NCBI GenBank assembly: GCA_019787685.1
Contig: JAHNUO010000017.1
Span: forward strand, 1 to 64,000
Direction of reading: 5' to 3'
From: Chiua virens
Taxonomy: Eukaryota > Basidiomycota > Agaricomycetes > Boletales > Boletaceae
Length of the DNA stretch: 64,000 nt
Made by a program: the position numbers and the translations under genes
The notes under the pieces: generated by a model
The model's database searches: none
What the model saw: the letters and a program-made list of their open reading frames with translations, nothing else
Told to the model about the DNA's origin: nothing
Part shown: positions 1-64,000 of the stretch, piece by piece
How positions within the stretch are numbered: position 1 is the stretch's first letter
Layout: each line of letters starts with the position of its first letter

Positions 1-119
1 TAGTAGCCTTGAAATGACGAAGGCATTCAAGGTGGAGGCCCATGATCCATCATTCTGGCATCACCCTACGGATATTTCGACTCGAAACATTGCTACTTCA
101 AGTTACATATTTGAATACT

Positions 120-625
120 AGGGGGAAAATGATCCATTTACATGCTTGAGCCACACAGGATTCGAGTGTCAGCCTTCCTGATATGCCTCGTAGGACACGT
201 TATAGAGTTTGGATCAAACTTTGGTTCAGGCTCTTCAGTTTGTCACAAACTTCGTGAGTAGGTACTCGTCATTGCAAAGCATGAGGCAATGGGTCCACTG
301 TATCGTACCAGTACACCCTGAGTGCCTGGCTCCAACTGATACTAGTAGGCGGCTTCAGTAGTAAGCGCTTCGATTTGTACTAATGGTTTATGACCTGAAC
401 ACACTTTCAGTGACGTGCCACGAAGGTTAGAGAACTATCCCCAAGATAAAAAGCCACAACCAGTGTAAAGCATTACAACATCATAAGCACCGGGATTCGC
501 GCGCCGAGCCCCACTGACATCCACTTTGTGTTTCGTTGGAGCGGGCAGGTCACCAGAGACGACCAGGCCAACCTGTGGTTTGCGAATGCCAGCAAAATAG
601 TATCAGGGCGATTTGTGAGTTGCAC
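120..625 (-). pseudogene. Remnant of a fifth FAD-linked oxidoreductase copy
   Basis: Decayed copy of the tandem oxidoreductase family seen complete at 1124-3660. About 470-620 matches the antisense of the exon around 1620-1760, which encodes the segment with motifs such as [10 protein letters not shown], but it carries frame-disrupting changes. About 150-260 resembles the last exon and downstream flank of the other copies. The BBE-domain exons that should lie between them are not recognisable. It looks like a truncated tandem duplicate with no usable open frame. The 5' half of the gene is not seen either. Exact limits are uncertain. Confidence 0.5.
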
Positions 626-1123
626 CACGCCCATATGCCTAGCTGACCTGATCAAGCACGCAGTCTTCCATTTTGCAACATTCTGGACCTGTTTGTTCCC
701 CCGTGATGATTCGGGTGGCGCACACATACCGATAATTCGACTGACCGCTCACCTCTGCCTACACACGAAGGAGTTCATGGCTGATGGATGGCCTGGGTAG
801 GATGTAGTCACGGTTGAGTTTCAACGTTCTCCATTTCCATTTCCATTTCCCTTTTTCTAGAACCGGCGACCGCGCAGCTGTAATCAACTATACTGCCCTG
901 GAAAGATGAACGAGTGCCCGGACATTGGGGGAGGTCGATCCACGTATCCATCATTCTGGCCTCGCCGGGATAGTTCGATTTGGAACGTTTATATTACTTG
1001 ACATCATGATTCATTTTCGTGACGCGCTGCGTGAAAACGCACCCTTGACCCACATAAAAGAGAATCTATCAACTGGGCGCACTGACATGCCCCGGGTTCG
1101 AGCATCAGGCTTTTTGATATGCC
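626..1123. other. Intergenic, no gene seen
   Basis: No convincing gene in either strand. There is a short CCATTT-type simple repeat near 829-851. The stretch around 925-1010 is similar to about 35-115, so the intergenic flank was duplicated together with the oxidoreductase genes. Confidence 0.5.
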
Positions 1124-3660
1124 TCATAGCACGAGTAGAATGCAGAGTTTGGCGCAAACCCGACCCCCTGAAAACATCAGCTTTGGCTTCATTCTCTCGA
1201 GTTTGCCACAAACCTTGTAAGTAGTAAAGACTACCCGCGAGAGCAATCGTGAGCAACGCAAAGAAAACGGCGACCAAAGTCTTACAGTTGGTAGGATCAT
1301 ATTTATGCTTGATCTGTAGCAACCGGTCGTACTTGTGACCAAAGAATGCTTGAGGAAAAAAAGTCGACAAGGTTGATGATGCGCAAGAAACTTCATAAGC
1401 TATTAGTTCCCTTACCTTCCTGCCAATTAACTTCCCATGCACTCCCTTCGTTTTGGTAGCTGCTCATCATTCCGAGCGCCGTCAGGGGACCCACTGCGTC
1501 GTACACAGCCCTGCTCAAGGTCTGATAGGCGCTTCGGCTCGCCCCGACAGTCCATGTCCTGTACATCAACATGCAATCAGGTCTGAGAGCTACCTGACTC
1601 GATAAGAAGGCGTACCCAGTATAAAGCACATGCCACGCAGCATCATAAGCACCCGGATTCGCGCCTGTCTCATTCACTCGGTGTCTCGTCGCAGCGGGCA
1701 CGTCACCAAAGATGGACAGACCGACTTGTGGTTTGGGAATACCAGCAGGATAGTCCCTCAAGGGGGCACTCGCAATCTCCAGTCCTTCCCAGATAGCTTC
1801 CGCGATGCTTTGAACGGATCCAAGACTCTCCAACATCGATTGAGGCACATATCGGGATCCTAGTTCCGTAGAGCTACCATAGGCAATGACGGAATCCGCC
1901 GCAGGGCCGAAGTGCTCTACTATGGCAGTAGCAACGGACGGGTACACGAATTCCTGCGTGAAATTGGACAGGACGGTATAGTTGGACGAAAGTGTACGTA
2001 ACTCGTCATAAAGCGGATAGAACAAAGCCACAGATGCATGTCTGGCAGGCCATGAAAAGCTCTACGTGTTGCCAAGTGAGCACAATGTCACTTCATTAAT
2101 GCTGCATACATACCAAGCTGTAGTTTCCCTCATTGAATCCTAGAGCAGTTGAAACGCCCGCATTTGTTATTTGATTTTGATACTTCCCTAGGAGGGTTAT
2201 AAAGTTAACTGCAAGTGTGCGAAGGTCCTGTGCGGGGTCTGGTTCAATAACCAAAGAAGAAGTGCTGACCGCTGTTGGCGGCAGCGCCGCAAGAGTGATT
2301 GATACTGACAGTTCTTTGTTATCAGGTGTCCACTGCAATGAAGGGTGGACTTACTAACGATTCCCCAGCTTCCAGCCCCTCCACCACGTACTGCCCAGAA
2401 TAGGTCAGGGTCTTGAACTGCATTGATCGTTCTGATAACGCCATCGGCAGTCACGATCTAGGAATGCACGTCGTCGAAAAATGGACAAAATGAGTGATGA
2501 GATCACTCACTTCGACTTCCAGAAGGTGATCAACCTAAAACAATGAGCGCACTTAGCCGCACATGGAAAAGAATATCTTACGGCCAACCCGTACGTCGGA
2601 GTCAGGCTGGTTTGAGAAATTAAAACCCAAGGCTAAATGATAGTAGCATTTTGAACTAACCTGCTGACGCCTCCTCCCTGGATAAATCCGCCCGCTGGGC
2701 ACACAATGAGTATCCTAGAATCAATAAAGTAGATGTACGATGTTTACCAGCACCAACAGTCAAACAAGTCCCCAAGACAACCGAAACATCGTTCGCCTCC
2801 GCGACGGCGTATACTATGTGACATTCAACAATGCGTAAGGACACGGGAGCTAAAAAGAACACATGCTCACTTTCTTCAAGCTGTGATCCAGCGCTGATCG
2901 TCAGCGCAGGCACTGGTGCAACCGACGATCTTTGCGGAACAAAGTCAGCCACATACACGACACCCTTGAGATTATGGGTGAGTATCTGCAGCGAGGAAGG
3001 ACCGGCGGAACGACCCATTTGATCGTGACCTAGGAGGGGTTTAAACGAGCACGAGAAGTACCAGTCATTCATCATAACCCACCAGTGTTCTTGATAGTCA
3101 GTTTTACATTGTAAGCTGTAGCCCATTTGACAATGATGCTAGCATCCTCAGCACTCGATATCCCAAAGCTATAAGGCGGGGTGGTGCCTTGATGACACGT
3201 TTCCCCAAACACGGGCTGTGGATTAGAGTAGTTCAATGCACAACCACTATTACAGCCACAACTCTCCCAGTTTGTCCAGAGAAGTGCCGAAGCAGTGGCT
3301 TCGCGCTAATCCCAGTGTCGTGTCACTCTTTTAGCCTGACGCAGAATGAGAGGACGGAACGACACATACTGCAGAGTGGTTTGTGTAGCGTGACAGAACA
3401 GTCTGACACTCGACTGGGTCATAGAGCGAGTCGTCGACGTAACATACCGCAGCCCATGGACGCAACGCTCGGAGTCTGCCACCCAATGTGTCATTTAATG
3501 CTGTCCATATGGACGTAGCTGGCCAAGAAACACTCTCGATGGCATAGTAGCCCTGGCCCACTACATATGGATCTTCGAAGATATGTACGAGACCTCGCTC
3601 AGCTTGGTATAATGACGCGAAGAGACATAGTAAGAGAACTGTTATGCCGAATAACCCCAT
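1124..3660 (-). CDS. Secreted FAD-linked oxidoreductase, copy 1 (berberine-bridge-like)
   Basis: FAD-dependent oxidase of the PCMH/berberine-bridge superfamily. The start at 3660 gives MGLFGITVLLLC, a signal-peptide-like hydrophobic stretch. The longer upstream frame start (3744) would bury it. About 13 exons can be followed. They contain [11 protein letters not shown], then the FAD-binding domain with IKNTG-HDQMGRS (the His is the usual covalent FAD site of the family), [31 protein letters not shown], and the C-terminal BBE domain with [15 protein letters not shown]. Substrate unknown; fungal relatives oxidise sugars or secondary metabolites. The C-terminal tail after FTTYKVCGK runs to a stop at 1124, about 20 residues longer than in the sister copies. 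All exons I checked are open. Confidence 0.85.
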
Positions 3661-4126
3661 AAAGTAGTACGGCTGACAGCGTTTCAGCTGCAGCCCTTGA
3701 AACCGTTGTAGGCTGATTAGTAAGCCGAGCGGATGCGGCCGCATAGGCTAAACTCAAGTCTACCACAACATTTTCATTTCGTTTGCTAGTAGAATCGCTA
3801 CTCGCACGTTCGTTAAGTATACTACAAAAGAAGTAGAGACCCATGATCTCGATGTTTCGGGAACGACTGGAGTGAATCGTTGCAAGGCTGCCAATGGGTA
3901 GAAGACACAACGAGACCGGCCAGAAGATAAGTTGGCAGCATCATATATGTGAAAGAACATGGATAGCATGCATGTAGCACACGATTGCAAACAAGGCGGT
4001 AGATACGGTCGGGAAGCCGACTTGAGATAAACTTCGCGATTCAAGTATCAAGCTTCTTGATATGCTTCATAACACGAATATGCTGCAGAGCGTAGCTCCG
4101 ACTCGGACCCGACACCCTAAACCATG
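3661..4126. other. Intergenic, no gene seen
   Basis: Spacer between oxidoreductase copies 1 and 2. Open frames here are short and have no family motif. It should include the promoter of copy 1 and the 3' end of copy 2. Confidence 0.5.
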
Positions 4127-6616
4127 TTAGCTAAAATCTTGACGAATGTCGCCACAAACCTTATAAGTAGTGAAGACTGCGCCCAAGAACAATCATGAGC
4201 ACATAGAAAGAAAGAACATCGGAAACATACAGTTGGTAGGATCATATTTCTGTTTGATCTGAAGCAACCGATCATACTTGTAACCAAAGAAGGCTTTAGA
4301 GAGAATAAGAATGAAATAAGGTCAACTCGTGCAGGGAACAGAGCGTAATTTGCTTGCCTTCCTGCCAGTTCGTTTCCCATGCACTTCCTTCGTTTTGATA
4401 GCTGCTTGTGATTCCAAGAGCCGTCAGCGGACCTACTGCATTGTACACAGCCCGACTCAAGGTATGATACATGTTTCGATTCGCCCCAGTAGTCCATGAC
4501 CTGTATGTCATGAAACCTGGAGAGCTATCCCAACGGATAAAAAGACATACCCAGAGTAGAGCACATGCCACGTAGCATGATAAGAACCAGGATTCGCGCC
4601 TGTCTCGTTGACTCGATGTCTCGTCGCAGCCGGCATGTCACCAAAGATGGTCAGGGTGATTTGTGGTTTGGAAGTACCCACCGGATAGTCCTCCAAGGGA
4701 GCAGTCGCAATCTGCAGTCCTTCCCAGATGGCTTCCGCAACACGATCGATGGACTTGGGGTTCTCTAGCATTGACTGTGGTACAAGTCGAGACGCTAATT
4801 CCGTAGAACCACCATAGGAATAATAGGCTTCCACCGCAGGACCCACGTGCTCTACTGCGGCATTAGCAAAAGACGGGTACATGAATTCTTTGGTGTCATT
4901 CGACAAGATTGCGTAGTCGGATGAAAGCGCACGTAACTCATCAAAAAATGGATAGAGCAACGATACAGCTACATGTCTGGCGGGCCAGAAAAAGGTCTGT
5001 GGGTCAGCGAGTGAGCACCATGTCACTCCATTAGCACGGTACACTTACCAGGCTGTACGTGTCCTCATTGAAAGAAAGGGTAGTCGCAATACCCGCGTTG
5101 ATGATCTGATTTTGATGCTTTCCTAAGAGCGCTAAAAAGCCAATTCCAAGGGTGTGAAGGTCCCGCGTGACGTCTGGTCCAATGGTCAAGGATGAAGAAC
5201 TGATCGCGTCTGGAGGCAATGCCGCGATGGTGATAGACACTGAAATAAATTTTCATCTTCCCAGCTTTTGCATCGAGACACATGAGGAGCGCACCAATGA
5301 TTCCCCAGCTTCCGGCCCCTCCGCCACGTACCGCCCAGAAGAGATCAGAGTCTTGCGCAGCATTGATCGTTCTGACGACACCATCGGCGGTCACAATCTA
5401 GTTGTCATCTTCGTCAAGCAACAATGAAAATGAGGGATAACACGACTGACCTCAACCTCGAGAAGGTTATCAACCTGTAACCATTAGAGCATTTGGCTTA
5501 CACAGAAAGAAGATGTCTCACAGTCATCCCGTATGTTGGACTGAGTCTGAATTAGAATATGAGAAATATGAGAACACAAAAAATACAATGAGGGGACGTC
5601 GCACTTACCTACTGTTTCCCCCGCCTTGAATAAATCCACCTGCTGAATTCAAGAATGGGTGCATCAAAATTGGCAATAAAATTGGCAATAAAGCTGCAAA
5701 TATGGTGCTTACCAGTACCAACGGTCAGACAAGTTCCCAACAAGGCCATAACATTATTTGCCTCCGCGATGGCATGGACTTGACATCGAGAGATGCGTGA
5801 GGTGAAAGTGACTAAGATTCCGATACTCACTTTCTTCAGCCTGAGAACCCGCGCTGATCTTGAGTGCAGGCACTGGTGCAGCCGACGAACCTTGCGGTAC
5901 GAAATCGGGGACATATACGGTACCCTTGAGTTTATGAGTGAGAATCTGGAGGGAGGAAGGTCCGGAGGAACGACCCAGATAGTCATGTCCTAGGAACAAG
6001 ATGTAAGCGGATGTCACAAGCACAAGGCATTGATCACAACACACCCGTGTTCTTAATAGTCAATTTGACATTATGTGCTGCAGCCCATTTGACGATGATG
6101 CTAGCATCTTGAGCACTCGATATCGCGAAGCCATAAGGCGGGGTAGTGCCTTGGTGACACGTTTCACCCAACACGGTCTGTGGATTAGAGTGGTTCAATG
6201 CACAACCATTATTGTAACCGCAGCTCTCCCAGTTCGCCCAAAGAAGAGCTGAAGCGATTTCTTCACGCTAACCGATCAAAACATGGCAAAATTTGTTCAG
6301 ATAACGAAATGGCGTTCGGAACACAACCTACTGCATAATCATTTGTGTAATTGGACAGGACAGTTTGGCACTCGGCCGGATCATAGAGAGGGTCGTCGAT
6401 GTAACATACCGCAGCCCACGGACGCAATGTATGGAGCTGGCCACCAAGAGTGTCGTTCAACGCCATCCAAGTAGATGCACTTGGCCACGAAAAATTCTCG
6501 GAGACATAGTAGTAGTCCTGGACTAGTACATACGAATCTTCGAAGACAGACGCGAGACCTCTCGCAGCAAGGTACAAGAAAGCGAAGAGACATAGGGGAG
6601 CAGAAAGCAATGACAT
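4127..6616 (-). CDS. Secreted FAD-linked oxidoreductase, copy 2 (berberine-bridge-like)
   Basis: Second intact tandem copy. Exon 1 is 6616-6332, starting [20 protein letters not shown] (signal peptide) and ending YTNDYA before a GTAGGT donor. Exon 2 begins at 6267 with [17 protein letters not shown] and ends VKLTIKNTG. The next exon starts [14 protein letters not shown], so the FAD-linking His follows an intron. Later exons give [34 protein letters not shown], a long exon with SGYxF-type residues and [12 protein letters not shown], and the BBE exon with [15 protein letters not shown]. The last exon reads [16 protein letters not shown] and stops at 4127. No Cys is present in the GGFIQGGG motif, so single covalent FAD linkage is expected. 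Same strand and spacing as its sisters. Confidence 0.87.
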
Positions 6617-7610
6617 GTTGAATGCGTGTGGAGGTGTGGTGACACGCTGGAACGCTTGAACGAACCAGTTTACGACCTGAATGTGTTTTCGTTACGCCGT
6701 TGTTCGTTTCAATTTCATGCTTGTTGTCAATGGCACGCGGAGATTTGGGGGAAATTACGTTTGGAAAATGAACCGGAACTGGAAGCGTAAGCTCAACTTG
6801 AAGGGCCGCAGTTGGTATCGATTCAAGAGTCTTCCGGAACCACGTAGTTAACCCCTTATGCATTATGGGCTGACTTCCAACGTTCACTGACAAGGTTCAA
6901 CTTCGGAGTCGATTCATTTACGTATATGCGTGGTACATGGAATTTACTTGGCAAACCTCGGATGCGCGGGACTCCCACGTTCGAGTTGATGACCGGTCAC
7001 TGAGTATTGTACTTACTGAGTACTGAATGCTAGCGCCCAGTTGTATACATCTCCCGGTACCGTTACAATGGCGTTCACTCCAATACGTCATGAGAGACGA
7101 TGGCGGGCGCCACTGGTCCGTGCGTTCGTCTGTGTCTGTGTACGTGTGTATGTTACCGCGTCTGGCCGCTCCTGTCTTTCCCCTAGCGTCAAGCTCGTCT
7201 GTCCAACGCCGTGTGAGAGCCGCGGGCTCTGGTAATCCTGACACAATACCGATTTTTATTCCTGCGTTGTCCAATGATATGCTTTTAAATCTCCTACAGC
7301 ACAGATATATGATCTGACCTATCACTGAGTCACTGATGACTCGAACCATTGTTCCTGGTCTGCGGATCGCCGACGGCAATCTAAACCATTGGAATGTCGG
7401 AAGACCGACGTCGTTCATGATGACACCCGTCACGGTACTGTCGATAGACGTCTGATTCGCGTCCTAATCGAACGATTGACAGGCCACAGCTGACCCAATA
7501 CTTGAACTACGTCGTTGCTATAATATACCACTAACCTGACTGGCTATTTTCTATTGTAAACGAAAGTTAGGAATTGCCACCGCTCTGAACGTGCTGGGAC
7601 TGGACGCACA
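6617..7610. other. Intergenic, no gene seen
   Basis: About 1 kb between oxidoreductase copy 2 and the membrane-protein gene. Only short frames without recognisable motifs or consistent splice signals. Confidence 0.45.
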
Positions 7611-8590
7611 TTACACCCTACTCACTAACTGAGCTATACCGGGCACATCCTCCATTGTTATCTCCTCAGCGAATTGCGTCAGTTCGTCCGGTTCAACATC
7701 CGCAAATATCATTTCCGCCTCTAACACGTCCGAGCTGGATATCGCTGAGAAGCCGAACCCAGTGTCGATCCCGACAGCACGCCCGCCCCGAACGGTATGT
7801 GTGTGCAGCTCCCGCACGCTGATAATGAATCGAGGAGTCAGGCTGAATAAGGCGACGTAGGCCGGTATGTACGACAACGTGATCTGCGACCCTGCTAGTG
7901 GAAGTTTGCCCGAGGTATTCAGCACGTCGATAAGGTTAACCAAGAAGATGCTATGAGAGAAAAACACGGTCAGCTCCGCTGGTAGTGGCCACATAGCGAG
8001 TTTGCCTGACGGTATAGGCAAGTGAAGGAAGGGGAAAGATGGGGACGTACGCAAAAAAGTAGATCATGCCCTGTTTAACAAGTAAAGTCATGTATCGATT
8101 GAGCTGCCACTGCTTTGTCTCGCGGTGCGATTGAAGTGACTGCTTGATAAATTGGACGAGTGCGAACGTGCACAATACTGTGGCAAAGGTAATTTGCATC
8201 ACGTCAGTCACCTGACCCCAAATACGCGGCTTCAATTCCACCGCGCAATACGAATAATCCAGTATTTGAACGGTGGCCACTAACATGAGTTGGTTAACAC
8301 GACATAACATTCATTTGCGTAGCGCCTACTTACTTGGCATATGGCGCGGATAACTGTAGACAGCGGAATCTACAATAAGAGTGACAGCCTCGGCGAAGAG
8401 CAGAGCAAGCAGAGTGCTCAGAACTACTGTCGATCGATTATACATAGCCCATGCACGGAGGATCATTACAACTGCAATCGTCATCACACATTTCCTTTCA
8501 GGAGCAAAATCATGCGACTCACAGTCGGCTGCGACGAGAAAAAGCATGCATGTCCACTGATGAATGATGTTCAATATTTGACCTTCACGT
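7611..8590 (-). CDS. DUF6533-like multi-pass membrane protein, 5' end unclear
   Basis: Resembles the agaricomycete DUF6533 family of several-pass membrane proteins of unknown function. Seen in order on the minus strand: VVMILRAWAMYNRSTVVLSTLL near 8450-8380, then after an intron an exon with VTDVMQITFATVLCTFALVQF and KQWQLNRYMTLLVKQGMIYFF. After a further intron comes an exon with IDVLNTSGKLPLAGSQI and LTPRFIISVRELHTHT, ending in an acidic tail and a stop at 7611. The C-terminal two thirds fit the family well. I could not find the N-terminal DUF6533 block (a YD..LTF..E-type segment) upstream of 8590. The copy may therefore be 5'-truncated or decayed, or have an exon I failed to see. Confidence 0.6.
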
Positions 8591-10493
8591 ATTCATAAAT
8601 GCAGGAAAAAGAATTTTTTGGTTGAGAGCGCTCACAACTGTTAGATAGGTATCAGTTGCGGTTCATTACCTCGACAACGAGGGTAGTTATACATACGTCT
8701 ACAATCCAAAAATACTCTTATTAGTACGTTCATGTTACACCAACATCCGAGGAACATACCCTTGGAGGCCCAGGTATGAAGCTGCTTCCGACTAGGGGAG
8801 TGGTCACATCTCGGTCACATTCATTTTTAAAAACCCAAAACATACGAAGAGCACACATTCTGATCAGGACTCGAATTAGCCCCCGTTGAACGTCTTACAC
8901 AACATGGACTCACGCGAGGTCGTAAAGGCCGCAATAACGGACCTAAACCGGCGCTTAGCCTAGTGCCCATTGTGAGCCGACAGAAATTTTCAAACGTACA
9001 AGCATGAACAGCGTTGATATTCGCGTCCATGGTTTGCTCTGCAGCCGTATCAGGGACATGACAACTCTTAAGCATCGTTAATCACTAACCCAGATATGAT
9101 TTATCTTTGTTGTTCGTCAATCGGCAACACATTTCGTGGATAAATGGAGAATGTGGGTCATACCTCGCTGGGGAGTGTAAGGACTAACAACAGATCAGGT
9201 GGTGCATCATACCGAAAGAACCTGGCTTACCGTAGTCGTAGCCTACGGCGGTAAGCACGGCGACTGCAAAACGCTTGTGAGATCAATTGCCCCTGACATG
9301 AGTGTGGCCGTACTAGTCGCGTAGTCGGTCAGTTTTATGGCCTGCACAGACTGTGCGATGGAAGACATCGTCTTGATCCTGTGGATGCGTGCTGAGGATG
9401 ATCAGAAATGCGACAGATTGGCGGGTGGACAAAAGGAAGGTGGAAGGAGCTGTGAGGCGCTCCGTCGGACTCGGAGAAGCCTTCAAGTTAATAACTTGGT
9501 CAACATTCAGGGTCCTACTAGTACGCAGTGTCGGACTTATAAATACATCTGATAGATCATTGAGCTCGGATCAGGTCTGATATAAGGACTTGAATATTTG
9601 ATTGGTTGACCCTTCGGTCAGAAATAATTCGAAGTTTCGAACCCAGCAGGCTAGGGGGAAAAAAGTTCCGAGACCGATTTTGAATAACATGAGAACTTCG
9701 GCCCAGAAAGGGTCGGTTAGGGGGCCAATTCAAATTTGCTCACTTGGTATTTCGAAAAGGGTGTGGCACTGACATTCAGGCCAGTATTTAATTTACCGAC
9801 TGGCAGCTGTCATGATGCGGCGACAAAACTGGAACGAAACTTTGAATCGTAGGGTCACATATGGTTGCAGCGGAGTCCTGGCAGGGACCAAAACTGCCTT
9901 ACTTGGCTTTTATTTACATGTCCAATTGGCGGTCACAAAGCAAAAATTTATTTCAAGTTGCAGGCAGCGACGCACGCCCTCACATGACCTTCCTTGAAGC
10001 AAGGTCATGTCAGACATGTCCAGTGAGGGGTTCGCATGCAAAACATCGACATGATCATGACTTTGAAAGGTTCTTTAAGTAGTTGGTTAATAGTGTAAAC
10101 AAGTCAGCTTAGCTCCAAGAATAACGGCAACTGACCTCGAAGTATAGGGTTTATTTTTTTGGGACTAATCAGAAGTTGCTAGTGCATCCGCGGACGTTTT
10201 AAACCAATATAAATTCGTTGGAACGATACAGGGATACCTCCTGGTAGATATTGATATTCCAACTTACACATCCAACTGCCCAGCTTGTCTGTTTACGTCA
10301 AGCCGCCACGACAGCAAGCATGATGCGATTTATGCATTGATGCAACTCGGGGTTTTATAACAATTCAGTCTACTCGAGACTCGGAGTCGAGAGGCGATCG
10401 ATAACATGCAAACGCGGCTGAGTTAGGGTCAGACCCGACCCCCTAGTGGAAGTCAGCCCTGCTAGGTTTCAAACTAGGTTTTGTGAGTTAGCT
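8591..10493. other. Long intergenic stretch, no gene seen
   Basis: About 1.9 kb with only short, motif-less frames on both strands. The part near 8600-8820 may hold a decayed 5' end of the DUF6533-like gene. A 10 bp inverted repeat lies at 9982-10010. Confidence 0.4.
9982..10010. repeat. 10 bp perfect inverted repeat
   Basis: Arms ACATGACCTT (9982-9991) and AAGGTCATGT (10001-10010) are perfect reverse complements separated by 9 bases. It lies in a gene-free interval. It could form a hairpin or be a dyad binding site; nothing adjacent indicates a function. Confidence 0.6.
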
Positions 10494-12947
10494 TCATACC
10501 TTGTAAGTAGTAAAGACTTCCCCGAGATCGATCGTGAGCACAACAGAAAAGACAAGAACCTGGACCATCTCGAGGACGTACAATTGGTGGGATCATATTT
10601 CTCTTTTATCTGCAGCAAGCGGTCGTACTTGTAGCCGAAGAAAGCTTAAAGAAAGAAAAGACCTGTCAGGCCGAACCGGGAGATGTACAAAAGATGCACT
10701 GATTACCTTCCTGCCAATTCATTTCCCATGCACTTCCCTCGTTTTGGTAGGTGCTCGTCAGCCCAAGGGCCTTCAAAGGGCCTATTGCATTGTATACGGC
10801 CTGTGTCAACAAGCGACGAGTGCTCTGACTTGTCCCAACGGTCCAGGACCTTCAACCAGCACGTGGTTAAACCCTAGACGTACGTAGTCAACGAAGAGAC
10901 TTACCCCAGATAAACTACCTCCCACGCAGCGTCAAAGAAACCTGGGTTCGCCGCTGTCTCGTTCACGCGATCTCGCATAGCAATAGGCATCTCGCCCATG
11001 ATGAACCCGCTGACTTGAGGGTTGAAAACACCGTCAGGGTAGTCTGCTAATGGGGCAGTGGCAATCTGCAGACCCTCCCAGATGGCTTCCGCAACACTCT
11101 GGACGGATTCGGGGCTTTCAAACATTGATTGAGGTACAAACCGAGACGCGATTTCCGTAGAACCACCATAAAGGGCGAGAGAATCATCTTGAGGGCCGAC
11201 ACCCTCTAGTATTGCAGTAGCGAGGGACGGATACAGGGATTCCTGTGTAATGTTCGACAGGATGGTGTAGTTGGACGAAAGGGCGCGTAATTCGTCGAAA
11301 AGTGGATAGAGCACTGATATAGATGCATGTTCGGCAGGCCAGAGGAAGCTCTACAGTTCCGTAAGTCAGCATGATACCACTCCATAAGCTGCGATTTACC
11401 AGGATGTACCCTCCCCCAAGAAACCCCATAGTGGTCGTGATACCTGAATTAATAATTTGGTTCTGATATTTCCCTACGAGTGCTAAAAACCCCACTCCAA
11501 GAGTCTGGAGATTCTGGGTAGCGTTTGGCTCGATAATCAGTGATGAACCACCGATTGCCGTCGGCGGCAGCGCCGCAAGAGTGATCGATACTAACAATTC
11601 TTCGTACTCAAATTCCCGATCATCACAAGGAAGGACATACTAATGATACCCCAGCTTCCAGCACCTCCGCCACGTACTGCCCAGAATAGGTCAGGGTCTT
11701 GAACGGAATTTATCGTTCTGAACACGCCGTTGGCCGTCACAATCTAGTAATCCAGATTGTCAAAAAATAGTAGAAATCAAGGAAGACACCACTCACTTCG
11801 GCCTCAAGAAGGTTGTCAGCCTGAAACAATTAGCGATCTATGGTTTTAAACGCGGAAGGGGATCTCACAGCCAGCCCATAGACCGGACTCAGGCTAGTTT
11901 GGAATATGAGGACAAAAGGAAATAAAAATGAGCACTAAACACTCACATACCATGCCCCCCTCCCTGGATAAATCCGCCTGCCGATTCAACATTGAGCACA
12001 ACATGATCAACAAGACAACCAGACGCAGCCACTCACCAGCACCGACAGTCAGACAACCTCCCAATACCGCCGAAATATTGTTTACTTCCAAAACGGCATA
12101 GACTAAGTAATGTATCAGCAATGCGTAAAGACACGTGTGATTGGAGACCTGTTGCTTACTTTCCTCCAGCTGTGCTCCTGCACTAATCTTGAGCGCGGGT
12201 ACCGGCGCAGCGGACGATCCTTGGGGGACGAAGTCGGTGACATAGGCAATACTCTTGAGATGATGCGTAAGGACTTGTAAGGAGGAAGGACCGGAAGAGC
12301 GACCCTGGTAGTCATGTCCTAGGGATGAAATTTAACTTGGAGACACGAGTCGCGTAAGGCGGTGCGTGCAACCCACCCGTGTTCTTGATAGTCAGTTTCA
12401 CATTGTGTGCTGTAGCCCACTTGACGACGATGCTGGCATCCTCAGCACCTGATATTGCAATGCTATACGTTGGGGTGGTGCCTTGATGGCATGTTTCACC
12501 GGACACTGGCTGCGGGTTAGAGTAGTTCAATGCACAGCCTTTGTCGAAGCCACAACTCTCCCAGTTTGCCCAGAGAAGCGCAGATGGTATGTCTTCGCGC
12601 TGATTATAGGATCATCCTGAGACTCGTTTTAGCCGGATAGAGAATAGAAAACGACGTACCGCATTGTCATTCGTGTAGTTGGACAGAACCGATTGACACT
12701 TGACCGAATCGTAAAGGGGGTCGTCAACATAACATACCGCTGCCCACGGACGTAATTCTTGAAGTCGGCCACCGAACGTATCGTTCAGTGCTGCCCAAGT
12801 AGACGTGCTGGGGAGAGAGAAACTCTGGACTGTATGATAGCTTTGGACACCGGTGCGTGGGGTTTCGACTGTAGTAGTATGTGGGAAAGTTCTTGCACAG
12901 AAGCACAAGGCCACGAAAAGTGGTAGGAATAATGGAACAGATGACAT
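10494..12947 (-). CDS. Secreted FAD-linked oxidoreductase, copy 3 (berberine-bridge-like)
   Basis: Third intact tandem copy. Exon 1 starts at 12947 with [20 protein letters not shown] (signal peptide) and ends YTNDNA before GTACGT. Exon 2 runs [17 protein letters not shown] to VKLTIKNTG. The following exon starts [14 protein letters not shown] and ends SAGAQLEE. Later blocks are [73 protein letters not shown] and [15 protein letters not shown]. The last exon reads FFTTYKV and then meets TGA at 10494. It therefore lacks the CG.. tail of its sisters, a natural C-terminal shortening of about 10 residues or more. Catalytic features of the family are otherwise retained. Confidence 0.85.
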
Positions 12948-13136
12948 GCCAGTGTCCAGTGAGTCTCTTCCCCACCAAAGGCTAGGGTAATGGGTTTCGT
13001 TGTCTTTCAGCGCTCCGCGATCGGAGGTGCCCTTGACTCATCACGCAGTGACTAATGAGATCTTGAGAATAAGCAACATGTAACTTTGATTACCGGTGCA
13101 GCACATGTATGTGGCTGTGCTAATGTCTGGCTTTTT

Positions 13137-13153
13137 GATCGATCGATCGATCA
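13137..13153. repeat. GATC simple repeat
   Basis: A short run of GATC units (about four) in the spacer between the oxidoreductase copy 3 promoter and the 3' end of the F-box gene. No function inferred. Confidence 0.7.
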
Positions 13154-13191
13154 TCAAAATTACAGTTGGGTATACCGACGTCAAATCCGCT

Positions 13192-14901
13192 TCAAAGAAG
13201 TGTAATTGTGCCCATACGTGAACCAAGCGCGATCCTCCCCGTCCAATCGGACACCGCACATATCGTGACGTCGTCTTTCAATAAATCCGTTAGTAAACCC
13301 ACAACAAGGACATTTTCATGCATACGTACCTCGGAGATCACACGACGAAATGAAATGGATGACCTTGCCGTCCATCGTCGGTACTTCCGGTGAATATCCG
13401 CTGGAGACCACCCCGCCTGCTTCCGCAACATAAGACATTTCATTGTCCTTCTCCTGCAGCTCCATCGGATCTGTTGTGAATGCCACCACCCTGCGTTCAA
13501 TACTCCCCCTCTGCCTATCCACCCATACTCCACGTAAACCTGCCGATCCCAGCGACCAGCTCTGGAAAAACATCAGTCTGATCATGTTGCCCCATGAAAT
13601 TGTTGGTGGTATATCCGGCATCAGTATAGTACCCATGGCTAGAACCTGAACAAACATGGCCGGCACGGGCACTGTGGTCACGCGGATGTAGTAGTGGAAC
13701 ATGCCTTGATAGACATCGTTGCTGAGCATGAAGATGTCATAGGCATCGCCGGACGGGCAATGCGAGATGCGTACGCGGGACAGAGAAACGGACCGAAATG
13801 AGACCGCACCGAATCGATGCCTCAATACAGGAAGAGGACAGGGAGTTGAACCATCCGTAGGGATGGGGTATGCTTCCACAGAACGAACCCTGAAACACAA
13901 GATGTAGGGGCCGCAAAATTGCGAAGATAAAATGCCGTTCCACTGGGGTACGACGTGAGGTATAGGCATAACGCAAGCGTTACAATACTCACATTTTCAT
14001 CGACGTCATCAGACTGAATGGACATTGTTGAGCGCCTATTGTTATCACCCCAGTACACGACACAGATAGAAGTTGGAGACTCGTATAATATGGCACGACA
14101 GGTATCGGGATCCATGTGCTTGAAGGATTCACTTTCACGCAACGGAAACTCTGCTTCCCAGTGCAGGCGTTTGTCATCGTTCTCATTGACCCCAAACTGA
14201 GCGTCAGAAAGGGAAATGGAATGAATGACAACACTACATAAGGTCAGGCAACGATTGGCAAACATCAAGGCAACACACCTCCGATGGCCCTCATGGGTGT
14301 GCATATCGGCAATATAGAGCTTGGAACGATGCTCAACATGGCCGACAAATGTTTGCAACGTGTAATGTGCCCAGGTAGTGGGGCAGGTCATGCTCCACAA
14401 TGACGTATCCCAAATTATGACAGAGCGACCATCACCATCCACGGAAAGAAGGAAGCGATCCGAGATAAAGGCAAGAACCTGCCACGAGATGCCCCTTGAA
14501 GTCGAGTGTGGGTCTGAGGAAGATCTAGACCAGAGTACGTTTTGCTTTCTGAGCTGCAGGAACGATGCTTCAGTTTCGCAGGCTACAAAGAGTGCGCGCT
14601 CCGCCTGCGTAGTGGGCATTGCCATGAACTCGGCGCGAGAGTAGGGGAGAGCTTGTGTTGCATGTAGACGGGCGTATATCATCAACCAAAGGCCACGATC
14701 TTGGGTGAGGTCGATAAAATGCTTGCATGTCTAACCACTTTGGTCAGTGGAAGTGTCAAGCGAACAAGCAAGAGTGGTCAGTGCCTTTCGCAGCGCAATT
14801 AAATCCCTAATGTCAAGAAAAAAGAGGACCTGATAATACAGCTCCAGTGGAAGAGTAAGAAGATTAGGGTGAGTTGGGTTGCGGGCTTGACTTGGATCCA
14901 T
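13192..14901 (-). CDS. F-box protein, paralog of the gene at 31090-32808
   Basis: Exon 1 (14901-14785) starts MDPSQARNPT and carries an F-box core, LLTLPLELYYQVLFFLDIRD followed by LIALRK. It is followed by a 54 bp intron (14731-14784) that begins with GC rather than GT. Exon 2 starts TCKHFIDLTQDRGLW. A large middle exon ends at VDENV before GTGAGT. The next exon contains CGPYILCFRVRSVEAYPIP, and the last exon ends TGRIALGSRMGTITLL with a stop at 13192. Such proteins usually couple a substrate-recognition region to an SCF ubiquitin ligase. The substrate is unknown. The C-terminal region has beta-propeller-like strands (GRSVIIWD) but no clear WD repeat series. All exons seen are open. Confidence 0.72.
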
Positions 14902-15199
14902 GAATGGGTTGGGTAATAGGACCCACTCATATCGGACGAACGTAGACCTTTACTATTATGTAAAAAGCAAGCACTGCTTCATGCATGATTCAAGGACCAT
15001 GGAGTCGCCCGAGAATTGTACTCACCCCCAATTCATCATCGTTTTTTGTTACTGAACTCCCAATCAGCGATTTGCTAATTTGTCTTCATCCTCGGTTGGA
15101 TCATGACGACCAGGCCCTCTCTTCCCCAGTGTCGTATCGGAAGGATGCATATTGGCTGACTCATCGAACGGAGCTGCATCATGTTAATTTTGAGCTCTA
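14902..15199. other. Intergenic, no gene seen
   Basis: Upstream region of the F-box gene, expected to hold its promoter. No other coding signal seen. Confidence 0.4.
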
Positions 15200-15900
15200 A
15201 CAGAAACCCTGATGTATGCCCAACGACTCACGCTACGGGTTCATAAGTTCAGTGCATTTATCAGACGTTCTCCGCACTTCTTTGAGGTATGTATCATTCA
15301 CTTCATCGTAATCCCGTTGCAAACGCGTCAGAAAGCAAGACTCTCCGTCCGTCGTTTCCAGAGATGCCTTCGGATCCAACTCCACATTCTCCAAGAAATT
15401 TGCCAATGTCCTCGAAGACGACTACAGTCTGCATGTTCGCCTTTAGAGAGGAGTGGGCCGAATGCAATGCGAGGTGAGGTTGTAGCAGTCTGGTGTTGGT
15501 CGGTTCAAGCTGTTGACGAAAACAGGAGCAGTGCAATGACTCGTCTCGTGAAGGAGGGGTTTCAGGAGTTCAAAGGTGTATGTGCACACATCAGGATAGA
15601 AGAGCTGAAGTTGGGCGTGTCGAGAACATCGGACAAGTCTCTCAGCCCATTGCCCTCTATTCACTAAGTTGGCCGAGTTGCTCGTGTCTCCCAGAATCAT
15701 GCTGGCATCTCCATCATCGCACACAACCTCACATAGGACATGAAAGCCCTATAAACCGCCCTTGATCGTTGAAGTTCTGTCCACAACAGTTAATATGTTC
15801 AATTTGGCGTCGAGTTCAGCACCGTCCTAAACGCCTTCAAAGGGTACGACATCCCAACAAAGTGTCTCCACGTTCAACATATGCTCGGGCTAATTAGCGA
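15200..15900 (-). pseudogene. Possible decayed F-box/LRR-like gene
   Basis: On the minus strand a frame with protein-like composition runs through LNVETLCWDVV (about 15870), LDAKLNILTVVDRTSTIKGG and CDDGDASMILGDTSN to ELLKPLLHETSHCT (about 15560). Two in-frame TAG codons interrupt it near 15785-15835, and the frame changes further downstream. The blocks resemble the LRR-like part of agaricomycete F-box proteins, but the likeness is weak. It could be an unrelated chance frame. Confidence 0.28.
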
Positions 15901-16233
15901 TACACGGCGACCTACACGCCATCTCTTTCAAACTCCAGTTTCGGTGATGGCTCGTACGGCACGCTGGATTGCCAGAGATACCGTGACGACGGTTCTTGTC
16001 GGAGTTCCTCCAGGATGGCTGGCGCGGGCTCGTCGTCCGGTTCATTTCCAAATCGCTCTCGAGACAATGGTTTTAATCAGGGCTTAGTCGTGCGTCAATC
16101 ATCGTAATTTACATACATATTGGACTACCTCGCGTCTTTCTCTTACACGGACTTTTGTATACAGCTAGTTCCGTACGTCTGAAACATGACGTTGTACATC
16201 GTTTTTTCGCAAGTTCTGCTATGCAGTTGACCT

Positions 16234-16611
16234 CTACAAACGATTCCAGGCGCGGGGACCGCAGGGCTGCGACACCGATGAACGCCCTCGCAGGTCGTTG
16301 CTCCCGATTGTCGACGTACTAGAACGCAAATAGCAATGGACACGTCGGTCATCGATCAGGATGACATACGACTGTACCTCGAGATATATCTCATTATTGA
16401 AAGCGCGAATGTAACGATAAGGGTAAAGAGGGGAAACGCACGGCTTCTTGTTGGATGGGGTCGACGACGTTGTGGTCATTGTCACATCCGACACCTCCAG
16501 AGACGTATACTGTGATGACTTGCATGGGCTCTGAAGATCGGACGGACGGACGCTGGAGCACGGATAGAAGAAGGGGGCGTCTGGGATGTTGTTGACGGTC
16601 ACCTTCGGCAT
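16234..16611 (-). CDS. Small hypothetical protein
   Basis: Uninterrupted 125-codon frame starting MPKVTVNNIPDAPFFYPCSS. It is rich in Ser and Pro in the first half, with no recognised domain, signal peptide or membrane segment. A TTTATAATTTC element lies roughly 70 bases upstream on the minus strand. No homology recognised; it may be a real small gene or an accidental frame in a gene-poor stretch. Confidence 0.3.
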   Translation of the reverse strand: MPKVTVNNIPDAPFFYPCSSVRPSDLQSPCKSSQYTSLEVSDVTMTTTSSTPSNKKPCVSPLYPYRYIRAFNNEIYLEVQSYVILIDDRRVHCYLRSSTSTIGSNDLRGRSSVSQPCGPRAWNRL

Positions 16612-18004
16612 AGCGACCGCTTCATTTGAAATGTTTCTGGATATCGTTCAGTTTTGCGGGATATCGAACAGGGTTCGAAATTATAAACTATCCGATATAT
16701 GGAATCAGAGTGAATTCCGCTTCAAAATTCACTGAGAGCCAGGTCAGGTAAGCCGATGGACGTTTAGCATGATCCAGCGTGATTGCACCCCGTTCGGTCA
16801 TCCGTGCATGTAAGGGGACGAGAAGAAGACACTTGCCACTTGGCGCCGAGCAAGTTTCTGTTCATCCACGAAGACCCAACACTACCCGGGTGTAACAATG
16901 CATTGTAGTGGACTACATATGTGACTCCTACTAAAAATATCCTTGTTACTATATCGTTGTCTCAACAAGCTACGAGACCAGACTTGGAAGTAGAAATTAT
17001 AGCCCATTCAAGTTGCAGAACGTTGTGTCGCTACCAAAATCATCGACGTTTGGAGTTTGAATTTGTTGGAGATCGAGCATCGAGCATTAGTATAAACACG
17101 AGCAAACCAAGCTCGGCCTCACTGTGTCAAGACAACGACTGAGTCGTCCGGAGACAATAGCAGTAGGGTATATAAAATGTCGACCTGTATCAGGGGACTC
17201 GGATCCTAATTCATAGTCGTCGTCCCCGGCCCTCACAAGGGTTCACTTCGTCTGATCCGAGTCAGTCGCCACCTCGCGTACTCCTGCTGCGAAAGAATTG
17301 AATCTCGAGTGTAGGAATTTCGGGTAAAAGTTGTCACCCCCCACTCTGCGCCATTCCTGTCGCTCCGACGTATCGTCCTCTGAGATGCAGGGCATTCGTC
17401 GCCGGATTTCCGATAGTGTCAAGCACATTGTCATCGAGATGTCCCAACAGACAGATGTTCCAGTTACACGGTTGAAAATATGCTCATTTCACTGGCACTG
17501 GAGTCGCAGAGTCGACTCAACGCTGAGTCAAATATGCTTTGTACAAGCAGACTAGCGAAGTGTCCTTCGTCCAATTGAATGTGAAAGGAAATGTACCTTG
17601 CACACACTGGATGTCATGGTAAGTTGTGTCGCTTTTTGATTGCTTCCTCTCAAGCTGCTTCAGTTTCCAAAGGGTTTACTTGAAAGAAGCTCTGATATAA
17701 CGCTTCCGGAGATTGGCAAGTTGCCCTACACAAAGTGTGCAATGTCAAGGTGTCGAGGTCGACCCTTTGTTGCCCACTGAAGCATGCAGGTTTCACCCGC
17801 AAATGTGTACGTGATGCTATCCTACAGTCACCGATATAAGATTTCTGTTATCTCCCATCAAGCCGCCGTCGCCAATGCACCTACCCAGCCCAACTTGTGA
17901 ATTGGTGTGATCAAGGATCTGGTACTCAGGCTTCCTGATCTGACTGATAGCACGAATACACTGCCGAACTCGGATCAGACCCGACCCCCTAATGAAAGTC
18001 AGTC
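16612..18004. other. Intergenic, no gene seen
   Basis: About 1.4 kb with only short frames (for example 17243-17434 minus) lacking motifs. The last ~100 bases resemble the downstream flanks of the other oxidoreductase copies. Confidence 0.4.
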
Positions 18005-20459
18005 CTAGTCTACTTCATCATTCTCGACTTCGCGACAAACCTTGTAAGTCGTGAAGACTACACCGAGATCGACCGTGAGTACAGAGAAAGAAGATGGTAT
18101 TTTGAATACATACAGTTGTCCGGGTCATATTTTTGTTTGATCTGCAGCAATTGGTCGTATTTGTAACCAAAGAAGGCTGGGGCCGAGAAAAGGTAAGAAA
18201 AAAATCGACTAGGTCGACTCGCATGAGCAAGCAACCTCCGTACCTTCTTTCCAGTGTGTTTCCCATGCACTTCCTTCGTTTTGGTAGCTGCCCGTCAATC
18301 CAAGCGCCGTCAACGGGCCAACCGCATTATGCACGGCTTGTGTCAACGAACGATAAGTGCTCTGATTCGTCCCAACGGTCCAGGCTCTTTACAACACACG
18401 ATCAGACCTAGTACCAACATAGGCAACACAGTGAAAGAAGCCTACCCTGCATACGCCACGTGCCATGCAGCATCATAGAAACCTGGGTTAGCGCCAGTGT
18501 CATTCACTTGGTGTTTCGTGGCAGTGGGCATTTCGCCAAAGAGAGCCGCACTGATTTGGGGGTTGAAAACGCCATTTGGGTCGTCCTCCATGGGGGCGGT
18601 GACGATCTGTATCCCTTCCCAAACGGCCTCAGCAACGCTCTGGATGGTTTCAGGGCTCTCTAACATCGAATGAGGCACAAAACGAGACGCCAGCACCACT
18701 GAGCCGCCGTAGAAATCGATCGAATTCATATTGGGGCCGACGTCTTCCAATATGGCAGCACTGATGGATGAATACATGGATTCTTGTGTGAAGTTTGACA
18801 GGATGGTATAGTTGGACGACAGGGCGCGTATTTCATCGAAAAGCGGATAGAGCATTGATACAGACGCCTGTTCCGCGGGCCAGAGAAAGCCCTGTAGAGC
18901 GTCAACTGAGCATCGTGTCGCTCATGTCATTCGTGCACTAACCAAGCTGTATATTTCCGCAATGAACGCAGTGAAGGAAGTGACACCCGAATTCATAATT
19001 TGATTTTGATACTTTCCTAGCAGTGCTATAAAGTTGGTTCCAAGTGTTTGAAGGTCCTGCGTGGCGTTTGGCTCTATAGTGAGTGACGAAATACTTATTG
19101 CTGTTGGAGGTAGCGCCGCAACAGTAATTGATACTAGAAGAATCATTTTTCGTTCCCTGATTTTCGATTTCAAACTGGAGAAACGCACCAATGATACCCC
19201 AGCTTCCGGCCCCTCCACCACGTACTGCCCAGAAGAGGTCAGAATCTTGGACCGCATTTATCGTTCTGATTACGCCATCTGCGGTCACAATCTGACAATT
19301 CAAGTCAAAGAGGTGAAAATAATAATGGCAATTGATGGGACTTACTTGAACCTCGAGCAGGTTGTCAACCTGAAACCATCATAATCAGTGTCATTAGTTA
19401 CCCCCGTAGGAATGGATATCTCACCGCTAATCCGTAGGCGGGACTCAATCTAGTTCGATTGGGAATGATGAGAAATAATAAACATTGAAAAGATTAGCAC
19501 TCACATACTGTGCCCTCCTCCCTGAATGAATCCGCCCGCTATTACAAAGTTGAGTATACAACGTCACAAAATTGGAGGTAAACCACTGACCAGCACCAAC
19601 CGTCAGACAACCTCCCAATACAGCGGAAACATTATATTCTTCCAAAACCGTATAGACTAGTGAGGTCCCAGTAGTGTTCAACGATTCAAGTTACCGAGCA
19701 TGTATACTCACTTTCTTCCAGTTGCGCTCCACCGCCGATCGTAACCGCAGGCACTGGTGCAGCCAACAATCCTTGCGGGACGAAGCTTGCGACATACACG
19801 ACATTCTTGAGATAATGGGTGAAAACTTGCAGGGTATCAGGGCCAGAAGAACGACCCAGGTAGTCATGGCCTGGGAACAGTATATAAACAAACATGCCAA
19901 GCACAAGGGGCGGACGATGCCAAACCTGTGTTCTTGATCGTCAATTTAACATTGTTGGCTGTAGCCCATTTGACGACGTTGCTGGCATCCTCGGCGCTCA
20001 ATATGGCAATGCTATAAGACGGGGTAGTCCCTTGATAGCACGTTGCACCAGAAACCGGCTGCGGGTTAAAGTAGTTCAATGCACAGCCGTTGTCGTAGCC
20101 ACAGCTCTCCCAGTTTGTCCAGAGAAGCGCAGACGGTATGTCTTTACGCTAATCAAAGGATTACGAGACTCGTTTGACTAGACAGGCGGAACAGGACGTA
20201 CCGCGGTGTCGTTTGTGTAGTTGGCCAGAATTATCTGACACTGAACTGGATCGTAGAGCGGGTCGTCGACATAACATACCGCAGCCCACGGCCGCAATAC
20301 CTGGAGGCGACCACCGAGCGTGTCGTTCAGCGTTGCCCAGATTGCATCATAGGTCCGGGGCGTATATGGAGTCTCAAAAGTTTTTGTGAAAACGCCGCCT
20401 GTTAGAAACAGGGTTAAGAGGAATGGTAGGAAGGAGGATATGGCCCATGACTCGGACAT
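18005..20459 (-). CDS. Secreted FAD-linked oxidoreductase, copy 4 (berberine-bridge-like)
   Basis: Fourth intact copy. The start at 20459 gives [20 protein letters not shown], a signal peptide. A longer in-frame extension to 20555 is less likely because it would precede the signal peptide. The mature start region is shorter than in the sisters ([14 protein letters not shown]). Further blocks: [138 protein letters not shown] and [15 protein letters not shown]. The last exon reads [17 protein letters not shown] with a stop at 18005. The conserved His before DY(L/Q)GRS is present. Secreted flavin oxidase of unknown substrate. Confidence 0.85.
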
Positions 20460-21254
20460 GTCAGACTCGAATCCCCTGTATCCAGGCGCAAATTGAGCGG
20501 TGGATTTGAAGGCTCTGTGGCTGTTCAAACGTTCAAGGGCGAAGAACGGGCCCATCGGATATATATTAATACCGTTTGTCCAGAAATAACTGGTGACCAG
20601 TTGCTAGTTCCATGTAAGGATACTGAGTTTGGAGATTCCGAAGTCACGGACTCGCAGGAGTGTTCGTCCGACCAAAGTCGTTTAGCCAGTCGTGTGGTGA
20701 AGTCCCGACTCGCGGTCTGTTCTTGCATATAGATGTGACTGGCTGACAATTAATATAAATGGGATGTGAATTTCGACGGGTATAAGGTTGGAAGTACTTT
20801 GGCTGTCCGAGTCTAAACGATCTCGGGTCGAAGCTATGCACTCTACTCCAATGGGTTCACACCATCGGACTAAGTACTTGAAAAACACTGGTACGAAAAT
20901 AGTGCTGATTATGCTGCCTATAGTATTTAATATTTAATATGCAGTTCGACTTGCTATCATACTGTGCAATGTACCAAGCGATTGAAGCGATTTATGTATG
21001 GGTACCGAAAAAAGTCCAGTAATGTTGAATTAGCCATTATGCCAGAGTTGAAGTCCAAACGTTCAAGATGAATCATGCGAGTCGGACGAACCGCTGAAGA
21101 GCCACCCAAAAGAGCCGCTCTTCATGGAGGATCCGATCAATCGTCCAGACCGACTTGCATTCGACGCGTCCGAGTCCGTGCCGTCGGGAACGCCCGTCCT
21201 CAGATTCCGGGACCAGCCATCATAAGCAACAGAGCCACTGAAAGTGATAGGTGA
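20460..21254. other. Intergenic, no gene seen
   Basis: Upstream of oxidoreductase copy 4. AT-rich near 20920-20940 (repeated TATTTAATATTTAA). No coding signal. Confidence 0.45.
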
Positions 21255-24200
21255 TCAGAGGATGAGCCACAATCTCCAACGTAATCCTGACCTCACACCA
21301 GACCTGTTTCTCGCAGCCTGCAACGGAAGTATGCGTGCATCCAAGCCACAGGGGTTGGTTACAGTCGTAGTCGGTCGCCTGACGGGCTGAGGCGTGTTCT
21401 CATGTTCTTCGTCATCATCATCAAGAGAAGCAAATCTGCCGAATGACTTCTTTTGATCGCGTGAGATGACAGTCTCCTTGATACGTGCGCCCGAGTCGAT
21501 CCTCCGATCTCTCACCTTGTCCCCCTTGATCTTTAACCTGGCTTCCGGTTCGCTGTCCGAACCAGTCAACTTTGGTGTCCCCCTGACGCTCTCCCGCCCA
21601 TCAACTGGCATTTTCTTCTTGGCAGTTCGCGTGGACCGCTTCCCCGACAAACTGTCTATAGACATCGCATCCGAATCCCTGTCGTCCCGGCGAGCCTGCT
21701 TTACCATCTTTGGCCGTGACGTGCGCGCGCCACCTGCTTCTGACGCCTCTGACGCCTCCTCCACTCGCATCTTGTCCTCTGCATGTGCCTTTGCTTCCTT
21801 CGCCTTTTGCGCCCGCTCCAATGCCTTCCCCCGTCGACTCTCCCTTGCCCTGGCGCGTTGTGCAGCTTGATCCTTCTTAATCATATCGTTCTCGACTCTT
21901 TCTTCCTCTTCAAGTTCTTTTCGTCGGATTCGGGCTCGTTCCATCACGATCCGATCTGCGACGCCCATCTCATCGTCATCAATATCGCCATCCCTTCGTT
22001 TGTTCTCGGAAGTGTCTGGGAACATGGCGACGCCATATTGTGCACTTTCACGTAACGTCACCGCTGCGTCCTCGATGTCGAGGCAAAGGTCTTGCGCGAT
22101 GAGTCGAACAGCTGCCTCGGGTACGAGAATGCGCTGAATGAATTCAGCTGGCGTGAGCGGAGAGATGAGGGATGGGTCTAAGTTCGACGGCGGAAAAAGA
22201 TCAAAAAGAGTTTGGTGGATGATAACCGAGCCCTGCTCGCCATAGCTGGAAAATTCATTAGCTTCCCGAAAAAATTGGGAGTGGCTCACTATCCCGGTTG
22301 TGTCTTTTCGAAGCTTGCAAATTGGCCCTTGACACCGACTACAGCACGAATGCCTTTCTTCTTCACTTCTTTCTTCACTTCTCTCCAGAAAATGCTCTTC
22401 CTCTTGGGTCCTTTGGGTTGTTCGTCGATGTCAAGGTTCTCGACATCGCTGATATCGTCCTTGTCCAAAATGATGGATTCCAAGGCTTTCTTCATCTTCT
22501 TGACCCGTAGTGGGACCTTGGTGAAGTCAATCGTCTTTGGCCAGCCTTTCTTGGTCGCAATGGGTAGCTGGTGTGACTCGAAGCGATGGCGTTGACAGAC
22601 AGATATGTAAACCGTCAAAGGTGCTCTCAAACCACCCCGATTTCTCGGACGTGGGTCTGAAACCGACTTTTTGCGTGCCGTTACGAGCAAATGTTGGAGT
22701 AAGGGAGTAGGATGGGAAGGTAATTCCTCGTCACAATAAGGGCAGATCGTTGAGGGGTCTCGAGCGTAACCTATGTCAACTTTAGGGGAGGATAAGCACA
22801 AAAAATGTAGATCGCCGTGAATATGGGCGACTTACTTGAATCATCTTCCATAGGCTCATGCAGGTGGTCAATTAAGTCCAGCACTCTGATTCGGAATGGA
22901 CATCATTGGATGAAACTAGAAGATGAAGGGGGGGAAAGCGCACCCAGAACGCGAATCCTTGCGCTTTTTGGCACTATGACCTCGTTCTGAATTGCTATCT
23001 TCGGATGAGAGACGTTTCATGGATCCAGGGTCGCGAGCGTTGGGCGACTTTGACCGCTTATCGATGTCCGCCAGGTCTTGAGAACTCATGGGGAACGGTC
23101 TTGGTCCACGGCGCTTCTCCGGGGGCCTCGTTGAATGGGTGTTGTCCTCGTCAGAGCTTTCTGCACGGGTCTTGTTCTTATTGTTTGAAGTGGAAAGAGG
23201 CGACAGATTGAGGAAGGTATTTCCACGCGAAACAGGTTTTGGTCTCAGTGGAGAAGGGAGAGGGATCCGTTTCGGAGTCTGCACAATGGTCTTGCTGTGG
23301 GGTATGGCAGGTTTCTTGGTCTTACGAGCGGAAGCATCACTGCTCCGTGAACCGTCAGAGATATTCTCCTTTGACTGTGACGGCACGGGGAATTCTCGAG
23401 GTTCCCGACGTGGTGATGAAGGATAGAATGGTTTCTTAGCAATTCGTTTGTTGTCCAGATCTGCAGGTGATTCAGGTGACTTGGTGCGTAGGGGCAAATC
23501 TCGTTTTGACGGTGCAGGACGCGGCGTGGATTCTGGGCTGCTGCAACGCCTACGAGTAATGACGACACGGGGGCGGGGGCGAGGTTTGGCAGGTGGGGCA
23601 CGCTTGGGTGTCGGAGAAGATGGTTTTGGAATGGAGGGATGATTGGCGTTAGAGGCACGACCGGCGGTGGGACTCCGACTCCTGTGACGCGTCATGGACG
23701 TCTCGCGGGGCTTCGGTAGTGAAGGTGACGGAAGGCCATCAAGAATCTCAATATCATCGAATATAGGCTTGAACAAATCCTGAGAGTCCATCAGAGAGGA
23801 GGGTGGTGGTAGTAGTTCTGGTACATTATCACCACCAGAGGCCTTCTTCTTGTTCTTCGTGAACCGCAGCCCCTTGAGCACGTCCAACGATGATGGCTTG
23901 TAATGCGGATGTGCGGCGAGAACACGACCGTTGACGTGTACTGTTTCCTCTTCTTCTGAAGAAATATCCTGTTTCCGATTCTTTGGGACGCGTTTCAAGG
24001 TGGAGGTCGCGTGCCCACTCGTAGAGTTCTGAGAGGAAAGCAAAATCTCGTCATCGCTCTCGTCTTCCGCCATCGGAGGAGGCGCGCTCCGCGGCTTGGG
24101 GGGTGGTTTTACCCCGGCCTTGGATTTGCTTTTGGATAGGTTTGTGTGGGCGACCTTCGGTGGGTTGAGGCTTGAGCCGATGACCTCAAAACTACGGCCT

Positions 24201-24301
24201 TCGCCAGACTTGACGGCAAGTGGACGTTGAGACATGCGATGAGCGGGGTCAGAGAAGATGGTTGAGTGAGCGCTCTTGGACTGGTCCAACATCTGCTCCA
24301 T
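21255..24301 (-). CDS. RTC4-domain protein
   Basis: Large nuclear-type protein. It begins with a long disordered, Ser/Pro/Lys-rich region (start MEQMLDQSKSAHST at 24301; an upstream in-frame Met at 24463 is possible). Two introns frame a short exon LDLIDHLHEPMEDDS. Then comes the RTC4-like domain: STICPYCDEELPSHPTPLLQ, PLTVYISVCQRHRFE, FWREVKKEVKKKGIRAVVGV, an intron joined at QPG-YYGEQGSVII, and LTPAEFIQRILVPEAAVRLI. After the domain there is a charged coiled-coil-like stretch (RIRRKELEEEERVEND) and a disordered tail to 21255. The family is named for yeast Rtc4, tied genetically to telomere capping; its biochemical role is unknown. Divergent from the MFS gene with about 415 bp between starts. 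Confidence 0.78.
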
Positions 24302-24716
24302 GGTCACGGGAACAAGCACAGCAAGGGACGACACGTTCGGAGCATCGAAATTGGCGCGGCGTTGTTGTGCTTTGTTTGATTTCAAGGGTGTAGCCACACA
24401 GGGGTAAACACAGTGCCGGCTGTAATAGTCGGCCCGCTCGGATATGCAAAGTATTATTGACAAGGTCGGATTGACTCGATGCCACCCGGATTTAACAGCC
24501 TTGGATCTTTGCGATGGGGACGGCTTCCATTGTCGATCCCGGATACGTGCTGTATTTCGAAGATGTGATCGGAATTCTGGGTTTGGCGCACGGCGACGAG
24601 GAGGGAAGATTTAAAGGAATACCGGCTCAACATTGAACATGCCCTGTGAACGTCCTCGCTCGGCCCCCGCTCTCAAAAATAAGCGCCTTTTTCCCCTCAT
24701 CGAGTCGTCCTAGACG
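24302..24716. promoter_or_regulatory. Divergent promoter region, RTC4-domain gene / MFS gene
   Basis: The 415 bp between the two divergent start codons must hold both promoters. No individual element stands out. Confidence 0.4.
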
Positions 24717-26981
24717 ATGTCCTTCAAAGCCCACTCCCCGCCGTCCACATTGCGTGACCCCGACGCACCCTTCTTGGTATATTTCTTCTTCCTCCCCCTC
24801 GCTCACCCTACTCACACACACAGGTCGAGTTTGAGGACGATGATCCACGCAATCCGATAAACTTCACCCCCGCAAAAAAATGGGGCATAACCATTACCGC
24901 CTGCGGTTTCACGGGGATCACCGGTCAGTCTCTCGCCGTTTCCCCCCCGCTCTTCCTGACTTCCTTTCGAAGCCGCCGCCATCTCGTCGTACACGATGGG
25001 CGTGCCAACAATGGTAGATGACCTCCACTGTTCCACCTTCTTAGCCACTGTGGGGCTTAGTGTATACCCAATTGGGTTTGCTCTCGTCCCACTCTTCACC
25101 TCTTCTTTATCAGAAGAATTTGGCCGATTCCGCCTATATATTGTGACCATTTTCCTTTTCATGCTGACGCATGTCATGACTGCCCTGCGAGTCCCCCCAC
25201 TCACTGATTATTAATGGCGGCACTAACTCGCCAATAGAGCCCCCAACATACAAACAGTGATCGTCGCTCGATTCCTCAGCGGTTCCTTTGGATCGACAGG
25301 TGCCACTCTCGTCGGTGGTACCATCGCCGATATTTGGAAGTCTGATGAGTGATTATTTTCGTTTACCATCATCGAATCCTACTCATCCTCTCAGGCGTGG
25401 TTTCCCCATGTCACTTTTTGCAATCGCAGCGCTAGGTTCCACCGGTTTGGGACCCATGCTGGCAGGATGGATCGAATCCAACTATCATTTGGGATGGAGG
25501 TGGATTCAGTGGATTTCTGCGATGTGAGTCGCCTACGAGCCTCAAGGTCGAGTATGATGCGATTGCACTTTGTAGCGTCAGCGGCGTTTACTTCATCAGC
25601 GTCTTGTGGTTCTTGACCGAGACACGAGCTGATATCATTCTGACCCGGCTCGCGCGCAAGATTAGGAAAATGAACCAGGATGATCGATACCACACAAAAG
25701 CTGAAATAGACAAACCTAGCCTGACTACATCGATAAAGATATCCTGCACTCGGCCCATCGGTGCGTGTTATTCCACAAGTGTTACAAATGATCTGATAGG
25801 CAGGTACAAGGTTTACTGTTGACCGAACCGACTGTTTTCAGTTTCAGTGTAGGAGCTCCTTTCCATTTGTCCCTTCTCGGCTGATCGACAGGCTGAAGCT
25901 TTGGATCGGTTTTACTTGGGGCGTCTTGTTCTGCTTCATCGAGTGAGTGTCTATATGCGCCTGTATGTGCCTTAATTTCACATCTCGTGGCGCCCAGTTC
26001 AATTTCTGGAGAAATGGAGTCCATCTATAACTTCACCATCGGCGAAAGGGGAACAACGTACATTTGTATCAGGTCAGCATTACCTCTCTATTCCTCTGCC
26101 TTCCTTAACAGCCCGTGCAGTGTCGGAAGTATCCTCGGATGGTTCGTGAACATGTACCAGGAAGTGTTATACAGGTCCGTTTTATCACTTTTAGTTCCTG
26201 ACGGTGGGTGCTGAGTGCTGAGACGACACCAAGGAAATATGTCGCTACGAAAGGTCCAGAAGCGCGACTCTGCCTCGCACTTGTGGCTTCCTTCCTGCTT
26301 CCAGCTGGTATGCTCATCTACGCATGGACCGCAAAGGCGTCCATTCACTGGATCGTACCTCTGATCGGCCTCACGGTAAGTATGCATTTGCCTTCTGCAA
26401 TAATAGTGACTCCCTGACACGTCGCCAGATCTTCATAATCGGCGCGTTTATTGTTTACCAGGTGGTCTTCGTCTATCTTGCAGACTGGTACGTCTCCCTC
26501 TTCATACGATCATAAATAAAGGGCGAATCTCTTCGTATCTGCCAAGTTATGGGCCATATGCGTCATCCGCGTTGGCAGGTCAAAGCATGTGTCGTACGTT
26601 ACCGTTTCGTTTTAAAATACGCCATCTAATGTATTCTACTTCGTTTTGCGTTTGGTCTGGGACGCCGTGATTCCCCACAGGAAATCTTCTTGGAGCGGTC
26701 TTCCCGCTGTTTACGCAACACATGTTCGACAGCCTTACATACAAGTGGGCGAACACGCTTTTTGCACTTATATCGGTGGTCATGATTCCTATTCCGTTTG
26801 TCAGTTTTGCACTCATTCATTTATCCAAGATCGAAACTGACCTCGTGCGTAAACGCACTGGCAGATACTCTTCATCTATGGCGCTGCGATTCGGAAACGG
26901 AGCAAAGTCTCACGCAAGATTCTCGCGTTGTCAGAGGGACAACACGCGTTTGATGAAGAAAAAGCAGACAAAAAAGGTTGA
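24717..26981 (+). CDS. MFS transporter, DHA1/polyamine-type
   Basis: Twelve-helix major facilitator. The model starts at 24717 (MSFKAHSPPSTLRDPDAPFL) and joins about 13 exons by consistent phases: VEFEDDDPRNPINFTPAKKW; SSYTMGVPTMVDDLHC; LYPIG-like helix 2; APNIQTVIVARFLSGSFGST; GTIADIWKSDERG; WRWIQWISAIVSGVYF; TEPTVFSFSLWIGFTWGVLF; SALAGQSMCRNLLGAVFPLF; and a terminal IPIPFILFIYGAAIRKRSK followed by an acidic tail and TGA at 26981. The D..NP..W start, GTIADIW and the CRN..G..FPLF block are typical of fungal plasma-membrane drug/polyamine proton antiporters. One intron (25187-25237) is best read as GC-AG, because only that restores the ALAPNIQT junction. Exporting polyamines or toxic compounds is inferred from the family. 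Confidence 0.85.
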
Positions 26982-27498
26982 TTCGACTTTATCGTTCATC
27001 ATTCCCTTCACTCGTATTCTCGCCCCTTCACACTCGTTTGCACGCCGCACTGATCGCACACATCGCTTCTCTCATTTGCATACTCTCGCTTTCGTTGTTA
27101 AGCTTCAAGCTTCCACCATCGCATTTCTCGCACATCGCGTTCGATTTCGTAATTATTCCTATCTTTAGCATCATTGATATCCATGTCAACTGCCAGGGTG
27201 AAGCGCTGATCGTTCACATGGTTGTATTGCTGTCGCACCACGCTCCTCGGATATCTTGTTTCGCTTTCGCTCGCAATATTTCATCGTTGACTAGTATAAC
27301 TTGTACCTTCTTTTCGGTATCCCTAAGGTATGAACGTTTGAACGTTTGAACAGTTGTCGATCTTTTCTCTGGCTATCGTACAATATACATGTAGACCACG
27401 CCTATCGAACACAACCCGCATTTCGGGCAGGAATCTATTTCTATGTCATCATTAAGACCTCTAGTCATTGCAATAAACGACAAAGGCAGCCTTCATCG
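26982..27498. other. Convergent 3' spacer
   Basis: Between the 3' ends of the MFS gene and the HD-domain gene. Pyrimidine-rich, short frames only; presumably 3' UTRs. Confidence 0.5.
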
Positions 27499-28666
27499 TC
27501 ATAATGATGCGCTGCCACTGTTATGACCCACAACATCTGAATCCCGCTCCTTCGCCAGTGAATCTCCCCAATGACGTACTTCGGGGTGCCGCAAGTATGG
27601 GAAGCTACTGTCGAAGAAGTCTTGTAGATCACCCCGTTCGCGTCTGTGCATTTTCTCGTACTCGCGAGCTATACGCAAAGTAGTAGACAATGTGATCAGC
27701 TCGTGTCGAATCCCGTAGGAAGAGTCGGAAAAGGATACCTTGCAGCGCCATCTCAAGCCTGTCGAGATCTAAAGATGTGGATGAAATGTATGAATAACCG
27801 GCGCATACATTCAGTTTATACACGACGCGACGTACCTTTGACGAATTTGGCCTCTGGGGTGACGCCTTCTTCGTACTCCTGTCAGCAAGTGGCGTCAGTC
27901 ACTCGCACACTGGCACGCGCGGGAGACGCGACGCACGTGCCACAGCGCCTCGATGCGTAGCGCAGTCGGGCTCGCATGGAGCATGTCGTGTACAAAGTTG
28001 TGCATCGCCTCCTATGGACAGGTCAGCGCGCGCACGCGGCGTCGGAGCGCCATACCGCTTCGAGCCGCCGTTTCTCTTCTTTGGAGATCCCCTCGCGGGG
28101 GGTGATGTCCCCGACTGAGCACCGTGACGTGAGTATCGTACCAAGGAGCACGTCGACAGGCGTACCTTGCGCTTCTGCGAGATCGTGCACGACGCACATC
28201 ATGACGCACCTAACCACGGGTCGGCATGTCAGACCGAGGCGCGGCGTGGTATGGGTCAGCGCGTGTGCAAGGGCGAGGGGGAGACTGACTTGGGCACGTC
28301 GAGGGTCACGTCGGAGGTACACATGGCCAAGACGGCCATGCGATACATGTGGTCCGAAATGCTGGGATCGGGGTGAACGGTGGACGGTGAACCCCGAACG
28401 GTGGCCGGGTGGACGTACCTCTCTGGGTTCGGGACCTGCCGATGGCGTCAGTTGCGTTTGATGCGATCTCTGTGGACGTACGTACGTTGTGGTCTATCCA
28501 GCCGGTGCGTTTTTGTGTCTAGAAACGGGTGGGTGTGTAGTACAACCATATCGGGTCATGTGGGTACCTTGAGTCTCTCGAGAACATGAAAAAACGCGAG
28601 TCTGTCGATGCCTGCATCGCCTGTTGGCTGGTACAGCGGTGGAAAGATCCGCTTCATGGTCGACAT
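27499..28666 (-). CDS. HD-domain 5'-deoxynucleotidase, HDDC2-like
   Basis: Start at 28666, MSTMKRIFPPLYQPTGDAGI. Small exons then give FFHVLERLK, TQKRTGWIDHN and PNPESISDHMYRMAVLAM (first HD-family His). The next exons give VVHDLAEAQ (the HD pair), VGDITPREGISKEEKRRLEA, EAMHNFVHDMLHASPTALRI, EALWHEYEEGVTPEAKFVK, DLDRLEMALQ, and the last exon AREYEKMHRRERGDLQDFFD, with a stop at 27499. The family hydrolyses deoxynucleoside 5'-monophosphates and belongs to the YfbR/HDDC2 group of metal-dependent HD phosphohydrolases. All metal-binding His and Asp positions I expect (H..R, HD, D) are present. Codirectional with the Sds3-like gene, whose stop is 114 bp upstream of this start. Confidence 0.85.
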
Positions 28667-28779
28667 GATTAATGATTGCGGGTTGTTGTCAAGAAGTGAG
28701 TTTGATCTCCGAGGTCCGATTCCGATAGATAAGATAGTGACGAATTGGGTAGTAAGAACGTAATAGACAGGGTGAGGTG

Positions 28780-29894
28780 CTATGATAATTTTGTGGATGA
28801 TGCGGCAGCTGTCCTGCGTCTCTTGGTACCTCGTCTTATCTCGATCAAATCGGCATCTATCTCGGTGTCCTTGCATGAACCGAGGAACCCAAGGCTCTTT
28901 CCCAGACCTCCGACGCCGACCATGCCTTGGTGGGCACCACTACCTTTATTGCGTCTCCGGTTGCCGTTGTTTGGACCGCTGCCAGCGCTTGATGCAACGT
29001 GGCCATTGGGGAGAGTGACTGAAGTGAGTGGGAATGGAAATGGGGAGGGTATTTCATCGACCGAGAGTGAGTGTGGGTTGTTGAGAGGCGCAGAGGCAAT
29101 GGGGGTCGAGCTCCCATTCCCGAGACCAAGCAAGCCAAGCGGCGTCGGAGGTGGCGATGTGCCCAGTTTATTGCGTAGCTTGCGAGTGATGTGGGCACGT
29201 GTCTGGGAATCCAGAGAGACATCTACGAGGAACATGATGAAGGATGATGCATGGGGGAGGCAGCGGCGAGGACGAACCATTTACGGCACCCTCGCCTTCC
29301 TTTTCTTCCCTGGCTCTGCGTCTTCGTTCTTCTATGCCCTCTAAGAGCCGCTCACGCACACGAACGCGTCCTTTTCGCCATTCCTCCTCGACTCTCTCGC
29401 GTTCCTCTTCGTAAGCGGTCTCTATCGCTGCAAGACTGTGCTTTTCCTCGTATGCAAGTTGAGTGAGCAAGGCAGAGCGCTCGAGGGACAGGGGATACAT
29501 GCGCAGATTGTAAAGGGGATGCGTTTCTGGGCGAGAGGCGACCTGTATTGCAGCGCTGTGCAGGGCCGAGATGTTTTCTGCAAAGTGTCTGCCTCTGGGA
29601 GGGCCACGTGAGGGCGATGATAGGGAAGAATGCGAGGGCTACGGACTCGTCTCTGCGATCGGTCATTTCTTTTCCAACTTTTCCGGAGATGTCTTTGCGT
29701 TTCTTGTCTCTCTTCAAGTTCGGGTCATCTGCATGACGAGTGGTCAGCGAGATAGGCTGTGTGCGAACGCTGGGCTTACCGTGGGTCCGTGTACTGGGCC
29801 CAGCGACGGGAGGGTGATGGACGTGTATAACGTCTGGGCGGGCGTTGTGGGTGGAGGCGTAGGGGAGAGCGAACACGCCGGGCTGAGGGGGCAT
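28780..29894 (-). CDS. Sds3-like transcriptional regulatory protein
   Basis: Start at 29894, MPPQPGVFALPYAS. After an intron the basic exon DDPNLKRDKKRKDISGKVGK and TDRRDE follow. Next comes the Sds3-like core: MYPLSLERSALLTQLAYEEK, HSLAAIETAYEEERERVEEE and RERLLEGIEERRRRAREEKE, a strongly charged helical (coiled-coil) segment. The C-terminal exon starts DVSLDSQTRAHITRKLRNKLG, continues TSPPPTPLGLLGLGN and ends in a basic stretch RRGTKRRRTAAASSTKLS with a stop at 28780. Sds3-family proteins are scaffold subunits of the Rpd3L/Sin3 histone deacetylase complex and act in the nucleus. Assigning it to that complex is inference from the domain. Confidence 0.78.
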
Positions 29895-29969
29895 CGGTGA
29901 ATGGCGAGAGAGGGAGGACCAGTCTGATTTTGGACCACCCTAAATTAGGAAACTAACTCTGCATCCGAT

Positions 29970-30910
29970 CATGACGTGCGTCACGTGAAGTCACTCAGGG
30001 GTTATATCCGGAGGTATGTCCACAAGCCTTATCAGGTAGATTCGACATCTGCACGGATTACTCCAAGGAAAAGGCCATTCTCTTTCTTCCAGATGCGTTT
30101 GGTATCGAACTCGTCAATGGTCAAGTACGGGTCTCCTTCACGCTCATGCGACACACTTGACTTATGATAGTATAACGCAACAGCTGCTTTCGATGATTTT
30201 GCCAGAAATGGTTTCCAAGTATTGCCTTCCCGTTCACACTGGCAGGTTGTCTTCTGACTTATCTTCGTATATAGGTTGGAGCCATCGATCTCTTCATCGG
30301 CGATCCAGCTCCCATGGATGCCATGGAGGGAGGCTTATGCATTTTACTTCTCATCAGCGAAAAGCTCATTCCTTTCAGGCAGGAACATTTAACTTCGGTG
30401 CCTGGCTGCAGAAACATGGCACGAGTGTCACTCGTCCTCGCATTGACAACGTCATCGCTGCGTTTAAGCAGCAGGACGTAAGGGAATTTGCCCGCAACTG
30501 GCTACTGCTTCAATGGCACGTTCCTAGCTGTGGCACTGGCATGGGATATGCTACTAAGCCTGGACCATTTGAACAGCTCGCTGCGTTTTTTATCTTGCAT
30601 TCGACAAGGTTATCAAGGTTGCTGCCGTTGCTCAGCCTTCTTTCCTCAGGGTTCCTGAGGACCTCCACGTGCGCGTCGCTATCACACGTGTGCACTGTGG
30701 TACATGTCTTGTGACCTCACGCCACATTGCAGAAAGTTAAACACAACCGAGTACCCCTCCTTATCAATTCTGCAGAGTTTGACCAAGACCCAGGAGTACA
30801 GGCGAGAATACTTTGAAGGCTGTGCACGTGGATTCGCTATCCTCAAGGTCAGGGCTGGGAAGGAGGGTGCATTCAGAGCGACCGTCGAGTTCTTCTCGGA
30901 GCACCTTTAG
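29970..30910 (+). pseudogene. Decayed dienelactone hydrolase copy
   Basis: Third member of the DLH family, degraded. Recognisable in order: DYSKEKAILFLPDAFGIELV (about 30060-30120), AAFDDFARNGFQ, VGAIDLFIGDPAPMDAME, FGAWLQKHGTSVTRPRIDNV, a nucleophile-region TGYCFNG reachable only after a one-base frame change near 30495, and FYLAFDKVIKVAAVAQPSFL. The last exon reads EYRREYFEGCARGFAIL and ends RATVEFFSEHL at 30910. The first coding exon (MSLC..) is missing. A block of about 20 codons between the Asp region and EYRREYF is deleted, and the catalytic His of GC(T/V)HGFAVRG is Arg. Several independent lesions make function very unlikely. Confidence 0.8.
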
Positions 30911-31089
30911 CGCAGCATGCTGATCGACCTGGATCAGCCTAAAATAACATCAACAAGCAATCGATAAGCACATGTACGACATGATCGGTTATGTCCGAGT
31001 TACTCCCATTTACTGTATTTATCGTTCCGAGTCTGAGCGTCTATATGCCTTTGCCTAAAGCCATCAACTGCCAGTATTTGGACCTGAAG

Positions 31090-32808
31090 ATGTCTCAACA
31101 CTTGTTACTGTCGGTCAACGGCGATCCCGACACTCGGACAACAATACATCTCAATCGTATTCCGGTGGAATTACTCCTTCAAATTCTCTATTCTTTGAAC
31201 CCTGAAGACGTGCTTGCGTTGCGCCAGGCAATTCACCACTTTCCTTGATGGTTTGATTTGAGATCTGACCCATCCTCTCTCTTCTTTCATAGACATGCAA
31301 GTACTTCGTCGCGCTCACACGAGAACCGCGTCTGTGGACTACCATATATTCCCGTGTGCTTGAGACGCACCCTCTTGGGTGCTCTCAGAGCGAATTTGCA
31401 GCACTATCGCCCTCGCAATCTGAACGTCTCCTCGTGAGAGCATCCAAGACTGAAAAACGCTTCCAAACTTCCAGAGATATCCGGCATCACATCACACCAC
31501 ACGGACAGATGCGCAAAGAGACTCCCTTGGTTGCATTAGCTTTCTTGTCAGAACGCCTCCTACTCTCCGTGGACGATACAACAGTGGTTTATGTATGGGA
31601 CATATCGAAACTTGGATCGTCTGAGGAGCAACCATCCTTCCCTTGTGCGCGTCTGACGCTAGTCGGCTGGAAATTCGAGGTTTATAGTGTGTCCGCCGAT
31701 CTTTCTACCCTCTATATCATCCTTGTAAAGGATACCAGGTGCGCTGTCAGAGATGTGCGCATCGATTTTTGATGCACACCTTCGATGCTCTAGAGCACAT
31801 ATTTTCTCCCTTCGTTTGAATTCAAGCGTTTCAGACACAGACAAATCCAACTTATCCTTCCGTGATGAGGCGTATTTCGACACGCATCTGTACGTCATCA
31901 AGAGTATGGATGCAGAGACGTGTACTGTGATATTGGAGGCCTCAGATACCAGCATCGTGGTGGTAAACTGGCGTCAAAAAAACCAATCAGGTTTTTCCCT
32001 GCTCCAAGATATAACTGGAATGGTGAGTATCATTCCCTCAGTCTAAATTCTAGTGTCGCATTGTTGGTCGCATTTCAGTTTCCTGTGAATTATGTCCTCG
32101 CTCTACGCGTCTGTGGACCCTACATCCTCTGTTTCAGACTCTGGTCAATTGATGCATACCCCATTCCCCCCCGGCTCTTGGCCTCCGAGGCAACGCCCGC
32201 AGCTGAAGAACCATTGCCCACTCTTCAGCATGCCGTGCTCAACCTGCGCTTCTCCGCATACCCTGCTCTTCGCTTTTCACGCGTGCACCATAGCCATTCC
32301 GCGTCGAGCAACTTCTACACAATCTGTGTACTCGTCAAAGATAATCATTCTGATACGTTGCACTACCAAGTTCACGTGCAGACGGAGCCTGTGCCTGCCT
32401 TGTCCGTCCGTTTACTCGGCTTCTGCGACTCTGTCGATCGACGCATAGGGGCATGGGACTTGGGCCCGAGCGGGCTACGCGGCGCATGGCTGCGCAGGGG
32501 TGAGCGCTGCGATTGGGAAGTGATCACGTTCACCAGCCCTGATCGCGCCTTGATTCCGCTTGCCTCGCTGTTTGAGTCATTTCCCATGGAGGAAGGCAAC
32601 CTGGTCGGCGACCGTGCAGTTACACCTCGGATATGCAGGCGGATGGTAGGGCCGCTGAAGGACTTGGGTGTGTTTTTTTCTTCTTGGCTGTGCGGTGGCT
32701 GACGATGGTGTATGCCTTTGTTCAGAGCAGGTGACGGAATGTGTAATGTCGGAATTTACGGGACGCATTGCGCTGGGGTCGCGAACGGGGGTGATCACGT
32801 TGCTCTGA
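31090..32808 (+). CDS. F-box protein, paralog of the gene at 13192-14901, possible frameshift
   Basis: Exon 1 (31090-31227) starts MSQHLLLSVNGDPDTRT and has an F-box core, IPVELLLQILYSLNPEDVLALRQ in two parts. A GC-AG intron (31228-31292) follows at the same codon as in the paralog. Exon 2 begins TCKYFVALTREPRLW. Later blocks are LAFLSERLLLSVDDTTVVYV, LALRVCGPYILCFRLWSIDA and WDLGPSGLRGAWLRRG. The last exon ends TGRIALGSRTGVITLL with TGA at 32808. Within the middle exon the frame breaks at TGA close to a T5 run (31769-31773). Removing one base would continue into DAHLRCSRAHIFSLRL, matching the paralog. So this is a real 1 bp insertion (pseudogene), a sequencing error, or an unrecognised small intron. 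Confidence 0.65.
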
Positions 32809-34358
32809 ACAGTGTTCGTGAATGCGTGGTGTCGATCTCGTGAATGTGCAGGAAGTACTTAACAGCCAACTGTTCCTATCATGCCCACATTAGTTTAAAA
32901 ATGATCACGAATCTTTGAATGAAGTTGTGCAAGTACCGGGATGAGGAGTGGTGACATCAGGTGACTTAGGCTGACGAGACCTGCGCCGACAGGGGACTCG
33001 TTGCTAACTCTCAGGTCAGTTTCAAGGTACTAGTACCGGCATGAGATACAAAGTCTACCCCAACGCCATGTGTCAACTTTGCGGGCTCACTTGGTCGTTC
33101 TTGAAATGATCTGAAATTCTGCACAGTATTCAAGCTGCTTGGCAATGGTGATCAGGCTGGAACCTCGTCGGGAAGTGACGAGGAATAATGAAGAGCGCTC
33201 ACACAGAAGACAGAACGTGAGTGAGCGTATATTGCGGGAGGAAACAGAGGGGAAAGAAAGATTTCTATATATATGTCTTGAGACGCGAGTGCGTCATCGT
33301 CAGTATGGAATGTGGTGACGTCCGAGTGAGGTGGAACCAGAGGGAAAGGGATGTAAAAGGTATTGGGAAGACCTGCCGAAGAGGCGTACCGCTTACTAGT
33401 TATCAATCGGCGAGACCATCACGTCAAGGACGAGTTCGACCTTCACCCAACGGACTCCAGTCTCGTCCGCAGCCGTTGAACGTGAACGCTTGTCTGATAT
33501 TATTAGTCTCGAACCATCCGTTTTGGGCACCCTCGCTTCCCAAATAGTAGTGTCTGGTTTCGAGAATAGTGTATTATAATGTTACACCATTCCCAAGTAG
33601 GTCATCGTGGTACTGTGTCAGCGACGACCGTCTGCATCATCCAAATCCAGAACGAACCTAGTTTCCGAAGAGAATACTGAGTACTGAGTACTGGGCCTGC
33701 CAGTGAGGTGCAAATCCGATTGCCGCGACACCTAATATTAGTCAGCACCTGTAAAATTCAACACGGTCAAACAGACGCTGCGATGAACGTTACACATACC
33801 ATCGAGCGGGCGCATACTGACCTCGAGCGCTGAAGGCTCCCCAGTCTTCATTTATATTCGAATTGTACTCCCATCGTAGTCGCGTACTCAAAAACGGTCC
33901 GCTATTACAAATAAACGGCGCAAGATCTCAGGCAATTAGTGGCTTTTGACTAACTACGTCATCTTTGATTGGTCAGTGCTTCGAGCAGTGCGTCGAAGAC
34001 GTGGCCAATACGCAATCGCGGTTACATTCGGAAGGTTTCTTAGTAAGGTGCCGAGTTCTCCGACGGGTGACGTTCACACATGGAGCTAATTTGACGTTTA
34101 CAGTACCCACCTGTCAACCGATCATCCGTTCCGGGTCATTGCTATCGTGACCTACTGCGATGTGAATTACGAAATTGTTATTGTTCTGATAGGTTTTCAA
34201 GAACGCGTTTCGTAGCTGCAACGTGCAGTCTGATACGGCGCAAGACGCGGCGGTCGATCATCGATCATTGGCATACGACGCTGACGAGTGATGGGAGCGA
34301 ATGCGGTCATTTAGCAAATCGGAACCCGAATATCTAAAAAGAGTTGGTATGCAAGAGG
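32809..34358. other. Intergenic, no gene seen
   Basis: About 1.5 kb between the F-box gene and the intact DLH. Only short frames; nothing recognised. Confidence 0.45.
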
Positions 34359-34366
34359 TATATAAA
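34359..34366 (+). promoter_or_regulatory. TATA box of the DLH gene
   Basis: TATATAAA-type sequence about 45 bases before the ATG at 34409, well placed for a short 5' UTR. Confidence 0.6.
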
Positions 34367-34408
34367 GCCCAGAGCAACCCAGCTTAAGGCATCGATATCC
34401 CCATCATC

Positions 34409-35610
34409 ATGTCACTCTGCGACAAATGTGTTTCAGGTATGTACGCTCACCATGGATCAATTTACGATCTGATCCATATCGATGGTGTGGCAGGCGTTCG
34501 TCACGAGGGCACGCCCGAGGGTATGTAGTTGTAAACACGTTCACTTGCGTATGTTGATCTCGACTCGGTTTGTTCACGTTCTTTAGGCAAGGTTATCGAG
34601 TTGGACGGCGTCAAGGTCTACTTCGCAAAGCCAACTGGTGACTACCCCAAGGACAAGGCCATCCTTTTCTTGCCTGACGTCTTTGGTATCGAGCTCATCA
34701 ACGCCCGGGTACGTCGTGCTCGTTTCTGTCCACTGATCAGCGTTGATACTGGTAGATGATAGTTGCTCGTAGACGACTTTGCCAAGAACGGGTTCCAGGT
34801 ATGACACTCCTGCGTCTACCGGCGCTAACCTTGACGCCTTTCTCGTTTGAAAATAGGTTTACGCCATCGACTACTTCGGGGGTGACAATCTCGCACCCGA
34901 TGCACTCAACGTGAGCAATCATCCCCTATTGGCAAGGTTCGAGCAATTGACATGGGCACTTTCATCGTTGATGTGTCGACCAGCCTTCAGCCAAATTCGA
35001 CTTGATGGGCTGGCTCTCCAAACACGGTCAAGACGTCACTCGCCCCATTATCGACAAGGTCATCAATGCCCTCAAGAGTCAAGGTATCACCCAGTTTGCT
35101 GCTACAGGTTACTGCTTTGGTGGTGAGTCCCATTCACAGACTGAACGTGCGGCGTCGATTAAGCAAACGTGATCGATCGCACACCCTACCAGGCCGCTAT
35201 GTCTTTGATCTTGCGTTCGACAAGGCCATCAAGGTTGCTGCCGTCTCTCACCCTTCCCTCCTCCAAGTGCCCCAAGACCTGCATGTAGGTCCTTCTCGTT
35301 ACTGTATGCACGCCTCCGTGGCGGTTTTACTGACCTTCACCGCTCGTATCAACAGAAATTCAAGGAGACCGGACTTCCCCTCCTCATCAACTCGTGCGAG
35401 GTGGACCAAATGTTCCCAATCACGGCCCAGGCTGAGGCGGATACCATTCTCGGCGGAGGTTCCAAGTCCTCTGCACTGTATAAGAGAGAGTACTTTAAGG
35501 GCTGCACGCACGGTTTCGCCGTCCGTGGCGACCTTTCTATACCCGATGTCAAGGCTGGAAAGGAGGGCTCGTTCAAGGCTACCGTCGAGTTCTTCTTCAA
35601 GCACTTGTAA
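34409..35610 (+). CDS. Dienelactone hydrolase family protein (intact)
   Basis: Alpha/beta hydrolase of the DLH family. Exon 1 is 34409-34436 (MSLCDKCVSG) and exon 2 is 34494-34520 (VRHEGTPEG). Exon 3 starts at 34587 with KVIELDGVKVYFAKPTGDYP and ends GIELINAR at 34708. Then follow LLVDDFAKNGFQ, VYAIDYFGGDNLAPDALN, WLSKHGQDVTRPIIDKVINA, ITQFAATGYCFGG, VFDLAFDKAIKVAAVSHPSL and the last exon to 35610. The catalytic triad is visible: Cys in GYCFG, Asp in NSCEVDQMFP, His in GCTHGFAVRGD. The protein is cytosolic, with no signal peptide. The family hydrolyses dienelactones in aromatic degradation, but many fungal members have other, unknown ester substrates. A TATA box lies upstream. Confidence 0.9.
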
Positions 35611-35945
35611 ACTTAAGCCTATGTATTGTTATGTAAATCACCTCGATGTTGTGTATGTCTAGATATTCTACGGAAAAGTAGGACGTTAGCATCGTGTGCA
35701 ACAACGTTGGCTCGTTTGTCGTCTCTCCTACTTAATAACCCAGATTTAGTATGTCATTCCCATCCGGGTGAACGAGTTCAATACAGAACAATCTGATGCC
35801 CCTTGACTCGGAGTCGCCGCTGGCAAGGAGCGTGCCTTAAGGTGGTTTGTAATCGCTTGTTCACTTTCCCCACGTCGCACGATCTCTTCTAGCTTCACCC
35901 CTCACTTTCGCCCATTGTATATTCACCAGCTTCACCATTAACACC
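35611..35945. other. Intergenic spacer
   Basis: DLH 3' flank and presumed NLR promoter. No coding signal. Confidence 0.45.
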
Positions 35946-38900
35946 ATGAATACAGCAAATCCAACACACTCTACTGGGCCGATCGTGTGTGTATTTGAAT
36001 TAACCCCACGACCGTGTTGGAATGCGCTGAGCATGCTTTTAGGTCTAAGATAATCACTATCAATGGTAGGTTGCAATGCTCGATTACGGGGCTGCATGGG
36101 AGCTAGATTCCTTCCGATTACTTCCCAGGCATCGAACTTCAAACCGACAAGGGACGCAAAAGCCCATTCTCCAGGCAGTATTTCGTCCAGATATCCGTGG
36201 GCGCTACCTCAAGACGGACGCGTAGCGGAAAGGAGACCACGAGTCGCACGTCCTGGGATGAAACCTTTTATTTGTGAGTATCTTGGCTTATAATAGCATT
36301 GTGCCAGAAATTCGAATGTCATCAGCGATGGCGACGATCGTTCAGTCGTTCTTGTTGTGATTTATCAGAAGCACCGTGTTGGAAGTGACAAACTTATCGG
36401 TAGCTTCAGCGATACTATTGGCGGGGTATTGGGACCACTCAAGGATAGCGGTAGGAAGGCATTCTATCTTAGGCTGAGATGATACTGACGCGATCTCTCC
36501 GATCAAAGTGATAGAACGGACTCTCAGCAGTCATGCTTCTGGTAATTCTGGTCTTTCAGGGATGACAATCAAGTTCGCGTTGGCTGCTGAGCTGCGTGAC
36601 GGCGTCAATGCAAGCAAGCTTCAAGCCGCCCATGCGGTCACCATGGCGACAGACACTGTCGCTGCAATCGGCTCCATGCCTGGAGTTGTTGACTGTTTTA
36701 CCTCAGTGACTGAGCCCGGCGCAACCGTAGTGAACGAGGCGCAGACCCTTGGAACCACATGGGACATCCTGTTGCAGAGGATGACACTGTTCAACACGAT
36801 CGTGGCTAAAATTACCGAGGTATTTGGTTCTCTCTCTTTCTTCCTCACAGTCTGATTTCCATACAGATTCACCCGTACGCGTCTATGGCATGGTCTGTTG
36901 TATCAGCCATAAACAAGGTCGGTCTACTGTTCTTACATGCTTACGGCCATTGATTGCCACGTCTGTAATTCGTACAGGCACTTCTCGATCAAAAAGATCG
37001 CGACAGTGCAATCATTCATTTAGCAAGCACGATGAGTGACGTCTTCGAATTTGTCGAGAACGCCGATCTCTTAAAGACAATCGAACCCCACATCAAGACC
37101 ATCATACCGTTGATCCAGCAAGTAACCGAGTGTGGATACTTCATTGCCGAGTATAGCAAGGAGCAGAGCTTCTGTCAGTGATTGCCGGTGTCGTAATGCC
37201 TGTCGCTGATCTCTCTATGCAGTGACTCGGACCGTGAAATATACATTCTCTGATATCAACGTGAAGATCACAAATTACGAGAGCGAACTTCGAGAACTCA
37301 AGACCAAGTTTTTGGAGGGAATCACATTCCAAACCGGAATCACCGTCGTTCGTATGATGAATGTGGTGGACCAGACCCGTATGCCTTCTTCCCTCTTGAG
37401 ACTATGTCTAAATGCTCACAAATATGCACTACAGAAGAAGCTGTCGTCCTGAATGATATGCCGTACGCCTCCGGGGCGAGATACTCGCAGGATAAGGGTT
37501 GTCTTCCGGGGACTCGTGAGACTCTCCTTCGGGAAATCTGTGACATCCTCAACAATCCTGCCGATGATGCTCCCCGAGTGTGCCTTCTAACCGGGGTCGC
37601 TGGATCGGGCAAGTCTGCTGTGGCCCACACGATTGCTCGACTGTACGACGGGCAGAGGCGCTTAGGATCGTCGTATTGCTTCGCTACCACTGACATCGCG
37701 AGGCGCAATCCAGGAAACCTTTTCAGCACTATTGCGCGGGATCTCGCCGATGTTGACTCTCAGTACAAATATGCTCTTTGGAGCATCGTCAAAGGCAACC
37801 AAGCGCTTCGTAGGTCGGAGACACCTGCTGAACAATTCGAGCAGTTCATAGTCGGGCCCATCGAAAATCTTGATGTTATTGGGCCAATCGTCATCGTGAT
37901 CGATGCTCTGGATGAGAGTGGCGAAGCTGTTGATCGTGCGCGGCTCCTAGCCGCTATGTCGGAACAGATCTGCAAGAGCAAGCTGCCAACCAATCTTCGC
38001 TTCCTCATCACCTCCCGTCCGGAGAAGGACATCATCGACGCACTTTCGTCATTCCCACACGTCCTCCATAAAAAAATGGGTGACATTGCGACGGTGACCG
38101 TTGATGCTGATATCGAGAAGTTCATCTATCATTCCCTCCATCGGTATGACGAACTCGAGTCATCTTGGCACAACCTAGAGTGGTGTCGACTACTTGTCAA
38201 TCGTTCCCAAGGTCTATTCCAGTGGGCCGCAACTGCTTGCAATTTCATTAGAGGCATCGGTGCGGTTGGACTTAGCCCCCGCCAGCGGTTCAAGAGAGTT
38301 CTGGAAAATGACAGTCATGCCATCGTCCGCCCTCTAGACGCCCTATACCAGAGAATCCTTGACGATCTATTTACTCGCGATGACACTCGGCAATCCTTTC
38401 GGGACGTGATGAGCGTTGTCCTCGCGCTGAAGGAACCGTTACCCCTCCCCTCCCTTTCTGCCATATTCGACCCTGACGAAGAAGTCGACATCCAGGCCAT
38501 ACTCGGACCCATGGGATCATTGTTGGATGGCGTGCTTGACGAGGATAAAGATAAACCCATCCGGCCACTCCACGTCTCTTTTCGCGACTTCTTACTTGAC
38601 CAAACCCGCAGTTCTACCCTACATGTCCCAATCCTCCCCCGGCATCACCTCTTTCTCGGACGAGCATTGCTTGCTTGTATGCATAAAATGCTCAAGTTTA
38701 ACATCTGTGATCTCAAAGACTCCCGACGTCGTAACTCCGACATCCCTGATCTGTCAACCCGCATAAATGTTGCCATTCCTCCTCATCTGTCATATTCATG
38801 CCTGTACTACATGGATCACCTACAACATGTCCAACCTACTCCAGACCTTGTTGATGACATTGCTCTATTCTTCAAGAATTCCTTCCCATACTGGCTTGAA

Positions 38901-41240
38901 GTCATCAGTTTCCTCTCCCTCTCATCTGTGTCACCCATCCTGTCTGCCTCTGAGTCCTGCACTGTCCTGCAATACTGGGCCCAAGTAAGTCTGACCATGT
39001 GAAGATATAATATGTATTGACAATGAAATTTCTAGGGTCATGAGATTGCCAGTCTGGCCATAGAGGCATCTCAATTCATCCACCTGTTTGCCCCTGTGCT
39101 CAAAGAGTCCACCCCTCATCTGTATCTGTCAGCCATGTCTCAGACCCCCTCCAACTCTTCACTGTGGCAGCTCTGGTTGGATAATCTTGTAAAGCATGCC
39201 TCTATCACCTCTGGTCATGCTACTTGGCCAGTGGATGTTCATGTCCTACAGGGCCACAGAGATTATGTTAGGGCTGTTGCTTATTCTGCAGATGGCAGGT
39301 TCATTGTCTCTGGTTCAGATGACAAAACTGTCAGGGTTTGGAATGCTACCACTGGCCAGATTGTGGCAGGTCCTTGTGAGGGGCACACTGACCATGTCAG
39401 CTGTGTTGCCTTTTCCCCAGATAGCAAGCACATTGTCTCTGGCTCATATGACAGAACTATCAGGCTTTGGGATGCCACCACCAGTCAGACTGTGGGAAAG
39501 CCATTTGAGGGGCACACAGATAAGATCAGATCAGTTGTTTTTTCCCCAGATGGCAGACATATTGTCTCTGGCTCAGATGACAGTACCATCAGAGTATGGA
39601 ATGCAATTACTGGTCAAACTGTGGCAGGTCCATTTGAAGGGCACACAGATTGTGTTAGATCTGTTGCTCATTCTCCAGATGGCAGCTATATTGCCTCTGG
39701 CTCAGAGGACAGAACCATTAGGGTTTGGAATACCACAACTGGTCAGATTGTGGCAGGTCCTTTTGAGGGACACACAGGAGTTGTCCTGTCTGTTGCTTAC
39801 TCTGCAGGTGGTAACTCCATTGTCTCTGGCTCAGATGACAGGACCATCAGAGTCTGGAATGCTATCACTGGCCAGACTATGGCAGGTCCATTTGGAGGGC
39901 ACACAGATAAAGTCAGGGCTGTTGCTTTTTCCCCAGATGGCAGATATATTGCCTCTGGCTCAGATGACAAGACCATCAGGGTTTGGAATGCTACTACTGG
40001 TCAGACTGTGGCAGGTCCATTCTTTGGGCACACAGATTATGTCTTCTCTGTTGCCTATTCTCCAGATGGCAGGTATATTGCCTCTGGCTCAGATGACAAG
40101 ACAATCAGGGTTTGGAATGCCACCACTGGTCAGAGTATGGCAGGTCTGTTTGAAGGACATACAGATTATGTCAGGTCTGTGGCATATTCTCCTGATGGCA
40201 GTTCCATTGTCTCTGGTTCAGATGACAGGATGGTCAGGATCTGGGATGCCACCACTGGTCAGAGTATAGCAGGACCATTTGAAGGACATGTGGATTATGT
40301 CAGGTCTGTTGCCTATTCTCCAGATGGCAGTCATATTGCTTCTGGATCAGATGACAAGACCATTAGGCTTTGGGATGTCACCACTGGTCAGACTGTGGCA
40401 GGTCCATGTAAGGGGCACATGGATTATGTTAGGTCTGTTGCTTTTTCTCCCAATGGCAAGTATATTGCCTCTGGGTCAGATGACAGAACTATCAGGGTTT
40501 GGGATGTCACCACTGGCCAGACTGTGGCAGGTCCATTTGAGGGGCACAGAAAGTATATCAACTCTGTTACTTTTTCTCCAGATGGCAAGCATATTGTCTC
40601 TGGTTCAAGGGACATGACCATCAGAATTTGGGATGTTACCACTGGTCAGGCTGTGACAAAACCATTTGAGGGACACACAGATTTTATTAGGTCTGTTGCC
40701 TTTTCCCCAGATGGCAAGTTCATTGTCTCTGGCTCAGATGACAGGACAATCAGAGTTTGGAATGTTACCACCAGTCAAACTGTGGCAGGTCCATTCCAAG
40801 GACACACAGGTGTCATCACCTCTGTTTTTTTCTCTCCAGATGGCAAGTACATTGCTTCTGGCTCAGAGGACAAGACTATTAGGGTTTGGGATGCCACAAC
40901 TGGTCAGATTGTAGCAGGTCCATTCCAAGGGCATACAAGTGTTGTTACCTCTGTTGCTTATTCCCCAGATGGTAGGTATATTGTCTCTGGCTCAGGTGAC
41001 TATTCCATCAAATTATGGAGAGTAGAATATTTTTCCTTCTTTGATGATTTAGAATACAAGGAGGATGGTTGGATTCAATCTTCTGATGGAGCTTGCTTCT
41101 TCTGGGTTGTTCCTTCACACAGGCATGATTTCTGTCTTCCAGTTCATTCTTTGACAATATCTTCTCATGGAACTTATCAAGTTGATTTTGATTTCTCTTT
41201 GTTTGGAGAGGCATGGACCTCTTGCTGGAAACCAGCTTGA
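35946..41240 (+). CDS. C2-NACHT-WD40 NLR-type receptor
   Basis: STAND/NLR protein of the fungal NWD class, related in layout to heterokaryon-incompatibility HET-E/D/R. The N-terminus is built from exon 1 (35946-35986), a 23 bp exon (36043-36065) and an exon from 36129, giving KIITINGIELQTDKGRK and QYFVQISVG, a C2 domain ending near GGVLGPLKDS. A helical linker follows. The NACHT domain has Walker A GVAGSGKSAVAHT and Walker B IVIVIDALDESGE, then LRFLITSRPEKDI and the conserved RPLHVSFRDFLLD. After an intron (about 38986-39035) the WD40 part starts: 14 repeats of 43 residues (39240 to about 41030). A short tail includes WIQSSDGACFFWVVPSHRHD, typical of basidiomycete NLRs. Frame intact to 41240. 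From 38762 the gene has no CpG. It would sense non-self ligands through the propellers; the ligand is unknown. Confidence 0.88.
39240..41030 (+). repeat. 14-unit WD40-coding tandem repeat, 129 bp period
   Basis: Fourteen WD40 units. Units 2-13 are all exactly 43 codons (129 bp), starting at 39375 and stepping to unit 14 at 40923. Consensus per unit: F-EGHTDYVRSVAYSPDGR, then YIASGSDDKTIRVW and ATTGQTVAGP. Differences concentrate at a few positions, such as the residues after GHT and after SPDG. Fourteen units equal two seven-bladed propellers. The array contains no CpG; all Arg codons are therefore AGA/AGG. Confidence 0.92.
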
Positions 41241-43728
41241 TAATCCTTTGCTCCATTTAACTATAGTTTGTGATGCAATATGCTTGTGTGCTTTTGTACC
41301 ATACAAATAGAATCCTGGTGTATTATGACCTTTACACTGCCACATCACTGGCCACTGGACAAATGTGGCAGTCAAAATGGCTCCAAAACCAACAATAGAT
41401 AAATAAATTTCTATCCACTAGCATCCAAATCTAGTTACATTGAGATCAAACACAAAATGTGAGATCACACAGAAAAGTTGCAGTGCAACCCGCACAATGC
41501 CTACAAACTTCATCAACTCCTCCGAGTCATCGAGCAGACCCAGAGGAATGACTGCCATTGTTTGACCCACCACCACAAGTGCCTGAATTTCCTTGGCCGC
41601 CATTCTTAACGGTGGTCGCATTTGGATTTCCCCAGTAGCGCCGCTTGATCACAGCCTTTCGGGGAGTGGTCTCGTGTGTCTAAACTGTAGTTAGTCCTCG
41701 TTCAAAATGAAGTACCCGTTCGAAAACCTCACCTGTCGGAACGGCATTGTTATAAAGTTCAAAAACAGCTAGTAGGCTTTCAGAAGATGGATAAGTACTA
41801 ATTTTTGCGCTCAAGGAAAGGTAAGCATCATTGGGTGAATATGGGATCAAAGCTTCGCTCACCCGTTGGTTGTAAGAACGATCAGTTGAGTTGTCCTCCG
41901 TTATCGATGCAACCTTTCTTTATACTTCCCAGGCGAGTCCATGCCGGTGTTCATTGCGTGCTTCTTCAAGTTCGCCTTATTGGAACCTTCGCTCCTTGAT
42001 GAAAAAGCGTGCAGTGACTTGCACCGGAATTCCAACAATAATGATGATTGATACGAGGACATCAATTGAACCAGTTACTGCAACGCTCAACCATTATTTC
42101 CTGTGGAGTCGTCACAGTGCATCATCCCCCACGGCGATGGAGAAGAAACGTGAGCCCATCAAGCTATGGTTTTTATGATAGCCTAATACTTATATAGCCT
42201 TCGATCATGAATCGTGTGGTCACAAAGCGATTTTGAATTTGAAATCGTTCCTCGGATGCGGATGAAGACAGGCTGGTATTGTTCTAAGGCCTCGGACTCT
42301 GCTGTCCGACTCAGATGACGCGATGAATGGCTGTGGCAACGAACCGCGGTGAATGCATCAACCGCAAGATGGGGTCTAATTCGAGCACCTGCTGTGTGAG
42401 GGAAATTAACATGCGTTGAACAATGGTTATTGGCTCATCTAGCCTTTTTCTTTGGCGCTTGAAAGAAATTAAACCGATCGCGGCACCGATTGACCGACTG
42501 TGAGACATCGTAGCAGTACAGGTTGATGGCCTGATAATGATCTGTGCCGCCGGATACTCGGGAAACAAAGTAGCCAACAAGATGGTCATCCCCGGCTCGG
42601 AGATAAGTGTGAGGGTTCGGCTAATAGTTTCGCGGAATGAGATGTCGATCGTTTTTTGTCGCATTAGGGTGCAAGTACTTCATCCATTTGGATCGGACAT
42701 GGACATCTGGAACGTCTAGAATGGGGATGCGGAGACGGAAAACTGGTGAATACGACATTGGTCGTCTAAGTGGTTCAACGTTCCGTTCCCATATAGTTCG
42801 TTGCCAGGAACTGACTCGACACTCAGAATACGTCCTATCAACATGTGAGAAAGGGTGTTCACCTTCAATGGGACAGTTGATTTAGGCCAGAGGGAGCGGA
42901 GGGTACGCGGCACTGTAGTGCAGGAAATGAGCACAGCAGAACCTGTGATGCATCATCCTTTCCCATGCCAAGCTGATGAGCACCGTCTTCGTGAAATGAT
43001 TCGGGAGATGGCTAAGTATGAACCACCGGTCATAGGTATCTTGCTGGGCTTGAACCAGATGGTCGCGCGCTTTCTGCCACGTGCTTCATCCTGCTTGAAC
43101 AAACGATTAGAAACTGTGCAGAGAGATGGAAAGATGGAGAGTGCACAGTATCACAATATCCGCCATGTTGATAACCGATCAATTGACTCACCAAGTTGAC
43201 CGATTAGAAGGTGGATGCAACGAATGTCTTGCCTGTAGGTGGTAGTACACCAAAACAAAAGAAGATAATAAACCTATGCGGCAGTAGTATGCCATCCCGA
43301 CTTTCAATCTTTACATAGCCTCCGGTCCGTGGAGCTGTAGCTTTCGTTGCGTGATGGATTACACCAGGAAGCTAGTCAAGACCGCGCCAGTGACAGGCAA
43401 GTTGTTGGTACTGTTGACACCTGTTTGGATCCATATAAAAAGGGTAATCCCTGTAGACTGGGCCTTTCTGCGATGACTCGATTACATGCTAGACGGATCA
43501 CTGACATGGCATAACGAGAATGTTGAGAAAGGCCAGAATATCGCTACGACAAAAAACTGAGGCCCGAGAAAATAATAAGCTTACACCCTTATGAGTAAAG
43601 CATCGACGAGGTATAGAAGAACACGTGGGGTCGAGTGAGCAAGCAAGTTTATTACGCGATACTTATACACGCAGCTATCTTCGATGAACCCAAGCTTCTT
43701 GACGTAGAGCATTTTGCACCACAGAAAT
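41241..43728. other. Gene-poor interval, possibly a decayed membrane-protein gene
   Basis: To 41490 the DNA is still CpG-free. Beyond that there is no convincing gene. On the minus strand about 42000-42110 reads VAVTGSIDVLVSIIIIVGIP, a likely membrane helix. Frames at 42311-42664 and 41680-41862 look protein-like but do not join into a model. They may be the ruins of an agaricomycete multi-pass membrane protein. I cannot assign it. Confidence 0.3.
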
Positions 43729-46071
43729 CTACACTTGTACGTGGGTCTTGACGTCCTCTCCGTTCCCACCAGCATTGTCCATGGGGGGCTTGTCCCCACT
43801 CTCATGCTTATAATCCGCATCCGCGAATGCGTCATCCGCTGAAATAAGCTTCCCCACAAACGTCCCCCGTGCCGGGAAGATGACAGAAGTGACGTAGTAC
43901 ACCACCGATGCGACAATGAACTATGGCAGCATCTTCGATGTCAGCATCGACTTGGCACAGAAGCCGCAAGCGTACCCCGTACATCCAAGCGATGTCAAAT
44001 AGACGACTGGCATACCCCACAGTAATAGCCGGGTCAACGGAATTGACAAGACCTGGGAATGTTGGCACTACAGTAACTAACATCGCAAGGACCGCACGCC
44101 AGTTCTTGAAGCGGACAAGTCAGATACCCTTCTATGTGTGAACAAGATCAAGACTGACAAATCCCATGGTGTATCTGTATCGGCCCTTTGGATCGTACAT
44201 TGCAGGAACGTCCACCTTGCCTCTGTGGACCAACCAGAACTACAGGGAAAGGGTAATCAGAGGTGAGTCATCACTATCACCGCACAGAATACGCACGTCT
44301 GTGATCATAATTCCTGCAAATGGACCCAAGAAAATGGTATATCCGTTCATGAAGGTCAAGAACCCTCCAGCACTTTGCCAGCATACGGTCAGTATGCAGA
44401 TCTGTTTGCACGCAGCAAGTTCACCTGGCTAGAATCTTCCAGGGACACAGGAGCCAACCCCCAATGACAGCACAAATTATTTGCCCGCGTCTAATGTTGA
44501 TATACTGCAGACTTCGTCAACACCATTGGCGTGCAGGTGAGCACAGACTTGCCTTGGGCCACAAAGCTGTCATGTCATTCCCTGCGCAAAGAGAGTTAGC
44601 GCTGATATTGGTTCCGATGGTCGTGAGTGCGAATGCAAAGGAGGCAAAGAAAGCGGCGGCGCGGTTATCCCATTTGTCGATGAGGAGCAATGGATCCCAA
44701 AGGACCTCCCCGTAGAGCTGTATTCCAGCGCTCGTGACTGCAATGCCAGCAAAGCTATAGAGGAAGAATGCAACAGGGATTACCAAAGGCTGCACGTATT
44801 GACTGCCAAGTGTTACGGTTAGTGCCGAACCACTGTGCAGTTGAAGTTGCTTACGCCTTCTCGTCTTTCGCAAACCGCTGACGACAACGATAAATGGGAG
44901 TATAACCAATCAAAAACAGGAGTCTCACAGTAAAGTCAGGTATGTTGACGGACAAACTGGCATATCCACCAAGAGCACTATTCAGAGCACTCAACCAATT
45001 CCAAGAAAATTGTGTCCCAACAATAGTTGCATGCTCCGAAAACAGCCCGCTAGACGGTGGGACTCGAACGAAAGCCCATATGAGCATCGCCAGCAACGCG
45101 ATCGGGACTATGATGCCCTTGATGAGGAACAAATACCAAACCTTGTGCGGTGGGAGGAGCAGGAAGGGAAACTGTATCAACCAGTATAGTAAATAGCATA
45201 GGAGACCTGAGAAATAAACGTTTGAACGATCAATAAGTACACAATGTATTCGACTGTTAACAGTCACCTGAACTCGTGATGTTGGCATTCGGAGCGAGTT
45301 GATTTGGCATCTCTGCAATGGATGGCCATACTGCTTTTAGCATCTAGAACCCGAGTACCTAGGTAAGTTGATAACTCTCGACACGGTAGAACCTTATGTA
45401 CCTGATACACGCATTGTGAGCCATTATACGTCTGGTAACTTATGTATTAATAGTGCTGGTTAGGATGGTAGCGACCAAATTCATCACCTGGATCCCAAAC
45501 CAGAACAAGGAAATGACGACACGACTGAAGACTGCAAAGTAACTAAACCAGAACCCAAATGACGACCTGTTCAAGATGGGAAACGCGACGTGGAGCCGAG
45601 CACCGATAGTCCCATTGAGGACCATAACCACAGAAATGATGGAATAACCAGCTGCGATACATGGAAGAGCCTGACGCCTTCAAGGGCATGAGCGTTTCCG
45701 AAATAGTACAAAAACGAGGAGAAGTACCAAGACAGACCGATCGCCAACATGGAACTGGCAAGTTCCCAAACGCCGATGTTCGTAGCATCAGACATCCAGT
45801 AGGTGATCTCAACTAGCCGTGAGATAGTAATGGAATACCTGCGAGAAGCAGCACCTACGTAGTTCCAGGTCCTGGAATGGGTCACAGGTAAATTCATTTG
45901 CCCAGACTTTGAAAGAAATGGTGTTACTCACGTCCAGGTTCTCAAGTGGGGAGGTACAGGATCCATATCCTTGTTGCTCCAGCCATGAGAAGCGAACGTC
46001 GTCTCTTCCGGCTGCAGCGCCCATGTTGACGGACGAACAAGGTCCAGTACACCTTTCGTTGTGACACGCAT
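43729..46071 (-). CDS. NCS1-family uracil/allantoin-type permease
   Basis: Start at 46071, MRVTTKGVLDLVRPSTWALQ. Exons join as PPHLRTW-TTWNYITYWMSD, VWELASSMLAIGLSW, MVLNGTIGARLHVAFPILNR, SSFGFWFSYFAVFSR, QMLKAVWPSIAEMPN (in the short 45.3 kb exon), LLCYLLYWLIQFPFLLLPPH, GTQFSWNWLSALNSALGGYA, NIPDFT, AGIAVTSAGIQLYGEVLWDP, IGTNISANSLCAGNDMTAL, YINIRRGQIICAVIGGWLLC, YTIFLGPFAGIMITD, KVDVPAMYDPKGRYRY and VVPTFPGLVNSVDPAI. The tail is hydrophilic, ending at 43729. This fits the Fur/Dal4 group of plasma-membrane proton symporters for uracil, allantoin or related compounds. The conserved NISANS..AGND and P.FLNRSSFG-type motifs are retained. Specificity cannot be told from sequence alone. Divergent from the DLH gene at 46415, 343 bp apart. 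Confidence 0.86.
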
Positions 46072-46414
46072 CGCTCAAATCAGCAGTGGCGGTTTTTGAT
46101 GCACCATAAAAGTTGGGCTCATCTTCCTTTTGATGCGTTGCATTATCTCCGCAGCAGAGAGAAAAGAAGTAAACAAAATACTGCAACTGAGCACTTCGAA
46201 TTCGAACCGCAACCACGGTTTATTTCTTTTCCCACAGGTTCAAAATCGCAATTACATACTGATGCCGGTAGTGACGTGATCGCCACGCTGTAGCGTTGAC
46301 TTTGGACTGCGCAGACTCATCGCAAAGTGCACGTCGGTGTTGTGACGAATTTGAATAGTAAACCGATGCCAAGACTCGGCGTCTATCGATTCGGGAGGGT
46401 TCTGCTCCATCACC
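46072..46414. promoter_or_regulatory. Divergent promoter region, permease / DLH gene
   Basis: 343 bp between two divergent start codons, expected to hold both promoters. No clear TATA box seen. Confidence 0.4.
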
Positions 46415-49400
46415 ATGTCTCTGTGTAGCGAGTGTGTCTCAGGTACGTACTTCAAGCGATGGACCCCTCGAAACATCAGCAATATGTCACCTCGACTGTC
46501 ACGTCTGCACGGACTGTGGACTGACTGTCTGCACTGTCGGACCTGTCTAACAATGTGCACATTCCCTACAGACCACCACAGTTTGTTCAGTGCACAGAGG
46601 ATCCTGACAGACGCACAGTACTTATTCAAGTTAACAGATAGTGTACGAGTGGTGATCTATGTACCTATTGACATAGTACGCATTAAATGAATTGAGAGAG
46701 TGTGAGAAATGAAATGTAACGGGTAAAAAAGCTGCGCCAAACACTCCGATCAAATGAACACCTCGTAGAATAGATTTGACTGAAATCACTGCTCGAACAC
46801 GGTGTCCCACAGCATTCACCTCCGGTGTAACAATCCACATTCCTGTCAAGGAGTCTGGCTCGTCACCAAATGGTAGGAACCACTCAACCAGGGCACAGGA
46901 GTGCGAACACCCTTGAAACCTGAATGAGAAAAAAAGTAAGACGCGGGCAACCAACAGACCATGCAAGGGATCGTCATCCGAACCGCCATTGTCTACAAAT
47001 ATGCAATCATGTCGTGCTGACCCACCCCGCCACTGTGGCGTACAACGTATGACATCACGGTGCATTCCTCCATGTCCTGAATGGTCGCTTGGTGCATAGT
47101 AGGTGGCCAACGCAGAGTTGAACACTCTGATGTCACCTTCGAAGGGTGGACAATGAGATAGACTGACACGGTCTCCAGATATCTCGGCATTGAGGTTGAG
47201 TTGGTCATATAGATAGCGCCGGATGCATTCAATGAGCTCCGGATACCCATAGTGTGCAGCCACAAGCAAGCTCGCACGAGGTATATTCTGTACTAAAAGA
47301 TATCGTAGATACTTAGCTAGCACAACATGGACATGACCGCAAGTAGTACTCACCTGACTTTCTTGCTAATCGGACATCGTAATCCGATCTGTCTCCAAGT
47401 CCCTCAACTGCCTGAGAATCGTCTTCCTCTCCATCCTTGCCTTTCACTGCAGCGGCGGTATCTTCTCTCCCTGCCAGTGTTGGAACCAAAGGCCCGGCCA
47501 ACATACCATTCTGTGAATATACCAAGCGTGCCGCAGCCAGTTTGTCCAGTCGTTGGTTTGTGAGCAACATTTGTCCGAGTGCTTCGTATCGATTTGAGCA
47601 GCGCCATGGCTCCTTCACAGCCTTGATGTGCCGAGATTCAGTGATTGAAGAACAAAGACCATTCGGTACTCCAAACATTTCAATTAACATGCGATAATGA
47701 ACCATGGAATGTTGGCGTGGTAGCGAGAAATGCTGACGGACACCAACCTCCTTGAAAATTTCCCGTTCAAGATGGAAGCGGTGTACTGCATCATCAATAG
47801 CATCAAGGTCTCTTTCATTGATGACTGACTTTCGTGCGATGTAACAGAAGTCGAGAAAGGCAGCGATGGCACGGACCATCCCATCCGGGACCAAGCCAGT
47901 AATAGCAGGCAAATAAATCTACCATGATAGTCGACAACCATGACTTAGACCAGTGGATATTAGAATACATTGGCATTACTTACCTTCATCAACGCTTTTG
48001 AATCATCCCCCGTCCACTGCTTAAATCCTCGACCTTCTGGGAATCGGCGTAGTCCAGGGAACAGTGGTACAGCTGCAAGCCTGTCACGCGAGCAATAAAT
48101 GCCTGGTCAACGGGTGATCTGACCCAATGTGAAAGACAAACCGGCGGTCAATCTCTGCGATAATCTCCAAGGCTCGCTGCTTGGGGTAATTCTGCTCTAG
48201 ATATTCATTGACCCAGGTAACGAGGTGGTCCTTAAATATCCCTTTGATTAATTGATGGAGGAGGTCCGGCGCGATCAACTCATGTATATCTGCACGAGGG
48301 AAATGAACTGTAAACGGCTGAAAAAAATATGACCGTTAATATACTATCAAGCATACCAATGCAGCTTACCTCAACGTCAGCTACAATACCATAACCATCC
48401 CATAGAGTTCGTGGGTCCATTGTTGTACGGAGTTTCGCACTGTGGGCATGTGCCCGTGGTCCACCACCACCATCAAGATCACTGTTTCATGCAGTGCAAC
48501 TACGTACAGTCAGGTGCCACATCACACAATTGAAAGCGAAGTAGATAACTCACCGTGTACACCAACCCTGTACAATGCATGCGAGCAAAGCCTGCTCGGG
48601 GTAATCAGCAATGTAAGGGCCAAGGCCATATATAACACGACGGAAGTGGCCATCAGCACATCGTGTAACTCGTGGTTTGATCATAGCATCCTTGACTGGC
48701 TGAAGGACGGCAGCAAGTGATGAGTGGAATAACTGGCGGCGGAAGTGGCGAAAGTGGACATCATCTTTATGCGCAGGATCAGCTATGTGATGGTAGTCAG
48801 AACGAGCATCCAAGCTAGTCAAAAGGCAAGCACTTACTCTTGGGAATGGATAGAAAGGCCAATATAGACAGAGCACCACCGTGCGAGCGACGGACATTGT
48901 TGTGAACATTTCCGAGAGATATATATAGCGGATAGTATTCCGTGTTTCCAGTGCCGACGCTGACCGTTGTCTTGTCGCTCCCTAGTACAATCGGTGCAAA
49001 CGTGGCCCCACTGGCTTGCATATCCGGATTCTTGGCAATATGTTCCTAGACAATGTGTGTATTGTGACGGAAGGAAGGGGACGAGAATGTGCAGACTCAC
49101 AGACTGATCCCATGCCCACTGCCCTGACATAAGGTCACAGACCTCACGCTGGCCATTTTCATCCGTTACAACCTGTTCAATAGTATTCTTAATACATAGT
49201 TTATTGTGCTTCAGTAAAACTCACCTTTGCGGCATAGTCAATTGCGTCTGCAAATTCCGGATTCTGGAATTGTTGCTCGAGTAGGCTTAGCGGATCGCGG
49301 TACCATACATCATAGTCCACCAGCATCCAAGACGGTGGGTCCTCAGGTAACGATCCTGAGTACTTCACTGAAAAAGACTGCCAAGGACAGTCTCCGTACG

Positions 49401-52400
49401 GTATAGCATCAATGGACTCGTATAAGTCATCATGGGACCCAAATGGCGGATCTTGGCCATCGTACAATGAGGCCAGGATATCCATTAACATATCAGTCTT
49501 GCCAGCAGACATCTGTACCTTCTGGTACAAAAATTCAGCGAGCTCAAATTGAGCTCGCCGAGTAAAAGGCGTCCAGTCCCCTTGAGCGCAAGGTTCAAAG
49601 GGCAGCGGTGGCACAGAAGGCAGGAGATCCTCTCCATAGGGATCGCAAGGGGACCCTATGCAATGTCAATATGACTCAGAGCGACATTGCTGAGTGATGA
49701 TACATACCATCTAGCACGGGATGGAAACGAATGTGCCGACTTGGATTGGGTTGATCGGCAAGCTCGGGGCCAGATCTTTCGGAGCCATAGCCACCCAAGT
49801 CGCTGGCTGCGGAACCATGGTGTTCTGAGTCTGGTGTCGGGGCTCGACAACTATCATGTCGTCGGTGCAGGCGGGAATGTCGTTTCAGACCACCCTTGGT
49901 CCGACAAGCTTTGTTGCAAAACGGGAAAGTACAGACAAAAAGTTTTGGCCGGTAGGGGTGCACAGGAAAACGCCCTGCTGGAGACATGAAGTAGAGGGTG
50001 ATGACGTCGTGCAAGATGGGTGGTGAATCTAGCACAAGAGGTGGGTAGTAATGAGTCTCGTGAGAAATGGGCAGTGAATCTGGTGCAAGACGGGGACTTA
50101 CATGACACGTCACCCTGCCAGCCAGTAGCCACACGATTCGACTGCTGAAATTTTGAGGGGTAAGGTGACGTGGACAAGTCTAGTGTGAAGCCGATTGGTG
50201 CCGAACATAGAATGAACAGCGGCAAAGCAACCCTACACTTGTTGTCAGCGTTGGTAGTATGAACCCTGGGTGAATCAATACGGCAGACTCGGAGGTAGAA
50301 CGATGCGCATGGCCAACAACCAATGGCGTCCATACATTTTCCATTCTAGGCACCTCTGCATTCTACGAAAAAAAAAGGCTGTGATCATACGGTAAGGAAG
50401 GGTTAAAAGACTGACCGGGTGGTGAGAGGACCCTGCCTGGCCCACTACCTTGCGATGCCGAACCACATCATCACCCGTGCAGCAAACAAGAACCGACACC
50501 CCGGAACACCTGACCTCCCCGCACTACGGCGCAGCAGCCAGGTCATCCAAGAAGAGCGTGCTGTGCAAAAAGCAGCGCACATGGCCACTAGACTCCAGCA
50601 GCGGGAGAACATCCATCAGGTGGCTGAGATTGAAGATCAGCTACATAGAGAGATGGAGATGCGACGTACCAAATTCCAGAATCCGACATCGGCAGTGACT
50701 AGGTTGTTGAAACCTCACCCAAAGCCGAAGATAGCTCCCGATGGTGATATCGCGAGTATGCAGACCTCGCAGCATGTCCTAGGTCACAACAATGGTGATG
50801 GAGAGAGCGGAGAGGCTGAAACTGACAAAGGTATGAGTACTCCGATACATGTGGCAAACGACACTAACCTCTTTATAAGGCTCAGACACTGAGCCTGAGT
50901 CAATCCTTGGTAATACTCAGACTCGGAGTGGCTACAATGCTGATCCCAATGTCGCCATGGAGGGAAGTGAGGACGAAGGGACCGTGGTAATGCGCGAGAA
51001 GCCGTCCAAGGTCACACGCCATCTCATTGAAGCTGCCCGCACTACAAAGCCTGGCAAACCAGACGCTAAGGCCTCCGTCCTCCCACCTACAGGCAAGCGC
51101 AAGCTTGAACGCCAGGGAGCGTAAGTCTATTTATTATCCTAGTTAATTGAGCTAATGTACTTGTTTATCTTCCAGAATCATTATCGGTCCAGGCCCTAGC
51201 GCACAAAAGAAGACAAAATGTGACCACCCGTCTGGTCTCACTGATACTTACCAGCGCACTCCGAGTCACAAGGAAGGCAAGCCAATGGATACCCGAGCCC
51301 GGCATGAACCTCACATAGAGGCTCAGACTGATGAGTACGCTACTCACAAAGGTGATCAGGTCGATACCCGGGCCGGTGTGACAGATAGGTTCGGTGGTCT
51401 CTCTGACGAGCAAGAGAAGAAATGGCAACCTGCCAGGGCACAGAGTACCACGGTAGTTAAGCATCCCTAACGTCCATACAGAAGCTAATTTTTTTTTCAA
51501 AGGGCCCCCTCGCCATTACCAAGATCGTTGCAAATGCTCCTCAACAGCGCTTACAACACAGTGCACCTATCGTGAATGCCACAACTTCGAAGAACCGACC
51601 TAGCCATCAAAACTTGCCGAAAGGATCATCCGCTCAGTTCACGAAGGTTTTCATCCCGTTGCTCCGTCTTTACTGTGGCACGCTGGAGAATCCTTGGATG
51701 GTACCGGATCGCTTTGTGGACAAATTGCAGGAGCTATGGGACGAAGTCATGTTGGATTGGCCACACTGGTTTGACGAGGATGATAATGTCTATCGTTTGG
51801 TAAGAACTTTCGCCTACCATTGATCGCATTGCTAATGAGCTTGGCGGCTGAATCACTGTGCCCGATGTAGTGCATGCAAAAGACTTATGAGTGGCGTGCA
51901 CACATCGGCAAAGCAGGCATCGAAGCTGTTGAGGCGCTGTGGGCTTTGAATCCGAAATATGAAACCCCCGAGGAACGGAAGGCATATGTCGACTTCGCGC
52001 TCAGTCCAAGCCTTCCATTCATGTATGGCAGTGTGGAACATCTCGGAGGGGATGAATACAGCGTACGTCTCATTCGAGTATCTGACTACTACGGACATGA
52101 GGACTCGGACCAAGCTCACAGTAAAAATCCTTTAGGTCTCCAAATCATTCCTGTCGCCGCTCGTGCTGCGGACCCTTGCATCCCACCTCAAAGATGTTTC
52201 AGTGATCAACGACAACTTTACTCAGTATCTCAAGTTAATAGACTATGCAATGCCGAGGGGTGCACTGGTCTTAGCTGTCACATCGGTACGGGATTATATT
52301 CAGGTGTTGCATTAGAACGTCTGAATTACAATCATTACAGGTCGAGCGGGCATTGACGTTGTATTCCACCGGAGCCAAAGAGGTACCTAGCAAGCGGTCC

Positions 52401-54194
52401 GAGGCAAGCTTCTCCGACATTGGATGGGGCACGAAGACTTCGTCGTACATGCGATCAATCATGAAAGTGGGAGACCGAAAATTCAACCAAATCGTCAGCG
52501 GGGCGCGGGAATACTGCAACACTGCCGTGCGTTCTAGGCAAGCGCAAGTCTCTTACGACGCATCCACTGCGGGTGATGTCAACATAGATGACGACCGGGC
52601 ATTGATTGCCGTGTCCTCCGATATTGAGGCTGAAATGGATGGCGAAGGCAAGTGTTTCGAAAGCTCTTGCTACGACGTACTGATTTCTAATTACCGGACA
52701 GTGTGAGGAGGCGAAATGGTGTAGTTCATGGCGGGCGAGAGAGCTAGAAAGGGGCTTGATTCGGTAGTTAGAGGTCCGGCCCTACTATACCCCGTTTCCT
52801 ACTGTCATCTCTGAATTCATCACTCTGTGTTCCTACTGTGTGCAACTGTGAGTGGACTTTTTGGTCTGTGTACGGACTGTGTACAGGTGATGCGGTATGT
52901 ACACATAAGTGACATGTCTTTTCACAGTCACTTCACTGTGACGACTGTCGGTCTGTCGGATCTGTCCACAGTCCGTGCAGACGTCACAGTCGGGGTGACA
53001 TATTGCTGATGAACCGACCCTTGAACCCAGCAATACTGCCACTGTTTTGCAGGCGTTCGTCACGAAGGCATCCCTGAAGGTACGTGGTATCAGCTCGTTG
53101 ATGTTCACACATCGATCTCATCCCTGAGGGTTTGTGGCCCAATGATATTACAGGCAAAGTCGAGAAGATTGATGGCGTCAAGGTGTACGTCGCAACACCC
53201 ACAGTCGATTACCCAAAGGACAAGGTTATCCTCTTCCTGCCGGACGTTTTTGGCATCGAGTTCATCAACACCCGGGTGGGTCATTTGCCATATCAGCACA
53301 GCGTCCAGCCTTTATATACTATGGAACATAGCTGCTTGCAGATAGTTTTGCCCAAAACGGTTTCAAGGTAGAGGATGTCAATATCTCTGGGCTGTTTGAT
53401 ATTTCGAATCCCTCCAACAGGTCTATGCCATCGATTACTTCAACGGCGACCCTGCCCCACTCGAAGCACTAAATGTGAGTGATCATCAGTCCTGCCATCA
53501 TCCTGGGTATACAAGGCCCTTTGACTTTCCCACTCTTCAGAGCCCTGATGTATTCGACGTGTTGAAGTGGATCGGCGGACACGGCCAGGACGTCACTCGT
53601 CCGATTCTCGACAAGGTCATTAGCGCCCTCAAGAAGCAAGGCATCACTCAGTTTGCTGCCACGGGCTACTGCTTCGGTGGTGAGTCAATGCTTATGGCTG
53701 AAATGCGGACATGGGTTCCCTTGAAATGGCGGACATGGTCCGTGAAGGACAACACGATTGACAACCTGACTCAGCTCGCTATGTGTTTGATCTCGCGTTC
53801 GACAAGGTCATCAAGGTTGCCGCCATCGCTCACCCTGCCCTCCTCAAAGCGCCGGAAGATTTCGAGGTACATAAGTTACCCTTGAATGGCAACGCATGCT
53901 CATTTTGTGCGCCGGTCCTTGCAGAGATTCAAACCCACCGGAATTCCCCTTATCATCAACTCGTGTGAAGTAGACCAGAGGTTCCCGATCGAAGATCAGC
54001 TTCAGGCGGACGCCATTCTCGGTGGAGGCACTCGCATCTCGGAACTGTACCGGAGGGAGCACTTTGCGGGCTGTGTGCACGGATTTGCTGTCCGTGGCGA
54101 TGTGTCAAAACCCGAGGTCAAGGCCGGAAAGGAGGGCGCCTTCAAGGCGACTGTAGAGTTCTTCATGAAGCACTTTAAATTGACTGTCGTGTAA
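46415..54194 (+). CDS. Dienelactone hydrolase family protein with a transposon in intron 1
   Basis: Paralog of the gene at 34409-35610. Exon 1 is at 46415 (MSLCSECVSG, donor GTACGT). Exon 2 is 53053-53079 (VRHEGIPEG), and the rest follows to 54194. Exons give KVEKIDGVKVYVATPTVDYP, VILFLPDVFGIEFINTR, LLADSFAQNGFK, VYAIDYFNGDPAPLEALN, ITQFAATGYCFG, VFDLAFDKVIKVAAIAHPAL and SCEVDQRFP. They continue with GCVHGFAVRGDVSKPEVKAG and a C-terminal KHFKLTVV. Cys, Asp and His of the triad are present and every exon is open. Between exons 1 and 2 lies a 6538 bp Plavaka element, making intron 1 about 6.6 kb (57 bp in the paralog). Donor and acceptor survive, so expression by splicing or from exon 2 onward is possible but unproven. 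Confidence 0.8.
46474..46520 (+). repeat. Left terminal inverted repeat
   Basis: Begins CATCAGCAATATGTCACC; pairs with the reverse complement of 52965-53011 with two mismatches in 47 bases. Confidence 0.88.
46631..49987 (-). CDS. Plavaka transposase
   Basis: Transposase of the Plavaka group of fungal DNA transposons (KDZ-related). The start at 49987 gives MSPAGRFPVHPYRPKLF, followed at once by a C2H2-type zinc finger (CTFPFCNKACRTKGGLKRHS) for DNA binding. Later exons: DWTPFTRRAQFELAEFLY; DDLYESIDAIPYGDCPWQSF; VVTDENGQREVCDLMSGQW; FAPIVLGSDKTTVSVGTGN (catalytic-core region with conserved Asp); NVRRSHGGALSILAFLSIPK; LIAPDLLHQLIKGIFKDHLV; PDGMVRAIAAFLDFCYIARK; GLCSSITESRHIKAVKEPWR; and a C-terminus with MWIVTPEVNAVGHRVRAVIS. 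The stop is at 46631. Roughly 900 residues by my exon model. No frame break was found, so it may be active. Divergent from the accessory gene, with starts 468 bp apart. Confidence 0.85.
49988..50454. promoter_or_regulatory. Bidirectional promoter of the transposon
   Basis: The 467 bp between the divergent transposase and accessory starts is the only place for a shared internal promoter. Elements not resolved. Confidence 0.4.
50455..52706 (+). CDS. Plavaka-associated accessory protein, DUF6532-like C-terminus
   Basis: Start at 50455, MPNHIITRAANKNRHPGTPD. An upstream in-frame ATG (50419) precedes it. The first half is charged and disordered (ENIHQVAEIEDQLHREMEMR is helix-forming) and has nuclear-signal-like basic words such as GKRKLERQG and QKKTKC. 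The second half is globular: FTKVFIPLLRLYCGTLENPW, ELWDEVMLDWPHWFDEDDNV, KYETPEERKAYVDFALSPSL, LRTLASHLKDVSVINDNF, and LKLIDYAMPRGALVLAVTS joined to VERALTLYSTGAKEVPSKRS. The IDYA.P.GALVLA..VERALTLY block resembles DUF6532, a domain of unknown function frequent in agaricomycetes. Several short introns; stop at 52706. Its position inside the terminal repeats makes it part of the transposon, but its role in transposition is unknown. Confidence 0.65.
52965..53011 (-). repeat. Right terminal inverted repeat
   Basis: On the plus strand it ends GGTGACATATTGCTGATG; it is the partner of the repeat at 46474-46520. Confidence 0.88.
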
Positions 54195-54348
54195 ACCCCG
54201 TATATTAGAGAAAACGGAACCAGATACTTCAAATTGGTCAGTATATGACGTTCGAACTGAACCAATGATCGAATCCGAGCGACTTGAATGATCACGAAAT
54301 ATATACATATAATACATAATTACAATTTTCTCCTGGATCGGCGTTTCA

Positions 54349-56515
54349 TCAGTGGTGGAAAAGTCTCAGGGACGTATGACAGAAGACCATCTTGTGTTCA
54401 TCTGCCGCTTTGATACACTCCGCATCCATTACACTTCCGCTGGGCGCGGCGAGGTACCTCACCCCACTCTTCCTCGCCCGGTGTACATTGTCGGGGAATG
54501 GGAAGAACGCGTCGCTCGAGCACGCCAGCCCATCCAACTGAGCCGCCCATTCCTGTCGCTCCTCCCCCGTCAGCGGCGTAGGCACTGTCTCGAACTGTGC
54601 TTCCCATTGCTCCTTCTCACCACCCTCGAGGATCTCCCCGCTCACGAACAGATCAATTGCATTTGCCTTTTCGGCCCGCTTGACACCTTTTTTGAACGGA
54701 AGACCGAGAACACGCGAGTGGTGACGGAGCCACCATAGGTCGGCTTTACCTCCCGCAAGTCGAGTACAGTGGATCCGGGACTGTTGACCGGCTCCCAGAC
54801 CGACGATGGCACCGTTCTTGGCGTACGCCACGCTGTTGGATTGCGTATATTTCAGCGCGAGCGTGGCGACAAGCAGATCTGTCAAGGCTTGAGGGGGAAG
54901 CTGTACTCATCGCCACGTGGTCAATGTCAATGCGCGCGTGTTATGCGGAACGTGGTGAACTTGCCTCCTTTTTTTCAGACACGATGTTGGCAAAGAGCGA
55001 TGCGTCGATCTTGGCATCATTTATGCGCTGCTGTAAGCTGATTCCGTACACTTGCCGCGTTTCAATTTCAGGAGGGGTGTATGCGGGGTCCATCTGTTTA
55101 CTGGATCAGCGACGCTGGAGACGGAGATTGACGGGCCGAGCTTACCTCGAGGATGCAGTACTTGCCAGCCTTTTTCTTCTTCAAGAGATCAAGTGCATCT
55201 GGCGCATAGCCCGGGGCTATCATACCATCGGAAACTTCTCTGGAAATAATCTTTGCAGTAGCGAGGTCGCATGGCACAGACAGAGCAATGAAATCGCCAA
55301 AAGAGGACATCCGATCGGCACCTAGTATGTCACGTCAGCTGAATCAACAAAAATGTACCTTCCATTTGAAAGACTGACCTCGCGCACGGGCATACGCACA
55401 AGCGAGCGCTGTAAGAGGCTCCTTCAGATCTTCGACGCCGTAGACCTGTTTCTCGATCTCGTTCAACTCGACGCCTACCGCTGCACCGGCAGGGGAGACA
55501 TGCTTGAACGAAGCAGCAGCAGGGAGGTTCAGCGCCTCGTGCAGCTCCTTTACTAACGCATACGAATTGAGTGCATCCAAAAGATTGATATAACCGGGTG
55601 ATCCACACAAGACTGCATCAACGTGAGACGGGCATCACGAGGTAAGATCGAGTCAGCCACGCACCCTTGAAAGGTAATTCACCCTCGGTCACAAACGCTT
55701 GGGCCGGTTTTTGGTGGGGGTTGGCACCATAGCGCAGTACCATTCTCTGCAATGGAGGACTCTCGAGCGACGAAGCATACTGCTCCCTAAAGTACCCGCT
55801 GATCGCATCGTCATATTTGGCAGTCATCTCGAACGCCTTGAGCGCAAGACGGTTCCGCAGCGCTTGACTCACATCCCCCTTTGTCCATGCCTCCAGGAAC
55901 GCATCATAATCCGCCGGATCGGACAACACACACACCCGCTCGTGATTCTTCGCAGCCGCTCTGAGTAAGGTGACACCTCCGATGTCGATCTCTTCCACGG
56001 CGTCTGCGAGTGTACACCCAGGTTTCGAGATGGTGGCGGAAAAGGGGTAGAGGTTACACACGACGATGGCGATCTTGGATATGGATTGTTCGGAGAGATC
56101 GCGCTCGTCGGATGGAATCGGACGAGCGAGAATACCTTAGTGTGTCTCAGATATCTACCGATCAAGTATGGGACGGATGAGAGCGGGTACCTCCGTGGAC
56201 TGCAGGATGGAGCGTCTTGACGCGTCCACCCAGCATCTCGGGTGCCTTGGTGATGCTAGATACATCCCTAAATTATGACGTGTTTAGGAACAAACAAGGA
56301 GGCGATAGAAATAAACGACGTGCTCGATCTTGATGTTGGCTTCTCTGATCTTTTTCGCGGTCCCACCCGAACCGATGAGTTGCACACCCACTGAACTAAG
56401 ACCCTCTGCGAGCTTGGTCAGTCCAGATTTATCGTAGACGGACAACAACGCTTCAGATTAAGTCAGTGAGGTGATCCACGCCAACATAAAAAGGCATACC
56501 GATTGACTCAGACAT
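54349..56515 (-). CDS. ADE16/17: Bifunctional AICAR transformylase / IMP cyclohydrolase
   Basis: Last two steps of purine biosynthesis: formyl transfer to AICAR, then ring closure to IMP, in the cytosol. Start at 56515, MSESI, then after an intron [17 protein letters not shown] and [18 protein letters not shown] (IMP cyclohydrolase fold). [36 protein letters not shown] and [14 protein letters not shown] follow. Then come [20 protein letters not shown] (transformylase Lys-His motif region), [57 protein letters not shown] and a C-terminus [14 protein letters not shown] with a stop at 54349. All signature segments are present. About ten short introns. Convergent with the DLH gene (155 bp between 3' ends). 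Confidence 0.92.
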
Positions 56516-56723
56516 GGTTGGTAGTCAAGAAGTCGTAATCAGCAAGTCAAGGTTTATTTAATACTAGGTCCAACTTCCTTATCTCGGCCGATCAGCGAAT
56601 CTAGCTACACTACATGTCTGGTCAAAGTTGCTGGATGCGAAAAGGATACAATAGTGGTCCTCCACAGGTACATGTCGAGTAAGAAACAAAAAGGTTCTCA
56701 ATACACCAGTGACCCTAGCCATC

Positions 56724-58796
56724 TCACCGACCCTGCACACCCGCCTGTGCAGCCTTCCCCTGTGCCACTGGCATTTGCGGGTGTCCAGGCTGCATCCCTG
56801 GTGCTTGACCATTCGGCAAGCGTCCCATTCCATTAGCCGCCCAAGCAGCATACTGAGCTGGCAACCTGCCTCCGGCAGCCATCCCATAAGGAACCGGATA
56901 GGGATACATGGCATACTGGGCCATCATTTGCTGCTGGCTATCTAACACCTGACCTTGAGTACCTATATTCTGTTGTTGATTCTGTGATAAATGCGCCACG
57001 ACCTGTGTATGCGGGTTCCCCTGTGCAGGCACCGGCCGGTACTGGGAAAAGTTGTATTGGGTAGGTATAGCAGGATGTTGAGCAGGCTGGCTCATTTGCG
57101 TCGGCAACTGACTCTGGGCTTGGGTTTGGGCCTGAGCCTGAGCCTGAGCGTGGGCTTGAGCGTGGGCTTGAGCTACCTGGCTCATTCGTTGTAGTTGCTG
57201 CAGCTGAGCTGCATAGTATTGCTGCATATTGATGGTCGGATGTGGGGTTTGCGCTTGGGGAGATGGCGCGGCGGGTTGTGGCGTTGGTTGGGGGTGTGGC
57301 TGGGTCTGGGCAGTCGCTTGTTGAGGGGGTGGAGGAACTTGAGTTGAATGGTTAAGTTGGGGCGTCGAAGGCTTGGACTGGGCAGAACCAGAGGCCATCT
57401 GGATGAAGTGGACACCACCGGGATTTGCACGAGGATCAGACGGGGGGGGCTGCGATCCAGAGGGGAGAGGCGATGAGTGTGGATGAGGACCTTGTGAAGA
57501 AGGCGGACGGGGGGATTGAGTATAGCCACGCTGAGCAGGCGAACTAACAGCGATCGGTGTACCAACAGAATGTTGTTGATATGTCGGATTAGGTGGGGCA
57601 GGTGAACGAGTGTGTACAGGAGGTGATCTCATGGGTGGTTGAGACTGAAGTTGATTGACAACAGGGTGAGGAGCGGGAGTTGCAGTCGATCGCGGGTTTT
57701 CGGGTGTGTTTGGGTATGGACTTCCCGCAGGTTCCTTCTTAATCTGTCTTGGCTTTGAGGCATTAGTGGGAGGTTGCGGAACGGGAGTGGACGCTTGCGC
57801 GGGGGCCGTATGTGACGGTTGGGCGGTGGTAGATTGGGTGGTGGGAGCAGGCGTTGAACGGTTGGGTGGGTTTGCTATTACCTTTGCCAGCATTGCTTGG
57901 GTTTCTGCCTGGCGTATTTCTCTCAGTCGCTTCATAACGTCCAATATCGAGTAGCTGACGTCTCCAGTCCATCAAATCAAAAAGGAAGATTTGATAAACA
58001 ACGTACCTCGGGACGTGTGAGCGGTTTAACCGTGGGTTCATGAATTGTATAATCTTTGCCCGTCTTGCCTTCTCCGATTCATCCTCTTCCTGTGTTATTG
58101 CAGCAATCTTCCGTTTCAATGATACTGGAATGGATGGTGTAGACACTCTGAGAGTATGGTTGACAATGCGAGTGAGGTGAGGATCAGGATCCAGACATAG
58201 AGGCGGGGACGTGTGCAGCTAGAAGAACTACGTCAGTCCTGCAGAAAATAAACGGAATGTGCATACCAGTATTTGCGCCTCCACCTCAAGTACCTGGGGA
58301 TCTGTGAGTTTGGAACCGAATCGTTGGTTCATCAAACAGAGGTCTGCCCATAGTGTCTCATCGTTAGGGTGAAGCGTCACACGACTCCTCTCGGGTTTCT
58401 CTAGAGGTGGGTCCTTTGCTTTCTTGGGCCGATAGTCGAGAAGTTCAACCAACATGCGACCTGATGACAAGAATTCGAGTCCTCCGGGTAACATTGTTCA
58501 CCGTTATGACTCACCATCATAAAAAGGTACATGGACTGAATCGAAGAGTTCAAGATAGTCCACTGGTATTCGGTGTGCTCGTATGTCATCCAACAGGGAC
58601 TAGACAGAATGAGTGTTGAGTGGTAAGGAATACCGAGTCAATGCGAACTTACCGCGACAGGGTTGTTGTAGAGAAACTTTGGGCCATTGTTGAGCGTCCA
58701 GTACTCCGGGTAGAGGTGTATGGAGAAAGATGGTGGTTCAGAGTCGTACTTTTCTAACAGCTCTTCCGCTGAGCGCGTAATATTATAGCCCGTCAT
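56724..58796 (-). CDS. SPT20: SAGA complex subunit Spt20
   Basis: Start at 58796, MTGYNITRSAEELLEKYDSE, leading into the Spt20 domain: PSFSIHLYPEYWTLNNGPKF, LYNNPVA, LLDDIRAHRIPVDYLELFDS, VHVPFYD, GRMLVELLDYRPKKAKDPPL, and after further introns TLHPNDETLWADLCLMNQRF. Another exon pair gives KRKIAAITQEEDESEKARRA and IIQFMNPRLNRSHVPR, and MKRLREIRQAETQAMLAKVI opens the last exon. The rest, to 56724, is a long Pro/Gln/Ser-rich disordered tail with a hexamer-based Ala-Gln-His stretch (about 57110-57180). Spt20 holds the SAGA coactivator together in the nucleus. Divergent from HGH1, starts 271 bp apart. Confidence 0.87.
57110..57185. repeat. Hexamer repeat coding an Ala-Gln/His tract in SPT20
   Basis: Imperfect GGGCTTGAGCGT / GGGCCTGAGCCT units on the plus strand encode AQAHAQAHAQAQAQAQ on the minus strand. 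A likely length-variable low-complexity tract. Confidence 0.75.
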
Positions 58797-59067
58797 ACCG
58801 GCGTTCAAGATTCGACGTCGGGAATGCCGGACGGTACAAAGAATGAGCGCTTCGAGTTGAATTGTCTGAAACGCTTCGCGACAGTAAACCCTGGAAATAA
58901 CGGTCGGAGACGAGCTGGACGACGAGGAGCGAATGCTCGGCGATGGACGCGTTAATTAACCCGGACAAGACGCAACCTGTGATGCACGTCGTTGTTGCTT
59001 AGGTAAGCAACTAAACCATTAAGCAGTCGTGGGAAAATAACACGGATGGGGAGATCATCACTGCATC

Positions 59068-60759
59068 ATGGAAAACCAGCTCCAAGAGGTCAGTCTCAAT
59101 CGAGCAAACGTGATACAATTCTGAGCTGACAACCATATTAGCTCCTCCAGTTTTTGAGGGATAGAAATCCCTCAGTGCGCCAAATAGCGCTATCCAACCT
59201 TCTCGGCCAGACTCCTCAAGGATCCCCGCATCGTAGTATCTTCTTCAATGGACTTCAGGGAGGAGGGTTGCAGAAATCCCAAGAGACGGACCTAATCCGC
59301 GATTTAAAGTTGCTTTGTCGGGACCAGCTGGTTTGAACCTCTATCTGCAAGTTTGAACATTACCATGACCTTAATACCAGGCAGTCGCACACGATGCTTT
59401 TCGTGCGCTCGTGAATCTCTCGGATTCACCAATTCTTGTGCCTTTTTTAACCGAACCGACCTTCCTTTCCTTCCTAGTATCATACATTGTAGTATGTCAT
59501 TACAGTTTCCCTCGACTTCGCAAGATCCTCATCAATTGCAGAACCCAGACGCAATTCTCGCAGATCTGGCATCGATGCTCTTATCCAATCTCACCAGCTC
59601 GTCTTCCGCATGTGCTGCTCTCCTATCTTTGCAAATCAAGGTCGTCCCACTGACCTCGACGAACTCTCCTATCTCATACCATCCAACACAATCAAGGTCG
59701 GCCACGTGCTCCGCTCCGGTGCCGTACCCTTCGATAGAGCCCAAGCAAGTCCACGCCTTGCCGCTCCTTGTTGATGCATTCGTCCAGGGTGCAAATCTGG
59801 GTCCTAATCTTAGCTCTGAGCGAATTCGAAAAGGAGATCTGCATTTCTTATCGAGTGTCTTTGCCAATATTAGTGCAGTGAGTGACCAAGGAAATTTCTA
59901 TCCGTGTCGCTGCTGCCTCATATGATAGCCCTTGTATTATGGCAGTCACATGCAGGCAAAATTTTCTTCGTGACTCCGAGACCAAGCGATGCGATCAAGT
60001 CTGAGAGTGCACTCGAATACCCGCTCTCCAAGATCGTGCCATTTACTGAACATGGAGACATCATACGGAGAGGTGGCGTTGCATCGACGATCAAGTGCGT
60101 TGAGCGGATAAGTCGGGTCACCCTGGATTTAGCTAATCACGATTTCATCAACTGAAGGAATTGCGCCTTCCATGCCCCCGCACACCAAGCCTTATTGTCT
60201 CCTGATACGGACAAAGTTGCTGTGCCCCCGACCACCACAGTCGCACCAGGCATTGATACACTACCATATGTTTTACTTCCGCTAGCAGGTCCGGAAGAAC
60301 TAGATCTTGAGGTGAAGTTACCCCTCCGTGCATATTACTCTTCTTCATCGCACGTTTCAGGATCAAGAAAAGTTGCCCTCAGCTTTGCAGTTTCTGCCTC
60401 CGACCAAGAAAAGAGAATCAGATCCAGCATTGCGCCTGACCCATATCGAGACTCTACTCTTGTTGTGCACCACACGTTGGGGACGTGATTTCCTGCGAGC
60501 CAACGGCGTGTATGAAATTATCCGTGCAGCCCACTTGGAGGAGGTGGTTGACAAGGTACGCCTCAATTTTTTTTTGTATGGCGAGACAATTTAGAATTTA
60601 ATATGGATGGTCAAGGTCTCTGAACACATCGAACGTTTGGTGCAACTTATCAAGGGCGCGGAAGGTTCCGAGACTGCCGATGATCAAATCGACGCAACAG
60701 CCTCGACAGCAGAACATGAAGATTCCGGCGACGAAGATCATAAAATTGAAGAAGTTTAG
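59068..60759 (+). CDS. HGH1: Hgh1 family armadillo-like protein
   Basis: Start at 59068, MENQLQE, then LLQFLRDRNPSVRQIALSNL after a short intron. It continues DLIRDLKLLCRDQLAVAHDA, ALVNLSDSPILVPFLTEP, PDAILADLASMLLSNLTSSS, VHALPLLVDAFVQGANLGP, IRKGDLHFLSSVFANISAHA, KIFFVTPRPSDAIKSESALE, PFTEHGDIIRRGGVASTIKN, ALRLTHIETLLLLCTTRWGR and DFLRANGVYEIIRAAHLEE, with an acidic tail to TAG at 60759. The FAN-IS and R.GG(V/C)..T.KNC blocks are typical of Hgh1 (FAM203). In yeast, Hgh1 is a helical-repeat cochaperone needed to fold elongation factor 2 with TRiC. Introns keep frame throughout, and the gene appears intact. Confidence 0.85.
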
Positions 60760-63357
60760 AAATACATGCTATTCCAATTACATTGGTTTTTCACATCACA
60801 TCAGGGACAGGAGCTCAGCGATGGTAATTCGTATCCGATAATCCAATGCAGGCTTATCCGAGGTGGAGTGGGAACACCATCAAACACTTCACTGGGGACT
60901 GAACATCCCACGAGTGAGTTAACAGCCCTAACTTAGGATCTAGTCAGGAGTTCTCAAGAAAATTTTTATGACGATAAAGGATACGTATATAACGGATGCG
61001 GTGTTACCGCATCTGGTACTTGGCAATTGCAAAGTCGGCCTGAATGCTCGCAAGAAACATCCTGATCCTGTCTTTCCGAAAATGCTAAATGAAATCTGAA
61101 TCTGCGCTTGATGGCCGTCTTTCGCGCTGGGAACAGACCAGAGTCTCCACGTTGCTTTGAACCCGACTGCCAACACCTTTAGGCAGTACATATTTACATG
61201 TCGTTTCCACTCAACTCACATAGCGTGATCCCTGGACAACGCAGCAAAGCACAGTGACATTTGCTAATGAATCTTGATCGGCCGTCCCAGCGATGACATG
61301 CTATAGACCTATGTCCGTCTTGGTCCCTCCAGCATTCAAGGTATCGCCGATGGAGCAGACCCGACCAACGCAAACGCTGGATGATCAGCGCTCAGCCCTA
61401 GTGGTGAGTAGTGTCGAGAAGGTGCTCGATTTACTCACTGTCCACCATGACTTTGGCTCCTTACACTAACTCGGCGCTCGGCGCTGTCCTCCGCGGCGCC
61501 TGCGACCATGCTTGGGTGACCCTTCGGTTTCTTAGTAGAGGCTTACGAAAACTTGTTGATGACGGTCAGATGACCTGCCGCACATCCATACAGGGCCTTA
61601 TACTCCCTATCTCCAACCCCAAGGCGTTGCAGGCTGACCCTCTTTAAGGAAGTACTTGGACGGAACCAAAATATTTTATTATCGGTAACGTAACGTGGAA
61701 ACCACAGGTCGATTCAAGGGCAGAAAATGAGATGATATATCCCCCCTGGCCGCGGCAGCAACCCAAAAGGAAGATGCTTGCACGCACCTCACTTGCGGTC
61801 TGCCAGTAGGCAACACAATTTTTCATTGCCCTGGAACAGCCTCACCTCTTCTTCTCCTTCCCAGAACTTGGGCAGTCATTACGCACTCAATGGCTGCGTA
61901 GAATTTATCAGTATACGTGCAATGTCCGGCCACCCGACACATGTATCAATCCACAACCCCCTCATGGCCAGAAACGATCCCCATTGGCTTTAGTTTGCAA
62001 ACGGAAAAGGGATAAAACGATCCAACCAATCCGACGACACCACTGCGGTCCCTCATATATGAATTCCTACGCGGTCGCGGACTGGTCAGATGATACACGG
62101 CACCCATCTCCAATTGTCCATTGGAGCGCCAGAATCTCGACTGAGCGGATATTGAACTGCCGGGCTGTACGGGCTTCCAGAAGCTTTTCGAGGTACTACA
62201 TAAGTGCGACGGCGGTTCAGTAGCGAAGCAGCCTATCGAGCTCCACGCGATCATTGGGCAAGCTGATATGACCCCTTGCTGGCGACTACACTTCTGTAAC
62301 GCGCGGCATTCATAATGAAGACCCTAATACAAAGCATACGCGTCCACCTTCGCTTCCTGGCGCGCGGCAAGGCGCGCGGCAGGCTATGGGTAACAATACT
62401 ACACAGACGGTGCGTCACCCCGCATACAGCCTAAATATCTTGCACTTGTAGGCAAATTGCTGCTCTGCTGGAAAGCTTCTGCGGCGCCACCGTACGCTAC
62501 CAGAACGACGCTGTTCATTCGCCTCTTGTAGTGCGTGTGAGGATGGGCGCCTGTGCTCGGAACCTAGAGGGCCCGAGCACAGCGGCGACAAGCTGGAACC
62601 GGACGCGGCAGACATTCTAATGATCGAAAACGATCCGAATTTTTCATGCGTTATCTATCTGCCGAGTAATCGGCAACGGTGCAGCGTTTTTCTTGATGGG
62701 CTCAGAGATGACCTTCTAGACCCCTGGATCCCTTGGTAATCCTCCTGGCGTTTGAATAAAAATCAGGGTTATGACGTGGCTGAGTTCACAACTTAACTTT
62801 GTTCATAGGTTACTCGTTTCCCCATTTTCTAACACCACCCGCCCTGAATCAGTCACATACTTGATATGCCTTTTCTGGGTGTTTCACCGCGCGGCGGGTC
62901 AGTCTATCAATCATACCAAACCACGAGGCTGAGACAGGGTCTTTGCCTTTACCCAAAAGAAATGGCTTACGTACGTCATGGCTAAGGTTAACTTTTCTGA
63001 TGATGATCGCTCCCCTTCAAGCCGCGGCGTCTTAGCTTTTTTTCTTTTTTCCCTTTCAAAGTGCCTGATTCTGTGGAGATCACTCCGATAAGCTTCGAGA
63101 AAGTCTGGACTGCAACCCAGAAATATATGATTTTTGACGACGTTCGTTTGCCATCGGAACGCATTCTATTCATTCAATCAGATGTGTATAACAAATTTAA
63201 GTCAGACCAATTTGATGTGCTTCCGAATTACACACCCCCTCCACCCAGACGATCACATTACAGTGAAATTGAGTCCATGTCCATTATCAGCGTCGCGGGG
63301 CTATGTTTTCACACACGAGAACGCACGAGCTTGCTGACGAATCTTACGGAAGTAATT
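60760..63357. other. Long interval with no recognised gene
   Basis: About 2.6 kb of short frames without motifs. There is a GC-rich direct repeat of GGCGCGCGGCA-type words near 62355-62385 and a T-rich stretch near 63035-63055. The GATA gene's 3' UTR may occupy the right end. No transposon ends, RNA gene or open frame could be supported. Confidence 0.4.
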
Positions 63358-64000
63358 CTACCCCCTCCTCCCATGGTCTCCGAAATCACTCCTACGGTCC
63401 TGCGACCCATACGAGTCTTCATCTTCGCTTCCACCGCTAGAGATCGCAGTTGGTTCCTCTATGGGATGTTGTGAGCTCTGGCCACCATTATCACCTGTGC
63501 GTGACCGTGCCTCTCCCCTTGCCCTTTTTTTTAACTGGCAGAGTTGGAGACCGTCAGAATGTGCAAGAAGAGAGGGTTCCCCCTGTGACGTACAAGTTTG
63601 GCATACACGAGGCCGCAGGCATTGCACAGCGTTCTTGGACCTTGTTTACACCGTCAAGGCACACGCAACCGGGAATAAGATGACCAATGTGCTTACCGAG
63701 TGGTCCACGACGCCATTCAGGTGTTGATGTCGCGTTGCATCCGAGACATGTTTGACCCTCTTGTGCGTGTTCGTCGCCCTTCTGTGAACAACAAGCGAGG
63801 AGGGAAAAAGAAGGGTTATCGTATCCATCCCAGAATTGCATCCGCGGCACTAATTTACCTGTCGTTTTGACGCCGGCGCGTCCTTTTCTCCGCCACCCGC
63901 CGCAAGCCGACCATCGGGGTTTGATTGCGCGATCGCGGATTGCAGCATTTGCGCGCCAAAATTCGCGGACTGCAACATGCGTTCGATGGCTTCCGGCGAC
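63358..64000 (-). CDS. GATA-type zinc-finger protein, 3' part, 5' end outside the window
   Basis: The gene enters from the right end of the window. Readable exon: SPEAIERMLQSANFGAQMLQ, then an Asp/Gly-rich stretch ending KDAPASKRQ. After an intron, KGDEHAQEGQTCLGC starts the zinc finger. Joining the exons gives CLGCNATSTPEWRRGPLG then PRTLCNACGLVYAKL, a complete C-x2-C..C-x2-C GATA finger. A donor GTACGT after AKL leads to LKKRARGEARSRTGDNGG and a Ser/Asp-rich tail ending at 63358. This is a DNA-binding transcription factor. The short finger followed by a basic KKR segment resembles WC-2/NsdD-like fungal GATA factors, but without the N-terminus (for example a PAS domain) I cannot choose between them. 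Confidence 0.85.

Follow-up and report, generated by a model that had tools for sequence, protein, structure and literature searches.

What kind of process could remove every CpG dinucleotide from the repeat-bearing half of a fungal receptor gene, while its reading frame stays open and its other half retains a normal CpG content? The question is raised by a gene in a 64,000-nucleotide stretch of the genome of the basidiomycete Chiua virens, which will be referred to as the window and whose relevant features are collected in Table 1. Counting returned 0 CpG in positions 38761–41490 against 142.9 expected from base composition (GC 45.8%), along with an observed/expected ratio (o/e) of 1.41 for TpG and 1.81 for CpA, and this bears out the initial annotation, which had claimed no CG from 38762 to 41490, more than one hundred expected, and abundant TpG and CpA. 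The window as a whole has a CpG o/e of 0.93, its second-longest CpG gap is just 104 bp, and 97 CpG occur within 37404–38760. The left edge of the CpG-free stretch lies within the NACHT-side exon, as had been claimed, and the right edge does not lie in an exon, being found in non-coding DNA 250 bp beyond the stop codon (41238–41240). The proposed reach of about 450 bp on either side of the WD repeats is close to the measured spill-over, which runs 491 bp past the HMM-matched repeats on the upstream side and 436 bp past them on the downstream side.

Regarding the gene itself, Pfam matches to NPHP3_N (8.5e-21) and NACHT (2.1e-7) in the first exon, followed by WD40 repeats, give the architecture of a NACHT-WD40 NLR (NWD), according to Pfam and WD40/NACHT family searches. 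The NACHT-side open frame spans 37404–39002, and the 3' end of the predicted exon was placed at a splice site read in the sequence. The WD40 units have a mean nucleotide identity of 74%, and Tandem Repeats Finder reports them at 39250–41000 with a period of 129. Both non-repeat borders show the same signature: 38761–39237 has 0 CpG vs 24.7 expected, with TG at 49 vs 25.9 and CA at 44 vs 31.1, and the non-coding 41241–41490 has 0 CpG vs 8.4, with TG at 23 vs 11.1 and CA at 27 vs 18.6.

Table 1. Features of the NACHT-WD40 gene and its CpG-free stretch (window coordinates)
Feature	Position	Strand	Remarks
CpG-free stretch	38761..41490	.	about 2729–2730 bp; bounding CpGs at 38760 and 41491
NACHT-side exon	37404..38984	+	CpG normal up to 38760; 37404 is the open-frame start, not necessarily the gene start
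Predicted intron	38985..39035	+	51 bp, GTAAG...CTAG; read from sequence; both exons stay in one frame
WD40 exon, including stop codon	39036..41240	+	open frame, 714 aa from 39096
14 tandem WD40 repeats	39252..41054	+	each exactly 43 aa / 129 bp; HMM matches (L001 1657–3459)
5' shoulder	38761..39251	+	intron and non-repeat coding DNA, CpG-free
3' shoulder	41055..41490	+	C-terminal tail and 250 bp of non-coding DNA, CpG-free

The depletion is shared by a whole family of arrays in the 48-Mb genome. All 27 strong-match paralogous 129-bp WD40 arrays have a CpG o/e of 0.00–0.03 and, pooled, contain 30 CpG vs 2911 expected (o/e 0.010); these loci probably include alternative haplotypes (e.g., L005/L006, L019/L020, L016/L030), so that the independent arrays are fewer. 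L026, L027, and L029, which overlap L024, L023, and L025, were left out of the count, as were L034–L063, whose matches lie in arrays already counted. Among the weaker-match WD40 stretches, 20 of which were read out of 41 rows without a locus, 19 are CpG-normal, with units at most 42% alike, and one (L075) is CpG-free, with units 52% alike. In 25 pooled family arrays the o/e is 0.01 for CG, 1.43 for TG, and 1.91 for CA, and alignment columns holding both TG and CA number 314 vs 115 for the mirror pair GT/AC, the corresponding counts in 19 control arrays being 133 vs 99. The 5' parts of all 27 loci have normal CpG (o/e 0.90–1.22), including 11 paralogs whose 5' parts are 90–100% identical over 1 kb (o/e 0.90–1.04). 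Gene duplication alone is therefore not the trigger, and this candidate was rejected; moreover, gene-sized copies at 1.2–20.4 kb of the window, 65–86% alike, sit in CpG-normal DNA. Outside this species, viral sequences gave no relative and prokaryote sequences gave bacterial controls only, with an array/flank CpG ratio of 0.74–1.15 in 15 of the 15 WD40 loci fetched; Richelia L102 (0.54 vs 0.48; adjacent units 67% alike) is the sole one with units above 50%. Compared by protein, the best named match among the 120 listed of 7994 is from Boletus edulis, with 67% identity across 82% of the query, and a second protein had no close match to a named species.

The loss does not stop at the repeats. 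In representatives of 11 lineages, the CpG o/e remains at 0.02–0.10 (5') and 0.03–0.15 (3') out to 400 bp from the array, then rises to 0.26 and 0.39 at 400–500 bp and to 0.73 and 0.75 at 500–600 bp, meaning that depletion extends about 450–500 bp into each flank. Their 3' non-coding shoulders hold 18 CG vs 111.8 expected, 251 TG vs 173, and 259 CA vs 190, and the 3' non-coding flanks are almost unalignable between lineages, with a short match in just 3 of 55 pairs. Depletion with TpG/CpA excess in such DNA argues against both a shared CpG-free donor and codon selection. As a separate observation, L005, L009, and L019 carry unexplained 3' CpG deserts of 1.0–1.7 kb or more.

From these sequence patterns, the desert is probably the footprint of a process resembling MIP or RIP, triggered by tandem repeats and centred on the 129-bp WD40 array, in which CpG is methylated and then mutated. 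Likeness between neighbouring units would be sensed, and the array with its borders would gain 5-methylcytosine at CpG through DNMT1-type and DNMT5-type enzymes, for which candidate genes are present; methylated C would then turn into T on either strand. Damaging changes would be purged by purifying selection, and exchange between units would spread CpG-free codons until the targets are nearly gone, after which the array would resist attack and keep the uniform repeats used in NLR diversification. As expected of a CpG-directed process, transitions are confined to CpG on both strands, as seen in the excess of both TpG and CpA, and they spread into unique flanks in the 11 lineages. The initial proposal of methylation and deamination acting on the array under selection holds as far as the CpG-specific loss, the gain of TpG and CpA, the link to the array, the preserved protein, and the family-wide occurrence are concerned.

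The rival that survives best dispenses with a stable methylated intermediate and invokes a direct, RIP-like C-to-T change at CpG during the sexual cycle. It gains from the sharp edge of the leak and from a simple simulation, in which an o/e of 0.01 needs a 30- to 100-fold excess of CpG transitions, close to 100, as compared with the roughly ten-fold effect of ordinary 5mC deamination. Against it, a six-frame search, which can miss intron-split genes, found three PF00145 loci, none recognised as a RID/Masc1-like methyltransferase: L032 has PF00145 and BAH above the cut-off, L033 has PF00145 with BAH below it, and the third is followed by SNF2, 2.7 kb further along its strand. PMC4352252 found RID/Masc1 genes in none of the basidiomycetes it covered, and gene-scale duplicates are spared, so we regard this direct route as rather unlikely. 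A DNMT1-RFD search gave no match here, nor in the control genomes. For the methylate-then-mutate reading, the test of ongoing erasure is weak: CG occurs as the rarer state in 6 of the 371 TG/CA columns of the arrays, as compared with 7 of the 191 mirror columns. The turnover contrast of 0.891 vs 0.057 is exaggerated, since any state that is rare will tend to differ.

Selection against CpG at the codon or DNA level, for instance to escape methylation and silencing, would need no local mutator. The WD40 exon uses 0 CGN and 37 AGR arginine codons, confirming the all-AGA/AGG usage annotated earlier, whereas the NACHT part uses 29 CGN and 7 AGR; the CGN:AGR ratio is 12:536 in family arrays vs 168:55 in control arrays. 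Recoding the 714-codon exon with the codon usage of NLR 5' parts, taken from just the 3 of 27 loci having this part in one frame, yields 182 ± 9 CpG (minimum 147 in 5000 draws), and shuffling its own synonymous codons yields 58 ± 5 (minimum 42 in 2000 draws), both vs 0 observed. With arginine recoded to AGR and frames open in 24 of the 27 family loci, protein selection clearly acts. However, the non-coding 3' and intron-containing 5' shoulders are depleted too, with TG/CA excess, the depletion edge ignores exon borders, and frame-broken copies such as L023–L025, L028, L030, and L075 are equally CpG-free; codon preference is thereby rejected, and selection against CpG as the sole agent becomes very unlikely.

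All family members are homologous, and concerted evolution of WD repeats in fungal NLRs is described in PMC1805685, so a single ancestral CpG-free array might have reached every member by duplication or gene conversion. Yet the 3' flanks, nearly dissimilar between lineages, are depleted over a similar distance, an ankyrin gene (L096) is depleted as well, and the CpG loss of the first array would be left unexplained; this origin is extremely improbable, and conversion from a CpG-less donor NLR, the alternative offered by the initial annotation, fails as the main cause on the same non-homologous flanks. Finally, a composition artefact, a misassembly, or a bias that any homogeneous set of WD40 repeats would show is hardly credible, even though repetitive units of this sort are difficult to assemble, given the agreement across many loci on many contigs, the affected unique flanks, and the bacterial ratios, just one of which comes from units above 50%.

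Returning to the putative methylate-then-mutate process, other repeats show how far unit similarity predicts its trace. Ankyrin L096, with similar 300-bp units, has 3 CpG in positions 501–1330 (o/e 0.07) vs 30 in the first 483 bp; it is depleted across most of its repeats with hardly any 5' leak, and its terminal repeat retains CpG despite parts 80–93% like its neighbour. WD40 arrays split strongly by unit similarity, with family and similarity largely confounded. A simple identity rule is nevertheless broken by ankyrin L101 (units 77% alike, o/e 0.91), by polyubiquitin L094, whose units reach 81% identity at an o/e of 0.82, and by L097 and L098 (91–92%, down to just 0.61 and 0.66). Of 183 sliding windows with a local identity of at least 0.7, moreover, 7 have a CpG o/e above 0.5. 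As for transposons, a nearby one of which was described earlier as not depleted and hence as speaking against a general repeat effect, 10 reverse-transcriptase stretches do keep a CpG o/e of 0.62–1.20 (lowest in L087, 0.62). This sample is biased to best-scoring, mostly intact copies, and TGA makes up 22 of 27 in-frame stops in a hand count among the matches listed for 150 elements; slower CpG decay of transposons is therefore likely.

If this reading is true, a repeat-sensing process in basidiomycetes can be read from the CpG deserts it leaves in the DNA, and sequence data suffice to measure its apparent similarity dependence and its leak of roughly half a kilobase. The reading would further account for functional fungal NLRs with highly similar repeats, which are expected targets of genome defence, as arrays without remaining CpG to attack can stay functional. 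In other species whose NLR repeats are internally conserved, CpG-free arrays would then be expected. More tentatively, a CpG mutator sensing tandem repeats may patrol genes and selfish DNA alike, with the CpG-free NLR sensor repertoire immune and its repeats kept and shuffled, locking genome defence together with receptor diversification.

Among known systems, CpG methylation in the agaricomycete Coprinus cinereus reportedly falls on repeats, particularly those in tandem, and lasts through the sexual cycle; it is not known to leave a mutation footprint. In MIP of Ascobolus, as presented in PMC4352252 and PMC13207564, duplicated DNA is marked by repeat-triggered cytosine methylation, as would be the case here. 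The trace in Chiua virens differs in being mutation rather than methylation, in sparing gene-scale duplicates, and in reaching about 450–500 bp past the repeats. A 1993 Ascobolus paper reports, by its title, coextension with repeat length. RIP has been proposed for the Podospora HNWD/NWD genes, WD-repeat NLRs with internally similar repeats (PMC1805685 and PMC4986451), and the likeness lies in transitions within repeated DNA of a WD-repeat NLR family. According to PMC1805685, that process favours CpA, affected pseudogenes over their full length, and left no strong signal in the WD repeats, whereas here CpG alone is lost, CpA is raised in the interval and the family arrays, the WD array is the centre, and the NACHT half is spared, as are the near-identical 5' parts of the 11 paralogs. 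From the same phylum come Microbotryum and Rhizoctonia solani AG8, Basidiomycota in which a CpG-to-TpG repeat bias without RID is attributed to DNMT1/Masc2-type methylation and deamination (PMC4352252 and PMC4014442). Their bias concerns transposons or genome-wide SNPs, whereas here the loss is near-complete in intragenic tandem repeats, and the sampled intact transposons keep CpG. A search of the open-licence literature for CpG-free NLR repeats found no publication, although this does not prove that none exists. Decay of basidiomycete repeats with a CpG bias is already known, and its near-total, intragenic, array-centred form looks new.

CpG is absent from 38761 to 41490 of the window, where 142.9 would be expected; as the initial annotation had claimed, this interval lies over the WD40 half of an NLR gene and the depletion is local, since the window as a whole has a CpG observed/expected ratio (o/e) of 0.93 and its longest other CpG gap is 104 bp. 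Its reading that arginine is encoded there only by AGA or AGG likewise holds, with 0 CGN and 37 AGR codons in the WD40 exon vs 29 and 7 in the NACHT part. The WD40 exon would carry 182 ± 9 CpG after synonymous recoding and 58 ± 5 after a shuffle of the codons that it already uses.

Repeat-bearing and duplicated features (G000, genome of the window; C5, one of its contigs; other coordinates refer to the window)
Feature	Coordinates	Description
NACHT-side exon of the CpG-free gene		NPHP3_N/NACHT matches
Predicted intron between NACHT-side and WD40 exons		51 bp, read from sequence
WD40 exon		14 repeats, each exactly 43 aa
L096, ankyrin-repeat gene	G000:C5:2162000-2163500	300-bp tandem units, own CpG desert
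Four gene-sized copies	1200-20400	65-86% alike in places, spacing 2.9-7.5 kb, CpG normal; open frames presumably of FAD-linked oxidase type
Three dispersed gene copies	30574-30909, 35190-35609, 53772-54178	~75% alike; we take them to read like dienelactone hydrolases

The window sits on a 752-kb contig of a 48.3-Mb genome, in which the family comprises 27 loci (L001-L025, L028, L030), some of them probably alternative haplotypes. When the NWD genes elsewhere in the genome were checked, the depletion proved common to all 27 loci with the same array, each array having an o/e of 0.00-0.03 (pooled, 30 CpG vs 2911 expected); the 5' parts have 0.90-1.22, and in 24 loci the frame stays open over 636 aa or more. 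Near-identical NLR loci on the contig pairs C9/C43, C6/C27, and C32/C127 suggest that alternative haplotypes are present in the assembly.

Among 11 lineage representatives, o/e per 100-bp step from the array runs 0.02, 0.09, 0.04, 0.10, 0.26, 0.73, 0.89 upstream and 0.04, 0.12, 0.03, 0.15, 0.39, 0.75, 0.78 downstream. The 3' non-coding shoulders hold 18 CpG vs 111.8 expected, with TG (251 vs 173) and CA (259 vs 190) in excess, and are nearly unalignable between lineages, a short match occurring in 3 of 55 pairs. Such shoulders, depleted and unalignable, are the strongest evidence and favor a process acting on the DNA around the array. Codon choice is disfavored as the cause because this non-coding DNA is depleted with TG and CA above expectation, and an inherited CpG-free sequence is disfavored because the shoulders barely align yet are depleted; gene conversion from a CpG-less donor, the alternative first offered, is not supported, on the same ground. 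At L009, L019/L020, L005/L006, and L028, the desert reaches 1.0-1.7 kb or more 3' of the array, far past the usual half kilobase, and at L009 and L020 it is unbroken up to the limit of the sequence examined.

The proposed C-to-T direction of change at CpG is supported by comparing repeat units: unit columns with both TG and CA vs the mirror case (GT and AC) number 314 vs 115 in 25 family arrays, and 133 vs 99 in 19 control arrays. Of the CG columns among 11 close paralogs, none is fixed in the array, where 8 ungapped ones occur, against 40 of 89 in the NACHT part; TG-and-CA columns in the array stand at 25 to 3. In a simple neutral simulation (a single run per setting), making CpG transitions 30 times as frequent brought o/e to 0.054 and making them 100 times as frequent brought it to 0.008, so that the observed 0.010 needs an excess near 100-fold. 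That erasure is still going on today is weakly supported. Within L007-L018, majority-CA/minority-TA columns make up 32/221 in the array vs 3/63 in the NACHT part.

Long duplication, whether dispersed or clustered, is insufficient as a cause, because the 5' parts of the 11 paralogs, 90-100% identical over 1 kb, stay CpG-normal (o/e 0.90-1.04). Of 20 weaker WD40 matches read, 19 have a mean unit identity of 0.34-0.42 and an array o/e of 0.83-1.21, and the remaining one, L075, has an identity of 0.52 and zero CpG; three of the set (L065, L077, L080) are NLR-type genes, each near separate NACHT matches. In 15 bacterial WD40 loci, array/flank CpG ratios are 0.74-1.15, with units more than 50% alike in only one. 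Seven ankyrin stretches were also read as a second repeat type. In L096, whose units are for the most part 80-98% alike, the first 483 bp contain 30 CpG and positions 501-1330 contain 3 (o/e 0.07; TG 1.66, CA 1.42); CpG is back from 1327, though parts of the last repeat are 80-93% like the neighboring one. At best local identities of 0.91-0.92, L097 and L098 have intermediate ratios of 0.61 and 0.66, and L101, L100, L095, and L099 (0.77, 0.60, 0.53, and 0.47) are normal, at 0.91-0.99; polyubiquitin L094, with a best local identity of 0.81, has an o/e of 0.82. Given these mixed values, unit similarity counts, yet it must act together with copy number, array length, age, or introns.

The observation that the transposon is not depleted is in line with ten retroelement stretches (o/e 0.62-1.20), within a sample picked among the best-scoring copies. 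Among 150 listed RVT_1 matches, in-frame stops counted by hand are TGA in 22 of 27 cases, TAG in 3, and TAA in 2, a bias that decay of CGA to TGA in transposons would produce.

Cytosine methylase matches occur at three loci of the genome. Two look DNMT1-like, with BAH above cut-off in one and below it in the other; the third is followed on the same strand, 2.7 kb downstream, by an SNF2 match, an arrangement that the available text of a review reports for DNMT5 (PMC13297926). According to that review, the CpG toolkit of Basidiomycota consists of DNMT1-RFD and DNMT5. The RFD search of the genome returned no matches, and neither did its control. The 23 TET/JBP matches (18 above cut-off), several with TGA stops, suggest a mobile family of 5mC oxidases.

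The absence of CpG from the interval is certain, and a CpG-specific loss at the DNA level, centered on tandem arrays, is well supported. We consider it rather probable that these arrays are methylated and then mutated; the trigger would be the similarity of neighboring units, and the chemistry would be methylation followed by deamination. An action of RIP on NWD repeats has been proposed for Podospora, where, in the portions of the reports at hand, CpA is preferred and pseudogenes hit by RIP are not strongly affected in their WD parts (PMC1805685, PMC4986451); classical RIP is ruled out here because the loss does not show that CpA preference. MIP, which is defined by methylation, is a candidate class for the present case. 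As far as the accessible text goes, CpG-biased decay of basidiomycete transposons has been attributed to Masc2-type enzymes acting in a MIP-like process (PMC4352252), and CpG hypermutation is reported near repeats in Rhizoctonia solani (PMC4014442). The present loss works similarly but, unlike those cases as described there, is array-centered, nearly complete, and located inside genes that mostly keep their open frames.
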